From positions 1 through 42,854 of IMG/VR virus record IMGVR_UViG_3300010370_000003: a stretch of 42,854 bases of DNA. The stretch is one strand, 5' to 3'. Below are positions 1 through 42,854 of the stretch, piece after piece. Both the position numbers and the translations under genes were made by a program. Source of the DNA: a virus. Numbering within the stretch: position 1 is the first letter of the stretch; every line of letters begins with the position of its first letter. Under the pieces are notes generated by a model. It made no database searches, was not told the DNA's origin, and saw only the letters and a list, made by a program, of their open reading frames with translations.

Positions 1-123
1 CAACCGCAGCCGGGCGACCCATGTCACCCGCTCGCGCGCGGAGCTCACGCGCCTGCGGTGGCGTTTCAATGGCCTGTCGATGTCGCGGACCCTATCACGG
101 CGAACGAAGGCGCGACGTACAGC
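1..123. repeat. Terminal redundancy, left copy
   Basis: Bases 1-123 are identical to 42732-42854. The methyltransferase reading frame crosses the right copy and continues without break in the left copy. This shows that the ends are the overlap of a circular or circularly permuted molecule rather than two separate loci. It could be an assembly overlap or a real short terminal repeat; sequence alone cannot decide. The unique genome is 42,731 bp. Confidence 0.95.
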
Positions 124-360
124 CATGAAGGATCGCACAACTTTCGGATGCACAACGTCGTGCCTGCGACGATGGCGGTGCGCCGCCTGACCCCGCGCGA
201 GTGCGAGCGGTTGCAGGGCTTCCACGACGACTGGACGGCGATCACCTATCGCGGCAAGCCCGCTCCGGACGGGCCGCGGTACAAGGCACTGGGCAACAGC
301 ATGGCGACCAACGTCATGCGGTGGATCGGGCTGCGGATTCAGCAAGCGGAGGCGGTATGA
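1..360 (+). CDS. Cytosine-5 DNA methyltransferase, C-terminal part (continues from 41946)
   Basis: The frame beginning at base 1 continues the gene that leaves the window at 42854. It ends in the conserved motifs IX and X: RRLTPRECERLQGF, then YKALGNSM and a hydrophobic helix. These motifs complete the AdoMet-binding fold. The GTG at base 58 is an internal codon, not the start. The TGA stop overlaps the ATG of the next gene (ATGA, 357-360), so the two are translationally coupled. Once the circle is closed there is no sign of a break. Confidence 0.95.
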   Translation, partial: QPQPGDPCHPLARGAHAPAVAFQWPVDVADPITANEGATYSHEGSHNFRMHNVVPATMAVRRLTPRECERLQGFHDDWTAITYRGKPAPDGPRYKALGNSMATNVMRWIGLRIQQAEAV

Positions 361-605
361 GCGACGACGCAGTGCGAGTGCAGCAGCTCGAGGCCGAGCT
401 GCGCGAGTTGCGGCAGACACTCGGCATCCAGTACGCCGAGCTGCATCGCTGCATGGCGCAGCGCGACGATGCGATGCGGACACTCGCACGCGTACAGCGC
501 GAACTGCGGCAGGCGCTCGACGGGCGCGAGTCGGAGTACCACCGCGCAGAGGCCGCGCTCGAGGTGCTGCGCGAGGCGCTTGTCACGCGCAAGGGCGAGA
601 CGTGA
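357..605 (+). CDS. Small coiled-coil protein, last gene of the plus-strand operon
   Basis: An 82-residue protein starts at the ATG that overlaps the methyltransferase stop. Almost the whole chain is charged heptad-like sequence (runs of Glu, Arg, Leu and Gln), which predicts one long coiled coil with no enzyme motif. Other plus-strand genes (39910-40302, 40673-41284) have the same style. I do not recognise a family. Coupling to the methyltransferase suggests co-expression only. The next GTG (602) opens a low-quality frame across the terminator, so the operon probably stops here. Confidence 0.75.
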   Translation: MSDDAVRVQQLEAELRELRQTLGIQYAELHRCMAQRDDAMRTLARVQRELRQALDGRESEYHRAEAALEVLREALVTRKGET

Positions 606-660
606 CGCCAGCGCGTGACGTACGGCTGCGGACGCGTCGAGGTCACGACGCTCGCGCGCT

Positions 661-724
661 GACGAAAAACGAAAAGCCCCGCACCTCCGCGCTGCGCCGA
701 CACGCAGAGCAGAGATGCGGGGCT
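661..724 (-). terminator. Rho-independent terminator of the minus-strand late operon
   Basis: On the minus strand a 9-bp perfect stem (AGCCCCGCA, 716-724, with TGCGGGGCT, 675-683) encloses a loop that holds a second small stem (CTGCG/CGCAG). It is followed by two T-runs (complement of 663-675). It lies downstream of the last structural gene (ends at 762). The plus-strand side lacks a T-tract after the stem, so I call it for the minus strand only. The rest of 606-761 shows nothing further. Confidence 0.85.
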
Positions 725-761
725 CACGGGCGCGGGCGAGGATACCGCTGCCGAGGTGAGA

Positions 762-1064
762 CTAGAGCGCGGCGATGGTTATCAGCATCGAGCCTGCGAG
801 TTGACGCGATGGCGTGCTATCGGTCGTGACCACGGCTGCGACGGTCCACGATTCGCCGACGCGACCACCGCTGAGCCAGATGGTCGCGAGGTCGCCGCTC
901 ACAGACGGCGCGCGTGGGCCAGTGCCCGCGACGAGGTCAGTCCCGGCCGCTTCGCCGACAATGGTACGCGTGAGCGTCCACGTCGCGGTGACGAGCGACT
1001 CGCCTGTCGCGAGGTCGAACTGCAGCGAGTAGTCGAGATTGTCGGCGGCGTATTTCGTGGTCAT
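762..1064 (-). CDS. Small structural protein, possible fibre-tail adaptor
   Basis: A 100-residue protein is coupled by ATGA to the preceding gene (1061-1064). The N-terminus (YAADNLDYSLQF, then alternating hydrophobic beta-strand pattern) and the last place in the late operon resemble the small adaptor proteins that join fibres to siphophage tails. That assignment is by resemblance and position only. There is no signal peptide, membrane segment or catalytic motif. It is the last gene before the terminator. Confidence 0.7.
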   Translation of the reverse strand: MTTKYAADNLDYSLQFDLATGESLVTATWTLTRTIVGEAAGTDLVAGTGPRAPSVSGDLATIWLSGGRVGESWTVAAVVTTDSTPSRQLAGSMLITIAAL

Positions 1065-1477
1065 GCGGCGGTCCTCACGGTGCGCGGTGGGCGGTAGAGT
1101 TCGATCACGCGGTCAGGGTTCTCCGCGAGCAGCACGCGCGGCCACGACGGCACGCGCTTCGTCCGCTCGCGCGACGGCACAAACTCGGCGACCGTGCCTG
1201 CGCTGGCGACGCTGAGAGCACCGAGCGTGACAGCGAGCTCGCCAGTCGTTGCAGGAGTGACGACGGTGCCATCGCTTGCGAGCGTGGCAGCCCCAAGCGT
1301 TATTTGTGCGGAGCCATCGCGATCCGTCCACCACAGCGACAGCGTGCGGACGGGATTGCCGACGTAGTGGTCAATGCCATACGCACACGGCTGGGCATCG
1401 ATGAAAGCACCGGCGTAGTGATCGATGCCACTCGGAAGACCCGACGCGTCGACGACGAAGCCAGCAAAGTCTGCCAT
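1061..1477 (-). CDS. Structural protein with two short repeats, paralogue of 2435-3520
   Basis: A 138-residue protein. The N-terminal half contains two GIDHY segments. The middle carries two copies of the TLGAATLASDGTV-type repeat that dominates the protein at 2435-3520. The C-terminal tail (FVPS, then Arg/Pro-rich segments ending in VRTAA) matches the tail of that same protein. The shared repeats and tail suggest duplication of one distal tail or decoration protein, with different repeat numbers. It begins one base downstream of the preceding stop. Function unknown, probably virion-associated. Confidence 0.75.
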   Translation of the reverse strand: MADFAGFVVDASGLPSGIDHYAGAFIDAQPCAYGIDHYVGNPVRTLSLWWTDRDGSAQITLGAATLASDGTVVTPATTGELAVTLGALSVASAGTVAEFVPSRERTKRVPSWPRVLLAENPDRVIELYRPPRTVRTAA

Positions 1478-1478
1478 G

Positions 1479-2426
1479 TCAAAGCGGCGTCACGCCGTCC
1501 GCGTACGGGATGATGCAGCCGCCCGCATACACGAAACGCTCGCCGCCGCTTGTCGTGAGCGTGTCTGGATAACTACGCGCGACCGTACGCAATCGGATAT
1601 TCTTCATGATGCCCCACATACCGGGGCTGGTTTCAGTCGTGGCGCGTCCAACAGCAATCGGGTGGCCGCTATCCTGAGAGAGCCACGGGTCGACGCCTGT
1701 GCCAGTTTCGCCGCCGACGTTGATGTTTGAGCCAGCAGCACTCACGGCGCGATAACCTGCTAGCGACGTCAAGCCAGCGAACGCTGCAGCGGGGCTGTAG
1801 TAGTAATTCCAGAGGGTTTGCGCACTGCTGCCTGTCGTGCCTGGGATCACAGCGTTGTTGTTTGCCGACCATCCGACGATCCACGGATAAGAGTTACTAG
1901 ATGCGTAAGTGCCGTTGGTCGCCGCCTCGATGAAAAAGCCACCGCGCAACGTAGACGTCCCATCGGTCATCAGCACGTAAACCGGCCGAATACCTGCGGC
2001 ATTTTCGGCGGCGTTGTACGTGATGAGATGTCCTCGCGGAGATGCAGCGCTGACGGCAAAGACGGTGTTGTTGACGATCGTGGATTCGTTGGCAGCGACA
2101 GCGCACGTCGGCAGGACCGTCGTCGTGCCGTTGGCTTGCGGCGCGACGCGCGAAACCTTGATGGTAAAAGTCGTGTTGGCAGCACGTCGTTGAACGTAAA
2201 GCCATACGAGGCCAGACGGATCTGCGAGCACGTACCATGCGTTTGAAACGTCGAAGAGCGCGACGGTAGACACGCGGTCGGGAGTTGACGCGTTTGTTGC
2301 GGTCGTCCCGTCGTTCGTGCCGACAATCGTCCAGCCGTTGGCGAGCAACAGCGTCTTGAGGTCAAACAGCAGTTGCGCAGATTGGCGTGTCGTGCAGTCG
2401 ATGTTGACGTTCGTAGCCTTGGCCAT
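1479..2426 (-). CDS. Putative virion structural protein
   Basis: A 315-residue protein rich in Gly, Ser, Thr and aromatic residues with beta-strand periodicity, typical of distal tail or capsid-surface proteins. The first 35 residues look alpha-helical, and a mixed beta domain follows with several Trp/Tyr-rich segments. No enzyme motif is visible. It lies between the two repeat proteins (8 bases after 2435, 1 base before 1477), so it probably assembles with them. I recognise it only as the sort of conserved unknown found in siphophage late operons. Confidence 0.75.
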   Translation of the reverse strand: MAKATNVNIDCTTRQSAQLLFDLKTLLLANGWTIVGTNDGTTATNASTPDRVSTVALFDVSNAWYVLADPSGLVWLYVQRRAANTTFTIKVSRVAPQANGTTTVLPTCAVAANESTIVNNTVFAVSAASPRGHLITYNAAENAAGIRPVYVLMTDGTSTLRGGFFIEAATNGTYASSNSYPWIVGWSANNNAVIPGTTGSSAQTLWNYYYSPAAAFAGLTSLAGYRAVSAAGSNINVGGETGTGVDPWLSQDSGHPIAVGRATTETSPGMWGIMKNIRLRTVARSYPDTLTTSGGERFVYAGGCIIPYADGVTPL

Positions 2427-2434
2427 GTGCTCTC

Positions 2435-3520
2435 CTATGCTGCGCGGACGACGCGAGCCTGACGCGGGACGTCGTTCGCGCGCGGCGGCGCGATAGCCTC
2501 AATCGCGCGCGGCTGGCCGGGCGTGTCGGTTGTGCGGCGCGCAGACGGGACGAACGGGACATTCGTCGCAAACAGCTCAAGCACGCCCAGCGTGACGCCG
2601 AGTTGCCCGCGCGTCTCGACTTGCAGCGTGCCGCTTGCGGTGAGCGCGCCGAGCGTGATCGCGGCCGTGCCGTTAGGGTCGACGCGACCCGCGCTCGCGA
2701 CCGTCGCCGCATTGAGCGCGACGCTGGCCGTTCCGGCTATGAGGACGCCGCCTGCTGCGGCCGACGTCGCTGCGCCGAGCGTCAGGGCGGCTGCGCCCTT
2801 CACGGCGACTGTAGAGGCGCTGGCGAGCGTTGCTGCGCCCAGCGTGATCGACGCGCTGCCGTTGACGCCGCTGAGTACCAGACCATCAGCCGCGAGCGTC
2901 AGCGTGCCGAGCGTGACCGACGCATCGCCATCGACGACGACGCCGCCCGCGCTGCTGCTCGTCAGCGTGCCGAGCGTCGTGGCGAGGTCGCCATCGATCG
3001 CGACCGTCGCGGCCGAGCTCGATGTCAGCGCGCCCAGAGTGACTGCGAGGTCGCCGTCGACGACGACACCGCCAGCGCTTGACAGCGTTGCAGCGCCGAG
3101 CGTCGCCGACAGCGCGCCCGATACGAACACCGTGCCCGCGCTCGTCGAGGTCGCAGCGCCCAGCGTGATGGCCGCGTCGCCGTCGACTAGCACCGTCGTC
3201 GTGCTCGCAAGCGTGGCCGCGCCGAGTGTTACCGCGAGCGTGCCGTTCGTGCCTGGCGTCGCGACGGTGCCGTCGCTTGCGACCGTCGCCGCGCCGAGCG
3301 TGACCGCAGCGTCGCCATCGATCGCGACCGTGCCTGCCGACGATGACGTCAGCGCGTCGAGCGTGATGCTCGCGTCGCCGTCGATTGCGACAATGGCTGC
3401 GCTCGATGACGTGAGCGTGCCGAGCGTGATGGACGCGGTGCCATGCACGCCGTCACCGAGGCCAAAGACCTCGATGCTGCCGAGCAGGCCGACGAGCGCA
3501 CGATCAAGCGACGATGCCAT
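2435..3520 (-). CDS. Repeat protein with about 14 tandem 21-residue repeats
   Basis: A 361-residue protein. After a 25-residue leader, residues about 26-320 are about 14 tandem repeats of roughly 21 residues with the pattern DGDASITLGALTSSSAGTV. Each repeat has a short beta-type ITLG segment and a small-residue TSSSAG turn. The regularity suggests a beta-solenoid or fibrous rod, not an enzyme. The C-terminal tail (FVPS, then Pro/Arg-rich, ending VVRAA) is shared with 1061-1477 and may be the attachment module. Position among late structural genes suggests a fibre or surface spike. A few repeats are 23-24 residues, so length variation by slippage or recombination is likely. Confidence 0.8.
   Translation of the reverse strand: MASSLDRALVGLLGSIEVFGLGDGVHGTASITLGTLTSSSAAIVAIDGDASITLDALTSSSAGTVAIDGDAAVTLGAATVASDGTVATPGTNGTLAVTLGAATLASTTTVLVDGDAAITLGAATSTSAGTVFVSGALSATLGAATLSSAGGVVVDGDLAVTLGALTSSSAATVAIDGDLATTLGTLTSSSAGGVVVDGDASVTLGTLTLAADGLVLSGVNGSASITLGAATLASASTVAVKGAAALTLGAATSAAAGGVLIAGTASVALNAATVASAGRVDPNGTAAITLGALTASGTLQVETRGQLGVTLGVLELFATNVPFVPSARRTTDTPGQPRAIEAIAPPRANDVPRQARVVRAA
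2557..3445 (-). repeat. Coding tandem repeats of about 63 bp, about 14 units
   Basis: Diverged units of 63 bp (a few of 69-72 bp) encode the 21-residue repeats of the rod-like protein. Recurrent core words on the plus strand are GCGCCGAGCGTGA and GCGTGCCGAGCGT. The units are similar but not identical, so the array is old or under selection for protein shape. Confidence 0.85.
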
Positions 3521-3539
3521 CGTCTACCTCCGCGCGCGG

Positions 3540-4337
3540 TCAGCCGTTGACGACTTGGAAGTCCACGTCAGGAAGACCCGACGACGTGCTGTCTGCGGCG
3601 ATCATCACGTACAACGCGGAGTCCGCATAGACCTGCAACAGCGCGCCGACGTCGATGACTGATTGACGGTCAAGGCCGTTAGCAATCGGCACGCGGCCCT
3701 CCGCGAGACGGCGCAAAACCATCACGTTGAAGGTGCCGACAGTCGCGACAGTGCCCTGCACGTTGGTGATGAGCTGCACGCCGCTGTCGCCCGATTGCAG
3801 CGGAAGCTGCCAGCAGCGGCCGACCGTTTGCGCAGCGCCAATGCCAACAGCGCTAGTCGTGCGCGAGCCCGTGCCGCCTTCGTTAGTGTAGGTGACGTTC
3901 ACGGCTTGGTTGCCAGTCGCAGCCGTGACTTGCTCGCACCAAATCTCGAGGCCCGCGTAGTTAGTGCCGGGCACACGCGACGAAAACGACGGCTGCGCAG
4001 TGAGCGCGGTGTTCGCGTTGAACGCATACGCGCCCGCGAGGAATAGTCGGTCGAAAACCGCAATACGGCATGCGACGGTGTTGCCGAAAGCAACGCGGCC
4101 GAGATAGCCGCTTGCACCACCGCCGAATGCGTTGAGCAGCGGATAGCCCGCCGTGATGTCAGTCGGCACGACACCAGCCGTCGTCGACGTGCCCGCAAGC
4201 ACGCCCGCGCCGGGCTGGCCTGCGATGTCATGCAGCGAAAACCAGCCGTTGGCGACCGTCGTGCGCGTCGCCGTCTTTGTCCAGCGGACGCGTTGCTTCG
4301 TGCTCGCGATGAGGCCGTCGAGAGTCGTGATTGCCAT
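3540..4337 (-). CDS. Putative virion structural protein
   Basis: A 265-residue protein with a short helical N-terminus (MAITTLDGLIAS), then Gly/Ala/Thr-rich beta sequence and a C-terminal segment of mixed helix and strand. No signal peptide, membrane helix or catalytic signature. It is one of five consecutive unknown proteins between the endolysin and the terminator, all of virion type. It may be a capsid or tail surface protein; I cannot name the family. Confidence 0.75.
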   Translation of the reverse strand: MAITTLDGLIASTKQRVRWTKTATRTTVANGWFSLHDIAGQPGAGVLAGTSTTAGVVPTDITAGYPLLNAFGGGASGYLGRVAFGNTVACRIAVFDRLFLAGAYAFNANTALTAQPSFSSRVPGTNYAGLEIWCEQVTAATGNQAVNVTYTNEGGTGSRTTSAVGIGAAQTVGRCWQLPLQSGDSGVQLITNVQGTVATVGTFNVMVLRRLAEGRVPIANGLDRQSVIDVGALLQVYADSALYVMIAADSTSSGLPDVDFQVVNG

Positions 4338-4340
4338 TCG

Positions 4341-4481
4341 TCAGCCCTCAGCAGGAGGTGGGTCGTCTTCGGATTCAGTCGGCCAGCCGTGCCCCGAGTT
4401 GTCGTGACCGCGCCCCTCGCAAAGCGCGCACTGCGTCTCGGCTGGATGCTGGCCCGTGCCGCCGCAATCGGGGCAGCGCAT
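4341..4481 (-). CDS. Tiny DnaJ-type zinc-finger protein
   Basis: A 46-residue protein that starts at the TGATG overlap with the preceding gene (4481). It has two CxxCxGxG-like modules, CPDCGGTG and CALCEGRG, spaced as in one DnaJ zinc-binding unit, followed by an acidic/proline tail. This should bind a single Zn ion. It could help fold or assemble virion proteins, but no substrate can be inferred. It is easily missed because it lies inside longer spurious frames. Confidence 0.75.
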   Translation of the reverse strand: MRCPDCGGTGQHPAETQCALCEGRGHDNSGHGWPTESEDDPPPAEG

Positions 4482-4888
4482 CAGGCGTTCGCGTCGGTGA
4501 GCGTGAAGCTCGTGATCGTGACCGTCTGGCCCGACGCAATCGACGTGTTGTCGAGCGTCATGTCGCCGCCACCGCCCGTCGCGGTGATGCTGCCCTGAAT
4601 GCCGCAGACGGTGCCGCCGCTGTCGTAGATGCGGAAATGACCAGCGGTGCCCGTGGCGTCGGCGCTGAGGTCTTGCCACGTGCCGAGGATGGCCTTGCTG
4701 CCCGACGACGCAGCCGCCATCCAGTCGGTCGGCAGAGTGAGCGTCGCGAGCACGGTGCCGCTGTCAGCGGTCGCGCACGTCGCGGGCTGCGCGCCCGAGC
4801 GAATCTTGAGAACGGCCGACGTGCCGATGCTCGTCTCGATCGCGTCGAGGCGCGCGTTACGAACTGCGATGGAAAGCTGAACAGCCAT
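4481..4888 (-). CDS. Putative virion protein
   Basis: A 135-residue protein. The N-terminus (MAVQLSIAVRNARLDAIET) is helical and the rest is Gly/Thr/Ser-rich beta sequence with ITATGGGGDMTLDN and ASGQTVTI. Similar small proteins of this build occur in siphophage late operons next to lysis genes; the exact role is not known to me. It is separated from the endolysin by 12 bases and coupled to the zinc-finger ORF by TGATG. Confidence 0.75.
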   Translation of the reverse strand: MAVQLSIAVRNARLDAIETSIGTSAVLKIRSGAQPATCATADSGTVLATLTLPTDWMAAASSGSKAILGTWQDLSADATGTAGHFRIYDSGGTVCGIQGSITATGGGGDMTLDNTSIASGQTVTITSFTLTDANA

Positions 4889-4900
4889 GACGTGTGCTCC

Positions 4901-5503
4901 TTACTTGATGCCCCAGCGCTCCCGCAGGAAGCGCATGACCAAACCGCCCGAGTCGACCTTGCCTGCGCTCAGGTGCGCGTGCTCGAGATGACCGCTGAAC
5001 GCAGCCTGCGCGCCTGGCGTCATAACCTGCGGCTCATAGCTCGCGCACACGCGCGGAATGCCGAGGTCGTGCGAGAGCTGCTCGGCAAGCGACTGGATGC
5101 TGAGGTATTGCGCAAACGAGAAATTGAGCGCGGCGACCGGCCGATTGTGCACGCGCACTGATACCGGCTCGCGCGGTCGAGCTGGTAGCGCAGGCTGAAC
5201 GCCACGCGAGACAATCTCGACGCCGACAGTCCACTCGTTGGCCGTGCCTGCGTGGTAGGCCACTGTCGTCGCCGGGTCGGCGCACTCGACGATGCGGCCG
5301 TCGAAGTCGATGACGTAGTGGATCGACAGCTTGCGCGAGCGCAGCGTCGAGCAGACGCCCTCGCACGCACGCTCGCCTGCCGTCCAGTGCCAGACCACCG
5401 CGCGCGGAGGTGACTTGCGCTTGCGACAGCCTTCCTGCGGCGGCTGCCACCAACACGCAGGCGAAAGCGTCCGACCATCGACCACTGGCTGCTCGCACGT
5501 CAT
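4901..5503 (-). CDS. Endolysin, N-acetylmuramoyl-L-alanine amidase (amidase_2)
   Basis: A 200-residue zinc amidase that cuts the bond between MurNAc and L-Ala in peptidoglycan. The start is ATG 5503, preceded by GGAG at a 7-base spacing; an upstream extension to 5566 has no ribosome site. Visible elements are VVWHWTAGE (zinc His39), YHAGTANEWTVGVEIV in the core, and HAHLSAGKVDSGG near residues 175-187, where His175 and Asp184 fit the remaining zinc ligands. There is no signal peptide, so release should need the holin encoded nearby. It ends a run of very small lysis-region genes. Confidence 0.92.
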   Translation of the reverse strand: MTCEQPVVDGRTLSPACWWQPPQEGCRKRKSPPRAVVWHWTAGERACEGVCSTLRSRKLSIHYVIDFDGRIVECADPATTVAYHAGTANEWTVGVEIVSRGVQPALPARPREPVSVRVHNRPVAALNFSFAQYLSIQSLAEQLSHDLGIPRVCASYEPQVMTPGAQAAFSGHLEHAHLSAGKVDSGGLVMRFLRERWGIK

Positions 5504-5513
5504 TGCATCGCTC

Positions 5514-5645
5514 CTATAGCCGCCCCAACCATCGCCACGCCAGCAGCCCCACGGCAAGCGCCGCACGCTCGCAGCGCAGCCAGATGAGCGCCTGCCAGAG
5601 TGCTAACAGGCAGTCGGCAATCAGCGCCGCAGCCAGCCGCCTCAC
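5514..5645 (-). CDS. Tiny membrane protein of the lysis cluster
   Basis: A 43-residue frame starts at GTG 5645, overlapping the preceding stop (GTGA), and ends at TAG 5514. It is strongly hydrophobic, with Leu/Ala/Trp-rich helices (LIADCLLALWQALIWL and AALAVGLLAWRWLG) broken by two Arg and a Glu. It probably spans or lies along the inner membrane. It may be a second holin, an antiholin or a lysis accessory protein. The stop is followed at once by the ribosome site of the endolysin. Confidence 0.6.
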   Translation of the reverse strand: MRRLAAALIADCLLALWQALIWLRCERAALAVGLLAWRWLGRL

Positions 5646-5788
5646 AGCGCAGCCCAGTAGCGGCGCGCAGCAGCCTCAAGAGCGCGCTCAAGCTCCTGCA
5701 CCCGTGCGCGCGGTAGGCCCTCAGCCTGACGCGCCCTGACAAGCGCCAGCGCGGCGCGCAGTACCTGCTCGCGCGGATGCTCAGTCAC
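5642..5788 (-). CDS. Tiny helical protein in the lysis cluster
   Basis: A 48-residue frame from GTG 5788 (overlapping the preceding gene by 8 bases) to TGA 5642. It is a single amphipathic, Ala/Arg/Glu/Leu-rich helix (EQVLRAALALVRARQAEGLP). There is no membrane segment. The overlaps at both ends and lack of any other good frame support it. No family recognised; a small soluble accessory protein is all that can be said. Confidence 0.55.
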   Translation of the reverse strand: MTEHPREQVLRAALALVRARQAEGLPRARVQELERALEAAARRYWAAL

Positions 5789-6038
5789 GAGGCCACCGCT
5801 CCGCGATGCGGGCCGCGATGTCGGCGTCCTGCTGCGCGATGCGCTCGTCCAGCGGCGCGACACGCTCGATAGCCTCGACGATGGCTGCCGGGCTTTGTCC
5901 CGCGCGCGCGAGACGTGCCGCCATGCGCAGCGCAGCCGCCACGATGAGCGCCACCGTGCGCGGCACGCCAGCAGGCGCAGCAGCCGCCGTCGCATCCGCA
6001 GCCACCGCCGCAGCGTCCAGCCCGTCTGCGAGGCTCAT
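5781..6038 (-). CDS. Small Ala-rich helical protein in the lysis cluster
   Basis: An 85-residue protein beginning at ATG 6038 with ATGA coupling to the lipoprotein-like gene. The central part (VPRTVALIVAAALRMAARLARAG) could form a hydrophobic or amphipathic helix. The C-terminal part is charged and helical, with alternating Glu, Asp and Arg. It may be membrane-associated. No family recognised. Confidence 0.6.
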   Translation of the reverse strand: MSLADGLDAAAVAADATAAAAPAGVPRTVALIVAAALRMAARLARAGQSPAAIVEAIERVAPLDERIAQQDADIAARIAERWPRD

Positions 6039-6559
6039 AGGCCCCTCCCAGCGGCCGCAGCGACGCCTACCAGCGCAGCAGGCGGGCCCGCGACGTCGAC
6101 GCCTAGCGAGCGCCCCGCAGACGCCCACGCCTGCCATGCCTGGACAAGTCGCGACGCGAGATGCGCCCATCGGCCGAGGTCTGCCGGCGCACCAGCCGCC
6201 GCGAGCACGAGCGCGTCGACGTAGGCATCGTGTGTCAAGCGCAGCGCGTCGTACGCCTCCAGTGCGGGCAGGAAGCGCGCGACGACGACCTCGACGGCGC
6301 TCTCCGCGACTTCGCGCGACGGGGCCTCGTCGACGGCCTCATGCAGCGCCCGACCGCGCGCGGCCACGAGCTCGTCGCCGGTAGCGTTGATCGCGACGCC
6401 AGCGACGTCGGCAGCGCCTGCGTGGATGGCGAGCGCGCTGGGCCCGCAGCCGGTCAAGCACGCCGCGAGTACGAGGCCCGCAAGCGCGACCAGCCACGCC
6501 ACGCCGAGCGCGATGACGCCACGACGCTGGAACTCGCGCGAGGACAAGAGCGCGATCAT
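6035..6559 (-). CDS. Putative lysis lipoprotein (o-spanin candidate)
   Basis: A 174-residue protein from ATG 6559 (ATGA overlap with the holin). It opens with a positively charged stretch and a hydrophobic helix (VIALGVAWLVALAGLVLAACLTGC). Two cysteines follow in lipobox-like settings (LAAC, LTGC), which fits a lipid-modified outer-membrane protein or a signal anchor. The remainder is Ala-rich and helical. Beside a holin, an amidase and an Rz-like coiled-coil membrane protein it is a reasonable outer-membrane spanin, though longer than most. It could instead be an unrelated lipoprotein. Confidence 0.6.
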   Translation of the reverse strand: MIALLSSREFQRRGVIALGVAWLVALAGLVLAACLTGCGPSALAIHAGAADVAGVAINATGDELVAARGRALHEAVDEAPSREVAESAVEVVVARFLPALEAYDALRLTHDAYVDALVLAAAGAPADLGRWAHLASRLVQAWQAWASAGRSLGVDVAGPPAALVGVAAAAGRGL

Positions 6560-6792
6560 GTCTCGCCCTGCCCTTCCGGCGACGACGGCGTGCGCCACGA
6601 TTGCAGCGTCGCTGCGATGCCGACCGCGAGCACAGCGAGCACCTCGCGCAGCCACGACGGCGTCGATTCCGGCAGCACCGGCAGCACGGCCGCGAGCACC
6701 ATCGAAACGCTCGTCAGCCAACCCGCGACCATCGCGAATGTGATTCGCACGCGACGATGCGGAACAGACTTGGTCGGCTTTTTCTTCGTCAT
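6556..6792 (-). CDS. Holin
   Basis: A 78-residue protein from ATG 6792 (ATGA overlap with 6789). The N-terminus is basic (MTKKKPTKSVPHRR). Two hydrophobic segments follow: VRITFAMVAGWLTSVSMVLA and VLAVLAVGIAATL, joined by a short loop. The tail is short and charged. Two membrane helices, this size and the lysis-gene context fit a class II holin, which opens the inner membrane so the amidase can reach the wall. The Lys/Arg-rich cytoplasmic N-terminus could tune lysis timing. Confidence 0.75.
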   Translation of the reverse strand: MTKKKPTKSVPHRRVRITFAMVAGWLTSVSMVLAAVLPVLPESTPSWLREVLAVLAVGIAATLQSWRTPSSPEGQGET

Positions 6793-7139
6793 TCGCCGTC
6801 TCCTGATTGATGCGTAGCCCATCGCATCACCGCACGCATCCCGATGAGGTCTTGATGCGCGACGTCTAACTCGGCCTTGAGCTCGATGTTGCGGCGCTCA
6901 AGCGAGTTGATCTGCTTGCGCTGCGTCTCGTGCACTTCGACCTGAAACGCGATGCGCGCTTCGAGCTCGGCCTTCTCGTCGGCGCATTGCTGGCGCTCGC
7001 GCACAAGTTCGCCGCGCAGATAGTCGACCTCACGAGACGTCGCGCGCGCACTGCCATCAAGCCGCCGAAAGATCGACCTAATGACAAGCGCGACAGACGG
7101 CGTGCCCGCGAGCGCGGCGATGAGTTGCCAAATATTCAT
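6789..7139 (-). CDS. N-terminally anchored coiled-coil protein (i-spanin candidate)
   Basis: A 116-residue protein. Residues 1-25 (MNIWQLIAALAGTPSVALVIRSIF) form a membrane helix. Residues about 38-100 are a long charged coiled coil with heptad Leu/Ile and many Glu, Arg and Gln. That layout is the one expected of Rz-type inner-membrane spanins. Together with the lipoprotein candidate at 6035-6559 it could form a spanin complex linking the two membranes, here with the order reversed and a holin between. It may otherwise be a structural membrane protein. Confidence 0.6.
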   Translation of the reverse strand: MNIWQLIAALAGTPSVALVIRSIFRRLDGSARATSREVDYLRGELVRERQQCADEKAELEARIAFQVEVHETQRKQINSLERRNIELKAELDVAHQDLIGMRAVMRWATHQSGDGE

Positions 7140-7154
7140 CGCCGCACTCCTTGG

Positions 7155-7388
7155 TCATTGCGCGTTCCACGTCGTAAGCGCGTCCGCACACGCACCATCC
7201 AACAGCGCACGCAGCGACGGCGACAACGCACCCGCGTCAAGCACGAGGCCCGTGCTAGCGCGATACGCGCCGACATCCACGCTGCCGTCGACGTAGCGCA
7301 GCTCAAGGTCAAGTGCGCGCTCGTCGTCGACCGCGCAGTACGTCACGCACACGAGCACGTCACCGATCGTCAGCGTCTGCGGCATCAT
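7155..7388 (-). CDS. Small unknown protein between tail spike and lysis genes
   Basis: A 77-residue protein, ATGA-coupled to the end of the LamG/SGNH tail protein (7385-7388). It is acidic with a beta-strand-rich first half (TIGDVLVCVTYCAVDDERALDLELRYVD) and a helical second half. No motif or membrane helix is seen. It may be a chaperone or adaptor for the preceding tail protein, by position only. Confidence 0.65.
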   Translation of the reverse strand: MMPQTLTIGDVLVCVTYCAVDDERALDLELRYVDGSVDVGAYRASTGLVLDAGALSPSLRALLDGACADALTTWNAQ

Positions 7389-9193
7389 GCACTCCTGATA
7401 GCGGCTGCGATGGCCGCGCCAATCTGCGCATTCGATACGGTGCCGGGATGCACCTTCGCGGCCTCGACGTAGTCCGGCAGCGGGTCGATGTCGATCATGA
7501 TGCGCTTCGGCGACGTGCCCTTCTGCCAGCCGTCTTGCTGCGTGCGCACCGCAGACCAGCCGGGATAGGCTACGTCAGTCGGCTCAAGCGTCGGCTCTTT
7601 GCGGAATACCAACGGCACCGTCGCGAGACCCGGCTCCGCACGCAGCGCCGTCTCGACAGCAGACCAGTTCGTATCCCACGTCGGAGTTGCGCCGACAGCA
7701 TCGTTGATGCCCTGGTCGACGTAGATGCCGACCCACTGCACGGTCTGCCCGAATGCCGCTGCCGCATCGGTAATGCGACGCACGCGCGCGATGGTCGCGC
7801 CGAGGATTGCGTTGGTGCTTGTGGTCGAGCTGTTCCAGTTCGTCGACGTCTGCGAGCCCTTGCCGCAGTTGACCGACAACCAGACAGCCGACGAGCTCTC
7901 CGCGACTTGCAGATACCACGTGCCAAGTCCACCTGGGCCGACGCCTGGCGTGGCGCTGTCCGCATTGAGAATCGCGTCGACGGGATACGTGTACACAGGC
8001 TGCTCAATCGCTGGCAGCGCCAGAGTCGTGTCCTCGCCTGTCCACGCGTAAATCGCGCCCGCTGCAGGCGGGTAGCCCGTAGGAACGCCGACCACCGACG
8101 AGCGTCCGCGCGCGCAACTCTCGCCGACGATGAGAAGCGCTTTGATGACGCGGCCATCAGTCGGAAGCCCAGTCGGCGCGAGCGGCACGGTCAGCACGCG
8201 ATAACGGTTGTCAGCAGCGACCGTCACGCTTTGCGGTTGGCCGTTGGTGCGCGTCTGGACGTTGTACGCGGTGCCTCTCGAGACGACGCGCGCGACCTGT
8301 TTCGTTGTGCCCGGCGTCGCCGACACGCTGCCGTAGTACGACCAGACTTTCGGGCCGTTGGTCGGTGCGCCCGCATTGACGTTGACCGCGTCTTGAAACG
8401 AGCTCCGATGCGTAATCGTGCGCGTCGTCGCGATGTTGTATCGCGCGCGGCAGTAAGCCGTGATTGCAGCGACTGACGCATACGACTGCATCACGCCAAT
8501 CTCAGCCATCTTGCCTTCAAACTGGCGTGTCGCGGCATAGGCCGAGTAGCCGCCAATCGAAGGCGTTACTGCCGCTGCGGTGTTGGATGGCGTGCCGTTG
8601 TACTCACCGCTGAGCAGCAGCACGCCGTCAATCCACATCTGCCAGCCGGTCGCGTTCTTGCGATAAACGAGCACGTGCGCGGTATCGCGCAGCACTTCGG
8701 AGTCGGCAGCCAGCATCGTTGCGCAGCGCGAGACGCCGCCGTTGCCGATGAAGACTTCGCCCGTCTGCGTCGTCGCGTGGTACAGCAGCGACACGCCGTT
8801 GTTAGCGGCTGTCAGGTCGCCAATGGAGTTCCAGAGGTATTTGGTCTCGCCGACTGCGGTCGACGGCCGAAAGACCATGTACAACGTCGCGTCGGTTGCG
8901 TTGTGCAGGAACGACCACGCGCTCGCGACGCCGCCGCAGTTCATGTAATCGTCGGTCGTGAACGTCAGCGAAGGCTGTCCGTTGAAGTCTGCGTCGCTGG
9001 CCGTGTACACGGGCTGATTGCCCGCAACGGCCTGCGTCGCGTGGCGCGCGCCTGCGGTCAGGTCGGTCCACTGCGACACGCTCATCGTCTCGCGATACCA
9101 CGCGAACATCGATGCGGCGGTCGGCGTGAACGACGGCTCAGGGTTGTTGACGACGCGGCGGTCAGTGCGCGCGCCAGCAGCTCGCCGCGTCAT
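7385..9193 (-). CDS. Tail spike or fibre with LamG-like and SGNH-esterase domains
   Basis: A 602-residue protein in two parts. Residues about 25-255 look like a concanavalin/LamG jelly roll: WTDLTAGARHATQ, FNGQPSLTF, then GWQMWIDGVLLLSGEYNG. From about 345 an SGNH hydrolase begins: LLIVGESCARG supplies the nucleophile Ser359, YVDQGINDA supplies the block III Asn497, and KVHPGTVSNAQIG supplies the catalytic His582 near the C-terminus. The QGxNDA form is most like sialate O-acetylesterases. Known phage proteins of this type bind surface polysaccharide and remove O-acetyl groups during adsorption; the substrate here is unknown. It is the best candidate for the host-range determinant. Confidence 0.8.
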   Translation of the reverse strand: MTRRAAGARTDRRVVNNPEPSFTPTAASMFAWYRETMSVSQWTDLTAGARHATQAVAGNQPVYTASDADFNGQPSLTFTTDDYMNCGGVASAWSFLHNATDATLYMVFRPSTAVGETKYLWNSIGDLTAANNGVSLLYHATTQTGEVFIGNGGVSRCATMLAADSEVLRDTAHVLVYRKNATGWQMWIDGVLLLSGEYNGTPSNTAAAVTPSIGGYSAYAATRQFEGKMAEIGVMQSYASVAAITAYCRARYNIATTRTITHRSSFQDAVNVNAGAPTNGPKVWSYYGSVSATPGTTKQVARVVSRGTAYNVQTRTNGQPQSVTVAADNRYRVLTVPLAPTGLPTDGRVIKALLIVGESCARGRSSVVGVPTGYPPAAGAIYAWTGEDTTLALPAIEQPVYTYPVDAILNADSATPGVGPGGLGTWYLQVAESSSAVWLSVNCGKGSQTSTNWNSSTTSTNAILGATIARVRRITDAAAAFGQTVQWVGIYVDQGINDAVGATPTWDTNWSAVETALRAEPGLATVPLVFRKEPTLEPTDVAYPGWSAVRTQQDGWQKGTSPKRIMIDIDPLPDYVEAAKVHPGTVSNAQIGAAIAAAIRSA

Positions 9194-9196
9194 GGC

Positions 9197-9565
9197 TCAG
9201 ACGACTCCGGGGCCAGTCGACCGATACCACTTGAGCGTGCCGCCCGGCGTGCTGATTGCGCGGAAGTAGCGCTGTGTCGGCGTCACGCGGAAGGGCACTT
9301 GTACGCCCGCAGGGAACGGCCCGAAGCAGGTTGCCGTCGTGACGACAGGAGTCGTGATTGTCGACGTCCCGTCCTTGCTGAACACGATGTAGAACTCGGC
9401 CGTTGACATGAACGTCACGAACTGCGGCCCGAGCGCAATCGTCGCGCCCGTAACGCCGGTGTCCTGCGCAGCCGTTGCCGTCGCAGCGGTCAAAGTGACT
9501 TGGCTAACGGCGTCCTGCTCTGGCGGGAGGACGTCTGCATCTTCGCGGAGAATCGTATCGCTCAT
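9197..9565 (-). CDS. Small tail-tip-region structural protein
   Basis: A 122-residue protein. An acidic N-terminal segment (MSDTILREDADVLPPEQD) is followed by a Thr/Ala-rich helix and then beta-rich sequence with conserved-looking FGPFPAGVQVPFRV and YFRAISTPGGTLKWYRS. It sits 3 bases before the LamG/SGNH spike gene, so it may form its base or attachment platform. No enzyme motif. Family not recognised. Confidence 0.7.
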   Translation of the reverse strand: MSDTILREDADVLPPEQDAVSQVTLTAATATAAQDTGVTGATIALGPQFVTFMSTAEFYIVFSKDGTSTITTPVVTTATCFGPFPAGVQVPFRVTPTQRYFRAISTPGGTLKWYRSTGPGVV

Positions 9566-9591
9566 GTCTGCTCTCCTCGCGCGCGCGGCGC

Positions 9592-10602
9592 TTAGTACTC
9601 AATCGCCGCGATGCTCGCGACGTAGAAGGTGCCTGCCCCGCCGCTACGGCGAAACGTGATGTCGAGCGTCTTTGCAGCAGCCGTCAGCAGCGCGCCGTCA
9701 GGCCAGCCACTCGCTTCTGACAAATCCTCGCAGAGAATGTCGGCCGGGAAATCGATGGTGTACCAAGCCCACGTCGTGCCGGGGTCGGTCACGGTCAACG
9801 TGACGTTGTTGCCGGTCGCGTTGTTGGTAATGTCGATTTCGCCGTCAGTCGTCGCGTCACTGGCGCTGCACAACGCGGCGAATCGCACGTTTCCTGTCGT
9901 GTCAGCGGACAGCAGCTTTCGCGTCAGAATCGGGACGTCGTCCAGCATGAGCACGAGCGTTGCGCTCGTCGTGGCCCAGCACTCCGCGATGTCGTCGGGC
10001 CGCGCGACGTTGAAGTATTGCCGACGCTGCGCTGCGCCGAGGGCTGCTGCGATGCCGCCGAGCGACGTGTACGGATTCTCTTGAATCGGTTCGCGCACGG
10101 CGACGCTGGTGAGCTCGACGCCGAGGTCCGTCGCATCCTTGTCGAGCACGATGCGCAGGTCTTCGTAGCAGGCGATCGACTTGACCGTGAGCGTCGCGCT
10201 CGACAGCGCATTCGTGATCGTGAGCGAGATTTCCTGCAGCGACGCCGACTTCGCGGTGAGGTCTTCGACGTAGCGCACCCACGTGCCGCCGCTGTCGACG
10301 ATGTAGTCAGCCGATGGGCCGACGTTGCCATCGATGCTCAGCGCGCAGTTGCCCTCGAGATACAGCACCCACACGCGACGCACCGCGCGGCCGGGTGGCG
10401 TCACGCGATAGCGGAACACGAAGGTCTTGTTCGACGCGATGGTCTGCTCAGGCGAGTATGCGGGCACCAGCACTTCGCCGTTGCCGTTGCACCAGTTGGC
10501 GAGCTGCGCCGCATCCAGCCACGTGCGCGCGCGGACAGCGACGCCCGCTTCGATGTCAGACTGTCGAATGATTGGCCGTGCTGCCGGAACCGTCGCGGTC
10601 AT
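9592..10602 (-). CDS. Tail tip or receptor-region protein, beta-rich
   Basis: A 336-residue protein, ATGA-coupled to 10599-11207. Two stretches look like jelly-roll or carbohydrate-binding folds: residues about 55-150 (VFRYRVTPPGRAVRRVWVLYLEG) and about 215-336 (VPILTRKLLSADTTGNV, ITNNATGNNVTLTV, TWAWYTIDFPADI). No catalytic residues are obvious. Position between the tail hub and the spike supports a tail-tip or glycan-contact role. I cannot give a family name. Confidence 0.7.
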   Translation of the reverse strand: MTATVPAARPIIRQSDIEAGVAVRARTWLDAAQLANWCNGNGEVLVPAYSPEQTIASNKTFVFRYRVTPPGRAVRRVWVLYLEGNCALSIDGNVGPSADYIVDSGGTWVRYVEDLTAKSASLQEISLTITNALSSATLTVKSIACYEDLRIVLDKDATDLGVELTSVAVREPIQENPYTSLGGIAAALGAAQRRQYFNVARPDDIAECWATTSATLVLMLDDVPILTRKLLSADTTGNVRFAALCSASDATTDGEIDITNNATGNNVTLTVTDPGTTWAWYTIDFPADILCEDLSEASGWPDGALLTAAAKTLDITFRRSGGAGTFYVASIAAIEY

Positions 10603-11207
10603 AGCGCCACCTGCTCAGCGGCGTATGCCTGCGTCGCCACGCACGCCGAGCCCGTCGCGCTCTTGCCCCATACCTCGACGGTCACGAGCACAGCAGCCAC
10701 CGTCGACGGCGTAGCGCCCGACAAGTCGTTGACGATGCCGTAGTCCTGAAAAACTGGGTCGACAGTCACGACGCCGTCTTTGCGCCAGAGGTTGGTCGTA
10801 TTGTTGAAGGCCGCGCTCTCGAGCACATTCGACGGCGCGACTGACGCGCTCATGTCGGCATCCGCAGCGCCGAGCACGCAGACGCCGATGCGCAGTTGAC
10901 TCGATGCCGTCGACCGACCACCGACCGCAAGACGCACCGGATACGGCGTGCCGTCAGCGCCGACGAGCAGCGGGAACGGCCCGAAGCTCATTAGCCTTGT
11001 CCACGCGCCAGCGACCTTGATGCTGTAGCCGCCCGTCGTCGTGGAGCGCGGCGACCAGCACACGAGCACGCGCGAGCGTTCGTCGGCCGTGTGGTTCCAG
11101 TTGTTCGCGACGGTCTGCCACGTCGACGTGCGGACGGGCTGATTGCCGAAATCGCTGTACGTGGTCGAGACACCGCGAATCAAGCCGCCGACGTTGCTGG
11201 TGCTCAT
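10599..11207 (-). CDS. Putative minor tail protein
   Basis: A 202-residue, beta-rich protein with several Trp and Gly/Ser turns. It shares the wording FGPFPLLVGADGTPYPVRL with the segment FGPFPAGVQVPFRV of 9197-9565, which hints at a common fold or origin. Start ATG 11207, 6 bases after the hub gene. No membrane or enzyme features. Likely part of the tail tip. Confidence 0.7.
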   Translation of the reverse strand: MSTSNVGGLIRGVSTTYSDFGNQPVRTSTWQTVANNWNHTADERSRVLVCWSPRSTTTGGYSIKVAGAWTRLMSFGPFPLLVGADGTPYPVRLAVGGRSTASSQLRIGVCVLGAADADMSASVAPSNVLESAAFNNTTNLWRKDGVVTVDPVFQDYGIVNDLSGATPSTVAAVLVTVEVWGKSATGSACVATQAYAAEQVAL

Positions 11208-11213
11208 GCGTCC

Positions 11214-13880
11214 TCAGCTTGCGAATTGACGCGGCGGTACGTTACCCGACGCAAACTCGATGACGTTGCCGCCGGTGCCATCCTCGAGCGCGATGAATGC
11301 GTAACGCTCTTGCTGCGCGATGACGTTTGGCGCGTCGCGATATTCCAGCGTCAGGGTGCCCGATGGTGGCGCACCGCTCAGCGTGGCGGTCACCGTCGCA
11401 GTCAGAACATCAACCGCGGTGATTGTTGCGGTTACCGACGTCGGCGAAGCAGTGTCGTATTGCAGCAGTTCAGCCACGTCGCCGACTTGCCATTTTTCGA
11501 CGTATGCGTAGCCGCCAGGCTGCGACATATTCAGCGCGATGTCGTAGCTGCTACCGCTGACAAGCGTCACCGTGTCGACCAGCGACGACGGCGCATATCC
11601 CGCGACGCGAACTTGCGTCGTCAGCAGGGTGAGTTCGACGATGGCGTCTAGCAGGCGCACGCGGCGGCCGATGACGACGCCTGATGCGAGGACTATCCCA
11701 CGGCCGCCGTCGAGCGTATTCGGCAGCTGCGCGACCGTAACGGCGGCCTGTTGGCCAATGCTTGCAAAGATGGCGTCGAGGCGGCACGCGACGGTGATCG
11801 TCTGGTAGGCCGCGCCGAGCACGCCAAGCCACGTCTGCGCCATCGCGAGGACTTCGCTATACGGAATGGCGAGGTCGTCAGCCCACGACGAGCGCGGTTC
11901 GACTTTCATCATGCGCGGGAGCGGATTGCGTGACAGCGCCGCCGAGTCGCGAACGATGAACGTGCGGCCGATATGCTTGCTAGTCTTCGGGTCAAAGCCC
12001 GTCTTGAGCTGAATGGTGTTCAGCAAGCCAAACGCCGACGGCTCAAAGCCCGGCATCTGCGCGCCGCTGAGGTTCTTTGATTCATCGATGGTGTAGGCCG
12101 CAAACTCAGTGCTAGCGCCCACGCGAAAGGGCACGTAGGACAAGCGACCATCAAACGTGATCGATGGGACAAGCCCGTACAGCTTGCACTCTTCCTCGAT
12201 CATCTTCGCGAGCGAGACGTCGCTGGTGCCGAGGTACGTGCGCGTTGAAAGCCAGTCGCGACCGAGTGCAATTGCTACGACATCGCCGATGACGCTGGTC
12301 GTGTCGACGTGCTCGGCAGTGACCAGCGGCATTCGACCAGCCGCCGAGTATTCCGGCGAATCAGTCAGCAGCGCGGTCAGGAAGTCCGCGAACGTGCCCG
12401 ACGTCACGTAGCTGCGCGAGGTCGTGACGCTCGGCACCGACGACGCGGTATAATAGCGATCGACGACACCAGGCCGCGGGCCATGCACGCGACGACGGCG
12501 CACCGTCGCGCGGCGCAATGTCGAGTCCCAGGCGGTCACATAGTAGTCGCGCGTGAATGCCTCTTTGCCATCAAACGCAGGCCACTCGATGCTGATGGTA
12601 TCGCCAGCGGTCAGCGACAGCGTGCCGCCGATGTAGACCGTGTCGGTGAATGCGTCGGTCTGCTCGCCGATGAATCCGCGCGGCACGGTGCCTGAGCCGT
12701 CTACGCGGTCGAACGACTGGCACGTGTAGCTAGAACTTGCTCCGACAGTATCGACGCGGACGCCATCATCACGACGCAAGAACAGTGAACTGCTAAACTC
12801 AGGATCGACGCGAGACGTCCACGCGTTCTCGCTGTCGACTTTGCAGTATCGATGCGACGTGCTCGGCGTGGAATAGACCAGCGTCCACGCGCCCGTGTCT
12901 GTGGTCGTGGCTTTCAGCGTCGGCCGCTCGCCAGACGTGCGGTTTAGCGCGTGCGTTCCCCACGTGCTCGAGGCCGTGCGAATCAGCGCGTTGAGCGCGG
13001 CGCAGAACTCCTCTTGCGTCTCGTAGAAGCCTGCAAGATCAGACCCTCCGACCGTCGCGGTATGAGCGATGGCGCTGTCAATGTCATCGCCCGCAAGGAT
13101 GCTGATTTGCAGTGTCGGCGCGGTCTGCGCGTTGTAGTTGATGCCGCGCAGCATCGACGGCTCTGCGAGGTCTGCGCCGAGCGTCTGGTCGAGAACGCTC
13201 GCGACGCTGTCGAGCTCGACCTCCCACACCGTCAGATCGCGCAGCTTCGGCTGTGCCGCGACGATGCCGCGCCATACCAGCGTGCCGTCGCCCGTCTCGC
13301 CGTCGCCGTACGCGTACAGGTACGCGAGCGAGCCTTCGATGCTTGGACGGCCGTTGTATTGGCCGGGCTCCTCGAGCGTGATTTCAGGCCGCGACAGGCC
13401 CAGCGTCGGGTCGACGTAGTGCGCCGTCGCGATGCTGTCGCGATAGCCACGCGTGCCCGAGCACGAGGGCGCAGCGGTGCCGCCGCCTGACGTGATTTTG
13501 AAGCACTCGTTTCCGAGGTAGAAGATGTCGCCGTTGGCGTGGTTGGTATTCGCCATCGGAATGGCGACCGTGCTCGCAGTCACCGTCGACGCTAGATAGT
13601 TGATGCGCGACGGCTGGCGCACAAACGAGTCGCCAGTGCGGTGACTGCCATCCTCGACGATGCGCGCCGTGAATCCCTGCGCACGTAACTTGACGGCCGC
13701 AGGGTCCAGCGACTCCGACCACTGGATGCTGCGCGCCTCGAGGCCGCCGATGCGCTCGCGGTCGGCGGTGCCTGCGCCGATGAGGTACGACGCCGATACG
13801 AACTCAAGCGGATGCCCGGCGATGACAAGCCGAAACGCAAGCGGCCCGCTGCCGCGCTCGATGACGTCGACGAGACTCAT
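11214..13880 (-). CDS. Large tail tip or baseplate hub protein
   Basis: At 888 residues this is the largest protein in the genome. It is ATGA-coupled to the preceding tail gene (13877-13880). It mixes short helical segments with beta-rich domains throughout. The middle (about 540-660) has hub-like helical sequence (SLAKMIEEECKLYGLVPSITFDGRLSYVPF), and the C-terminus ends in beta sandwiches. Size, position directly after tape measure and distal tail genes, and lack of enzyme motifs fit the central tail hub that carries spikes and contacts the cell. The assignment is from synteny rather than a signature motif. Confidence 0.75.
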   Translation of the reverse strand: MSLVDVIERGSGPLAFRLVIAGHPLEFVSASYLIGAGTADRERIGGLEARSIQWSESLDPAAVKLRAQGFTARIVEDGSHRTGDSFVRQPSRINYLASTVTASTVAIPMANTNHANGDIFYLGNECFKITSGGGTAAPSCSGTRGYRDSIATAHYVDPTLGLSRPEITLEEPGQYNGRPSIEGSLAYLYAYGDGETGDGTLVWRGIVAAQPKLRDLTVWEVELDSVASVLDQTLGADLAEPSMLRGINYNAQTAPTLQISILAGDDIDSAIAHTATVGGSDLAGFYETQEEFCAALNALIRTASSTWGTHALNRTSGERPTLKATTTDTGAWTLVYSTPSTSHRYCKVDSENAWTSRVDPEFSSSLFLRRDDGVRVDTVGASSSYTCQSFDRVDGSGTVPRGFIGEQTDAFTDTVYIGGTLSLTAGDTISIEWPAFDGKEAFTRDYYVTAWDSTLRRATVRRRRVHGPRPGVVDRYYTASSVPSVTTSRSYVTSGTFADFLTALLTDSPEYSAAGRMPLVTAEHVDTTSVIGDVVAIALGRDWLSTRTYLGTSDVSLAKMIEEECKLYGLVPSITFDGRLSYVPFRVGASTEFAAYTIDESKNLSGAQMPGFEPSAFGLLNTIQLKTGFDPKTSKHIGRTFIVRDSAALSRNPLPRMMKVEPRSSWADDLAIPYSEVLAMAQTWLGVLGAAYQTITVACRLDAIFASIGQQAAVTVAQLPNTLDGGRGIVLASGVVIGRRVRLLDAIVELTLLTTQVRVAGYAPSSLVDTVTLVSGSSYDIALNMSQPGGYAYVEKWQVGDVAELLQYDTASPTSVTATITAVDVLTATVTATLSGAPPSGTLTLEYRDAPNVIAQQERYAFIALEDGTGGNVIEFASGNVPPRQFAS

Positions 13881-14719
13881 ACGGCAGGCGTGGTGGCGTC
13901 AAGCTGACGCGTGCGGAATGGAATCGACCAGTGCCCGTCGTAGTCGGCCGTGATGCGCGTCGGGTCGAAGTGCGCTGCCTCGCCTCGCATTTTGTAGAGC
14001 TGGCCCTCGCCCTCAGTCGACGTCGCACGGTCGACGAGCGCAAAAGGATATGTCGCGCGAAGATGCTTGATAAGCGCTTCCCACGTCCACGTGATCTTTG
14101 TCGCAGCGCCCACGTTGGCCGTGCGGACAGCGGTGCCGCCGACTGCGCTGTTACCCGACCACTCGGCGTCAGTCGGCCCTTCAAGCGTCTCGAAGGGCTG
14201 CGTCCAATCGCGATACGTCGGCAGTTCAACGGGGTGCGTGCTGTACGCCTGTCCGTTGTCGCTCTCTGCGTAGGAGATGCGGCCGCCAGGCTCGTACGTC
14301 TCGTGCACTTCCGACTGGCCCGCGAGACGCGAGACGACAAGGTACTTCGGACGCAAGTCCGACGTGTAGCTGCTCGCCGCGCTGAGGTTGCCAGAGAAGC
14401 CGAGCAAATCACGCATGACGACGCCAGCCGCACCCGTCCAGGTAACGCTGAACGTGCCCGCCGCGCTGAGCGTGTACTTGAGTGTCGACAGCGAGAACGT
14501 GCACGTGAGGCCGGTAATAAGCCCCTCGACGGCCGTGCTGAACGCGAGGATGGAGACGCCGTCAGCGATGCCTTGAACGTCGCCGTGCATGTAAAGGCCA
14601 GTCTCAAATCCGAGATTTCCGCTGATGGTGCCCGCGATGACTGCGGCGTTTGATGCGTCGACGACGCCAGCGTTCAGCGCCGCAAAATCCCACGCGCACG
14701 AGTAGAGGTCACGCGGCAT
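13877..14719 (-). CDS. Putative distal tail protein
   Basis: A 280-residue protein starting at ATG 14719, where TGATG joins it to the tape measure gene; a longer upstream extension lies inside the tape measure gene and is not real. The sequence is beta-rich with many aromatic residues and a helical segment (ITWTWEALIKHLRATYPFALV). The gene directly after the tape measure usually encodes the distal tail protein that opens the tail tip. No motif allows a firmer name. Confidence 0.75.
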   Translation of the reverse strand: MPRDLYSCAWDFAALNAGVVDASNAAVIAGTISGNLGFETGLYMHGDVQGIADGVSILAFSTAVEGLITGLTCTFSLSTLKYTLSAAGTFSVTWTGAAGVVMRDLLGFSGNLSAASSYTSDLRPKYLVVSRLAGQSEVHETYEPGGRISYAESDNGQAYSTHPVELPTYRDWTQPFETLEGPTDAEWSGNSAVGGTAVRTANVGAATKITWTWEALIKHLRATYPFALVDRATSTEGEGQLYKMRGEAAHFDPTRITADYDGHWSIPFRTRQLDATTPAV

Positions 14720-16086
14720 CACATACCTCGCCCGAGGCGTCCGTGCGCCTCGCTGATCATGCCGCTGATGTCGCGCCCGAGCTGCGCGCGGTCTGCTGCG
14801 TACACAAGGCCCGACGAGCCCCAGTTGATGACGACCGTCGTGCCCGCGCCCTCGCGCGCGCCAGCCGTCAGCGCAGGCCCGCCAGTGGCCGCAGCAGGCG
14901 CTCCACCGCCACCACCGCCGCCGCCGAACGCGCCAGACGCAGCGCCTACGATGCCAGCCGCGACGCCAACAGCAGCCCACTTGCCAGCGGCTGCGAAGTG
15001 TCCGGCCGCCGTGGGAGAGCCGACCGCAAGCGCGCTCAAGCCGAGCGCGGTCTGCTTGAGGCCTTGAATGATCGCTTCGCTCGCCAGCGACTTCGCGACG
15101 TTCTTGACCATCTCAAGCGCAGCCTCGCCCATCGACATCGAGCCGTCGAGCCATGCGTTGACGCTGGAAGAGAACGCCGACTCAAGCGCTTGAAACACCG
15201 TGTCGTTGATCGCGACCAGACGCTCAGCCGCTTCCTTCTCCTGAGCCTCACGCTCCTCGAGGTACGCGCGATTGCGGTCAAGCTGCTCAAGGTAGCGTTG
15301 CTGCTCGATGTCTGCGCCCTTGTCAGTTTGCGCGATGGCCATCGCTTCGGGCTCGCGCCCGAGCGTCTCCATATTCAAACCCTCAAGCGACAGAGCGCCA
15401 CCAGCTCCTGCTTGTTGCATCAGCTGCTCAAGCGTTGGACGACGCGTTCCTCCTGCTGCTGCGCGACGTTGGCGGCGCTCTTGGCGTCGTTGTTCTTCTG
15501 CGTCAAGTTCTTCGGCAAGCAATGCCATGCGCTGCAAATCTGCTTGACGATTGCGCTCGTAGCCTCGTTCCCAGTTTGCCTGATTGCGCGCGCGACGCCC
15601 TGCTTCTGAGTTGCGGTATTCCTCGTCGAGTTGCTCCATCTCGCGATCACGCGCGCGTTCGCGCTGATTCGCTGCGATTTCGGATTGGATTTTGTCGTAC
15701 TCGCGAAGCGCGTCCTCGTTGCGTTTGATTGCCGCTTGCTGGCTGTCCCACAAAGCTGTTGCGGCAGACAACGCAACGGATACGGCTCCAATTGCCAAAC
15801 CAACAGGGCCAAGCCCTGCGGTCATCAACGACTGCATCGCGCCCGTCGCAGATCCGACCATCGTGACAAGGCCGCCCATCTGCGGGCTCAGCTTGCCGAC
15901 CGCCTGACCTGCAAGACCAAGCGACGATCCAAATTGGCCGACATTGACTTGTGCTTTGGCAGAGGCATCGCCGACCTTGGTCGTTGCCGTGGCCGTATCG
16001 CCAGCCGCCTGTGCGACACCTTTGAGCGACGCCTGCGCCTGCGTCGTGTCGTAGGTGACCTTTGCTTGAATATCATACTCAGCCAT
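14719..16086 (-). CDS. Tail tape measure protein
   Basis: A 455-residue protein that sets tail length and is ejected ahead of the DNA. Residues about 1-60 are helical and Ala/Gln-rich. Residues about 68-112 are a hydrophobic Gly/Ala membrane-type segment (GLVTMVGSATGAMQSLMTAG, GPVGLAIGAVSVALSAATAL). Residues about 115-290 are a long charged coiled coil. A second hydrophobic and Gly-rich region (KWAAVGVAAGIVGAASGAFG plus a run of Gly) precedes the C-terminus. This layout is typical. At 455 residues it is short for a siphophage, which predicts a short tail, roughly 70 nm by the usual 0.15 nm per residue. Confidence 0.85.
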   Translation of the reverse strand: MAEYDIQAKVTYDTTQAQASLKGVAQAAGDTATATTKVGDASAKAQVNVGQFGSSLGLAGQAVGKLSPQMGGLVTMVGSATGAMQSLMTAGLGPVGLAIGAVSVALSAATALWDSQQAAIKRNEDALREYDKIQSEIAANQRERARDREMEQLDEEYRNSEAGRRARNQANWERGYERNRQADLQRMALLAEELDAEEQRRQERRQRRAAAGGTRRPTLEQLMQQAGAGGALSLEGLNMETLGREPEAMAIAQTDKGADIEQQRYLEQLDRNRAYLEEREAQEKEAAERLVAINDTVFQALESAFSSSVNAWLDGSMSMGEAALEMVKNVAKSLASEAIIQGLKQTALGLSALAVGSPTAAGHFAAAGKWAAVGVAAGIVGAASGAFGGGGGGGGAPAAATGGPALTAGAREGAGTTVVINWGSSGLVYAADRAQLGRDISGMISEAHGRLGRGM

Positions 16087-16089
16087 CGA

Positions 16090-16476
16090 TCACCTCGTCC
16101 GCTGAGATTCTGACATCCGACGCTCCGACTCGCGGCGCTCGCGCTCCGCTCGCAGGTCCATCGCCTCGACCGTGTTCTGCGCGCCATCGATCTCAAGCAG
16201 CGCGTCGACGACGACCGCGAGCTGCTGGTCTACGTCAATCGCGCCGTGCGACCAGTGCCGACGCATCGCCATCGCAGCAGCGACGACGGGGTCGCCGTAC
16301 GCACGCCACGGGCACGACGTCGGCGTGTCGTTGGTCATCTTGCCGATGCCGTTGCGGATGCGCTCGACAGCAGCGCCTAGGCCCGCGCTGGAGCCGCGAC
16401 GTACCGCGACCAGCCTCTCGCCGCCGCAGTCGCAGTCCCACGCGATGCGCACGCTCCTAGCGTCCGCACGGGCCAT
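16090..16476 (-). CDS. Putative tail assembly chaperone, second gene
   Basis: A 128-residue protein located exactly between the first chaperone-like gene and the tape measure, where siphophages carry their tail assembly chaperones. The C-terminus is a charged helix (ALLEIDGAQNTVEAMDLRAERERRES). The N-terminal part has two Cys in a CDCGGE segment. The frame is separate from 16479-17069 (stop, two bases, new ATG), with no slippery site seen. So if this is the G/GT pair it is made by reinitiation rather than frameshifting. Confidence 0.6.
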   Translation of the reverse strand: MARADARSVRIAWDCDCGGERLVAVRRGSSAGLGAAVERIRNGIGKMTNDTPTSCPWRAYGDPVVAAAMAMRRHWSHGAIDVDQQLAVVVDALLEIDGAQNTVEAMDLRAERERRESERRMSESQRTR

Positions 16477-16478
16477 GT

Positions 16479-17069
16479 CTAGCCCGCGGCGATGGTCGAC
16501 GTGTCGGATGCGGTCGCCGTGGGGGTGTCCGCATGGGACAGGAGTTGACGCGCCAGCACGAACGCCGAGGTAGCCGGCAGCGGCGCAAAGCCCCCGCCGA
16601 AAGGGCCGAGCTTGCTCCTCGCGTACGCCACCGCTCCGATCTCGAGCAGCGCCTCGTAGGAGATGAGCTCGCCGAGGTAATCAAGCCCGTCGCTGTCGAG
16701 AATCGGCCGACCGTCGCTGCTCTCGCGCGGAAACACGACCTCGCTCTTCCACGACAACGGCGGGCAGACCTCCGCGCGCACCAGCGCATAGGACAGCGCA
16801 CGCAGCCAGCGTGACTCGGCAGTCGGCAGCGAGTCGCACTGCGCGCGCTCATAGACGCGTAGCGGGCGCAGGACAAACACGCTCGCGCGAGCGCCCTCGA
16901 CGAAGCGCAGCAGCTTGCGGTCGCGGTTGCCGTAGCGGATATCGTCCTGCCGCTCGCCCACCGTGCCGAAGTGCGCCGCGAAGTCGCGGCCCATCGCAGC
17001 ACGATCGATGGCGGGGTCGAACGAAACAGAGACGTGTAGCTCTTTGGTCGGGTCGGATTCGTAGTGCAT
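16479..17069 (-). CDS. Putative tail assembly chaperone, first gene
   Basis: A 196-residue protein starting at ATG 17069 behind a strong GGAGG at 8 bases. The first 100 residues are mixed, with VSVSFDPAIDRAAMGRDF and an Arg-rich central part. Residues about 125-180 are helical (LDYLGELISYEALLEIGAVAYARS), the kind of helix that binds the tape measure. Identification rests on position after the tail tube gene and size. It could also be a tail completion protein. Confidence 0.65.
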   Translation of the reverse strand: MHYESDPTKELHVSVSFDPAIDRAAMGRDFAAHFGTVGERQDDIRYGNRDRKLLRFVEGARASVFVLRPLRVYERAQCDSLPTAESRWLRALSYALVRAEVCPPLSWKSEVVFPRESSDGRPILDSDGLDYLGELISYEALLEIGAVAYARSKLGPFGGGFAPLPATSAFVLARQLLSHADTPTATASDTSTIAAG

Positions 17070-17108
17070 ACGTGCGCCTCCTCAAGCGCAGTTCTGCGGG
17101 TGTTGTGC

Positions 17109-18371
17109 TCAGAAGATGTGAATGCGGAACGCCGAGCGCTGGACATCCGTAGACGGGCTGCTGATGGCTTCGTCGTTGCGGCCAGCCCACGAGACGAGAA
17201 AGCCGTACAGGTCGTTTGCAGGCGTGCGCGGGGGCACCACCGAGAGCTGCACGGTCGGCGCGCTCAAGAGCACGATGCCCGACGTCGTCATGCCGATCTG
17301 CTGAAACAGCGACAGGTCAGTGCGGTTCGTGTCGGCTGTGATCCAGTTGGTCGCCGCGTCGTCGTAGACCTGAACCTGACCGGTGATGGCGCGACCGCGC
17401 GCGCGCTTCCAGCCGATGATGCCCGACGACGCAGGCCCTTCCGGCGACGTTACCGGCAGGTTAGCGAGCCCCGGCGTCCAGGTCGACGACGAGTGCGACA
17501 CGAGGTTGCGCGTCTGCGTCGACGTGATGGTGCCGGTGCCGAGGATGAGCTCGGACGTCATGTGCGCGATAGGCGAGAAGTCCGTGATGGTCGACGCCGC
17601 AAGCGATGCGGCGCTACGCACCCACGACGCGCCGGTGAGATTGGCCGACAGCTTTGCGATCTGGCCCTGCGTGATGTCGATCGCGAGCGTGCCCTGCATC
17701 CCGAGACCGACGTACTCATCGCCGCTCTCCGCGCCCTCAATGATGAATTGCAGCGTCGACAGCAGACCCGCCTGATTGTTCGTCAGGCCGAACGTCGTTG
17801 CCCAGATAATCGGCTCGCCCGCCACCGGAGCCGAGCTGTGCGCGACCTTAGGCACGACTGCGTTAGCCGTGCACGACAGAATCTCACGCGCTTCGTAAAG
17901 CCCCGTCGACTGGATGCGCACCGCATACGCGCCGCCGGGCGAGCCAAGCGTATTGCCGTGCCCGGCCGTGACATTGACCGACGACGTCGTGGAGCCAGCC
18001 TGCACCGTCGTTGCGGCAGCCTGAGGCGTACCCTGCTGAACAGCGCCCATCAGCACCGACAGCAGACGACCAAGCGCCCAGGTCGTGGACCACGCGTTGT
18101 TACCGTCCTGCGGTGCGCCAGTGCCAGCAAGGTACGTCTGCAGCGCAAGCGTGCTCGACTTCTTCGCGAGCACCATCTTGGAATTGGTGAAGCTGTGCAG
18201 GTATTGCTGCTGCAACTCAGGCTCGAGATGGTCGGTAAGCGGGACGAACGTGCCCGAGTTCTCGACAATCGGCAGGTCGAGGAAGTTCGCAGGCGTGCCG
18301 GATTCATCGACGGCAAACGCGGCTTCGGCAGCGATTCGCGTACGCCCGAGCGCAGAAACTTGAACGGTCAT
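17109..18371 (-). CDS. Major tail tube protein
   Basis: A 420-residue protein starting at ATG 18371 with AGGAG upstream. The sequence is beta-rich with Ser/Thr/Gly turns throughout, including GLTNNQAGLLSTLQFIIEGAE and a C-terminal beta domain. It lies between the tail terminator-like gene and the chaperone genes, the canonical place for the tail tube subunit. It is longer than many tube proteins, which suggests an extra Ig-like or decoration domain. No sheath gene accompanies it, so the tail should be non-contractile. Confidence 0.8.
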   Translation of the reverse strand: MTVQVSALGRTRIAAEAAFAVDESGTPANFLDLPIVENSGTFVPLTDHLEPELQQQYLHSFTNSKMVLAKKSSTLALQTYLAGTGAPQDGNNAWSTTWALGRLLSVLMGAVQQGTPQAAATTVQAGSTTSSVNVTAGHGNTLGSPGGAYAVRIQSTGLYEAREILSCTANAVVPKVAHSSAPVAGEPIIWATTFGLTNNQAGLLSTLQFIIEGAESGDEYVGLGMQGTLAIDITQGQIAKLSANLTGASWVRSAASLAASTITDFSPIAHMTSELILGTGTITSTQTRNLVSHSSSTWTPGLANLPVTSPEGPASSGIIGWKRARGRAITGQVQVYDDAATNWITADTNRTDLSLFQQIGMTTSGIVLLSAPTVQLSVVPPRTPANDLYGFLVSWAGRNDEAISSPSTDVQRSAFRIHIF

Positions 18372-18382
18372 GTCTGGTTCTC

Positions 18383-18925
18383 CTAGGTGATCGCCGCTGC
18401 GGTCAGCACGACGCCGGTGTATCGCTGCTCGAGCTGGTAGAGCCCACCGCCTTCAGTCTCGCCAGAGCGCGGCGCATCATCGCGGACGACCGTCGTGCCC
18501 TGCCACGCAAGCACGCCGCTCACGATGCCAGTGGCGACACCAGCGCTCGTCGTCGTCAGCTTGCCAGGCCACGCGTACGCCTGCGCCACGAGGTCGCTCG
18601 TCTCAGCCGCCGTCGACTTGATGGCCTGATACTCAGGCGCGAGCAGCGTCTGCGCTTCGAGCAGATACGTGTACGTCAGCGTAACCTCGATGCCGCGCAT
18701 CCAGATGTTGCTGGGCTGCTGCGGGCGCTCGTCCAGCATTGGATACGCGACGGCGATGTCGACGCGCGGCACCGCGACGCCACGACGCGACAGCGTCAGG
18801 TCGCTCGCACCGCCAGCGATGTCGGCCGACAGCAGGCCCGGCGTCAGCGCACGCACGCCAGCGATGGTGCCCTCGCAGACCTCGCGCAACGCGCGGCGAA
18901 TGGCGACGTCATCGACAGCAGCCAT
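18383..18925 (-). CDS. Putative tail terminator or neck protein
   Basis: A 180-residue protein that starts at TGATG with the preceding morphogenesis gene. A helical N-terminus (DVAIRRALREVCEGTIAGVRALTP) is followed by an alpha/beta body with EVTLTYTYLLEAQ. The gene between the gpG-like protein and the tail tube gene usually encodes the terminator that caps the tube and docks the head. Family signature not certain. Confidence 0.65.
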   Translation of the reverse strand: MAAVDDVAIRRALREVCEGTIAGVRALTPGLLSADIAGGASDLTLSRRGVAVPRVDIAVAYPMLDERPQQPSNIWMRGIEVTLTYTYLLEAQTLLAPEYQAIKSTAAETSDLVAQAYAWPGKLTTTSAGVATGIVSGVLAWQGTTVVRDDAPRSGETEGGGLYQLEQRYTGVVLTAAAIT

Positions 18926-19398
18926 CAGCGCACCAGCTTTCCGTTGATGATGTAGCTACCGACCTGCGCTTTGATGCGGTCAAACACGGTTTTCGCCGGT
19001 CCCGCCATTGTCAGTTCGCCCTGCGCCGTAATCGGCAGGAAGGGCCGCGCTGGGATGCGACGAGTCCCGAATTGCTGAAAGCCCGCGTAACCGATGTTTG
19101 TGCCAAAGTAAATCGTGCGAGCACCGCCGCGTGCGTAGGTCGAGTTGCGCAGCACGCCTGTGTCAATCAGTGGCTTGCTTGACTGTTTGCGACGACGCTT
19201 GACCGTCTCAGGGTCGAGCGGCTTCCAACTCGTGCCGGTCGGCGTGCGACTCTCTTGGAACGATGTTTTGAGCAGCCGATTGACCGACTCAGCGCCGACT
19301 TTCATCGCGGGCCCGAGGTCAGTCGTGCGCCGCATCATCGCGCCCCACGCACGCGCCGCCTTGTCGGGGCTCTGGCCGCCGGGATACGAGACGGCCAT
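18925..19398 (-). CDS. Mu gpG-like virion morphogenesis protein (Phage_tail_S type)
   Basis: A 157-residue protein matching the phage virion morphogenesis family. Visible signature: SRTPTGTSWKPLDPETVKRR, then LIDTGVLRNSTYA, IYFGTNIGYAGFQQFGTRR and IPARPFLPI. In Mu the homologue gpG acts at head-tail joining and tail completion. Here it lies between a connector-like gene and a tail terminator-like gene, in full agreement. It overlaps its upstream neighbour by one base (TGATG). Confidence 0.85.
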   Translation of the reverse strand: MAVSYPGGQSPDKAARAWGAMMRRTTDLGPAMKVGAESVNRLLKTSFQESRTPTGTSWKPLDPETVKRRRKQSSKPLIDTGVLRNSTYARGGARTIYFGTNIGYAGFQQFGTRRIPARPFLPITAQGELTMAGPAKTVFDRIKAQVGSYIINGKLVR

Positions 19399-19862
19399 CA
19401 GAACAGAATCAGCGACCGCGTCGAGAAGACACGCTCGCTGCTGGTAAGCTCAGTTCCGTTGATGATGTCCGCGCCACCGTCGCCGCCGAGCGGGTCGCGG
19501 TCGAGGCCGGGCAAGTCGATGCGCACACCATCGGTCGCGTACAGCGAAGACGGGTCAGGCACCGTCGCGACGATGGTCGCGGGAATCTCGACGCCGCGCG
19601 CGTAGAAGGACGCGGTCTTGAGCCAGACGCCGAAGCTCATCAAGCGCAGCAGCTCGAACGCATCGCCGCTCGACGGCTGCTGCGGCGACAGGCTGACCGA
19701 CGAATAGCCGCCCTTGCGGCAAGCCGAGAGCACCGTCGCATCGGCCGCAGCAATGTACGCCGAGCGTGCGCCTGCGTCGCTTGCAATGGCCGCGTATTGC
19801 GCGGGGCCACGAGTGCCGCCACCGAGCATCGATTCGATGTACGCGTCGGTCAGAAACGCCAT
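19398..19862 (-). CDS. Head-tail connector-like protein
   Basis: A 154-residue protein starting at ATG 19862 (TGATG overlap); the longer frame upstream has no support. The N-terminus is helical (AFLTDAYIESMLGGG, then AYIAAADATVLSACRKGGYSS), followed by FELLRLMSFGVWLKTASFYARG. The size, helical content and place after the capsid cluster match connector or adaptor proteins, the position of gp36 in Mu-like phages. It ends by overlapping the gpG-like gene. Confidence 0.65.
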   Translation of the reverse strand: MAFLTDAYIESMLGGGTRGPAQYAAIASDAGARSAYIAAADATVLSACRKGGYSSVSLSPQQPSSGDAFELLRLMSFGVWLKTASFYARGVEIPATIVATVPDPSSLYATDGVRIDLPGLDRDPLGGDGGADIINGTELTSSERVFSTRSLILF

Positions 19863-20164
19863 CACACGCCTCGCTGGAAAGTGCCGGGGCCCTCGCCCTC
19901 GTCGGCGTAGGTCACGAACGTCAAGCCGCTCGGCTTGTGCACGCGGAGCTCGATGCCGTTCACCCAGTCGACGCGGACCACGACGGCCTCGCACGAGACG
20001 CCTGCGACAGTCGTGAAGCGCACGCGCTCGCCAGCCGCGACAGGAGCGCGCACCGCAGGCTGTGCGACGACGACGGGCGCAGGCACGGGCGCAGCGTCTA
20101 CGACGTCCTGTGCAGGCTGCTGTGCGTCAGCGTCGGCCTTAGCCTTGCGGCGCGCGCCAGCCAT
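19862..20164 (-). CDS. Small structural protein of unknown role
   Basis: A 100-residue protein. The first 45 residues are low-complexity (basic, then Ala/Pro/Val-rich), probably disordered. Residues about 45-100 form a small beta domain (ERVRFTTVAGVSCEAVVVRVDWVNGIELRV). It overlaps its neighbours by one base at each end. It lies in the head-completion block, so it may be a head-tail joining accessory protein. Confidence 0.65.
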   Translation of the reverse strand: MAGARRKAKADADAQQPAQDVVDAAPVPAPVVVAQPAVRAPVAAGERVRFTTVAGVSCEAVVVRVDWVNGIELRVHKPSGLTFVTYADEGEGPGTFQRGV

Positions 20165-20703
20165 CAGCCGCGCCTCTGCTGCGTCGCCGCGTCGAGCTTC
20201 GCGTTCAGCTTCTCAAGCGCGCTGACAACGCCAGCGAGCACCGCGTCGTTTGCGCCCGGCGACGCAACCTGCGCAGCCGTCTCCGCGATGGCCGCAGCGC
20301 GCTTGCGCTCGTGCTCGATCTCGATGGTGTCGAGCTCGCGCAGCACCTCGACCTTTTGGAGCGGGAGCACGTCCCGCAGCGTGATCTGCCGGAACTGCGA
20401 CTCAGCGCTGATCGGACACTCGGCCTCGCTGCGCTTGGTCTGCGCGCACCAGTCGGCGACATACGTCGAGAGGTTCGCGACGCACGACTGATAGTCGGAC
20501 TCGCGAGTCTCGACGAGCTTCTGCAACGCAGGCAACTCGCTGCGGTAAATCTGGATGTCGTGGGTGCCTGACGGGTAAACGCGACCGTCGTTGAGCATCT
20601 GGCCCATGTGGCCGGGACGCACGGTGACGCGCACCAGCAGGCGCGACTCAGGACGCGCGTTGCTCGCGACGTGCCCGTATGGCGTGGCGTGATCGTATTC
20701 CAT
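20164..20703 (-). CDS. Head-region protein of unknown role
   Basis: A 179-residue protein with GAGGAG 8 bases before ATG 20703. The N-terminal 60 residues are beta-rich with DGRVYPSGTHDIQIYRSELP. The rest is helical and charged, ending in a coiled-coil-like tail. Cys residues occur in SCVANLSTYVADWCAQ. It is the first gene after the homing endonuclease insertion, preceded by a leader with two GC-rich hairpins. Possibly a capsid-vertex or connector accessory protein; family not recognised. Confidence 0.65.
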   Translation of the reverse strand: MEYDHATPYGHVASNARPESRLLVRVTVRPGHMGQMLNDGRVYPSGTHDIQIYRSELPALQKLVETRESDYQSCVANLSTYVADWCAQTKRSEAECPISAESQFRQITLRDVLPLQKVEVLRELDTIEIEHERKRAAAIAETAAQVASPGANDAVLAGVVSALEKLNAKLDAATQQRRG

Positions 20704-20725
20704 TGCTTCATCTCCTCATGATGAA

Positions 20726-20769
20726 CGCTGCGATATGCAGCGGGACCATCGGCGGGAGTTGCACCCGCC
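20726..20769 (-). other. Two GC-rich hairpins in the leader of 20164-20703
   Basis: Within the 106 bases between the homing endonuclease stop and the next start there are two perfect hairpins: CGCTGC/GCAGCG around a 5-base loop (20726-20742) and GGCGGG/CCCGCC around a 7-base loop (20751-20769). Outside these, GACCAT (20744-20749) pairs with ATGGTC (20798-20803). No T-tract follows, so this is not an intrinsic terminator. It may stabilise or process mRNA. Confidence 0.6.
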
Positions 20770-20809
20770 ATCACGCTCGCGCGCGACTGCGACTCGCATG
20801 GTCTGTCGT

Positions 20810-21631
20810 CTATTCCGCGACCTCGATGTGCCAGCCGCTGATAACACAACGGCGCATCCGATAGGATTCGTAGAGGCTGCGATAACGTAGCCCGTGCTCC
20901 GACGCAAACGCGCGGAGGTCCGACGTCATGTACTTGGTGCCGTCTGGTCCCGTGATGACCATCGGCGGAAACTTGCGACGACGCATGGCACCGACGCGCG
21001 CGCGACGCTCTTCGCTCTGCGTGTATGCGCCTGCGGCCCGAGCTGCTGCAACGCGCTTCGCGATGTGCTCTGGCGATTGCTTGCGACCTGCGGCCGATAC
21101 CTTCGCAGCGTATTCCGGGTCGGCGTGCCGCGCCTTCGACGTGACTGCGATAGCGGCCCGCGCTTCGGGATGCTCGACGTAGAATCGCTGCAACGACTCG
21201 CGATGCTGCGCTCGTGCTTCGGGCGTCTTGGCGTCCCATGCCGACTGAGTACCAGCACAACGCCTTTGACGTGAGGCTTCAGGGTCACGATCTGCTGCGC
21301 CTTCGCGACTCGCCGCTTCGTGTCGAATGTTGTAGCAGCGCTTGCCGCGATCGTGCCACTTCGACAGGTAGAACTGTTCGCGTTCAAGCCTTTGCGCGCG
21401 ATCACCATTCACAACTTCAATGACTACAAAAACAAATGAATCGGTCCCGCACTTGTTGAAGTCAGCCTGTAGGAACCGGTTGGCGTGCTTGTTACGCCTA
21501 AGCGCAATTTCATGTTGAACAAATCGCTGCTTCAAAACCTTGGCAGACCCAAAATAAACACGACCGTTGGCCGTGTTTTTTATGCAGTAGATCCCGCTCT
21601 TTCGCGAATTGCCGTTGTATTCAGCCAACAT
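20810..21631 (-). CDS. GIY-YIG homing endonuclease
   Basis: A 273-residue free-standing homing endonuclease. The N-terminal catalytic domain shows GIYCIKN (13-19), VYFGSA (25-30) with the YIG-equivalent Tyr26, Arg36 in LKQRFVQH, and Glu85 in LEREQFYL. The C-terminal half is rich in HTH and NUMOD-like DNA-binding repeats (RHADPEYAAKVSAAGRK, SEERRARVGAMRRRKF, DLRAFASEHGLRYRSLYES). The start is ATG 21631, 7 bases after GGAGG; upstream codons lie in the hairpin described at 21638-21671. The gene sits between the capsid and connector genes and is richer in A and T at its 5' end than its neighbours, which suggests acquisition. Confidence 0.9.
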   Translation of the reverse strand: MLAEYNGNSRKSGIYCIKNTANGRVYFGSAKVLKQRFVQHEIALRRNKHANRFLQADFNKCGTDSFVFVVIEVVNGDRAQRLEREQFYLSKWHDRGKRCYNIRHEAASREGAADRDPEASRQRRCAGTQSAWDAKTPEARAQHRESLQRFYVEHPEARAAIAVTSKARHADPEYAAKVSAAGRKQSPEHIAKRVAAARAAGAYTQSEERRARVGAMRRRKFPPMVITGPDGTKYMTSDLRAFASEHGLRYRSLYESYRMRRCVISGWHIEVAE

Positions 21632-21637
21632 GATGAA

Positions 21638-21671
21638 ACCTCCGTGGCACGCCGAAGCATACCACGGAGGT
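21638..21671 (-). promoter_or_regulatory. RNA hairpin sequestering the endonuclease ribosome site
   Basis: On the minus strand 15 bases pair with 15 bases around a C(UUCG)G tetraloop. The outer ten pairs are perfect (ACCTCCGTGG with CCACGGAGGT) and the inner five include G-U pairs. The 3' arm contains the GGAGG that serves ATG 21631, so the site is buried whenever the capsid transcript folds. Three U residues follow, too few for a strong terminator. Translation from early or processed transcripts could escape the block. Confidence 0.85.
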
Positions 21672-21684
21672 AACATCTAACCGG

Positions 21685-22656
21685 CTACAAAATTCCGCCG
21701 TAGATGCAGGGCCACATCCCAGCCGCGTACTGGCCATCGGCGATGAGGCCGAAGGTCAGCGCGTCGTTCTGCATGACGGTCGGGCTGCTGAGGTCGATGT
21801 CGAGCTGCTCGCGCGGAGCCGCGCCCTCGACAAAGAACATGGGCTTCGCGCCGCCAGGGCCCTCGCCGACGAGGTACCAGTAGTCGTCCTGCGTGCCGAC
21901 GAGGCGCGGGTCGACGATGAGGTCGACGAGCCCGTTGTAGGCGTTGGAGACGCCAGCGCTCGCGACGACCGCTGCACCAGCCTCAAGGCCGGTGTTCGCG
22001 ACGCTGCGGCCACGGATGTCCATCTTCGTGATTTCCGAGCCGACGAGGCGGTTCTTCGGGCCGACGATGAGGTAACGCGGCACGATGCGGAACGGCTCGC
22101 CGTTCTCGCGCTGCAGCGACGTCATCGACGCGAACGCCGTGTCGAAGGTCAGCGGGCTGAGCGCGCTGGTGGTCTTGTTCGACTGGTTGCCCGAGGGACC
22201 ATTCGGGTGCGACGTCGAGAAGAGGTTGACACCGTCAAAGCCCACAGGGCCGTCGCCGCTGTTGAGGAAGAGGCCCTGATGCAGCACGTAGTCCTTGTAG
22301 GACTGCGCCGCGCTCATGAACTTGCGGACGCGCGCCGCGACGATGCCGCTGCGATCGTACTCGGCATCACGACGACGGACCTTGAGCTGCACGGCCCACG
22401 TGGTGAGCAGGACGTTGAGGCGGTACGCGCGGCTCACGCCGGTCTGGCGCGCGCCGTCGAACTCGAGCCAGTTGCCGAGGAAGTCCTCGAGGATGATCGA
22501 CGTGGTCGTGCCGCCGTCCGCGGGAATCGTCTCGCAGAGCGCGTTGACGAGGCCCTGATCGGCCGAGCTGGTGAACAGCTCGTCGGCCATGGTGCGGAAG
22601 ACCGTTGCGGCCGCGTCAATCGCGGTCTGATTGATAACGTGCGATGAGTCAGACAT
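21685..22656 (-). CDS. Major capsid protein, Mu gpT-like
   Basis: A 323-residue protein starting at ATG 22656 behind AGGAG. Features of the Mu gpT type are present: a helical N-terminus (IDAAATVFRTMADELF), the E-loop region with RRRDAEYDRSGIVAARVRKF, YKDYVLHQGLFLN, a central FDTAFASMTSLQRENGEPF, PRYLIVGPKN and a C-terminal DIDLSSPTVMQNDALTFGL. It forms the HK97-fold shell. It follows the decoration protein gene directly, and the transcript then enters the endonuclease hairpin. Confidence 0.88.
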   Translation of the reverse strand: MSDSSHVINQTAIDAAATVFRTMADELFTSSADQGLVNALCETIPADGGTTTSIILEDFLGNWLEFDGARQTGVSRAYRLNVLLTTWAVQLKVRRRDAEYDRSGIVAARVRKFMSAAQSYKDYVLHQGLFLNSGDGPVGFDGVNLFSTSHPNGPSGNQSNKTTSALSPLTFDTAFASMTSLQRENGEPFRIVPRYLIVGPKNRLVGSEITKMDIRGRSVANTGLEAGAAVVASAGVSNAYNGLVDLIVDPRLVGTQDDYWYLVGEGPGGAKPMFFVEGAAPREQLDIDLSSPTVMQNDALTFGLIADGQYAAGMWPCIYGGIL

Positions 22657-22692
22657 GATGTTTCACTCCTGAGTGGGATTCGATTGACGCTA

Positions 22693-23115
22693 TCAGAGCG
22701 TCGCCGCGCTGCGGATCTTCACCCACGCAGCAGTGGTGGAGACGGGCTGGACGACTTCGCCAACCTTCACGTCGTTGGTGCCAGCCGCAACCGTGGTCAC
22801 GAGGTCCGAGTCGCTGATGACGCACGCAGCGCCCGTGACGGCAGCGAGCGACGAAGCCGCGCCGAGCAGCTCTTCGTGGCCAAACTTGACGTTGATGGTC
22901 GCGCCAGCGGCAGCGCTGGTGACCGTCTCGGTCGCGATGCCGACGAAGGTGCAGCCAGCGGTGTCCGCGCCAGGCAGCGCGAGGTTGGTCGCGGCGGTCA
23001 CCATCACGAGCGAGCCCTCGTAAATGGTCGTGCCGGTCGTGCAGGTGTAGGTGGCGTAGGAAGCGAGCGAATCGTTGCGCGTCTGACGCGCGGTCATTGC
23101 GGTGAGTGCAGCCAT
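22693..23115 (-). CDS. Capsid decoration protein
   Basis: A 140-residue protein made almost only of small residues and beta strands (TGTTIYEGSLVMVTAATNLALP, VGIATETVTSAAAGATINVKFG). Size, composition and the position between scaffold/protease and capsid genes match trimeric head decoration proteins such as lambda gpD, which brace the expanded shell. Start ATG 23115. A coil-free, Gly/Ala/Thr-rich sequence makes other roles unlikely. Confidence 0.78.
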   Translation of the reverse strand: MAALTAMTARQTRNDSLASYATYTCTTGTTIYEGSLVMVTAATNLALPGADTAGCTFVGIATETVTSAAAGATINVKFGHEELLGAASSLAAVTGAACVISDSDLVTTVAAGTNDVKVGEVVQPVSTTAAWVKIRSAATL

Positions 23116-23150
23116 GGTGATCTCCTATTGAGCGGGTGAACCGACGCGCG

Positions 23151-24074
23151 TCACGCGTTGGAATTGCGAGCCGCGTGCTTGGACAGCATCACGGCGACAT
23201 GGTCATCCGCAGCCTTGCCACGAAGGCCCGCGGCCTTGGCATCGTTGCGGAAAATGTTGACGAGCGGGTCGTTGCTCGCGCTGAGCTTCGACACCGCGTT
23301 CTCGCGCGCGGCCTTCGCGCCGGTGACCATCGCGCCAACAGGCGGCTGCGCAGTCGCGGGGAGCGCGCTGTAAATGTCGAGCGCGAGTTTCTCGTTCTGC
23401 TCGCTCGCAGCGACAAACGCATCGCGCTGCGCCTCAGTAACGCGGCCCTCGCCGAGCAGCCGCGAGAACGACGCCGCGATGCGGGCCGTGCGCTCAAGCG
23501 CCTGACGCTGCGCGCGCTCCTGCGACAGCTCCGCGACCTGCGCCTGAAGCGCGGTGACGGTGGCGGCAAGTTCGACCGCGCGCGCCTTGTGCGCCGAGAG
23601 CTCGGTGACCGTGCGCGAGAGCTGCGCGTTTGCATCGGCCGTCATGCCCGACACCGGGCCCGCGACAAGCAGCGCCGCGATCTGGTCGAGCTTCTCGGTG
23701 GCGGCCGCGTCCACGCACACCTCATCCATCCCAGTCGCCTCGACAAGCTTGCCGAGCACCATCGTACCCGCGGCTTCAGTGGCCTCCGCAGCGAGATCCT
23801 CGACCTCTGGCATTTCGGCCATCGGCTCGACCATGATTTCGTCCGCGAGCTTGCGGACGCTGGCGGCGATGCGCGCGAGGCCCTTGACCTTCTTTTCGTC
23901 CATCATTTCCGCGACGCCTTCGGCGACCGGCTCGAGGATCGCTTCCTTCTCCTCAGCCATCGCGCCAGCAAGCGCGACGAGCGCGTCAAACGCCTTCTTC
24001 ATCTTTTCCGGCGTGGCGTCTTTCTTGAGCCCGAGCGCCGTCGCGATTGACATCAAAACCTTCGTGGGATCCAT
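23151..24074 (-). CDS. Nested in-frame scaffold protein
   Basis: An ATG at 24074, in frame with the protease gene, is preceded by AGGAGT at a spacing of 6-7 bases, a strong internal ribosome site. The product would be 307 residues starting MDPTKVLMSIATALGLKKD: exactly the helical, coiled-coil scaffold half without the protease domain. Lambda (C/Nu3) and Mu (I/Z) make their scaffolds in this way. The site is seen in the sequence; that it is used is inferred. Confidence 0.75.
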   Translation of the reverse strand: MDPTKVLMSIATALGLKKDATPEKMKKAFDALVALAGAMAEEKEAILEPVAEGVAEMMDEKKVKGLARIAASVRKLADEIMVEPMAEMPEVEDLAAEATEAAGTMVLGKLVEATGMDEVCVDAAATEKLDQIAALLVAGPVSGMTADANAQLSRTVTELSAHKARAVELAATVTALQAQVAELSQERAQRQALERTARIAASFSRLLGEGRVTEAQRDAFVAASEQNEKLALDIYSALPATAQPPVGAMVTGAKAARENAVSKLSASNDPLVNIFRNDAKAAGLRGKAADDHVAVMLSKHAARNSNA

Positions 24075-24665
24075 TGCGAGACTCCTTGTGGATTTCCGCG
24101 ACGGAGCCCCGACGCGGGAGAGTGTGATCGGCGTCATGCCGGGAAGAAATGGCGAGGGCGTCAAGCCCAGCTCGTACAGCTCAGCGAGGCCAGCGCTCTC
24201 GCCGGTGACGCGGTCAATCGGCGCAAAGTCGACGACGACGCTACAGAAGCGCTGCGCACCGAGCGCAATTCGGTCGGCCGCGTCCTTCGTCCATTCGACG
24301 TAGCCCCACAGCTCGACGCCCTGCGCACCGTCGCGAATCTCAAGCGCCTGAATCCATCCGGCCGCGTCGATAGGCACGCCAAGGTCGTGGCGGGGATGAC
24401 CCCACAGCACGGGCACTGGCTGCTCGCTCGCATCGTACAAGCGCTTGATGTCCTCAAACACCGCGCGATTGAACTCAAAGGGCCCGGCCGGGTGGCCGTT
24501 CCATGCTGACTCATAGGCCATCTCGACCCACGAGCACGCGGCATCAACGAGCAGCGGAGCCTTCATCGCGGGCTTCGCGGCAACATCGGCAAACGCGCCG
24601 AGTTGTGCACGCAGCGCGAGGATGCGACGGTCTGAGAACGCAGTCGCGGTTTGCTTCGATGCCAT
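23151..24665 (-). CDS. Capsid maturation protease fused to scaffold (Mu gpI-like)
   Basis: A 504-residue protein from ATG 24665 (GAGG five bases upstream); GTG 24671 is a possible alternative. The N-terminal third resembles Mu gpI proteases, with PVPVLWGHPRHDLGVPIDAAGW and the core WTKDAADRIALGAQRFCSVVVDF and ELGLTPSPFLPGMTPITL. The C-terminal part is helical and rich in Ala, Glu, Lys and Gln, as expected of scaffold (KMKKAFDALVALAGAMAEEKEAI, then a long coiled coil). The enzyme should cleave scaffold and capsid precursors. An internal start for free scaffold is described at 23151-24074. Confidence 0.85.
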   Translation of the reverse strand: MASKQTATAFSDRRILALRAQLGAFADVAAKPAMKAPLLVDAACSWVEMAYESAWNGHPAGPFEFNRAVFEDIKRLYDASEQPVPVLWGHPRHDLGVPIDAAGWIQALEIRDGAQGVELWGYVEWTKDAADRIALGAQRFCSVVVDFAPIDRVTGESAGLAELYELGLTPSPFLPGMTPITLSRVGAPSRKSTRSLAMDPTKVLMSIATALGLKKDATPEKMKKAFDALVALAGAMAEEKEAILEPVAEGVAEMMDEKKVKGLARIAASVRKLADEIMVEPMAEMPEVEDLAAEATEAAGTMVLGKLVEATGMDEVCVDAAATEKLDQIAALLVAGPVSGMTADANAQLSRTVTELSAHKARAVELAATVTALQAQVAELSQERAQRQALERTARIAASFSRLLGEGRVTEAQRDAFVAASEQNEKLALDIYSALPATAQPPVGAMVTGAKAARENAVSKLSASNDPLVNIFRNDAKAAGLRGKAADDHVAVMLSKHAARNSNA

Positions 24666-24667
24666 GG

Positions 24668-25618
24668 TCACCTCACGAAAGACGATGCGCCGAATCCAGG
24701 CGTCATCTCAAAGCCAGCAGGAATCGACGTGACGAACTTTGCCGCAAGGCCCTCTTCGTCAAACTCTTCCTGACTCACGGTCACGATACTGCACCTGCAC
24801 TGAAAACCAGCAGGCGGTGCCATGACGCTGAATGCCGGGTTATCCGCGCGCCAGACCACGCTCTCCATCGGCGCGTGTTCCGCTCGCACGCGATTGTCGC
24901 GCGCGGTGAACCACTGGCGATAGGGCCGCGCCTCGAGGACGTCGGGGTCGTTCATCTGCGTCCAGCGTCCAGCGCCGTACGCGCTTGCGACGTTGGTGCG
25001 GTAGACGTTCTCGAGATAGCTGGGATCCGCTGGCGCGATGCCGAGTGTGATCGCCTGCTGGTCAATCGCGCGCGAGAAGTCTCGCAGCGTGTTGCCTTCT
25101 TCGAGCGTGCGTCGCAGTTCTTCGACAGCGCGTCGCGAGATGACGTCGAGCTGCTCGTCGGTGGCCAGCGCAGCGCGACGCCGATATGCGCGCAGCACCT
25201 CTTCTAGAATCGCCGGGTCACCACCGCGCTCGCGCCAGAATGCGACGGCCTCTGCGAACGGCATCTTCAAGAATGCCGGTCTGAGGTCGACGGCGAGCTG
25301 CCGCTGCGCGCCCATCGGGTCGAGCTCGACCAGCCGCACAAACATCTGACCCGCGAGGTCGCTCTTGACGCTCGCCTCGTAGATGAGCCGCTCAATCTCC
25401 GGGTCGCCCTTGTAGTTGGCGAGCACCTCACGGATAGCGTCCTCTGCCGACGCAGGGCCCGCTGCGCTGGCCGCAGCACGCGAGATGGCCTCGCGTACCG
25501 GCGTGAAGACGACGACGCCTTCTAGCGTGGTTTCCGCGGCGACGACGTAGGGTCGGCCGATAACTGCGCGTACGCGCGTCTTTTCGGCTTCGTCGGCGAG
25601 ACAGCGGACGTCGGCCAT
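24668..25618 (-). CDS. Minor head protein, Mu gp30-like (MuF domain)
   Basis: A 316-residue head morphogenesis protein. The C-terminal MuF-type domain shows RTNVASAYGAGRWTQM, then the signature ARDNRVRAEHAPM, VVWRADNPAFSV, APPAGFQCRC and a final beta strand. These proteins sit inside the portal vertex and are needed to make DNA-packaging competent heads. The N-terminal half is helical. It begins 97 bases inside the portal gene in another frame, a long overlap. It is GTGA-coupled to the protease gene. Confidence 0.85.
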   Translation of the reverse strand: MADVRCLADEAEKTRVRAVIGRPYVVAAETTLEGVVVFTPVREAISRAAASAAGPASAEDAIREVLANYKGDPEIERLIYEASVKSDLAGQMFVRLVELDPMGAQRQLAVDLRPAFLKMPFAEAVAFWRERGGDPAILEEVLRAYRRRAALATDEQLDVISRRAVEELRRTLEEGNTLRDFSRAIDQQAITLGIAPADPSYLENVYRTNVASAYGAGRWTQMNDPDVLEARPYRQWFTARDNRVRAEHAPMESVVWRADNPAFSVMAPPAGFQCRCSIVTVSQEEFDEEGLAAKFVTSIPAGFEMTPGFGASSFVR

Positions 25619-27045
25619 GTCGAGCGCATCGTCGACAAGGCTGGCATCCCACCCGCCGAGCCCGCTGATGTCTGGAAAGGGGAAGCCGCGGACGCACCTC
25701 CGAGCGTGTCGTCGGCAGGCATCTCGACGGGCAACGCGGGCTCGTCTTCAAACGGCACGCCAGGCATCGGCGCGGCGACGGCCGCAGGCTTCGCGATGTT
25801 CTCGCCGCCGTCCTCGACGCTCCACGCAGGCAGGCCCAGCGACGCGCGCACTTCGTTGATGCGCACCGCGCCGACGTTGATGGCGTCGGGCGTGATCGGC
25901 AGCGTGTCGTCGAAGAGCGTCTCGATGATCGGCAGCGGGATGTCAGCGCGGCGCAGGTTGTAATACGCGAGCCACCGCACCACGTCGCGCGTAATCGAGT
26001 TCCACATCAGCGTCGCGTCAAGCTTGCTGCCCTCAAGCCGCACGCCGTCGCGCGTCTCCGTGCTCGAGCGCGAGCCGTTCGCGCCGCTGAGGTAGAGGTC
26101 AGGGCTGACGCCAAGCGACAGGAAGATTTCTTGATTCAGCGACTCGCGCAGTTCCTTCCAAACTGCCGTCGAGCCCGACGCCGCAGGGCTGATGACCTCG
26201 ATGTTACTCGTGCCCGACGTAACGCCGACGCTGTCGGCCGTGAGCTGCTGCAGGTCGTCGAGGATGCGCTGGCGCTGCGCCGTGTCCGACGACGCCGCCA
26301 TCTGCGCGAGCACAAGAGGATTGCCGAAACGCTCAGCGCCGATGAGCCAGAACGTCCACACGTTCCGCTTGAACATCCAGTAGAAGACGCACGCCAAGAA
26401 ATCGCCCTGATCCATCGGGCGACCGGGGTCCGTCCACGGCACGTGCACAAGAAACTTCGCGGGGAAATTGATGGTGTTATACCAGTTGTAATCGTAGTCG
26501 CGGACCTCGAGAGTCCAGTCTTCGGCGTAGCGCAGATTGCGAGTTTGCACCGGCACCGGCTGCGGCATCCACGCGCCGTTGACGCGCGACCACACAAGCT
26601 CGTGAACGCTAATGCCCATGCCGATTCCGTCGAGCACGCGCATCAAGAACGTCTCGCGCGCCTCGACAGAGTTGAGCCACTCCTTGGTGAGCTGCACCAG
26701 CTCTTCGGCTGCGCCGCGCATCTCAGGCGCAACATCGGGCGGTGCCTTGACTGCGAAGCCACGACCAGCCACCGATGAGCGGCGCGTCGCGTACGCACGA
26801 CGCACGACCGGATCACGGCGCATCTGCGTCGCCATGTCGGCCCAGTATTCGTAGTTCCCGAAGTCGAGCTCGCGCAGCGCAGTGCTGATGCGCCCAGGCG
26901 AGACGGGCTGCAGCGCACGACCGCTGATCGCCGACAGCGACTGCGGGCGCACGATGCGGCCCATTTCAGGAATACGCACAGCCGGGCCCATCGGCTCCGG
27001 TGTCGCTGCTGCTGCGACGGTGCGTGGCTTGCGAGGCTTCGTCAT
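25522..27045 (-). CDS. Portal protein, Mu gp29-like (DUF935 type)
   Basis: A 507-residue portal subunit. Start ATG 27045 with GGAG 8 bases upstream. Family features: YWADMATQMRRDPVVRRAYATRRSSVAGRGFAV near residues 65-105, DGIGMGISVHELVW, YDYNWYNTINFPAKFLVHV, DFLACVFYWMFKRNVWTFWLIGAERFGNP and the helical SITRDVVRWLAYYNLRRADIP. A dodecamer of this protein forms the DNA entry channel and docks the terminase. The C-terminal 90 residues are Pro/Ala/Ser-rich and probably disordered, and they cover the overlap with the MuF gene. Confidence 0.9.
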   Translation of the reverse strand: MTKPRKPRTVAAAATPEPMGPAVRIPEMGRIVRPQSLSAISGRALQPVSPGRISTALRELDFGNYEYWADMATQMRRDPVVRRAYATRRSSVAGRGFAVKAPPDVAPEMRGAAEELVQLTKEWLNSVEARETFLMRVLDGIGMGISVHELVWSRVNGAWMPQPVPVQTRNLRYAEDWTLEVRDYDYNWYNTINFPAKFLVHVPWTDPGRPMDQGDFLACVFYWMFKRNVWTFWLIGAERFGNPLVLAQMAASSDTAQRQRILDDLQQLTADSVGVTSGTSNIEVISPAASGSTAVWKELRESLNQEIFLSLGVSPDLYLSGANGSRSSTETRDGVRLEGSKLDATLMWNSITRDVVRWLAYYNLRRADIPLPIIETLFDDTLPITPDAINVGAVRINEVRASLGLPAWSVEDGGENIAKPAAVAAPMPGVPFEDEPALPVEMPADDTLGGASAASPFQTSAGSAGGMPALSTMRSTWPTSAVSPTKPKRRAYAQLSADPTSSPRKPR

Positions 27046-27063
27046 CGGTTCATCTCCGAGGGC

Positions 27064-28566
27064 TCAGCCCCAATAGTTCTTGCGTCCGCGTTGCGGCGGC
27101 GCGAAATCGTGCGTGAGGTCCGCGCTCATGCGTCGACCAGCACTCGCGACTGGCGAACCCGCGTGCATCTCCGCAAGCAGATCGAACGCCGCTGCGAGCG
27201 CGTCGACTTGGTCATCGTGCGCGTCGTTCTGCCCGGTGAATCGTGCGATCTCGTCGCAGAGGTCCGGCGTCCACGCAGCACCTTCGCGCACGAGCACGCG
27301 GCCTGCGTTCCACGCTGCTGCCAGCGGAGTCGCGCGCGAATACTTGTCGCCGACAGCGCTCTTGATCTCGACCTGCAAGCCGACGCCGCGTGGCGGCGGC
27401 AGCGCGAGGAAGTCGAGCGCGCCACGGTCTGCGCCGCCTGCGTAGATGCGCGACGACGTGTGCGGCCATCGCGCGCGAAATGCCGCGAGCTGCTGCGCGA
27501 AGTCGCTGGCGCGCATCTGCGCACGCAGCACGTCGAGGACGTAGTACCGCGCCTCCGCGCCTTGCCCGTGCTTGCCGAGCACGACCGCGACTGACCAGTC
27601 CGCAGACGTCCGCGCGCTGTACGCGAGGTCGAGGCCGATGCCGCGCGTCAGCTCGCCGGGCGGCTGCGTGTACGTCGTCGGCGTCGCAGAGAAGACAGCA
27701 CCGCCACGCGCTCGAGGCTGGCCCATGTAGAGCGCTGCCCACTCGTACGGACCGACCTCGCGCTCGCGCTGACGCAGGAACTCTCGCGGTCTTTGCGACG
27801 GCCACAGCGACTCGTCGTGCTCGTTGACGGCCGGGAGATTGACGACCTGCCAGCCGTCAGCCTCGAGCCTGCCGATGAGGTCGTCAGGGTGCCATCGCGT
27901 GTGGACCACGATGCACGAGCCTGTCGGCGAAATGCGCGTGAGTGCCGTGCTTCGCAGCCAGTCCTCGACCTTGTCGCGCTCGCGCCTGCTCTCGGCCTCT
28001 TCGCGATTCTTGTGCGGGTCATCGACGACGACGACTTGCGCCGCGTATCCAGTCAGCGGCCCGCCGATGCCCGTCGCGAGCAGGCCACCGCCCTCGACCA
28101 GCCGCCAGCGTCCCGCCGCGCTCGTGTCGTCGCGCAGCGCCAGCCCCGCTTCACGCGCGAGGTCGCGAATCTCTTTGCTACGGTCGTGCGCGAAGTCGGC
28201 CGAATACGACGCGTAGACTACCGGCCACGTCGGGTTACGGCTGAGCATCTGCACGATGCCGTGCTGAATCAGCGTCGTCTTGCCAAACTGCGCCGGGACG
28301 CTGACGCACGCTCGCACCGTCTCGCCACGCAGCGCGCGCTCGAAGAGCTCGGCCACCGGCGCGAGATGATGCGGCGCGCTCCATCGCGGCGACAGCGCGG
28401 GCACGTACTCCACGAGCGGCAGGCGCGCGCGGAGGTCGCGCTTCGTCGGCGACTCTGCCTGCCTCAGCTCTGCCAGCCTGAGCGCTGCCTGCGCTGCCAG
28501 TGAGCCCTTGGCCCGCTGTAGCTTGCGCGCCCGTATCTGCTCGCGGACGTAGCCGCCCTGCCCCAT
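27064..28566 (-). CDS. Terminase large subunit
   Basis: A 500-residue DNA-packaging motor. ATPase motifs: the Walker A-type PAQFGKTT (91-98), the adenine-site region VVYASYSADFAHDRS, Walker B VVVVDDPH (178-185) followed by Asn/Arg/Glu, and coupling motif VVHTRWHPDDLIGRL. The C-terminal RNase H-like nuclease has Asp313 in GIGLDLAYSA, the KxxYVLDVLRAQ-like strand and the final acidic NDAHDDQVDALAAAF. The start at ATG 28566 shares TGATG with the small subunit stop. The packaging type (cos, pac or other) cannot be assigned from the sequence alone. Confidence 0.93.
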   Translation of the reverse strand: MGQGGYVREQIRARKLQRAKGSLAAQAALRLAELRQAESPTKRDLRARLPLVEYVPALSPRWSAPHHLAPVAELFERALRGETVRACVSVPAQFGKTTLIQHGIVQMLSRNPTWPVVYASYSADFAHDRSKEIRDLAREAGLALRDDTSAAGRWRLVEGGGLLATGIGGPLTGYAAQVVVVDDPHKNREEAESRRERDKVEDWLRSTALTRISPTGSCIVVHTRWHPDDLIGRLEADGWQVVNLPAVNEHDESLWPSQRPREFLRQREREVGPYEWAALYMGQPRARGGAVFSATPTTYTQPPGELTRGIGLDLAYSARTSADWSVAVVLGKHGQGAEARYYVLDVLRAQMRASDFAQQLAAFRARWPHTSSRIYAGGADRGALDFLALPPPRGVGLQVEIKSAVGDKYSRATPLAAAWNAGRVLVREGAAWTPDLCDEIARFTGQNDAHDDQVDALAAAFDLLAEMHAGSPVASAGRRMSADLTHDFAPPQRGRKNYWG

Positions 28567-29054
28567 CAGTGCGCCTCGTCGCCCTCGTCGGCGTCGCCCT
28601 GCGCGTCACCCTCGCCGACGCCCGCCAGCGCTGCCAGGAGCGCCGCGTACCACTGCGACGGCAGCACCTCGCGCGCGACCTCGAGGACGTCCTGCGCCGC
28701 TTGGTCCTGCGCCTTCAGCACCATCGTCTGCGACGGCGCATAGGCATCGGGCATCATGCGCTCGAGCATCCACGCCCGCGCCTTCCAGTCCTGAATCTCG
28801 CCGTTGTCGGTGGGCGTAGCTTGCAGCCGAATGACGTCGAGCGTCTCAGCTTCGAACTCTGCGCGAGCGCGAGCGACGGCCGCGAGAAACTCCGAGTATA
28901 GCTGGTTGCCCCGCTCGGCTTCGCGCTTCCAGTACTCTGCGTTCCGCTTGTCGACGCCTTCGGCCTCAAGCGCCGATTGCAGACGCAGCCCTGCCCTCAC
29001 TCGTGCGCATACGCGCTTCGTGAAGGCTTCGGTGATGACGCTTGGTCGTGCCAT
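28566..29054 (-). CDS. Terminase small subunit
   Basis: A 162-residue protein. The N-terminal half is an HTH-like DNA-binding region (PSVITEAFTKRVCARVRAGLRLQSALEAEGV followed by RNAEYWKREAERG), typical of small terminases that recognise the packaging site. A helical oligomerisation segment follows (EFLAAVARARAEFEAETLDVIRL). The tail is acidic (AGVGEGDAQGDADEGDE). It is the first gene of the packaging block and has its own 103-base upstream gap. Confidence 0.85.
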   Translation of the reverse strand: MARPSVITEAFTKRVCARVRAGLRLQSALEAEGVDKRNAEYWKREAERGNQLYSEFLAAVARARAEFEAETLDVIRLQATPTDNGEIQDWKARAWMLERMMPDAYAPSQTMVLKAQDQAAQDVLEVAREVLPSQWYAALLAALAGVGEGDAQGDADEGDEAH

Positions 29055-29157
29055 CAGGTGACGTCTCGCCTCGCGATTCTAAGTGAGAGCCGCATTTCCG
29101 CGTCGTGCAAGCCCGTTGTCGCGAAACTATGCGAATAGAAACGAACACGCATCGGAG
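29055..29157 (-). promoter_or_regulatory. Gap before the terminase genes, possible late promoter
   Basis: This is one of few gaps in the minus operon, so a late promoter is expected here. The only -10-like word on the minus strand is TAGAAT (complement of 29076-29081), but no matching -35 lies at 16-18 bases. I therefore make no firm promoter call. A phage-specific activator or readthrough from upstream are both possible. Confidence 0.25.
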
Positions 29158-30189
29158 CTACTTCCGGCGCATCTCGCCGCGCATCCACTCGTGCAACTCG
29201 GACTGCACCGCGACGACGCCGACGAAGGTCTTGTATGTCGGCGCGGGCTTCTCTGGCCGCGCTGCTAGCTTCTGCGCCTGACGGTCGCTGCAGCCCAGCA
29301 CCGTCGCGATTTCCTTCCAGCCCTGCACGTCCCACGGCGTCGCTCGTGTCGCAGCCATAGCGTCCAGCCTCCCATCGCGCGGAATGAGCCCGCGCCCTGC
29401 CAGTCGTGAGTATAGCTCCGCGATGCCCTCGCGTCGGAGTGCGACGACGTGGCCCACCGGCACCTCGACGCCGAAGACTGCGCTTGCGTGCTCGGCGACG
29501 TCGCGTGGTGACGGGTCATCGAAGGGGTCGACGTCCTCGCCGACGCGTGGCTTGCCGCGGACTGCGAGCTTGTAACGCGGCTGCTTCTGCCGTGCGCCCT
29601 CGCCGCGCATCGGCTGCGGATGCTGTAGTGGGACGCGCGCGCCTGGTATGCCGAGCGTCGCCCATATGCAGACCTCGCGGGCCTGCTCAGCCGACAGGCG
29701 TGCTAGCGCGGGAAACGTGGTCAGCGTCCAGCCGCCGGCGAGACACTGCGCCCACAGACGCGATACCGGCGCGATGCGCTCGACGGCCCGCTGCGCGACG
29801 TCGCCCGATGCCGTGCCTGCCGCGCCGCGATGCTCAGGCTCAAATCGCGACGGCGACGACGACGAGCGCAGCGGCGCACCATCGACGCGCACCTCGTCCA
29901 GCGCGCGCAGGGCTGCTAGCACGCCACGAAACGGCGGGCGCGGCGACTCGCCCTTCGACTCGCGAGCGAGAATGAGCAGCGCCATGCGCGTTGCTTCGTC
30001 GGCCAGTCGCGCGCGGCGTGCCGAGTGCTCGGCGGTGATCGTCTCGATGGCGCGGTCGTCGAGGGCGCTGATGGCCGGATCGATGACGGGCGCGGTCTCG
30101 AGGCTCGCGACGAGCTCGACCTCCGCGACGTGCTCCGCGAGCACCTGTCGGACGTCGATGCTGAGCAGGCTGCGTGCAGGGCGCTTCAC
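29158..30189 (-). CDS. DNA-binding protein with a C-terminal helix-turn-helix
   Basis: A 343-residue protein starting at GTG 30189 (GTGA with the RusA stop); the longer frame upstream is inside RusA. The N-terminal part is helical (VRQVLAEHVAEVELVASLE). The middle is Pro/Arg-rich with a Cys near CLAGGWTLTTFPALARLS. The last 60 residues form a MerR/excisionase-like HTH: GWKEIATVLGCSDRQAQKLA, followed by ELHEWMRGEM. It probably regulates transcription or marks the packaging site. Its position, last before the late block, suits a late-gene activator. The function is inferred. Confidence 0.7.
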   Translation of the reverse strand: MKRPARSLLSIDVRQVLAEHVAEVELVASLETAPVIDPAISALDDRAIETITAEHSARRARLADEATRMALLILARESKGESPRPPFRGVLAALRALDEVRVDGAPLRSSSSPSRFEPEHRGAAGTASGDVAQRAVERIAPVSRLWAQCLAGGWTLTTFPALARLSAEQAREVCIWATLGIPGARVPLQHPQPMRGEGARQKQPRYKLAVRGKPRVGEDVDPFDDPSPRDVAEHASAVFGVEVPVGHVVALRREGIAELYSRLAGRGLIPRDGRLDAMAATRATPWDVQGWKEIATVLGCSDRQAQKLAARPEKPAPTYKTFVGVVAVQSELHEWMRGEMRRK

Positions 30190-30608
30190 GCGATGGCCTT
30201 TGCGGCGCGCTGGCGGCTCTTTGGCGGTGCTACCTCCTCGCGCTCGACCTCGCGCACGGCTACGACGACGCGAGGCTCTGCACGGTCGATATGCGTCGCG
30301 ACGAGCAGCGTCACGACCTGCGAGTCGTCGAGGTAGAGCACGCCGTTCAGCGCGTCGAGGATGGTCTTGGCGACGTTGTCGAGGTCGCGCCGCCTCTCGT
30401 CGGGCAGATACGCGTCGATGTCCACGCGATAGCGCGATGCCTTCGACGGCAGCCACGGGCCGCGAGGACGCGACGCCATCGCCACGAGGCGCACCGTGCG
30501 CTGGTAGCTGCGCTGCTTCGTCGACGTGAAGCGGCGCGTGCCGACGCTGGCCGCGCGCTGCCACGGCACGACGGGGCCGGGCACGACGAAGCGGACGTCG
30601 AGGGTCAT
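30186..30608 (-). CDS. rusA: RusA-type Holliday junction resolvase
   Basis: A 140-residue endonuclease that cuts branched DNA. The family core is clear: PGPVVPWQRA, DAYLPDERRRDLDNVAKTILDALNGVLYLDDSQV and a basic C-terminus. Asp75 and Asp77 in RRDLDN with Asp94/95 in YLDDSQV correspond to the metal-binding acidic residues of RusA. It is ATGA-coupled to its neighbour. It would resolve recombination intermediates before packaging, acting on products of the RecT-like protein and SSB on the other strand. Confidence 0.92.
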   Translation of the reverse strand: MTLDVRFVVPGPVVPWQRAASVGTRRFTSTKQRSYQRTVRLVAMASRPRGPWLPSKASRYRVDIDAYLPDERRRDLDNVAKTILDALNGVLYLDDSQVVTLLVATHIDRAEPRVVVAVREVEREEVAPPKSRQRAAKAIA

Positions 30609-30862
30609 CGCGCCTTGCCCTGCATCGCGGACATCGCCTCCTGACGTAGATGCTCTTCGCGTCGAGCTCGAGCGTCTGCCTCGTACTGCTCGCGCGCTTC
30701 TCGCGACTGCTGCGACGTGCGCCCGAAGTGCTTGGCGTGCGTCGGGCTCATGCGCTTCTCAGCCGTGGCCGCTGCGGGGTTCTTCGCGATCTCGCACGCA
30801 CCGCACTTGCCCGCGACGAAGCCGGGATGTCTGCGGCACTGCGCTGGGAGTTGACCGGCCAT
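30605..30862 (-). CDS. Small Cys/His protein
   Basis: An 85-residue protein from ATG 30862 (TGATG). It has CRRHPGFVAGKCGACEIAKNP, a possible zinc site formed by three Cys and one His, followed by a basic, Arg/Glu-rich helical tail (REAREQYEADARARREEHLRQE). It could bind nucleic acid. It continues the series of zinc proteins just upstream in the operon. Family unknown. Confidence 0.65.
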   Translation of the reverse strand: MAGQLPAQCRRHPGFVAGKCGACEIAKNPAAATAEKRMSPTHAKHFGRTSQQSREAREQYEADARARREEHLRQEAMSAMQGKAR

Positions 30863-31140
30863 CAGTTGCTCGTCCTGTCTGGTGCGATGTCGAGTTGCAC
30901 CACAATCTGTTCGAGACGCATCGGGCACCAGCGCGGCGGCACCGTGGGCGGCTCAGTCGCGAGGTCGTCGCTGCCGACGATGAGCCGGTCGTCTTTGACG
31001 CGACAGGTGTGCTCGATGCGCAGCGCGTCGGCCGACTCACCGATGATGTCAGTGGCCGTAAACGGGCACGTCTGGCAGCCGCCGAAGATGATCAAGCGCA
31101 TCGCGGGCGCAAGCGTAGCAGCGTGCGAGCACGGCGTCAT
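30862..31140 (-). CDS. Small Cys-containing protein (phage unknown)
   Basis: A 92-residue protein from ATG 31140, overlapping the preceding stop by ATGA. Cys residues are spaced CQTC, then HTCRVKDDR, then PRWCPMRLEQ; similar small proteins with a PxWCPxR ending occur in many phages, without a known role that I can cite. It may form a zinc ribbon. A longer upstream frame is a shadow of the neighbouring zinc gene. Confidence 0.65.
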   Translation of the reverse strand: MTPCSHAATLAPAMRLIIFGGCQTCPFTATDIIGESADALRIEHTCRVKDDRLIVGSDDLATEPPTVPPRWCPMRLEQIVVQLDIAPDRTSN

Positions 31141-31481
31141 CGATGCCTCGCAGACGGCCAGCGCTTGCGGCCCTCGTTGTGCCTGACCTTCGCGACCGCC
31201 ACCGAGCACACCGGTCCGCAGTAGCGCACGCGGTGCTGGTATGTCGCGCGGATGAACAGCTCGCCGCAGTGGCCGCACTTTGTCGGCGCTTCCTTGCGAT
31301 ACGGGCCCGGCCACTTCTTCGTGCCGTCGCGCGGCATGATAGGCACGCCTGACTTGAAGAATGCTGCGTTGCAGTCGTCCTGCGCTGCAGGCCAGTGTGC
31401 CGCGACTCCGCAGCCGTAGCAACGGCGCAACGGGTCACCATCCAGCGTCAAGCCGTCGTCGTAGAAGACGTGCTGTCTCAT
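31137..31481 (-). CDS. Zinc-finger quartet member D
   Basis: A 114-residue protein, fourth of four tandem paralogues. The pattern is DGL...RRCYGCGVAAHWPAAQDDC, then KKWPGPYRKEAPTKCGHCGELF and YCGPVC, so two Cys clusters as in its neighbours. It starts at ATG 31481 (ATGA). The N-terminus differs most from the others (RQHVFYDDGLTLDGDP). See member A for the common plan. Function unknown; a nucleic-acid or protein-binding role is inferred. Confidence 0.75.
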   Translation of the reverse strand: MRQHVFYDDGLTLDGDPLRRCYGCGVAAHWPAAQDDCNAAFFKSGVPIMPRDGTKKWPGPYRKEAPTKCGHCGELFIRATYQHRVRYCGPVCSVAVAKVRHNEGRKRWPSARHR

Positions 31482-31861
31482 GCCTTGCGTGCCTTTGCTG
31501 CCAGTCGCGCGCGACGATTCGCGAGGCGTTTGTTCTCGGCCGCGCACGCCAACGAGCAGGTCTTGCCGAGTGTGTTCATGACTGGACGTCTAAACGCGCG
31601 CGAGCAGACAACGCACGTCGGCAATGTTCCCGCCGCATACGGTCCTGTCCACTGGCCGTCGTGTAGCGGTCCCTGCGCGACGTCGCCTGCTGGCTGGTGC
31701 AGCAGCACCGACGAGCACGACGACTCCGCAGCAGGCCAGTGTTGCAGAACGCCGCAGCGACGACAGCGACGCAGTTTACCGCCGATTTCGCGCACACCCT
31801 CTAACTCCCAGTCGTGCGCGAGATACACGCCGACGTCCTCGAGCTCGTCGTCGTCAATCAT
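31478..31861 (-). CDS. Zinc-finger quartet member C
   Basis: A 127-residue protein, third of four tandem paralogues; start ATG 31861 (ATGA overlap). N-terminal segment YLAHDWELEGVREIGGKLRRCRRCGVLQHWPAAESSC closely matches member B. The second cluster is CVVCSRAFRRP with CSLAC, followed by a basic helix (ENKRLANRRARLAAKARK). The basic tail suggests contact with DNA or RNA. Members B and C are the most similar pair. Confidence 0.78.
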   Translation of the reverse strand: MIDDDELEDVGVYLAHDWELEGVREIGGKLRRCRRCGVLQHWPAAESSCSSVLLHQPAGDVAQGPLHDGQWTGPYAAGTLPTCVVCSRAFRRPVMNTLGKTCSLACAAENKRLANRRARLAAKARKA

Positions 31862-32247
31862 CGCTGTGCTCGCTTGAGAGCACGCTTGATGCGTTGCCGC
31901 TCTGCGCGGCGACGCCGGTCTTTGGTGTGTTTGCAGGACGAGCTGCACGTCGACGCGTTGCCGTATCCGATTGGTCGCCGGAAAGCACGCTCGCAAATCA
32001 CACACGTCACCGTCGGATGCCGCGCAAACGGGCCGGGCCATTGGTCGGCGAATAGCGGTGGAGTGTCGTGGTCGATTTCAGGGCGGTGCTCGAGGACGGT
32101 GGCACAAGACTCTGCGCTCAGAGGCCAGTGACGCAGCGCGCCGCATCGGACGCATCGATGGCGTTCGCCGCCGACCTCGCGCACGCCGTCGTGCGTCCAG
32201 TCGTGCGCCAGGTACGCGATGCGCTCGTCGACGTCGTCATGCGCCAT
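31858..32247 (-). CDS. Zinc-finger quartet member B
   Basis: A 129-residue protein from ATG 32247, overlapping the preceding gene by 11 bases. First cluster: CVRCGALRHWPLSAESC; second: CVICERAFRRP with CSSSC; the segment DQWPGPF lies between. The tail is strongly basic (KDRRRRAERQRIKRALKRAQR). The N-terminus YLAHDWTHDGVREVGGERHRC is shared with member C. Probably a recent duplicate of C. Confidence 0.78.
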   Translation of the reverse strand: MAHDDVDERIAYLAHDWTHDGVREVGGERHRCVRCGALRHWPLSAESCATVLEHRPEIDHDTPPLFADQWPGPFARHPTVTCVICERAFRRPIGYGNASTCSSSCKHTKDRRRRAERQRIKRALKRAQR

Positions 32248-32605
32248 CGCGCTGTGCCTCGCGCTTGCGTGCGTAATGTGCAGCGACGTGGTCGCGATTG
32301 CGCTCGCGCTCATGCTCGCGCACGCAGACTGGCCCGCAGTAGGCGAGCGCTCGGTATCGCTTCGGCTGTCGAAAGCGCGTCTCACAGCGCTTGCACGTGC
32401 GCCACGCGTTGTGTTTGTACGGCCCCGGCCATCGCGTGATGTCCGCTGCGAGCGTCGTGCGTTCGTCTCCAGCGCGATGCGAAATCATCCACGGGCACGC
32501 CTCGCGCGCGCCAATCCAGTGCGCCAGCATCCCGCACTTCGCGCAGCGTCTACGAGGCTCGCCCCATTCAAGCACGCCGTCGATTTTCCACGTGTGCGGC
32601 TTCAT
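32237..32605 (-). CDS. Zinc-finger quartet member A
   Basis: A 122-residue protein from ATG 32605, coupled to the helicase gene by ATGA. It has Cys21-x2-Cys24 with a following HW and Cys37, then WPGPYKHN and a second cluster Cys71-x2-Cys74 and Cys90-x3-Cys94. The second cluster resembles a treble-clef finger. The C-terminus is basic with many Arg. The four neighbours repeat this plan, so the block arose by tandem duplication. No catalytic His or Asn of HNH nucleases is clearly placed, so I call it a zinc-binding protein only. Confidence 0.78.
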   Translation of the reverse strand: MKPHTWKIDGVLEWGEPRRRCAKCGMLAHWIGAREACPWMISHRAGDERTTLAADITRWPGPYKHNAWRTCKRCETRFRQPKRYRALAYCGPVCVREHERERNRDHVAAHYARKREAQRDGA

Positions 32606-33921
32606 CGACGTCCTCGTCGGTCGGTGTAGAGCGTTGAATCTTCGACGGCGTCTACCTCTTTGAGACTGCCGCCCGCGCCGCGCTTGAACTGGAACGTGAC
32701 GCCATTGCCGCCCGTCTTGCCCTTGACGATGCGGCCGTGGACGACAGCGCTGTCCTGCTCCTCTTTGCGCCACAGCACGATGACGAGTTCCGCGAGGTGC
32801 GCGAGGTCGCGTGAGTCGCGCAGGTCATGCTTGCCGGGTTCCTTGCCCTCGCCACGCTCGACGGTGAGTTGCGATGCGAGCCAGACCGGGATGCCGAGTC
32901 GCGACGCAGCGGCCTTGATGCGCGACGCAATGGTGCGCACCTCAAGACGCGTGTTCTCGGTCTTCGTGCTGCACGTGATTGCCTGTGCGTAGTCGACGAA
33001 GACGACGTCGCAGTGCATGACGCGCACGAGCCGCGCCATCTCGCGCACGACGTCGGAGTCAGTCGCGCCGGGGATGCACGACGTCACGAATCCCGCGGTC
33101 GGTCCCGCTTGCCGCGTTGTCGCGACGGCGTGCGCGATGCGCTCGTGGTCTTCGTAGCTGAGCTGCTTGGCGCGGATGGCGTGCCCGCTGACGCGCGAGA
33201 ATCGCGACAGCAGACGGTCCTCGATAAGCTGGCGCGGGTCTTCGATGCTGATGTATCCGAGCAGCAGCTTCTGCGCGCCGAGCTTCTCGCCCATCGTGAG
33301 CGCCAGCGAACTCTTGCCGACGTTGGTGTCTGCGCCGACGATGGCGAGGTCGCCGGGGCCGAGGCCCGCGATAGCCTCGTCGACGGCGCGGATACCTGTT
33401 GGCACCAGTCCAATCTGGTCAGTGCTGGTGGCGCGCAGGTAGGCTCGCTCGACGCCCTCCGCGAGCGAGAACGACTCGACGCTCGACGCTGCGTCGTCCT
33501 CGAGCGCGGCTGCGCAGTGAACGGCAGCGCCCGCGACGTTCTCGGTGCGCACGGCCGCGAGCGCGTCTAGCAGGTGCCGCTCCTTGCGACGCAGCCCTGC
33601 GAGCGCGAGCACGCGTGCGTGGACGACCGCGACGTCGACGAGCAGCGCGCCGCCAGTCGAGAGCGCGTACACGACGTCGGGACCGCCGAGCGCGTCGAGC
33701 TGCTGGCGCTGTCGGAGGTGCGAGACGACGGTGGCTTCGCTGACGCGCAGAGACGCGTCTAGCAGGCTGCGTACGGCGTTCGCGACGGCCTCGTGTAGCG
33801 GCACGGTCCAGGCGTCAGCGGGGCAGCCGTACGCGTCGGCAACGCGCGCATCGGCCAGCATCGCAGCGAGTAGGGCGCGCTCGGCGCTGACGTCGCAGAG
33901 CTGCTCAGCCTTCGAGGTCAC
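32602..33921 (-). CDS. Replicative DNA helicase, DnaB-like
   Basis: A 439-residue RecA-fold helicase. Residues 1-130 match the DnaB N-terminal domain (AERALLAAMLADARVADAY, FSL at 151). Walker A is GADTNVGKSS (196-205), the catalytic Glu is in YISIEDP (Glu227), and Walker B is VVFVDYAQ (306-313). A later motif (IPVWLASQLTVERGE, then DLRDSRDLAHLAELVIVLWRKE) matches H3/H4 regions. It uses GTG 33921 and overlaps the initiator gene by 17 bases. It should form a hexamer that opens phage forks. Confidence 0.9.
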   Translation of the reverse strand: MTSKAEQLCDVSAERALLAAMLADARVADAYGCPADAWTVPLHEAVANAVRSLLDASLRVSEATVVSHLRQRQQLDALGGPDVVYALSTGGALLVDVAVVHARVLALAGLRRKERHLLDALAAVRTENVAGAAVHCAAALEDDAASSVESFSLAEGVERAYLRATSTDQIGLVPTGIRAVDEAIAGLGPGDLAIVGADTNVGKSSLALTMGEKLGAQKLLLGYISIEDPRQLIEDRLLSRFSRVSGHAIRAKQLSYEDHERIAHAVATTRQAGPTAGFVTSCIPGATDSDVVREMARLVRVMHCDVVFVDYAQAITCSTKTENTRLEVRTIASRIKAAASRLGIPVWLASQLTVERGEGKEPGKHDLRDSRDLAHLAELVIVLWRKEEQDSAVVHGRIVKGKTGGNGVTFQFKRGAGGSLKEVDAVEDSTLYTDRRGRR

Positions 33922-34870
33922 GCCACTTCTCCTTCGGCTTCGGCGGTGGCGGCAACTGACCAGCCCAGTCGTCCAGCCACAAATGCGGCTGCGTGCTCTC
34001 GTTGCGGTTCTCGCGGTGCTTGACCCACTGCTCGAAAGCTAGCGCGCACAGGTCGTCGGGCGCTAGGTCGAGTTTCGCAGCCATCTCGCGAATCTCCTCG
34101 ACGACCTCATCGGCACGAGCAGCCATCGCGAATCGCTGCGTCGGTACGCTCCACGGCCTGCCGCGCACTTCGCCGACGACACGCTCAAGCGCTCGACGGT
34201 GGAACGAAGAGTCAGCAACCAAAGGCAATTGGGTCGTGTTCGCTGGTACAGGTCGGAGGTCGGAGGTACAGGTCAGGCGCGAGGGTATCGCGAGTGCCTC
34301 GCCAACCTCTCGCGGAACACTCGCGAGTGTCTCGCGAGCAGGCGCGGTGTCTTGGTTTTGGTTTTGGTATGGTACGGAATGGAATGGTATGGAATGGGTT
34401 GACGAACGCTCGAAGACTTGCACTCGCGAACTTCGCGCGTCGTTCGTGCGAACGTGCTCGATGCTGTTCGCGCGAACATTTCCAGATTCATCAATAGATT
34501 CGCGGCCCGTCTCTTCCCGGCGTGCCCGCTGATTAGCGCGCAACCGTCGCATTCTGTCGGCTGATTCGCGTCGCGTTTGGTCAACGTCTGCACGCGCAGC
34601 CTGTCGTTCGGTCCACTGATGGAAGCGGAAACCAGTCTCGGTTTCCTCCCAAAGTCGCACGCGAACCAGCTCCTGCGCGGCCTTCGCATGATGCCGGATG
34701 CCGAGCCGCGCGACCTTGGACGCGCTGATCTCACCATCGGTCAGGTGCTTTCCACACCACGATCCAGCCAGCGTCCAGAGCGCGATCGCGTCGCTCGCGT
34801 GCTTGCCCGTAAGCAACGCCTCGACCTTCGGATGGTCGTGGAAGCCGTCGTCAACTCTGAACCAGACCAT
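33905..34870 (-). CDS. Replication initiator-like protein
   Basis: A 321-residue protein. The N-terminus (VWFRVDDGFHDHPKVEALLTG, then LWTLAGSWCGKHLTDGEISASKVARLGI) is the HTH type common to phage replication initiators or organisers. The middle is a low-complexity stretch rich in Ser, His, Gln and Asn coded by the A/T- and repeat-rich DNA at 34245-34400. The C-terminus (AARADEVVEEIREMAAKLDLAPDDL, ALAFEQWVKHRENR) is helical and could load helicase. Start ATG 34870, 26 bases from the operator at 34896. It is the first gene of the replication block and overlaps the helicase. Confidence 0.75.
   Translation of the reverse strand: MVWFRVDDGFHDHPKVEALLTGKHASDAIALWTLAGSWCGKHLTDGEISASKVARLGIRHHAKAAQELVRVRLWEETETGFRFHQWTERQAARADVDQTRRESADRMRRLRANQRARREETGRESIDESGNVRANSIEHVRTNDARSSRVQVFERSSTHSIPFHSVPYQNQNQDTAPARETLASVPREVGEALAIPSRLTCTSDLRPVPANTTQLPLVADSSFHRRALERVVGEVRGRPWSVPTQRFAMAARADEVVEEIREMAAKLDLAPDDLCALAFEQWVKHRENRNESTQPHLWLDDWAGQLPPPPKPKEKWRDLEG
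34245..34400. other. Candidate replication origin inside the initiator gene
   Basis: Several repeat types concentrate here. GGTACAGGTC occurs at 34245 and 34265 (20-base spacing). TCGCGAG-type words occur four times between 34280 and 34340, including perfect palindromes ACTCGCGAGT (34319-34328) and CTCGCGAG (34331-34338). Next comes a run of GGTTTT and GGAATGG-type repeats (34352-34400), less GC-rich than the surroundings. Iterons followed by an easily melted tract inside an initiator gene is the lambda O layout. That analogy is inferred. Confidence 0.5.
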
Positions 34871-34895
34871 CAGTGCATCCGCCCTTCAAAGGCGC

Positions 34896-34905
34896 GCGCT
34901 AGCAC
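34896..34905. promoter_or_regulatory. Operator-like palindrome copy
   Basis: GCGCTAGCAC, one base from the perfect palindrome GTGCTAGCAC, lies 26 bases upstream of the initiator start. The neighbouring minus-strand sequence shows no strong -35/-10 pair. It should be read with the copies at 35996, 37101, 37116 and 37193. Confidence 0.55.
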
Positions 34906-34967
34906 TGGACGGACCACGTGAAATGAGATATGAAACCGCATCGGGAAACCTCCATTTTCTCGGTCAC

Positions 34968-34996
34968 GGGCTCGGGCGTCTCACCGCCGCGAGCCC
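34968..34996. other. 11-bp hairpin in the gap before the initiator gene
   Basis: GGGCTCG (34968-34974) pairs with CGAGCCC (34990-34996), and GGCG pairs with CGCC inside, around a 6-base loop and a single-base bulge. No clear T-tract follows on either strand (ATTTCTATTG on plus). It may end part of the early transcript or protect its 3' end. The rest of 34871-35041 holds only the operator at 34896. Confidence 0.6.
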
Positions 34997-35041
34997 ATTT
35001 CTATTGAGCCGCATCAACGCTACGCGACGATGTGCAGTGCG

Positions 35042-35461
35042 TCAACGGACGTCCGCACTCTTTGTGCGATTTGATGGCCGCAGCGCAACACGTGCGAGCG
35101 CACCCATGGTGTCATCGAGCTCGGCAATCTGCGCGAGGTCGGCAATCGGGATGCGCCGCATCTCTGCGATGAGACGCCGCCATGTCGGGCGCGGCTGGTC
35201 GAGCGCGTCACGCCACTCGCCATCACGCACCGCGAGCGCGACGTCGCACTCCGCACGAGCGCGCATCAGGTCGGCCTGCACCTCGTCGATGTGCCGCGTG
35301 CGGTCGCTGACGTCGACGGCAACGAGCTTGCGCCACGCAGCCTCGAGACGCGCATCTTCGGGCTGGCCGTACCACGGCGGCAGCGAGTCGCCGCTCTCGC
35401 ACGCCGCGACGTCGGCGCGTATCAGCGCCCATATCCGCGCGCGCTGGACTGAGTCGATCAT
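35042..35461 (-). CDS. Early protein of unknown function
   Basis: A 139-residue protein starting at ATG 35461 (ATGA with its neighbour); a longer frame upstream is a shadow. It is helical and acidic/basic mixed, with SLPPWYGQPEDARLEAAWRKLVAV in the first half and ADLAQIAELDDTMGALARVAL near the end. No Cys clusters, membrane helix or known motif. Cotranscribed with a winged-helix protein, so it may be an early host-takeover or regulatory protein. Confidence 0.7.
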   Translation of the reverse strand: MIDSVQRARIWALIRADVAACESGDSLPPWYGQPEDARLEAAWRKLVAVDVSDRTRHIDEVQADLMRARAECDVALAVRDGEWRDALDQPRPTWRRLIAEMRRIPIADLAQIAELDDTMGALARVALRPSNRTKSADVR

Positions 35462-35859
35462 CGCGCGCCTTTGAGCGCGAGCCATGCCGCAACGCGCTGC
35501 AGCACCTCGTCGTCCTCGTGCGCCCGCTCGCGTAGGAACGCAGCCGCCGCGCGGAGGTCGCTCGGAGATGGCACCATCGGCCGCACGTGCGGGCCTGTGG
35601 TGCGCTGCGTATAGGCGACCCACTGCTCTGCGAAGCGTCCCGACACGCGGCACTGGCGACGTCCCTGCGGCTGCGCGTAGCCGTGACTCCGCAGCTCGGA
35701 CAAACGCTTGTGCGCGGACACGCTGCGCAAGCGCTCGTCGACCTCCCGACCCGTGAGTGGCCCTTCTGCGCGCAGCAGTTCAAGCACGACCTCACGTGCC
35801 CGCGTGAGTTCACCAGACTCTACAGCTTCCAGATACGCATCAATCGATGTCTGTTTCAT
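35458..35859 (-). CDS. Winged-helix DNA-binding protein
   Basis: A 133-residue protein from ATG 35859 with GAGGAG upstream. Residues about 1-60 form a winged-helix pattern: IDAYLEAVESGELTRAREVVLELLRAEGPLTGREVDERL, then KRLSELRSHGYAQP as wing and recognition helix. The remainder is helical. It is probably a transcription regulator. Its leader (35860-35995) has the long inverted repeat described separately, and an operator copy lies at 35996. It may be under both transcriptional and RNA-level control. Confidence 0.7.
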   Translation of the reverse strand: MKQTSIDAYLEAVESGELTRAREVVLELLRAEGPLTGREVDERLRSVSAHKRLSELRSHGYAQPQGRRQCRVSGRFAEQWVAYTQRTTGPHVRPMVPSPSDLRAAAAFLRERAHEDDEVLQRVAAWLALKGAR

Positions 35860-35895
35860 CGTCCCGTCTCCTCGACCCTTGCAGGGGTCATCAAT

Positions 35896-35990
35896 CGAAC
35901 CAGCGGAGCCGCCTGCCATTGCACCGACGCAACGGGGGGGAAAGTAGTCGACGCGGCAGGCGGCTCACCGCTGCAACGGCTGCTGGTTCG
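35896..35990 (-). promoter_or_regulatory. Long inverted-repeat leader of the winged-helix gene
   Basis: Left arm CGAACCAGC (35896-35904) pairs with GCTGGTTCG (35982-35990), and GAGCCGCCTGCC (35906-35917) pairs perfectly with GGCAGGCGGCTC (35955-35966). The intervening 37 bases include a run of seven G. A further small hairpin (GACCC/GGGTC) lies just before the ribosome site GAGGAG of 35859. The region is noncoding on both strands. It looks like a structured mRNA leader or a protein-binding site. Confidence 0.7.
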
Positions 35991-35995
35991 CGCGA

Positions 35996-36005
35996 GTGCT
36001 AGCAC
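35996..36005. promoter_or_regulatory. Operator-like perfect palindrome
   Basis: GTGCTAGCAC, extended to the 12-base palindrome AGTGCTAGCACT (35995-36006). It sits in the gap between the hydrolase-like gene (ends at 36022) and the structured leader of the winged-helix gene. It is identical to the copy in the promoter at 37187-37215. Confidence 0.65.
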
Positions 36006-36021
36006 TTCACGCGCGCCAGCG

Positions 36022-36540
36022 TCAAGGCAGCCGAAAGAACGCGTTGGCCGTCGCGCCACAGTCGACGGGCTGCCAGCCGAGGCGCAGCGCTCGCGCGGTG
36101 TCGTGGCCACGGTCGCCCCAGTGGTCAGCGTCGCATCGTCTAGGCCCGCCACGACGCGCAGCGACGAGCGCGCGCTGGTAGCTGTCGAGCAGCCGCCGCG
36201 TGCTGTCTGGCGCAGGTAGCGCACGGATGCGGGCCTGCCGCGTCGTCGGCGTAGCAGCGCGATGGACGGCGCAATACGCGCGCGCCATGCGGCCGACGCT
36301 TACGTGCGCGCGTCGAGCTCGACGCTCGAGCACGTCGAGGATGGCGTCCCAGTCGGTGCCCGGCACGTTCTCCGCGACGAGGCAGCGCGCGACGTCCTCG
36401 AGGTCGCCGGGCTCTGCGACGGGCGCGGGACGTGGCTGCGCCTGTAGCGGCGACGAGCACGAGCATGAGTCGAGGCCGAGCGCGACGATGATGCTGGCAG
36501 TGATCGCGCCCATCACGACGTCGTCGAGGAAGCGGCTCAC
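36022..36540 (-). CDS. Exported protein, possible peptidoglycan hydrolase
   Basis: A 172-residue protein starting at GTG 36540 (GTGA overlap). The N-terminus has a hydrophobic segment (VVMGAITASIIVALGLDSCSCSS) that could be a signal anchor or lipoprotein signal. The rest shows VARCLVAENVPGTDWDAILDVLERRA and a C-terminal DADHWGD, GWQPVDCGATANAFF. The two parts are reminiscent of SleB/transglycosylase-like wall hydrolases, with Glu57 as a possible catalytic residue. That match is from memory and weak. A wall enzyme among early genes would be unusual. Confidence 0.55.
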   Translation of the reverse strand: MSRFLDDVVMGAITASIIVALGLDSCSCSSPLQAQPRPAPVAEPGDLEDVARCLVAENVPGTDWDAILDVLERRARRAHVSVGRMARAYCAVHRAATPTTRQARIRALPAPDSTRRLLDSYQRALVAARRGGPRRCDADHWGDRGHDTARALRLGWQPVDCGATANAFFRLP

Positions 36541-36776
36541 GCGCTGCCGCCTTTCGCGTTGGTGCGCGGGTCGCCGGCATCCTCAGCAGGCAGCGCTGCG
36601 GGCTGCTGGCCGTCATCAGGTAGCGCCACGTTGTCGGAGTCACGCGTCGCGAGCAGCGCGCAGATTGCAGCATCGCGCAGCGCGGCGATGGCCTGCGCAC
36701 CGCCACGACGAGCGACGGCGATGTGCCGCGACGCGAGGTCGAGCAGCAGAGAGCGGCGTGTGCGGCGGTCCATCAT
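36537..36776 (-). CDS. Small early protein of unknown function
   Basis: A 79-residue protein, start ATG 36776 (ATGA overlap with the preceding gene; GGAGA upstream). The first half is a basic/hydrophobic helix (RTRRSLLLDLASRHIAVARRGGAQAIAALRDAAICALLATRD). The second half is acidic and disordered. No family recognised. It could bind DNA or a host protein. Confidence 0.6.
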   Translation of the reverse strand: MMDRRTRRSLLLDLASRHIAVARRGGAQAIAALRDAAICALLATRDSDNVALPDDGQQPAALPAEDAGDPRTNAKGGSA

Positions 36777-37093
36777 TCGTCTCCGCTGCACGCCGCTTCC
36801 GCTGCGCGCTGGTGGCCGTCCTCGCGGTCGAGCTGCTGCACGTTGCGCGGGCGTCCGCGACCACGCTTGACGGGCGCGACGGCGGCGATGCCGGGCTTGT
36901 GCTCGGCGGCGACGGGCTTGTGCTGGGCGACTGCGGCGACGTGCTTGCGCTTGCCGCGCTGCGATTCAATGAGCGCGACGAGCCATGCGGAGACGCTGGT
37001 TTTGCCGCTGCCCGCGAGCAGCTGCGCGAGGGCGTACGTCTCGACTGGGACTCGTGCGTACAGAACTGGGAGCAAGGCAGATGGTTTCGTCAT
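36773..37093 (-). CDS. RHH plus AT-hook DNA-binding protein, candidate regulator
   Basis: A 106-residue protein from ATG 37093; a longer start at 37168 would place coding sequence over the two palindrome copies and lacks a ribosome site. Residues about 10-48 (VLYARVPVETYALAQLLAGSG, then TSVSAWLVALIESQR) fit a ribbon-helix-helix fold: a short strand, then two helices. Near residue 75-85 is KRGRGRPRN, a classic AT-hook. The combination predicts a small dimeric repressor or nucleoid-type regulator. Two palindrome copies immediately upstream (37101-37125) suggest autoregulation. Confidence 0.65.
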   Translation of the reverse strand: MTKPSALLPVLYARVPVETYALAQLLAGSGKTSVSAWLVALIESQRGKRKHVAAVAQHKPVAAEHKPGIAAVAPVKRGRGRPRNVQQLDREDGHQRAAEAACSGDE

Positions 37094-37100
37094 GGCGCGA

Positions 37101-37125
37101 GCGCTAGCACGGCCCGCGCTAGCAC
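37101..37125. promoter_or_regulatory. Paired operator-like palindromes
   Basis: GCGCTAGCAC occurs twice, at 37101-37110 and 37116-37125, 15 bases apart in the same orientation. The pair lies 8 bases upstream of the RHH gene start on the minus strand, in the leader or promoter of that gene. A regulator bound here could block or activate the leftward early genes. The minus-strand promoter itself is not clear to me. Confidence 0.6.
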
Positions 37126-37186
37126 GCGAGCGAAAAGTGCGAGAATCGTCGAGGAAGAAAATCGACACGGCACCCGAAAATAAAGT

Positions 37187-37215
37187 TTGACGGTGCTAGC
37201 ACGCGGGCGTATATA
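37187..37215 (+). promoter_or_regulatory. Sigma70-like rightward promoter with embedded operator
   Basis: TTGACG (37187-37192), a 17-base spacer and TATATA (37210-37215) form a good sigma70 promoter for the plus-strand operon starting at 37260. The perfect palindrome GTGCTAGCAC fills the first ten bases of the spacer (37193-37202), so a bound protein would compete with RNA polymerase. This is the main divergent control region of the genome. Confidence 0.75.
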
Positions 37216-37259
37216 TCAGGAGTCGACGGCGCGGGGCCGCGACGAAACAAGGTGACGAC

Positions 37260-37442
37260 ATGACCAAATCTTGCGACGACATGACGTGCAGCGTTTGCAA
37301 TCCATCATCCGAATGGGTTTGCCGCCGCTGTTTCGACCGGGCCGAGGACGCGCATCTTGAATACCTCGACCAACAATCAGCGAAGTTGACGTCACGCATC
37401 AACGTCGGCATCAACAAAATCAACGTCGAGGTGCCGTCGTGA
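37260..37442 (+). CDS. Small CxxC zinc-knuckle protein
   Basis: A 60-residue protein, first of the rightward operon, behind AAGGTGA. Residues about 9-25 hold TCSVCNPSSEWVCRRCF, a CxxC-x8-CxxC zinc ribbon. The same module opens the protein at 41288-41743 (TCDVCTSSSDWVCRRCY). The tail (TSRINVGINKINVEV) is beta-type. It is early, tiny and probably binds a nucleic acid or an RNA polymerase subunit; this is inference. Confidence 0.75.
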   Translation: MTKSCDDMTCSVCNPSSEWVCRRCFDRAEDAHLEYLDQQSAKLTSRINVGINKINVEVPS

Positions 37443-37567
37443 GCCGCCGTCCCGCTCACCCGCACGTCGGCCTCCACGCCGCCCTCGTCGCGCTTGCGCA
37501 GGGATGCCAGTGCGCCGCCTGCCAGCAGCTCCGCGAGCGCGTGCTGCGCGCTGGGAGGCCGTCGTGA
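37439..37567 (+). CDS. Tiny Cys-rich protein
   Basis: A 42-residue frame from GTG 37439 (GTGA with the preceding stop) to TGA 37567 (TGATG with the next ATG). It contains GCQCAACQQLRERVLRAG, a tight CxCxxC cluster on an amphipathic helix. Precise overlap at both ends is the main support. Family unknown. Confidence 0.55.
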   Translation: MSRRPAHPHVGLHAALVALAQGCQCAACQQLRERVLRAGRPS

Positions 37568-38046
37568 TGGGCCGCTACTGGGTGCGCGTCCGCGCGGAAT
37601 ACGTCGTGCCCGTATTGGCGACCTCGCGCGAGGATGCGCTCAGCCTTGACGCTGGCGACCTCGTCGACGACATGACGCCCGAGCGGCTGTATTCTGCCGA
37701 GCTGCTCAGCGCGTCGCCCGACAGCGAGCGCGCGAGCATGGGCGCGGTCGCAGAAAGCATCCTCGACGCCGAGCAGCGCGCCGAGCACGAGCTTGACCTC
37801 GCGATGCTCGACGTCGGCGCGGCGGTGCGCGAGCATTTTCAGCACGTGCGCGGCATCCCGCGCGAGACGCTCGAGGCGCACGTCGAGGATGTCATCCGCG
37901 GCATCGCGGACGAGATTGCGCGCGAGCATATCGCGGAGGGTGACGACGACTGGCAGGCACGGCGCGCGGCCATCGTCGCGGGTATCAACAAGCGGGCAGC
38001 ATCATCGGCGAAGGCATACACAAAGTGGAGGACTGACAATGAGTGA
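37567..38046 (+). CDS. Early protein of unknown function
   Basis: A 159-residue, mostly helical protein. The N-terminus (GRYWVRVRAEYVVPVLATSREDAL) resembles the beta-strand start of small DNA-binding or regulatory proteins. The rest is charged helix with many Ala, Glu and Arg (EDVIRGIADEIAREHIAEGDDDW). Start ATG 37567 by TGATG. The end overlaps the Gp157-like gene by 8 bases. Confidence 0.7.
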   Translation: MGRYWVRVRAEYVVPVLATSREDALSLDAGDLVDDMTPERLYSAELLSASPDSERASMGAVAESILDAEQRAEHELDLAMLDVGAAVREHFQHVRGIPRETLEAHVEDVIRGIADEIAREHIAEGDDDWQARRAAIVAGINKRAASSAKAYTKWRTDNE

Positions 38047-38548
38047 CACGACGACCAAGACGGGACTGCGGCTTTACGAACTTGCACCGGCATACGCGTA
38101 CCTGATCGACGCGCTCGACGAGGACGGCGATGCCAGCGACGGGCACGCGCACCTCGACGCGCTGAGCGATGCCATCGACCAGAAGGCGGCCAGCATCGCG
38201 CACGTGCTCGCGCAACTCGACGCCGAGGCCGAGGCTTTGCGCGCGGAGGAGAAGCGACTGGCGGCGCGGCGGCAGTCTCGCGAGCGGCGCGCGGAGTCGC
38301 TGCGTGACTATCTGCGCATGAGCCTCGATGCGGCGGGCGTCGCGAAAATCAAGAGCGCGACGCACACCATCAGCGTCGGCGACGGCCCGCAGCGCGTCGT
38401 CGTCGAGGACGAGGGCAGCGTGCCCGCCGAATACCTCCGCACGAAAATTGAGGTTGACAAGCGCAGCATCCTTGAGGCAATGAAGGCGCACGGCGAATGC
38501 GTGCCTGGGACGCGCATCGAGCGGACGCGCGTGTTGCGCATCAAGTGA
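38039..38548 (+). CDS. Gp157-family protein
   Basis: A 169-residue protein from ATG 38039 with GGAG 8 bases upstream. Family signs: LRLYELAPAYAYLIDAL at the N-terminus, a long coiled coil (LDAEAEALRAEEKRLAARRQSRERRAESL) and a C-terminal domain with YLRMSLDAAGVAKIKSATHTISV and KIEVDKRSILEAMKAHGECVPG. Members of this siphovirus family are encoded beside recombination genes, and one was linked to phage resistance in Streptococcus; the molecular role is not settled. It is followed at once by the RecT-like gene, in keeping. Confidence 0.82.
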   Translation: MSDTTTKTGLRLYELAPAYAYLIDALDEDGDASDGHAHLDALSDAIDQKAASIAHVLAQLDAEAEALRAEEKRLAARRQSRERRAESLRDYLRMSLDAAGVAKIKSATHTISVGDGPQRVVVEDEGSVPAEYLRTKIEVDKRSILEAMKAHGECVPGTRIERTRVLRIK

Positions 38549-38574
38549 ATCCCCTATCCAAACAAGGTGAAGAC

Positions 38575-39462
38575 ATGAGCGATATCATCAAGACCACCAG
38601 CGGCCTCGACATGGTCGCGAGTCTGTCGGACGTGCTGCGACTGGCCGACACGCTGGCGCAGGCGCGCGGCGGTTTCATCCCGTCGCACTTCCAGAACTCG
38701 GCGCAGGTTGCGGCGGTCATCCTTGCCGGGCGCGAGCTCGGCGTCGGGCCGATGGCGAGCTTGCGCAGCTTCTACCTCGTCGGCGGCAAGCTCGGCATGG
38801 ACGCCAGCTTCGTGTCGGGCCGTATGCTCGCGCATGGCGTCGGCCTCGAGTGGCTGCGCGACGACGACGAGTGCGCGTCGGTGCGTCTCTCGCGCGCGGG
38901 GATGCCGCCGTACACGTCGACGTTCTCGCGTGCCGACGCCGAGCGTGCGGGCCTCTGGAACACGGCAACGTGGCGCAAGTATCCGCGCGCGATGCTGCGT
39001 GCGAGGGCCATCACGGCAGGCGCTCGCGCGTATGCCGCGGACTGTTTCGCTGGCAGCGTCTACACGCCCGACGAACTGCGCAGCGGCAACGTCGCCGACG
39101 ACCGCGACGAGCAGCCCGCGCAGCGCGTCCAGCAGCCCGCAGAGCGCGTCGAGGCTGCGGCACCGCCTGCCGTCATCGAGGCGCATGGCGAGCCCGCTAC
39201 GCAGCCCGCAGCGGCCGACGATGTGGCCGGACGAATCGTCGCGGCGTACGACGTGGCGTCGACCGACGTCGAGATTGCGCAGCTGCGCACGGCGCTCGTC
39301 GCAGCGCACTGGCAGCAACTCTCGCGCGACGACCGTGCTCGCGTGACGTCGGCAGCGCACCGTGCGCGGCAGCGCGTCGAGGCCGCACGACAGGGACTGA
39401 TTGCGCAGCTCGAGGCTGAGCGGCGCGCGGACATCGCAGAAGAGGAGGATGACGACCGATGA
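38575..39462 (+). CDS. RecT-like single-strand annealing protein
   Basis: A 295-residue protein from ATG 38575 behind CAAACAAGGTGA. The N-terminal two thirds resemble the RecT/Bet family as found in GC-rich phages: DVLRLADTLAQARGGFIP, AAVILAGRELGVGPMASLRSFYLVGGKLGMDASFV, GVGLEWLRDD, then WRKYPRAMLRARAITAGARAYA. The C-terminal third is Pro/Ala-rich linker and coiled coil. It anneals complementary strands for recombination-dependent replication with the SSB next to it. No exonuclease gene is seen nearby. Confidence 0.72.
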   Translation: MSDIIKTTSGLDMVASLSDVLRLADTLAQARGGFIPSHFQNSAQVAAVILAGRELGVGPMASLRSFYLVGGKLGMDASFVSGRMLAHGVGLEWLRDDDECASVRLSRAGMPPYTSTFSRADAERAGLWNTATWRKYPRAMLRARAITAGARAYAADCFAGSVYTPDELRSGNVADDRDEQPAQRVQQPAERVEAAAPPAVIEAHGEPATQPAAADDVAGRIVAAYDVASTDVEIAQLRTALVAAHWQQLSRDDRARVTSAAHRARQRVEAARQGLIAQLEAERRADIAEEEDDDR

Positions 39463-39881
39463 GCGCAGACCAGAACACGATTCACTTGACGGGCCGCGTC
39501 GTGCGTGACGCTGAGATTCGCGAGACGAAGAGTGGCGAGCAAATCGCCAACGTTTCCATCGCGGTCAATGGCTACAAGCGCGACGACGAGGCGACGTTCT
39601 TCACGTTGACCCTGTTCGCGAAGAAGGCGGCCGTCGCGCAGTATCTCAAGAAGGGCACGCGCGTCGCCGTCAACGGGCGGCTCAAGCAGCGCAAGTACCC
39701 AAAGAAGGACGGCACCGAAGGCGTTTCGCTTGAGGTCGCCGTCAACGACTTGACCTTGCTCGGCGGCAAGAACGAGCGCGACACGAGCGACGGCCCGCTG
39801 ATCGAGCACAAGCGCGGCGCGCGCCCTGGCAACGACTGGTCGAGCGACGCCGCAAACGACACCGACGACATTCCGTTCTGA
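39459..39881 (+). CDS. ssb: Single-stranded DNA-binding protein
   Basis: A 140-residue OB-fold protein. NTIHLTGRVVRDAEIRETKSGEQIANVSIAVNGYKR and TFFTLTLFAKKAAVAQYLKKGTRVAVNGRL are the family core; the C-terminus ends in the acidic DDIPF tip that recruits partner proteins. It is ATGA-coupled to the RecT-like gene. It coats single strands in replication and recombination. Confidence 0.95.
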   Translation: MSADQNTIHLTGRVVRDAEIRETKSGEQIANVSIAVNGYKRDDEATFFTLTLFAKKAAVAQYLKKGTRVAVNGRLKQRKYPKKDGTEGVSLEVAVNDLTLLGGKNERDTSDGPLIEHKRGARPGNDWSSDAANDTDDIPF

Positions 39882-39909
39882 CAATCAACGCAAACAAGGT
39901 GAGGCGAAC

Positions 39910-40302
39910 ATGAGCACGATGGAAGAGGCACGACTGAGCGAGATGTATGACCAGCTCTGCGAAGCGCTGGACAAGGTGGCCGATGCGCTCCACGCGAACG
40001 GCCAGCCCAACGACATGGTGATCGAGCGTGCGCGCGAGATGACGCTGCGCGCGTTTCGCGCAGAGGGCGAGCGCGACAGCGCCAAGCGGCTGTGCGACAT
40101 CATGCGCGACTACCACGACCGCGAGGTGCGCGAGCTGCGTGCGGAGCTCGACGTCGTGCGGTCGCGGCTGATGACGGTGACGTCGGAGCGCGACACGCTG
40201 CGCAGGTCCGAGGACGCCGAGCGCGCGTATCGCGAGCGGCAGAACGCGCAGACGCTGGCCGAGGTCAAGGCGCTCGGCGCAAAACTGCGGGGTGAGCCGT
40301 GA
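39910..40302 (+). CDS. Coiled-coil protein
   Basis: A 130-residue protein behind CAAACAAGGTGA. Almost the whole length is charged heptad sequence (EDAERAYRERQNAQTLAEVKALGAKL), predicting a long coiled coil; a short start with AHALHANGQP-type residues precedes it. Function unknown, possibly an assembly or regulatory adaptor. Its stop overlaps the next GTG. Confidence 0.7.
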   Translation: MSTMEEARLSEMYDQLCEALDKVADALHANGQPNDMVIERAREMTLRAFRAEGERDSAKRLCDIMRDYHDREVRELRAELDVVRSRLMTVTSERDTLRRSEDAERAYRERQNAQTLAEVKALGAKLRGEP

Positions 40303-40676
40303 GCCACAAAGACGGGCGCGTCGTGCTGTCTGCGTGGGTCGAGCCAGTGCTGCGGGACTATGCGCGCGAGGCGGCACGAGCCGCTGGCGTCCAGTTCTCG
40401 CTATGGGTCGAGGGCGCGGTGCAGCGTGCCGTCGCAGAGCAATCGGCGGCGAAGGCGCTGCGGATATATCCAGTGCACGCGTCGCATCTCACCGACGTCG
40501 TGACGCTGCTAGAGGACGAGCGCGACAAGCTGCGCGCAGAGCGCCGTCAGCTTCGCGCGCGACTCGTCGAGTGCCTGCCGTTCGTCGGCGTGTGCCCGCT
40601 GGAACCTAATCGAATCCAGTTGATGCATCTCGTGCGCGACCTGGCGGACGACACGCTCGAAGAGGTGAAACCGTGA
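40299..40676 (+). CDS. Unknown protein with RHH-like N-terminus
   Basis: A 125-residue protein from GTG 40299 (GTGA overlap). The start (VLSAWVEPVLRDYAREAARAAGVQFSLWVEGAVQRAVAEQ) has the strand-helix-helix look of a ribbon-helix-helix protein. A coiled-coil middle (LEDERDKLRAERRQLRARLVECL) and a short C-terminal helix follow. It could be a transcription regulator. Family not recognised. Confidence 0.65.
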   Translation: MSHKDGRVVLSAWVEPVLRDYAREAARAAGVQFSLWVEGAVQRAVAEQSAAKALRIYPVHASHLTDVVTLLEDERDKLRAERRQLRARLVECLPFVGVCPLEPNRIQLMHLVRDLADDTLEEVKP

Positions 40677-41284
40677 CGCGCGAAGAGCTTGATGCCGTAC
40701 GCAATCACATCAGCAATCTGCCGACCGTAGGCGCGATGTATGCGCCTGTCTTGGTCGAGTGGGTATCCGTGCTGTTGCGCCAGCGGGACGAGGTTACGGC
40801 GCAAAGAGACAACGCCGTTGACGCGAGCAAGGAAGGCGCGTGGATGGCGCGCGCGCTAGATGCGGAGCGCGAGCGCGACGAGGCGCGGCGTGACCTTGGC
40901 GAGATCCTCGCCGTGATCCACCGAGACGGCGGCCATCGCACGGGTGAGCGCGGGCTCTCGCAGTCTGTGGCTGACGCGCACGCGACTTGGGCTGCGGTGG
41001 TACGCGAGCGCGAAGAGGCGCAGGCTGAGCTTGCATTTCTGCGAAAAGAATATGGCGAAGCCGAGTCCAGTACTCTCACTCGCGATGCGCTGGAACTGAA
41101 GCTCCAAGTGATGGAGCAGCAGCGCGACGAGGAGCGCAAGCATCATGACGCCCTGCGAGCCGTGTGGGTTGCCGCAAGCGACTGGCTCAATCACCTCGCG
41201 CAAAATCGCGTTCATTACAGCGACGACGGCTTTGGCAATTTGCTGGATGCGGTTTACGCGGCCGATGCGCGGATGACGGGGTGA
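40673..41284 (+). CDS. Coiled-coil protein of unknown function
   Basis: A 203-residue protein from GTG 40673. The N-terminal 35 residues form a globular helical segment (LDAVRNHISNLPTVGAMYAPVLVEWVSVLL). The middle is a charged coiled coil with many Arg and Glu, and a C-terminal helix (ALRAVWVAASDWLNHLAQ) is followed by a short tail. Partner or function unknown. It belongs to the set of coiled-coil proteins between SSB and the methyltransferase. Confidence 0.7.
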   Translation: MTREELDAVRNHISNLPTVGAMYAPVLVEWVSVLLRQRDEVTAQRDNAVDASKEGAWMARALDAERERDEARRDLGEILAVIHRDGGHRTGERGLSQSVADAHATWAAVVREREEAQAELAFLRKEYGEAESSTLTRDALELKLQVMEQQRDEERKHHDALRAVWVAASDWLNHLAQNRVHYSDDGFGNLLDAVYAADARMTG

Positions 41285-41287
41285 GCC

Positions 41288-41743
41288 GTGACTGACGCCA
41301 TCACGTGCGACGTCTGCACCTCATCGTCCGACTGGGTGTGCCGTCGCTGCTACGACGCGCTGTCGCGCGCGGAGAACGCGACGCGTGAGCAATACCTCGC
41401 CGCCGAGTTGCGCGCGAGAGGGCGCACCGACGCTAGCGACGCGGAGGACCACGCGCTGCGACGCGCGCTAACCGGCGTAGTCAACGACGCGATCATCGTG
41501 CTGAAGGCCCGCGTGAAACTGCTGGCCGTCGAGGAAGGCCGCAGGTCCAAGGTGTACCGCACGGCAGTCGCGCGTCTCGACGAGCTGCGCGACGCGCACA
41601 ACAGGCTGCAATTGTTGCAGGTCGACTACTCGCACGCGCGGATGCTGCTGCACGGATGGGTGCAGGCGCGCAAGACTGGCGACGTCGGTGACGAAGAGTT
41701 CTTCCTCTCGCGAGCGCGAGAGTATTTCGAGGTGCGAGAATGA
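41288..41743 (+). CDS. Zinc-knuckle and coiled-coil protein, paralogue of 37260-37442
   Basis: A 151-residue protein from GTG 41288. The first 30 residues (TCDVCTSSSDWVCRRCYDALSRAENA) repeat the CxxC-x8-CxxC module of the first rightward gene. The rest is a helical, partly coiled-coil domain (LRRALTGVVNDAIIVLKARVKLL). This suggests domain fusion or duplication of the small zinc protein. Function unknown; it is ATGA-coupled to the next gene. Confidence 0.72.
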   Translation: MTDAITCDVCTSSSDWVCRRCYDALSRAENATREQYLAAELRARGRTDASDAEDHALRRALTGVVNDAIIVLKARVKLLAVEEGRRSKVYRTAVARLDELRDAHNRLQLLQVDYSHARMLLHGWVQARKTGDVGDEEFFLSRAREYFEVRE

Positions 41744-41958
41744 CGACGCTGTACCAAGGCACCTCACCACTACCCGTCATCGAGGTCGGGATGCGCCTGC
41801 GCGACGGCTGGGGCTGCGTCTGGCGCGTGGTCGAGGTGCTCGACGGCGGGCTGACTGTCGGGCTGCAATCGGCGCGCGAGGGCTCGCGATTGTGGCTTGA
41901 CGGCGCGAGCGTGCGTGTGTGGGGCTTGGCTGAGGACTGGACGACGTGCGCTATCTGA
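41740..41958 (+). CDS. Small beta-rich protein before the methyltransferase
   Basis: A 72-residue protein with a beta pattern (IEVGMRLRDGWGCVWRVVEVLDGGLTVGLQ) and several Trp, like a small SH3-type fold. The end overlaps the methyltransferase start by 13 bases, so translation is linked. It may help or modulate the enzyme. Family unknown. Confidence 0.7.
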   Translation: MTTLYQGTSPLPVIEVGMRLRDGWGCVWRVVEVLDGGLTVGLQSAREGSRLWLDGASVRVWGLAEDWTTCAI

Positions 41959-42854
41959 GCGTGTGCAGCGGCATCGAGGCCGCAAGCGTGGCGTGGCACT
42001 CGATGGGATGGGAGCCTGTCGCGTTCAGTGAGATTGACCCGTTCGCGAGTGCGGTGCTCGCGGCGAGATTTCCTGACGTGCCGAATCTCGGAACGATGGA
42101 GAACTACCGTGAGTGGAACATCGAACAAGGTGCAATTGACGTTCTCGTGGGTGGAACTCCCTGCCAATCGTTCAGCGTCGCAGGACTCAGACGCGGACTT
42201 GATGACCCACGTGGGAACCTCGCGCTCGTCTATCTTGGACTGGTTGACCGATTCCGGCCTCGCTACATTGTCTGGGAAAACGTGCCCGGTGTCTTGTCAT
42301 CCAGCGGAGGACGGGACTTTGGTGCCTTCATCGGGGCGCTGGCGCAGCTCGGGTATGGGTTCGCCTGGCGAGTGCTGGACGCTCAGTGGTGCCGAGTGGA
42401 CAGCCACCCTCGTGCCGTCCCACAGCGACGGAGGCGTGTGTTCGTTGTCGGATGTGCTGGAGGCGACTGGAGACGTGCCGCCTCGGTTTTACTTGAGCCC
42501 GAAGGCGTCGCTGGGGATCCTCCGACGCGCCGAACGTCGCGGGAAGGCACTCCCCGAAGCCCTGCGGCTGGCGCTCGAGACGGTAACATCGCGGACGTGA
42601 GCCCGACCGTCGCCGCGAAGTGGAGCAAGGGCACGGGCGGGCCCGCCGGCGACGAGGTGCAGAACCTTGTGCCGGACGTGGAGCCCACGCCCTTCGACAC
42701 GACGCAGATCACGCACCCCGCTAACCGCTCGCAACCGCAGCCGGGCGACCCATGTCACCCGCTCGCGCGCGGAGCTCACGCGCCTGCGGTGGCGTTTCAA
42801 TGGCCTGTCGATGTCGCGGACCCTATCACGGCGAACGAAGGCGCGACGTACAGC
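41946..42854 (+). CDS. Cytosine-5 DNA methyltransferase, N-terminal part (continues at base 1)
   Basis: This is a Dcm-type enzyme that transfers a methyl group from AdoMet to C5 of cytosine in DNA. It starts at GTG 41946, overlapping the end of the preceding gene by 13 bases. Visible motifs are motif I around CSGIEAASVAW (residues 7-17), the acidic FSEID (27-31), the catalytic motif IV GGTPCQSFS with Cys73, ENVPGV (motif VI) and QRRRRVFVVG (motif VIII). The target-recognition segment follows and runs off the window edge. Joined to 1-360 it gives 381 residues, normal for the family. It probably protects phage DNA from host restriction; the recognition sequence cannot be read from here. No partner endonuclease is visible, so it looks like an orphan enzyme. 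Confidence 0.95.
   Translation, partial: MRYLSVCSGIEAASVAWHSMGWEPVAFSEIDPFASAVLAARFPDVPNLGTMENYREWNIEQGAIDVLVGGTPCQSFSVAGLRRGLDDPRGNLALVYLGLVDRFRPRYIVWENVPGVLSSSGGRDFGAFIGALAQLGYGFAWRVLDAQWCRVDSHPRAVPQRRRRVFVVGCAGGDWRRAASVLLEPEGVAGDPPTRRTSREGTPRSPAAGARDGNIADVSPTVAAKWSKGTGGPAGDEVQNLVPDVEPTPFDTTQITHPANRSQPQPGDPCHPLARGAHAPAVAFQWPVDVADPITANEGATYS
42732..42854. repeat. Terminal redundancy, right copy
   Basis: This is the identical copy of bases 1-123. It lies inside the methyltransferase gene, in its variable target-recognition part. That is an unlikely place for a biological terminus, so an assembly overlap of a circular map is the simplest reading. Confidence 0.95.

Follow-up and report, generated by a model that had tools for sequence, protein, structure and literature searches.

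Between the capsid gene and the homing endonuclease gene of the phage studied here is an RNA hairpin that probably serves as a cis-acting translational brake, carried with the endonuclease in a mobile cassette whose insertion site lies immediately after the capsid gene. This reading rests on the predicted fold, on compensatory changes among relatives and on the borders of the exchanged segment. The window, by which we mean the whole stretch of DNA that was analysed, comprises 42,854 nucleotides (positions 1 to 42,854 of IMG/VR record IMGVR_UViG_3300010370_000003) and contains the following elements.

21685–22656, minus strand: gene of the major head protein (Mu gpT-like, 323 residues), directly upstream of the endonuclease on the same strand (PF10124, E 2.1e-13; phrog_371, E 6e-20).
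20810–21631, minus strand: gene of a GIY-YIG homing endonuclease, 273 residues counted from ATG 21631, its nuclease domain resembling that of I-TevI (profile matches, homologue alignment).
21657–21671, minus strand: 5′ arm of the hairpin (anti-Shine–Dalgarno), ACCTCCGTGGTATGC (sequence, fold, covariation).
21653–21656, minus strand: UUCG tetraloop, C-G closed (sequence, fold; TTCG invariant in 4 of 4 lineages).
21638–21652, minus strand: 3′ arm of the hairpin, GCGTGCCACGGAGGT (sequence, fold).
21639–21643, minus strand: GGAGG, the Shine–Dalgarno sequence of the endonuclease, entirely within the stem (sequence; unpaired probability 8e-5).
20807–21674, minus strand: exchanged segment (cassette) of hairpin and endonuclease (blastn breakpoints at 21675 and 20806 relative to L044).

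The endonuclease reading frame matches Pfam PF01541 (E 1e-8) and the I-TevI catalytic domain (1mk0, E 3.9e-18), and its ATG 21631 aligns to a start methionine that is invariant across 19 homologues. Occupying nearly all of the 53-nt gap between the capsid and endonuclease genes is the hairpin, which in its RNA form reads ACCTCCGTGGTATGC-UUCG-GCGTGCCACGGAGGU (minus strand, 21671–21638). The stem is formed by 15 pairs, 13 Watson–Crick and two G-U, arranged as ten perfect outer pairs and five inner pairs that include both G-U pairs, and is capped by C(UUCG)G; beyond a 2 × 2 internal loop, three extra pairs, AUG/CAU, join positions 21676–21674 with 21635–21633. GGAGG (21643–21639) is followed by the seven nucleotides TTTCATC and then by ATG 21631. 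The initial annotation had described the 15-bp stem, its five inner pairs, the C(UUCG)G cap and the burial of the GGAGG of ATG 21631, and both sequence and fold agree with it on these points.

The isolated hairpin has a predicted stability of −31.8 kcal/mol, compared with a mean of −9.96 kcal/mol for 200 dinucleotide shuffles, none of which was as stable (z-score of −9.18); for the minus strand in a 161-nt context the z-score is −4.39. Neither strand of the window has a longer stem than this one among those of at least 11 pairs with loops of 3–8 nt, and about 0.1 stems of 15 bp per strand are expected in first-order Markov sequence of the window’s length. An Rfam search gave no family for the hairpin. 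An intrinsic terminator was considered and rejected, as the stem is followed by TTCATCATG, with no T run, and is absent from the terminator scan.

Searches of IMG/VR yielded 35 relatives for the capsid and 41 for the endonuclease, and the capsid–endonuclease hairpin was found in four diverged lineages, namely the window, L002/L046/L049/L050, L003/L004 (identical to L052/L054) and L005 (identical to L071). Their alignment (A3), a small sample of five distinct sequences from the four lineages, has 94.3% of cells paired and five pairs changed on both sides (compensatory), with a covariation score of 0.300 against a shuffled mean of 0.172, a value reached by 0 of 500 shuffles; controls with slid partner columns gave only 25–59% pairing. 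The outer stem varies on both sides and CGGAGG is fixed, and GGAGG with its 7-nt spacing to the ATG is invariant across the four lineages. In L003, the predicted fold closes the UUCG tetraloop differently. The sample is small and its direction clear: judged by this alignment, the pairing of the hairpin is evolutionarily maintained. A pattern scan for further hairpins of the window type returned known contigs only and none in bacterial genomes, in which no copy of the endonuclease was found.

The endonuclease is polymorphic for presence and absence at one site with sharp borders, as seen on comparison of the window with the endonuclease-free relative L044, whose capsid protein is 98% identical. 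The alignment of the two ends at 21675, at the base of the hairpin, and restarts at 20806, immediately past the endonuclease stop, with 34 nt containing an unrelated hairpin in L044 against 868 nt in the window. Endonuclease-free relatives have the same flanking genes on both sides, and the hairpin of L043 (capsid protein 99% identical), like that of L044, is unrelated to the window’s. L005/L071, with a capsid protein 52% and an endonuclease 66% identical, keeps the UUCG core in the form TAyGyTTCGGCGT...CACGGAGG, and in L003/L052 the endonuclease is 69% and the capsid protein 94% identical to those of the window. An endonuclease identity that falls below that of the capsid protein (L003/L052) or exceeds it (L005/L071) is as expected for a mobile gene and independent exchange. 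From these comparisons we conclude that the hairpin belongs to the exchanged cassette and that its sequence tracks the endonuclease, not the capsid gene.

Whenever a transcript includes the capsid gene, its anti-Shine–Dalgarno arm would be made first, and the stem would then fold (predicted at about −32 kcal/mol); in the predicted ensemble GGAGG is hardly ever unpaired. From the stable stem, the near-permanent burial of GGAGG, the maintained pairing and the joint exchange, we infer that capsid read-through mRNA supports very little initiation at ATG 21631, by which a potentially harmful nuclease would be held at trace level. Such a brake might protect the phage, time homing or spare capsid mRNA; the initial annotation had proposed that it protects capsid expression. 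In measurements of the de Smit and van Duin type, far weaker stems reportedly lower initiation by orders of magnitude. What endonuclease is produced would stem from occasional leakage, from reinitiation at ATG 21676, or from a shorter mRNA in which the 5′ arm is missing, whether through processing or through an internal start.

Hairpins that sequester the ribosome-binding site (RBS) have been described for I-TevI, I-TevII, I-TevIII, segB and mobE of phage Aeh1 (PMC2988022, PMC3014915). In T4, read-through transcripts of the early and middle classes are silenced by the hairpin, and those of the late class begin inside it and escape (PMC2988022, PMC3014915). The T4-like precedent invoked by the initial annotation is documented as far as RBS-sequestering endonuclease hairpins go, but the silencing of late transcripts that was ascribed to it is the reverse of the T4 arrangement. 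In the window phage the endonuclease gene follows the capsid gene, which is expected to be expressed late, so that the long transcript to be silenced would presumably be a late one, and the logic differs from that of T4. Deletion of the I-TevI hairpin cost T4 no viability or burst size except via td splicing (PMC3014915), and I-TevI binds an operator overlapping its own late promoter beside the hairpin (PMC2988022). Used as a control, the T4 I-TevI hairpin folded as described, with a late-promoter-like AATAAATA in its 5′ arm.

I-TevI of the T4 td intron, like I-TevII and I-TevIII, shares with the window element a consensus Shine–Dalgarno sequence, about 8 nt ahead of the AUG, that a stable hairpin sequesters (PMC2988022), and the window endonuclease has the GIY-YIG domain of the I-TevI family. 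Unlike these, the window gene is free-standing, behind a capsid gene and in a non-T4 phage, and its hairpin has a UUCG cap, a higher predicted stability and no late promoter that can be recognised inside it. Also free-standing and preceded by RBS-sequestering hairpins are segB of T4 and mobE of Aeromonas phage Aeh1 (PMC2988022, PMC3014915), which differ in belonging to T4-like phages and in having a late promoter near the hairpin, mobE being moreover of the HNH type. All published RBS-hairpin cases that we found are in T4-like phages, a matter of circumstance rather than mechanism, whereas the window phage, with its Mu gpT-like capsid, is not T4-like. By its predicted structure, the window element has the structural features of the T4 endonuclease RBS hairpins, outside the T4-like phages.

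More distant homologues of the endonuclease, from environmental phages (L008–L030 and L078–L113), are mostly 51–58% identical over the first 100 residues and sit behind PhoH-like, baseplate wedge and head–tail adaptor genes in other phages. In many of them a hairpin begins a few nucleotides past the upstream stop, includes the Shine–Dalgarno sequence and has TATATACT in its loop. The probability of the Shine–Dalgarno sequence being unpaired has a median of 0.011 for 29 endonuclease starts and of 0.41 for 157 control genes from the same loci (Mann–Whitney p of 1e-9, which overstates the evidence because the members are related). The relatives of the TATATACT clade resemble the window in the placement of the hairpin just past the upstream stop and in its holding the Shine–Dalgarno sequence; they differ in the loop, which is TATATACT and not UUCG, and in the insertion sites, at PhoH-like, baseplate and head–tail adaptor genes. 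Several distant homologues (for example, L094, L096 and L100) leave the Shine–Dalgarno site unsequestered, which counts against the brake. Covariation in the TATATACT clade was not above that of shuffles.

Common descent of the nuclease domain in the two groups is shown. Short identical words, GTTACCTCC and ACCTGCCCTC, at similar positions in window-type and TATATACT hairpins are suggestive of homology between the hairpins as well. That the control arose convergently, as the initial annotation had it, is unproven and not the reading we favour, given that the hairpin is exchanged together with an I-TevI-like endonuclease and that 50%-identical homologues elsewhere are also sequestered; yet nhmmer did not show DNA homology of the hairpins across the clades, a profile of the TATATACT-clade hairpins giving no match to the window hairpin, a failure that weighs against the brake too.

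A hairpin is also present directly past the capsid stop in 12 of 12 distinct endonuclease-free intergenic sequences, with stems that are mostly unrelated. Some of the selection may accordingly concern the capsid mRNA, which speaks against the brake and for a reading that we consider unlikely, namely that the hairpin is mainly a 3′-end element of the capsid mRNA (exonuclease protection or processing), the use of its 3′ arm as a Shine–Dalgarno sequence and the sequestration being by-products. In support of the same reading, the 13-nt arm GATGTTACCTCCG of the window recurs in the endonuclease-free L068 and L069, set in a 31-nt hairpin. For 7 of the 12 endonuclease-free hairpins, 0 of 200 shuffles were as stable, and for the remainder 5–10 of 200. 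The stems of the endonuclease-bearing lineages (4 of 4) are, however, longer and more stable, at −28 to −35 kcal/mol, compared with about −11 to −23 kcal/mol without the endonuclease, and a cassette hairpin stronger than the resident ones fits an added function. Opposed to the 3′-end reading are also the fixed distance of GGAGG from the ATG in all four of these lineages, the position of the hairpin inside the exchanged segment, and the sequestration found in homologues behind PhoH-like and baseplate genes. Besides its probable braking of translation, the cassette hairpin may also stand in for a capsid-mRNA 3′ element.

Endonuclease-free relatives with a resident hairpin in the slot include L043, L044, L051, L059, L060 and L070. 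At the insertion site of L068 (2157–2187) and of L069, the arm GATGTTACCTCCG lies in a shortened hairpin, ATTTCGGCGGTAACA, which is possibly a precursor or else a scar of endonuclease loss.

Overlapping the top of the 5′ arm and the first base of the loop is a further candidate element.

21656–21664, minus strand: candidate extended −10 element (TGnTAnnnT), TGGTATGCT, of a hypothetical internal promoter giving a transcript without the 5′ arm (alignment A3; conjectural).

This motif occurs at the same place in 4 of 4 lineages (TGGTATGCT, TGATACGTT and TGCTACGCT), the late promoter of T4 I-TevI occupies the equivalent place (PMC2988022), and a transcript beginning in the loop has a weaker fold, of −11.7 kcal/mol. 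These observations would suit a switch of the T4 type, in which the hairpin blocks long transcripts and a promoter in the stem and loop (21664–21656) yields a short transcript that lacks the 5′ arm and expresses the endonuclease. Such a switch would be an addition to the brake and not an exclusive alternative to it, and we regard it as doubtful. Because the invariant bases of TGnTAnnnT are also demanded by the stem and the UUCG loop, its conservation allows it to be named a promoter only hypothetically, and the motif has 15 occurrences in the window, counting both strands. The consensus scan found no sigma-70 −35/−10 pair in the hairpin, and this lack of an internal consensus site is a point against the brake as well. 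A T4 late promoter was rejected for the window phage, the T4 late motif TATAAATA being absent from the window; a search of the window record for T4 gp55 gave no match, in a weak test that detected no positive control. Quite unlikely is a dual-purpose element that combines the foregoing functions, with the cassette hairpin replacing a displaced capsid-mRNA 3′ hairpin, silencing the endonuclease and bearing in its stem an extended −10 promoter in place of the T4-type late promoter.

Upstream of the hairpin is a second possible start codon.

21674–21676, minus strand: alternative in-frame ATG, 8 nt past the capsid stop, reading through the hairpin (open frame; in frame in 2 of 4 lineages only).

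This ATG begins an open frame, and the same layout is found in L046/L050/L002, which would permit translational coupling: ribosomes ending at the capsid stop would start again at ATG 21676 and translate the hairpin as well, adding 15 residues to the protein. We hold this to be distinctly improbable, as L003 has no equivalent of ATG 21676 and L005 has one out of frame, the homologues begin at a methionine equivalent to that at 21631, and no Shine–Dalgarno sequence lies at normal spacing upstream of ATG 21676. Highly improbable is a role of the inverted repeat as DNA, either as an operator for self-repression by the endonuclease, after the I-TevI operator that overlaps the late promoter beside its hairpin (PMC2988022), or as part of the homing site, since G-U pairs and a UUCG loop are features of RNA and not of perfect DNA symmetry, and the hairpin sequence is missing from the endonuclease-free alleles and so is not a shared target site.

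Translational braking thus remains the preferred reading of the hairpin. Endonuclease hairpin brakes are known from T4-like phages, in which they have been seen as part of the T4 temporal programme. The window would present a predicted brake in a phage whose capsid gene is of the Mu type; this brake would be linked with the mobile gene and not with the phage that hosts it, a link that appears to extend, in looser form, to a family of nucleases resembling I-TevI. If this is true, portable RNA brakes would let selfish genes settle beside essential, highly expressed genes. Natural alleles are available both with the cassette (the window and L002–L005) and without it (L043, L044 and L068).

In the wider family, about 18 homologous endonucleases (L008–L030, alignment A4) have TATATACT or a near variant in the loop of their hairpins; elsewhere in those genomes it is rare. 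By analogy with the late promoter of T4 I-TevI, whose place it takes, TATATACT may be a diverged promoter or operator. It was rejected as a promoter in general use by the homologous phages, CTATATACT occurring just 0–3 times per record and TATAAATA being not clearly above the reversed control. Another motif, gTAAAAC(CTG/GTT/GCC/GTC)(C/A)CCTC, recurs directly past stop codons in large phage contigs, on both sides of the endonuclease as well as at other places (L010:852; L012:2958 and 3970; L020:2958 and 4034; L018:3809; L026:2960 and 3894; and the contig of L011). It has eight copies in a 260-kb contig, against one for the reversed control, and may act in those phages as a promoter or regulatory motif between genes.

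Beyond the endonuclease stop is a second structured RNA.

20741–20804, minus strand: conserved tRNA-like RNA element of 64 nt, a neighbour outside the brake, past the endonuclease (or the capsid gene) and before the next gene (covariance model R1, covariation).

The element is composed of an acceptor-like stem, a short D-like arm, a middle stem capped by a tetraloop, and a T-arm with the 7-nt loop UGCAAYU. Of the 35 sources searched with covariance model R1, 27 have one strong copy at this slot, and several of the remainder end before reaching it; compensatory changes back the acceptor-like and T-like stems. No Rfam family matched at threshold, the only matches being weak ones to Tymo tRNA-like and twister-sister, and Mu-gpT-DE (RF03012) gave no match to this downstream RNA. 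Copies elsewhere include L043:4004–4067, L059:4011–4067 and L060:4014–4076, among others. It is a reasonable guess that this is a tRNA-derived mRNA element, for example a putative RNase P processing site.

In L005, the slot directly past the endonuclease stop holds a full tRNA-Met(CAU) gene (2525–2598), and in L003/L004 (L003 at about 3838–3885) an apparently truncated tRNA with the normal T-loop UUCGAUU; these forms are apparent stages in a conversion from tRNA to the tRNA-like element. The gene past the element has its own Shine–Dalgarno sequence, GAGGAG, which falls within the loop region of a small UUCAUC/GAUGAA hairpin (window about 20727–20703, minus strand), preceded by a conserved GCTGC...GCAGC hairpin.

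Follow-up and report, generated by a model that had tools for sequence, protein, structure and literature searches.

Why should a phage genome of about 43 kb, in which space is dear, carry an ordered set of tandem paralogues next to its replicative helicase gene, and what would the products do? Such a set, kept over large divergence, is unusual in genomes of this size. The question is raised by a virus record of 42,854 bp, which was analysed at its full length and is referred to here as the window.

Array genes and their neighbours in the window

Four open reading frames on the minus strand, described in the first-pass annotation as tandem, paralogous zinc-finger genes between a helicase gene and rusA, were present, each with an ATG start. 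They are G1 (32237..32605, ATG at 32605, 122 aa), the helicase-proximal copy (type A) and a predicted two-zinc-module protein; G2 (31858..32247, ATG at 32247, 129 aa), a type B protein with an acidic N-terminal extension; G3 (31478..31861, ATG at 31861, 127 aa), also of type B; and G4 (31137..31481, ATG at 31481, 114 aa), the RusA-side copy (type C), which starts with MRQHVFYDDG and is the best conserved of the array. Upstream, also on the minus strand, are genes for a DnaB-like replicative helicase (32602..33921; Pfam DnaB_C, E 8.7e-33; phrog_19, E 2.4e-51) and a replication initiation protein (33905..34870; phrog_2447, E 1.2e-34). The overlap of every array gene with its neighbours was borne out, and is 4 bp for DnaB/G1, G2/G3, G3/G4 and G4/next gene and 11 bp for G1/G2; these overlaps suggest that the genes may be translationally coupled.

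The placement between helicase and RusA held at one end, where the array abuts the DnaB gene. At the other end, two small Cys-containing genes separate G4 from the gene for a RusA-like Holliday-junction resolvase (30186..30608, minus strand; Pfam RusA, E 6.9e-18; phrog_34, E 2.9e-22). The product of the nearer one (30862..31140, minus strand) is a 92-aa protein outside the array family with the pattern CxxCPF ... C ... WCP, for which a family match was sought and none was found; its gene comes after the array in all relatives that extend that far. The other (about 30605..30862, minus strand) encodes a protein of about 85 aa with a C-H-C-C cluster and a charged tail, and is conserved in relatives. 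A RecT-like single-strand annealing protein is encoded on the opposite strand at 38497-39462 (phrog_561, E 9.3e-32).

Paralogy and selection

G2, G3 and G4 are 33-38% identical to G1, and 18 columns are invariant in the four-way alignment. Local alignment scores were compared with those of 2000 shuffles in which every C, H and W was fixed in place; all six pairs scored above every shuffle, with z values from 4.8 (G2-G4, the weakest) to 14.9 (G2-G3). Tandem paralogy was thereby upheld, and chance Cys spacing was rejected as the source of the likeness. In orthologous pairs dN/dS was 0.00-0.49, and in none was it above 1, so that the four ORFs are genes under purifying selection and not chance ORFs. 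The middle copies gave values of 0.28-0.49, against 0.10 for DnaB in the same phage pair. No family in Pfam or NCBIfam reached threshold for the array proteins; the array is a real, selected and conserved family without a name in either collection.

Dosage selection and diversification had both been put forward to account for the number of copies. Identity is about 25-45% among the four copies of the window and reaches 98% for position-matched copies in other phages (G4 and its counterparts in the nearest phages, 90-98%), in agreement with diversification. Near-identical copies were absent from every phage, and in a tree of 69 modules, in which many forks are weak because the proteins are short, the copies clustered by position and not by phage; dosage amplification was rejected on these grounds. 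Since the copies are mutually divergent yet orthologous by position, the duplications are old and the copies have become specialised, and the history of the array is one of ancient diversification rather than recent amplification for dosage.

Architecture of the array proteins

The array proteins are 109-183 aa long, and 12 columns are invariant in 33 members (H4, G10, G15, C21, C24, H29, W30, C37, C69, C72, C88 and C92 in G4 numbering). The N-module, H-x16-C-x2-C-x4-HW-x6-C, contributes one His, three Cys and the His-Trp pair, and the C-module, CxxC-x15-CxxxC, four Cys; the remaining two are Gly. The modules are joined by a W-x-G-P-[YF] linker, and a helix leads from the C-module into a basic tail. 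A DGV/DGL motif, which the first-pass annotation had placed at the protein start, is present behind the invariant His and not at the start itself (about residues 9-11 in G1 and G4, and 20-23 in G2 and G3, where G3 has EGV). The character of zinc proteins is supported by the predicted ligands, which are invariant across the 33 members, and each protein is predicted from them to hold two zinc atoms; in the N-module both His4 and His29 are invariant, and either may be the His that binds zinc. Across the 33 members there is no invariant Asp, Glu or Asn, nor an invariant His in the hairpin of the C-module. Basic proteins predominate (pI mostly 8.5-11), and the net charge of the last 30 residues is 0 to +11.

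AlphaFold models of G3 (m4212142171c2, pLDDT 82.0) and G4 (mf55fedea4249, pLDDT 71.6) follow one order, namely hairpin, CxxC, short helix, linker, CxxC and a long C-terminal helix that begins at the last two Cys (the second ligand pair); the two models are not independent, most of the alignment being common to both. With this common order of elements and the alignment scores above, the similarity exceeds the bare Cys spacing, without a shared fold, that had been named beforehand as the finding that would speak against the family. The C-module may be called treble-clef-like: its ligands are invariant, the placement of its helix is modelled and the structure matches are weak.

Distribution and array types

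The array was found in 24 records including the window, some of them near-identical, by viral contig searches and a profile scan of the fetched DNA. A count of copies in related phages, as had been proposed, gave a modal number of four; whole arrays have four copies, or five in L026, and the range across the phage group is three to five. A DNA pattern for the N-module was found in 58 stretches of viral contigs, of which the full-length relatives all belonged to the same phage group, and in seven larger records of this group the family is restricted to the array. Among isolated phages, tblastn gave no match for G1 and G3 and one insignificant match for G4; in bacterial genomes, no relative was found for the A-type alignment or for the large terminase. 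Within the collections searched, the family is confined to one group of uncultured phages. The open-licence literature yielded no account of an array of this kind.

Type A lies beside the helicase gene (G1 has orthologues at the matching place in L022, L023, L012-L017, L026 and others), type B in the middle in one or two copies, and type C last in the sub-group of the window. Type D follows C in L016, L024, L025 and L026, and types E and F replace C in L017 and L029-L036. Type F (183 aa; L017:3466-4017, with counterparts in L029-L036) carries a third CxxC..CxxxC module in its C-terminal part. Within their own sub-groups, types A and C are well conserved; types G and H each occur in one or two phages only, which amounts to turnover in the middle of the array. 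One protein, L008_1, is a chimera: its N-half is of type A (86% to L013_1), and its C-half is nearest to type G (55%). In types A, B and C, variation is greatest in the linker. In L026, an insert of about 500 bp (2089-2592) separates array genes C and D.

Gene neighbourhood in related phages

Downstream, the order array, small Cys gene, small gene, RusA, ORF and small terminase is kept across relatives, and 23 of the 27 array junctions without an insert have a 4-bp overlap. Upstream, DnaB is encoded in ten records and an SF2 helicase (ResIII, DEAD, Helicase_C) in L025, L032 and L034; the assumption that the array always follows DnaB was found to be wrong from these three contigs, which were checked. 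The arrays of L025 and L026 are closely related and their helicases differ, so the helicase has been replaced and the array retained. The constancy of the array, whether DnaB or an unrelated SF2 helicase lies upstream, speaks against its being tied closely to DnaB in function.

Methyltransferase genes are inserted in or beside the array in several relatives. A C5 cytosine methyltransferase gene is found between A and B in L012, L013, L015, L034 and L035, while in L010/L021 it immediately precedes B. Genes for N4/N6 methyltransferases are present in L022 and L029-L033, either between the array and RusA or within the first part of rusA; these calls were made with Pfam on L012, L034, L022 and L030, and in the remaining records by likeness to these. 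In L022 the N4/N6 methyltransferase gene (8874-9760) is inserted after about codon 22 of rusA and is followed by a second RusA N-terminus, as if the insert had brought or copied the start of its target gene.

Comparison with known families

The closest profile was phrog_1271 ('HNH endonuclease'), which matched 24 of the 33 members at E <= 0.01 (best E 3.8e-7) with modest scores, and this match may be due in part to Cys spacing. The alignment takes in both zinc modules and falls on the zinc-binding region in front of the HNH part: the four proteins of the window cover profile positions of about 174-267 and end before the HNH part, whereas a genuine HNH protein of the relative G002 (Pfam HNH, E 9.2e-13) covers positions 262-325. 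The array proteins differ from PHROG 1271 in that this catalytic part (about 262-325) is missing and in forming tandem sets; the catalytic beta-beta-alpha-metal HNH motif is absent, and Pfam HNH matched none of G1-G4. The zinc region of NinG/Rap (phrog_171, a lambda-type junction nuclease), which like the array is encoded among replication and recombination genes, is matched by the C-module in 6 of the 33 members. The match is confined to positions 34-76 of a 452-position profile and only about 45 residues align; the nuclease domain of NinG/Rap is missing from the array proteins, and the array phages have RusA for junctions.

A sequence search of solved structures gave noise only. Foldseek and VIA-align gave no strong match to either model, those to C1, YacG and WW domains being at noise level; the best viral Foldseek matches to the G4 model were HNH nucleases, with NinG also listed, and all were weak. 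The C-module of G1 matched the Vms1-associating treble clef (VATC, PF18716) at E 0.012, but its 15.9 bits fall below the curated cut-off of 26.6, and G1 is not a member. The array proteins, as modelled, resemble YacG in having a CxxC, a hairpin, a helix that bears the second pair of ligands, and a tail at the C-terminus, and YacG is a weak structural match; it is, however, a single 65-aa zinc-finger protein, whereas the array proteins have two modules, and no YacG sequence-family match to them was found in Pfam/NCBIfam. The array adds a variant to the known zinc-finger/HNH-related proteins and is not a new kind of system.

Possible functions of the array

The reading placed first, to which about an even chance is given, is that the array encodes zinc proteins without nuclease function that act in phage replication and recombination. 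They would derive from the zinc-binding region ahead of the catalytic domain in phage HNH endonucleases, or have a common origin with it. They would attach to nucleic acid, or bring a partner protein to it, without cutting, and translational coupling would keep their synthesis in pace with that of the helicase and on towards RusA. Binding of nucleic acid or protein is suggested by the type of fold and the basic tail, and the role in replication or recombination by the position of the genes. Paralogy, co-directional overlapping genes, kept order, purifying selection, occurrence in one phage group and a profile match to the pre-HNH region only were all observed and support this reading; against it count the faster evolution of the middle copies than of the helicase, the lack of a Pfam or NCBIfam family at threshold, the modest phrog_1271 match, the want of a strong structure match and the constancy of the array beside either helicase. 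As replication accessories, the proteins would be a new small component of the phage replication/recombination operon, one that outlives exchange of the adjoining helicase and belongs to no named family in Pfam or NCBIfam.

Residual cutting by these proteins, as cut-down HNH/His-Me nucleases acting through the invariant His29 or His4, would fit the profile matches to phrog_1271 and NinG and has a precedent in YbcO (DUF1364), a small treble clef of prophages for which a His-Me nuclease function has been predicted on the basis of a conserved hairpin His (PMC4999995). The match ends before the HNH catalytic part, however, and with no invariant Asp, Glu or Asn and no invariant His in the C-module hairpin such activity is very improbable. 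Another role would be that of YacG-like inhibitors or protectors of host gyrase whose C-module binds GyrB, as the zinc finger and C-terminal region of YacG do (PMC10886550). Among small domains, YacG bound to gyrase (4tma) matched the G4 model best (target TM up to 0.63, E about 1); for the G3 model it took the second row in VIA-align, where the alignment covers the C-module (Z 2.8). These scores are at noise level, any such treble clef could match because YacG belongs to the broad TRASH group of treble clefs (PMC4999995), and the extra N-module and several divergent copies would be left unexplained, so that this role is hardly to be expected. Small regulators of transcription or translation in the early/late switch, one per target, would be compatible with the size, zinc modules and basic tail and with the conserved identity at each position; they are nevertheless quite unlikely, as no regulatory family was matched in Pfam, PHROGs or NCBIfam and a helix-turn-helix or similar domain is absent.

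After nuclease-less binding, a counter-defence function was ranked second and these three roles as less likely. Under this reading, raised for host defence proteins in the first-pass annotation, the paralogues would be inhibitors or decoys, diversified into a panel of specificities against restriction or other defence proteins of the host. In its favour are the old, divergent copies, a copy set that varies among relatives (types G, H, E and F), the fast-evolving middle copies and the chimera L008_1, and the methyltransferase insertions are circumstantial support. Against this, types A and C are conserved within sub-groups as for core functions, dN/dS never exceeds 1, methyltransferases can insert at many places in phage genomes and the C5 methyltransferase gene of the window is not at the array, and no known anti-defence family was matched in Pfam, PHROGs or NCBIfam (the scope of PADLOC is defence, not anti-defence). 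We regard counter-defence as unlikely, and as about equally unlikely a particular form of it, a phage-group-specific panel of divergent two-zinc adaptors, each copy neutralising a different host restriction or defence protein. Such a panel would have arisen through tandem duplication, through gains and losses of copies and through exchange of modules, at a locus that also accepts methyltransferase genes. If a counter-defence function were true, the diversification and the methyltransferase neighbours would be explained, the array would serve as a list of candidates and the methyltransferase slots would mark where to look in other phages.

The C5 methyltransferase gene of the window itself lies away from the array (41949-42854 and 1-342). 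Over 170 residues its product shares 96% identity with the L012 enzyme, and as the two genes are at different places in their genomes the gene has moved. The gene spans the ends of the record, which have a 123-bp direct repeat in common, and the record probably represents a closed circular molecule of about 42.7 kb.

Follow-up and report, generated by a model that had tools for sequence, protein, structure and literature searches.

A CTAG-centred palindrome in the early region of an uncultivated phage, the probable operator of a phage-encoded ribbon-helix-helix/AT-hook autorepressor

The early region and its repeated 10-bp word

The DNA analysed here (the window) is the whole stretch of 42,854 nucleotides of the IMG/VR virus record IMGVR_UViG_3300010370_000003. 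A 123-bp terminal repeat in the record indicates it to be a circle of 42731 bp. The leftward part of its early region possesses the following genes and features, which include a gene for a protein resembling those of the ribbon-helix-helix (RHH) type.

33905..34870, minus strand: gene for a replication initiation protein (phrog_2447, E 1.2e-34), a possible target
34896..34905, no strand: site GCGCTAGCAC with one mismatch, ahead of the initiator gene; otherwise present only in the near-identical relative G008
35458..35859, minus strand: gene for a small protein, called winged-helix in the first-pass annotation (phrog_1123, function not known, E 1e-7), a possible target
35897..35989, minus strand: conserved imperfect hairpin adjoining the site at 35996; two of its base pairs show compensatory changes between window/G008 and L006
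35996..36005, no strand: putative operator GTGCTAGCAC, upstream of the gene at 35859-35458; kept in G008 and L006, absent in G001
36773..37093, minus strand: RHH-like protein of 106 aa with a C-terminal AT-hook, the proposed operator-binding repressor
37101..37110, no strand: putative proximal operator GCGCTAGCAC, 7 bp ahead of the RHH start codon
37116..37125, no strand: putative distal operator GCGCTAGCAC in the RHH gene leader, 22 bp before the start codon; kept in G008, G001 and L006

The first-pass annotation had reported a 10-bp palindrome at five noncoding positions, and all five positions were recovered, namely GTGCTAGCAC at 35996 and 37193 and GCGCTAGCAC at 34896, 37101 and 37116. The two GTGCTAGCAC copies are perfect palindromes and the GCGCTAGCAC copies imperfect ones. 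The description of the sites as noncoding holds overall, with site 34896 being uncertain as it lies inside a possible 23-codon upstream ORF (34941-34870, minus strand). The three copies noted in coding DNA (7252, 12109, 29700) are also present and are of the same class, reading GCGCTAGCAC on the minus strand. The GYGCTAGCAC class thus has eight members in the 42.7-kb circle, five early intergenic and three coding.

Markov models of order 1-4 predict only 0.2-0.5 members of this class per circle. Noncoding DNA is, as had been stated, a small share of the genome (1421 bp after refinement, 3.3%), and the presence there of five of the eight sites is a marked enrichment (P = about 2e-6; 1.3e-3 under a conservative gene model). 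All three early intergenic regions possess a site, while none was found in the four larger late gaps (606-761, 4338-4480, 5567-5780, 20704-20809). In an unprompted ranking, the octamers most concentrated in noncoding DNA were TGCTAGCA and GTGCTAGC/GCTAGCAC. The expected scarcity of CTAG was also borne out, the tetramer being depleted about fourfold in this genome (34 observed vs 134 expected). When up to two mismatches are allowed the genome-wide excess is absent (31 found vs 29.7 expected), and the signal is therefore confined to the tight class.

A relationship to the HrcA-binding element CIRCE, which is a spaced inverted repeat, was considered and rejected; only site 35996 reads GAGTGCTAGCACT, the other sites are without such an extension and the spaced CIRCE inverted repeat is absent. 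Papers retrieved for the operator word concern unrelated subjects, judging by their titles and abstracts.

The rightward promoter, the RHH leader and their counterparts in relatives

The remaining early intergenic copy of the word lies within a promoter, with the following features.

37177..37184, plus strand: A/T-rich tract AAAATAAA directly upstream of the -35 hexamer; the same offset is A/T-rich in most of 15 promoter copies
37187..37192, plus strand: -35 hexamer TTGACG; TTG invariant, TTGAC in 14 of 15 copies
37193..37202, no strand: putative operator GTGCTAGCAC, filling the promoter spacer
37210..37215, plus strand: -10 hexamer TATATA after a 17-bp spacer; TAnA invariant in 15 of 15 copies
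37260..42600, plus strand: rightward early operon with Gam-like, RecT-like, SSB and methyltransferase genes, a proposed target

TTGACG-17-TATATA is the sole strong sigma70-like candidate in the early region, having TTGACA-like and TATAAT-like hexamers within the 16-18 bp separation of this promoter type. A stricter promoter scan, which demands T at position 6 of the -10 hexamer, omitted it. The A/T-rich tract may be an UP-like element or a target of the AT-hook.

Comparison with related phages showed that they carry the site in this same promoter slot. Fifteen operator-bearing promoter copies were identified in nine contigs, each with the word in its -35/-10 spacer, and the first base of the word lies 1 bp past the -35 hexamer in all copies except that of the window (0). 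The promoter is kept in relatives although the first downstream genes differ. Additional copies occur within the rightward operon of relatives (G008 1816, G001 7891, L007 1399, G011 4505, G013 13045, G022 11457 and 11745). In the distant clade, the first of the promoter copies has a half-site only (GATATAGCAC).

With regard to the RHH leader, every relative has CTAG at -14/-15 relative to the start codon, apart from L129 and L130, which have CTAC. Neither a leftward promoter nor a Shine-Dalgarno sequence could be recognised for the RHH gene. One possibility was a leaderless leftward promoter with its -10 element overlapping the proximal CTAG (TAGCGC, 14-9 bases ahead of the ATG), but this proved too weak.

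L129 and L130 use a different word, TGTCTAGACA, the promoter slot reading CTGTCTAGACAG and the RHH leader TATCTAGACAG; GCTAGC is not found in the retrieved DNA of either contig. The GTG/CAC arms have thus given way to TGT/ACA at both places together, with the slot remaining fixed. G022 is mixed as to operator type. In general the lineages differ in their spacer arms while the hexamers are unchanged.

The sites had been proposed to form a regulon in which one phage protein controls the initiator, winged-helix, RHH and rightward operon genes. This is well supported at the rightward promoter and the RHH leader, where positions are conserved in relatives. For the unit led by the winged-helix gene it is reasonably supported, the site being present in L006 too and lost in G001; the L006 counterpart of site 35996 precedes an unrelated ORF. 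Support is weak for the initiator gene, and site 34896 ranks lowest in the set, with its mismatch, its occurrence only in the window and one near-identical relative, and its possible upstream ORF. It is likely that a single phage protein controls the set.

The RHH/AT-hook protein as candidate repressor

The RHH gene is present in all 12 examined contigs spanning the region (window, G008, G001, L006, L007, L009, G011, G012, G013, G022, L129, L130). The genes g79, g172 and helicase are also widely shared, and the RHH gene is distinguished from these by its leader sites. In having conserved tandem putative operators ahead of its own coding sequence, the gene also resembles those of RHH repressors. 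Weak homology and gene position suggest the RHH identity of the protein. A profile search against PDB sequences gave as top matches Arc (E 0.055-0.076) and 1y9b (E 0.044-0.17), the lower value for Arc (0.055) coming with 0.17 for 1y9b and a longer alignment giving 0.076 and 0.044 respectively. Two fold searches listed no PDB match other than Arc, with E above 1. The full-length structure prediction was poor; that of the domain alone was better, showing an extended segment at residues 1-16 and helices at 17-28 and 34-49 with mean pLDDT 70, though still not decisive. Mean pLDDT thus ranged over 58-70, and each of the RHH matches is weak when taken singly. The Pfam listing for the protein contains no RHH family. 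At the strand positions aligned to Arc Q9/N11/R13, the close clade has V/Y/R and the distant clade A/F/R. The C-terminus has the GRP core and basic flanks of an AT-hook (KRGRGRPR), and Pfam AT_hook is listed in eight of eight homologs, with the window protein scoring 16.0 against a curated cut-off of 17.4 bits. The protein at 40299, which appears RHH-like by eye, was rejected as regulator, having neither a PDB RHH match nor a match in the distant clade.

GTGCTAGCAC is thus probably the operator of a phage-encoded RHH autorepressor, the product of 37093-36773. This protein is the best candidate for a common regulator, with binding predicted from sequence. In this model the infecting DNA would be transcribed by host RNA polymerase, rightward from the promoter described above and leftward through the RHH operon. 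Accumulating RHH protein would then bind as dimers, with the beta-ribbon placed in the major groove, at the palindrome in the rightward promoter spacer and at the tandem pair in the RHH leader. Bound protein would block RNA polymerase and shut off both units, acting early and by repression rather than activation. Contact of the AT-hook with the A/T-rich tract next to the -35 hexamer may strengthen binding. A search of five large genomes identified neither tyrosine or serine integrases nor serine recombinases, and a lytic timing switch therefore fits better than a lysogenic immunity switch.

It is unlikely that the palindrome is instead the operator of a host-encoded regulator, exploited by the phage to sense host state. 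An unrelated group of phages (L085, L087, L089, L103, L109, L111, L119) has, ahead of a different gene, a 20-bp doubled form of the word, GTGCTAGCACGTGCTAGCAC, so a regulator outside the phage family of the window apparently can use the same word. However, a phage autoregulator better accounts for the RHH leader having tandem sites and for the arms having changed in concert in L129/L130. A helicase search of bacterial genomes for the host gave a single, uninformative match (25%, Parabacteroides).

The constant location of the palindrome in the rightward promoter spacer could also mean that it is a promoter part, recognised by a phage-modified polymerase or an alternative sigma factor, or that it is an activator site. 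This is distinctly unlikely, as the near-consensus sigma70 hexamers at the optimal 17-bp spacing need no activator, neither site 34896 nor those by the RHH start codon fit such a promoter frame, and it is the spacer arms that vary by lineage.

Iteron-like initiator-binding sites marking a replication origin are very unlikely. The sites do surround replication genes, site 35996 has a conserved hairpin next to it, and initiator and helicase genes are common to the relatives. However, the fixed -35/-10 register and the extra internal rightward promoter copies would be unexpected, and the initiators diverge strongly despite the same word (47% G001, 40% L007). The putative winged-helix protein, described as DNA-binding in the first-pass annotation and encoded next to a site, has a homolog in G008 only; none was found in G001, L006, L007, L009, G011, G012 or G013, all of which have sites, which leaves it a negligible probability as common regulator. 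Chance, coding coincidence or a restriction-site pattern, for which the three coding copies and the lack of excess at two mismatches may be cited, is scarcely credible given the count, the noncoding bias and the conservation in relatives.

The autorepressor may, tentatively, be more elaborate, with an RHH protein of one to three AT-hooks reading a bipartite signature composed of the CTAG-centred palindrome in the spacer and, flanking the -35 hexamer, the A/T tract. It counts against the RHH protein as the binder that L129, with its TGTCTAGACA operator, has the same strand core ALFVR as L007/L009, with GTGCTAGCAC-type sites; the N-terminal arm alone differs (SVQ vs SSK). The half-site of the distant clade, the three coding copies and the failure to recognise a leftward promoter or Shine-Dalgarno sequence for the RHH gene count against it as well. 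The RHH proteins of L129 and L130 are identical, and the specificity switch thus counts as a single event. If the bipartite reading is true, these phages represent a natural series for the evolution of RHH specificity.

Significance and comparison with known systems

For a phage family represented by about 50 uncultivated contigs, the analysis provides a regulatory map of promoter, operator, probable repressor and targets. The lineage with the switched operator lends itself to a tractable test of DNA-specificity change in a beta-ribbon repressor. Neither the RHH protein nor the early DNA was matched in 50,697 phage records. Among named phages no DNA relatives were found, and terminase and helicase matches are all below 60% identity. 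No paper joining ribbon-helix-helix, AT-hook and phage was found in the open literature searched.

Phage lambda has divergent early promoters whose operators overlap promoter elements, and an autoregulating early protein (Cro/CI). Here the candidate is RHH-like rather than HTH, no second repressor was seen and integration genes were not found. The Arc operator of phage P22 is positioned between -35 and -10 of PANT. Arc is itself a small early-region RHH repressor, acting on the promoter of its own transcript in lytic growth (PMC12111858). The protein of the window is likewise a small RHH-like early-region product, with Arc among its top profile matches and its only fold matches, the sequence match alone not being significant. 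However, the word here is a 10-bp CTAG-centred palindrome, unlike the 21-bp Arc operator with its two half-sites; in addition, AT-hook(s) are present, sites occur at several promoters and an Ant/C2 system was not seen. In the archaeal virus SSV1, the RHH dimer F55 binds repeats in or near immediate-early promoters and its own promoter (PMC5569661), resembling the repeats found here within or next to early promoters and in the RHH leader. F55 acts at tandem ATAGATAGAGT-type repeats and serves to maintain lysogeny, while in the present case an integrase was not found and the host is presumably bacterial. AT-hooks of the RGRP type occur in the bacterial regulator CarD of Myxococcus xanthus (PMC4374960); the folded domain of CarD binds RNA polymerase, whereas that of the protein described here looks RHH-like.

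Enrichment of the CTAG-centred word in early intergenic DNA

The ends of the record share a 123-bp terminal repeat, so it was treated as a circle of 42731 bp (66% G+C). On both strands of this circle GTGCTAGCAC and GCGCTAGCAC together account for eight sites, against 0.2-0.5 expected per circle under Markov models of order 1 to 4. Five are early intergenic (34896, 35996, 37101, 37116 and 37193), all where the first-pass annotation had placed them, and three are coding (7252, 12109 and 29700), these also having been listed there and belonging to the same class as the intergenic sites. The proposed intergenic enrichment held with a refined gene model leaving 1421 bp (3.3%) noncoding, five of the eight sites being noncoding (hypergeometric P = 2e-6; P = 1.3e-3 when noncoding DNA was deliberately defined generously). 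CTAG is indeed scarce, being approximately fourfold depleted (34 vs 134), and TGCTAGCA, GCTAGCAC and GTGCTAGC top a blind ranking of octamers by noncoding concentration. No excess of sites was found when two mismatches were tolerated, which indicates that the signal is a tight word. A site is present in all three early intergenic regions and in none of the four larger late gaps.

The rightward promoter and other site-bearing loci

The early region possesses the following features:

Around 37193, rightward: promoter-like sequence directed into the rightward operon, AAAATAAA-gt-TTGACG-[GTGCTAGCAC GCGGGCG, 17 bp]-TATATA, its spacer filled by site 37193
37093-36773, minus (leftward): gene for a putative ribbon-helix-helix (RHH) protein, hereafter RHH gene, with tandem sites 37116 and 37101 at 22 and 7 bp upstream of its start codon
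35897-35989, minus: large imperfect hairpin directly beyond site 35996, arms GAACCAGC...GAGCCGCCTGCC / GGCAGGCGGCTC...GCTGGTTC
35458-35859, minus: putative winged-helix gene
34941-34870, minus: candidate 23-codon upstream ORF (product MRFHISFHVVRPVLARAFEGRMH), with site 34896 inside it
34870-33905, minus: replication initiator gene

A genome-wide scan gave two strong sigma70-like candidates in the window, the 37193 promoter among them; a stricter scan listed none because it required T at position 6 of the -10 hexamer. In 15 distinct promoter copies compared, the hexamers, an A/T tract and the operator columns are prominent, with the 10-bp operator beginning 1 bp past the -35 hexamer in 14 copies and 0 bp past it in that of the window. 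The operon (first candidate ORF at 37260) includes Gam-like, RecT-like, SSB and methyltransferase genes; those immediately following the promoter vary from phage to phage, while the regulatory DNA is retained. Its deeper second promoters also carry sites in two related contigs (G008 1816, G001 7891).

IMG/VR searches with the helicase, terminase and RHH sequences yielded a family of approximately 50 contigs. Comparison with these related phages bore out the sites in a close clade (G008, G001 and L006; RHH identity 69-76%), which keeps the site in the promoter slot as well as the tandem pair in the leader, the proximal leader copy in G008 being GTGCTAGCCC. In a distant clade (L007, L009, G011, G012/G013 and G022; RHH identity ~38-45%), the leader has GCGCTAGCAC or other CTAG words at fixed distances to the start codon, and the slot of the second rightward promoters is taken by CTGCTAGCAC, TTGCTAGCGC or CTGCTAGCGC; the first promoter of L007, G011 and G013 has decayed to a half-site, GATATAGCAC or GATATAGCTC. 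The related contigs L129 and L130 have CCTGTCTAGACAGG in the promoter slot and TATCTAGACAG in the RHH leader, with no GCTAGC found in their retrieved DNA. The arms are thus altered at both places, with CTAG core and slot retained; G022 is mixed. This would be the trace expected of one dimeric regulator with altered specificity, and is suggestive rather than proof, as the L129 and L130 RHH proteins are identical and the change is a single event.

Site 35996 lies beyond the stop codon that ends the gene at 36022-36540. The hairpin beyond it has two compensatory pairs between the window and L006, and possibly represents a leader RNA or origin structure. The gene beyond varies between phages, this conserved type of site preceding a helicase-like ORF, apparently SNF2-type by eye, in L006 but the winged-helix gene in both G008 and the window. 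In L006 (2198-4566) the locus that bears the operator has a helicase-like and then a methyltransferase-like ORF, both assigned by eye, in place of the winged-helix gene. Site 34896 is the least secure of the set; the candidate ORF around it has a GGAGG Shine-Dalgarno sequence and a stop overlapping the initiator ATG, making translational coupling possible. Tandem arrays of related small CxxC proteins (KCGMLAHW-type) occur at 31049-32773 (-) and in contig L017 (13814-15376), with several copies per genome, and also in many relatives.

The candidate binder and its rivals

The likely binder is the 106-aa RHH-like protein, with N-terminal domain LPVLYARVPVETYALAQLLAGSGKTSVSAWLVALIE and C-terminal AT-hook KRGRGRPR (AT-hook listed in 8/8 homologues), its gene being found in all examined contigs spanning the region. 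The winged-helix protein was excluded as common regulator, since among the relatives its gene was found only in G008. Family profiles best matched Arc (E 0.055-0.076) and 1y9b (E 0.044-0.17) among 177,635 PDB sequences. Two predicted models (full length, domain only) have an extended segment and two helices, and every fold match listed for them among 350,542 PDB chains was an Arc structure, with non-significant E-values. Arc contacts DNA through Q9, N11 and R13; the aligned positions are V/Y/R in the close clade and A/F/R in the distant clade, the arginine thus being invariant. Neither in the window nor in its relatives is a Shine-Dalgarno sequence apparent upstream of the RHH start codon, which suggests that the transcript may be leaderless.

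A host-encoded binder is possible: in a phage group unrelated to this family (L085 963, L087 8714, L089 7367, L103 3902, L109 11458, L111 12355, L119 1280) the 20-bp double word GTGCTAGCACGTGCTAGCAC occurs in exact form in intergenic DNA, a short way upstream of a different, zinc-ribbon-like gene (MANRDRTTCRRCG), and no RHH homologue was detected in that group. Initiator iterons, or a promoter-intrinsic or activator-bound element, are less likely, as the register within the spacer is fixed and the arms differ from lineage to lineage.

Proposed mechanism and known systems

Because its hexamers are near consensus and 17 bp apart, the rightward promoter needs no activator, and a protein bound in the spacer, probably the RHH protein, would most simply block polymerase there. 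The tandem sites at the start of the RHH gene imply that this protein would autoregulate. A search of five large genomes found neither a tyrosine nor a serine integrase, which favours a timer for early shut-off during lytic growth, where binding, repression and timing are what we infer.

Small phage repressors with operators in early promoters are already known. New as far as tested are a protein with no relatives among 50,697 phage records and an operator that is centred on CTAG and shows a natural switch of specificity; no paper in the literature searched combined ribbon-helix-helix, AT-hook and phage. The proposed timer is comparable to two of them: P22 Arc, a repressor of its own transcript (PANT) in lytic growth (PMC12111858), and SSV1 F55, whose target repeats lie at its own promoter as well as at immediate-early promoters (PMC5569661).

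Follow-up and report, generated by a model that had tools for sequence, protein, structure and literature searches.

A putative early phage promoter with an operator in its spacer, probably controlled by a divergently encoded Arc-like repressor

In phage P22, the operator of Arc lies between the -10 and -35 elements of the promoter Pant; Arc binds this 21-bp site as two dimers and is itself encoded within the operon that it represses. The locus described here resembles Arc/Pant in that a phage-encoded protein, probably of the ribbon-helix-helix (RHH) type, is predicted to turn down early phage genes, and Arc was the only named relative recovered by our PDB profile search. However, here we find a 10-bp palindrome, a divergent gene for the predicted repressor, which has two additional putative operators where it begins and whose product carries an AT-hook-like tail, and a promoter cassette that is repeated ahead of exchangeable genes. 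A second precedent is provided by the Aca repressors and acr-aca promoters, where an inverted repeat in the core early promoter is bound by a small phage repressor (PMC9410906). A small phage repressor and an inverted repeat in an early core promoter are predicted here as well, but Aca proteins are helix-turn-helix (HTH) proteins usually encoded downstream in the same operon, whereas the present one is RHH-like and divergent; it matched no HTH family, and no known anti-CRISPR was identified at the locus. In archaeal viruses, e.g., SIRV2, one regulatory sequence precedes many variable small early genes, with shut-off by a viral repressor having been proposed (PMC11065993). Our locus shares with these the repetition of a promoter or regulatory sequence before variable early genes, but they employ archaeal TATA/BRE promoters and the winged-HTH protein Aca8, in contrast to the bacterial-type promoter, spacer operator, and 5' hairpin seen here. 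The start-associated sequences of cluster K mycobacteriophages form a conserved element that precedes some of the phage genes and is accompanied by inverted repeats in roughly half of the cases (PMC3203893); unlike the full promoter-operator-leader unit examined here, those elements lie at translation starts, consist of 13-bp asymmetric repeats, and have no known function. The underlying kind of control is a known one, whereas the combination of an RHH-like protein bearing an AT-hook-like tail, a spacer operator, a 5' hairpin, and a recombining cassette is new. No literature linking RHH proteins with AT-hooks in phages was found.

The DNA analyzed (hereafter, the window) is the whole 42,854-nucleotide stretch of an IMG/VR virus record. 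No near phage was found in GenBank, and searches of bacterial genomes turned up neither a prophage nor a close relative; the terminase is at most about 34% identical to those of the best-listed phages, whose hosts are many. We propose that the locus is probably an early promoter that is shut off by an autoregulating Arc-like repressor encoded divergently. The anatomy, the conservation, the constraint on spacing, the recurrence of the cassette, and the change of the operator at both sites in one lineage are read from the sequence; that the promoter is active, where transcription starts, and that the protein binds DNA and represses at the proposed time are what we infer. The features, in the order of their coordinates, are as follows.

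34896-34905 (strand not applicable): GCGCTAGCAC as a putative auxiliary operator, lying 26 bp ahead of the replication-initiation gene (33905-34870)
35996-36005 (strand not applicable): GTGCTAGCAC as a putative auxiliary operator, ahead of the leftward gene group that comes next
36773-37093, minus strand: predicted Arc-like RHH repressor, 106 aa (PDB profile, structure model, Foldseek)
36839-36868, minus strand: AT-hook-like motif KRGRGRPRN in the C-terminal tail of the repressor (scored at 16 bits by PF02178, whose cut-off is 17.4)
37101-37110 (strand not applicable): putative operator O1, GCGCTAGCAC, 15 bp from O2, its end 7 bp before the repressor ATG
37116-37125 (strand not applicable): putative operator O2, GCGCTAGCAC, likewise ahead of the repressor gene
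37154-37162, plus strand: distal A/T patch GAAGAAAAT, located 5' of the -35, where it may act as an UP element or as a site for the AT-hook
37177-37184, plus strand: proximal A/T patch AAAATAAA, immediately 5' of the -35; present in group A cassettes, varied in most of group B
37187-37192, plus strand: -35 hexamer TTGACG; TTGAC is shared by 12 of 13 cassettes, the exception having TTGCG
37193-37202 (strand not applicable): putative operator OR, GTGCTAGCAC, in the spacer; conserved in relatives, replaced in L076 and L077
37210-37215, plus strand: -10 hexamer TATATA; TAGATA, TACATA, TATACA, or TATAAA in relatives
37220-37223, plus strand: predicted transcription start, placed by distance from the -10 only
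37222-37243, plus strand: hairpin with the pentaloop GCGGG, where the early mRNA is predicted to begin; 13 cassettes
37249-37254, plus strand: Shine-Dalgarno sequence AAGGTG, in all six group A cassettes
37260-37442, plus strand: first early gene, encoding a 60-aa CxxC..CxxC protein; unrelated genes in its place in relatives

In the mechanism that we envisage, the host polymerase, using the sigma-70-like promoter, would fire rightward upon infection, yielding a transcript with a short leader (the 5' hairpin and the Shine-Dalgarno sequence), an exchangeable early gene, and then the recombination genes. Meanwhile, the divergent gene 36773-37093 would produce an RHH repressor of the Arc/Mnt kind. 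As this protein accumulates, it would bind GTGCTAGCAC in the spacer, where the bound dimer would exclude RNA polymerase, and also O1 and O2 ahead of its own ATG, so that early transcription would go down and the repressor would limit itself.

The original prediction, which had read TTGACG, 17 bases, and TATATA with a palindrome in the first ten spacer bases, at the divergence of the two transcription units, is borne out letter for letter: TTGACG is directly followed by GTGCTAGCAC, then GCGGGCG and TATATA, within the gap between the first leftward ATG (37093) and the first rightward ATG (37260). It had also been called a strong promoter; as a sigma-70 match alone, however, it is unremarkable. 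The site matches the sigma-70 consensus at 9 of 12 positions, a score for which about 8.6 sites are expected in a window of 42.9 kb and 66% GC; raw consensus scoring is accordingly uninformative and was rejected as promoter evidence. By contrast, the pattern TTGACN-16..18-TANANA, itself derived from the relatives, occurs once in the window against 0.017 expected. The -35 and a spacer in the 16-18 bp range (TTGACG, 17 bp) are of the sigma-70 type here as well as in the relatives' cassettes. The terminal T of the -10 is missing from TATATA, the relatives mostly having TAnAnA with a T one base later, and the promoter is therefore described as sigma-70-like; a stricter scan demanding this T found no site in positions 30000-42854. 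GTGCTAGCAC is a perfect 10-bp palindrome, which a random 17-mer of the same composition would contain with a chance of about 0.012. The window has 11 copies of it with at most one mismatch, where 2.0 +/- 1.4 would be expected, and five of these are clustered in 34.9-37.2 kb. The core GCTAGC alone is not enriched (13 observed, 11.5 expected). What carries the interpretation of this site as a promoter with an operator in its spacer, where the match to the consensus is at chance level, is the constant 17-bp spacing, the recurrence of the cassette, the operator change at two sites, and the adjacency of an Arc-like gene.

The spacing could be followed across two groups of related contigs. Close relatives of the 36773-37093 protein, at about 70-76% identity, are encoded in three IMG/VR contigs (L003, L004, and L005) that together with the window make up group A. 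The DnaB helicase led to additional contigs, two of which encode a more distant repressor (38-43%), and the L014 repressor retrieved further contigs of its type (L075-L081); group B comprises L014, L016, and L076-L081. The gene layout is common to both groups. Throughout group A, the intergenic region aligns, with TTGAC, the palindrome, TA[T/G]ATA, the Shine-Dalgarno sequence, and both repressor-proximal operators all in register. The 17-bp spacer is found in 13 cassettes from eight contigs with a regular expression that preset this length. A census over whole contigs fixed only TTGAC and TANANA, so that -10 positions 1, 2, and 4, being preset, carry no weight; it returned 11 matches with a 17-bp spacer in nine related contigs, every one a known cassette with a CTAG- or TAG-centered spacer site, although not all are independent because L078 and L081 are near-identical here. 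The same pattern with an 18-bp spacer was absent from the nine contigs, and with a 16-bp spacer, from seven. The operator itself shifts by 1-2 bp while the spacer remains at 17: in the window, it abuts the -35, whereas in the relatives it begins one base further on, the length being preserved because a second indel compensates. A point against the interpretation is that, at the divergent promoter of group B, the spacer holds only a half-palindrome, CGATATAGCAC, with three of five pairs.

When the -35/palindrome pair was sought in all viral contigs, 56 stretches were found that, besides the known relatives, are mostly apparent coincidences; a pattern that included the flanking GCG matched five contigs, all unrelated, and was dropped. 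In L058, an unrelated low-GC phage (10865-11368; also L048), TTGACG and GTGCTAGCAC within a 17-bp spacer are followed by TATACT, likely forming a real promoter; at a distance of 66 bp, a protein reading like RHH is encoded divergently. The same operator and layout may thus have been adopted independently.

The assignment of the repressor comes from profile and structure comparisons. A nine-sequence profile searched against the PDB up to E 10 retrieved just two entries, Arc at E 0.14 and the V. cholerae RHH-type protein 1y9b at E 0.13, both below threshold but aligned residue by residue, and for a single group B sequence, Arc was the only match. The structure model, of moderate confidence (pLDDT 71), has helices at 17-29 and 34-44, with the strand not formed in the monomer, and its weak Foldseek matches (E>3) are nearly all of the RHH type (Arc, NikA, MazE9, NikR, and MatP). 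Neither Pfam, where no RHH family matched, nor PHROGs nor NCBIfam gave a confident family. V10, Y12, and R14 of the repressor align with Q9, N11, and R13, the contact residues of Arc. Altogether, the protein probably belongs to the RHH family and is most like P22 Arc. In its tail, KRGRGRPR is invariant in group A, at least one such motif is present in group B, and RGRPR is invariant across the family.

Beyond what had been noticed originally, the analysis revealed the two operators before the repressor gene, the 5' hairpin, and the repeated character of the cassette. At least one CTAG-centered site lies no more than 60 bp from the repressor ATG in all relatives examined, which, by the presence of the site, places a candidate operator at the repressor's own promoter. 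Within O1, the bases TGCTA at -16 could be the extended -10 of a promoter that yields a leaderless leftward transcript; this motif, 16-17 bases ahead of the repressor ATG, is retained in L077 despite the changed operator. Given this retention and the lack of a Shine-Dalgarno sequence before the repressor gene in nine sequences, it is plausible that an extended -10, overlapped by O1, gives rise to a leaderless mRNA, a reading that we tentatively prefer to a promoter in the A/T patches. The latter was set aside because the patches are copied along with second cassettes that lack a leftward repressor gene; for the distal patch, a GAAAAT patch recurs in the L003 and L004 second cassettes, neither of which adjoins a divergent repressor gene.

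Both auxiliary sites precede genes of the replication region. The one at 35996-36005 is kept in L003 (4657) and L005 (2052) and absent from L004, and the one at 34896-34905 is kept in L003 (5758) only. Adjoining the former is a long inverted repeat at 35893-35991 (GAACCAGC...GCCGCCTGCC / GGCAGGCGGC...GCTGGTTC), with a folding energy as RNA of -56.4 kcal/mol (z -5.0), possibly an origin, an attenuator, or a structured RNA.

The operator has changed in L076 and L077. In these, the promoter spacer contains CCTGTCTAGACAGG in place of GTGCTAGCAC, and the repressor-proximal site is TCTAGACA, also given as CTATCTAGACAG, so that the center is TCTAGA at both places; GCTAGC is absent from the 10-kb loci of both contigs. 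Compared to L080, the RHH domain differs in the N-terminal arm (MRKPPSVQ vs MPDTPSSK) and in one other residue. The specificity of Arc and Mnt resides in N-terminal residues (Knight and Sauer 1989, as cited in PMC3325190). The joint change of the operator and the arm suggests a link between repressor specificity and the spacer palindrome; because L076 and L077 are identical here, the operator change amounts to one event, which is suggestive but not proof.

A divergent repressor gene with several operators, whose sequence varies by lineage as immunity groups do, would also befit an immunity region, and the same architecture could serve a CI-like lysogeny repressor that keeps the promoter shut in a prophage. 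We consider this unlikely. No tyrosine or serine integrase domain (PF00589, PF00239) was found in the window and five related contigs of 29-49 kb, which may be incomplete, making a lysogeny switch less likely; a bacterial genome collection contains no relative of the repressor; and the repressor is the first gene of a leftward unit with the replication genes, with the structural genes on the same strand, rather than a gene silent to the lytic programme. Still less probable is that the palindrome is bound by another protein, be it a host repressor or the product of 40299-40676 (plus strand), which reads like RHH (VVLSAWVEP-helix-SLWVEGAVQ), sits in the promoter-driven unit as a Cro would, and has relatives in L003 and L004. 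Apart from a weak CcdA match, Pfam and PDB searches lent that product no RHH support, no homologue was found in group B contigs even though GCTAGC-centered operators are kept there, and the operators adjoin the 36773-37093 gene in all relatives. That the palindrome is a modification/restriction-type or chance sequence devoid of regulatory role, as the expected frequency of GCTAGC and the status of GCTAGC and TCTAGA as restriction sites might hint, is very improbable, given that the longer 10-bp form is enriched, clustered, and held in place between -35 and -10 by several cassettes, and that, in one lineage, it has changed both at the promoter and at the repressor gene.

Control by the divergently encoded Arc-like repressor remains the preferred interpretation. 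The promoter itself is one copy of a recurring cassette that is found ahead of different small genes. The shared unit consists of the A/T patches, the -35, the operator, the -10, the hairpin leader, the Shine-Dalgarno sequence, and the ATG, and second cassettes precede other genes in L003, L004, L014, L078, and L080. The leader pentaloop is mostly NNGGG across cassettes. In a hand alignment, the loop-closing and third pairs of the hairpin change on both sides (C-G to U-A; G-C to C-G or A-U); its single-sequence folding energy is not significant. In the window, AAGGTGA precedes the ATG at 37260, and Pfam gave no family for the gene downstream of the promoter. Its product and that of 41288-41743 (plus strand) are similar small proteins with CxxC...VCRRC in the early region, probably paralogues.

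Nucleotide similarity between the window and L003 breaks off at 37266, a few bases into the first gene, and is back at 37423. Between the same flanks, L003 and L004 possess two cassettes, and the window, one. Over 45 bases from 75 bp upstream of the -35, the window matches the repressor-linked cassettes of group A at 76-87% and the second cassette of L003 at 24%; its first 25 leader bases, conversely, are identical to those of the L003 second cassette and only 56% like those of the repressor-linked ones. The window cassette is, then, likely a recombinant of two cassettes from which the gene in between was lost. Cargo families also trade positions: an HNH endonuclease gene stands behind the second cassette in L004 but behind the first in L014, and another family shows the reverse. 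Elsewhere in the window, a homing-endonuclease-like gene (20810-21676, minus strand; GIY-YIG/HNH PHROG matches) lies beside the major head protein gene.

A bolder scenario, which we offer tentatively and consider doubtful as a whole, is that of a two-armed repressor, with the RHH domain in the major groove of the spacer palindrome and the AT-hook tail in the minor groove of the upstream A/T patches, running a plug-in cassette that is copied and recombined as a unit, the cargo of which may be anti-defence, and the operator code of which is switched via the N-terminal arm. If so, any gene landing behind the cassette would at once acquire the early on/off timing of the phage. The observations suggest that the repeated promoter cassettes serve as recombination points for the swapping of early genes. 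The lineage with the changed operator offers a natural experiment on how RHH repressors shift DNA specificity. Moreover, the combination of TTGACN, a CTAG-centered palindrome, a 17-bp spacer, TANANA, a 5' hairpin, and a Shine-Dalgarno sequence provides a searchable signature by which early genes in an uncultured phage group can be located, which would be useful in finding anti-defence candidates.
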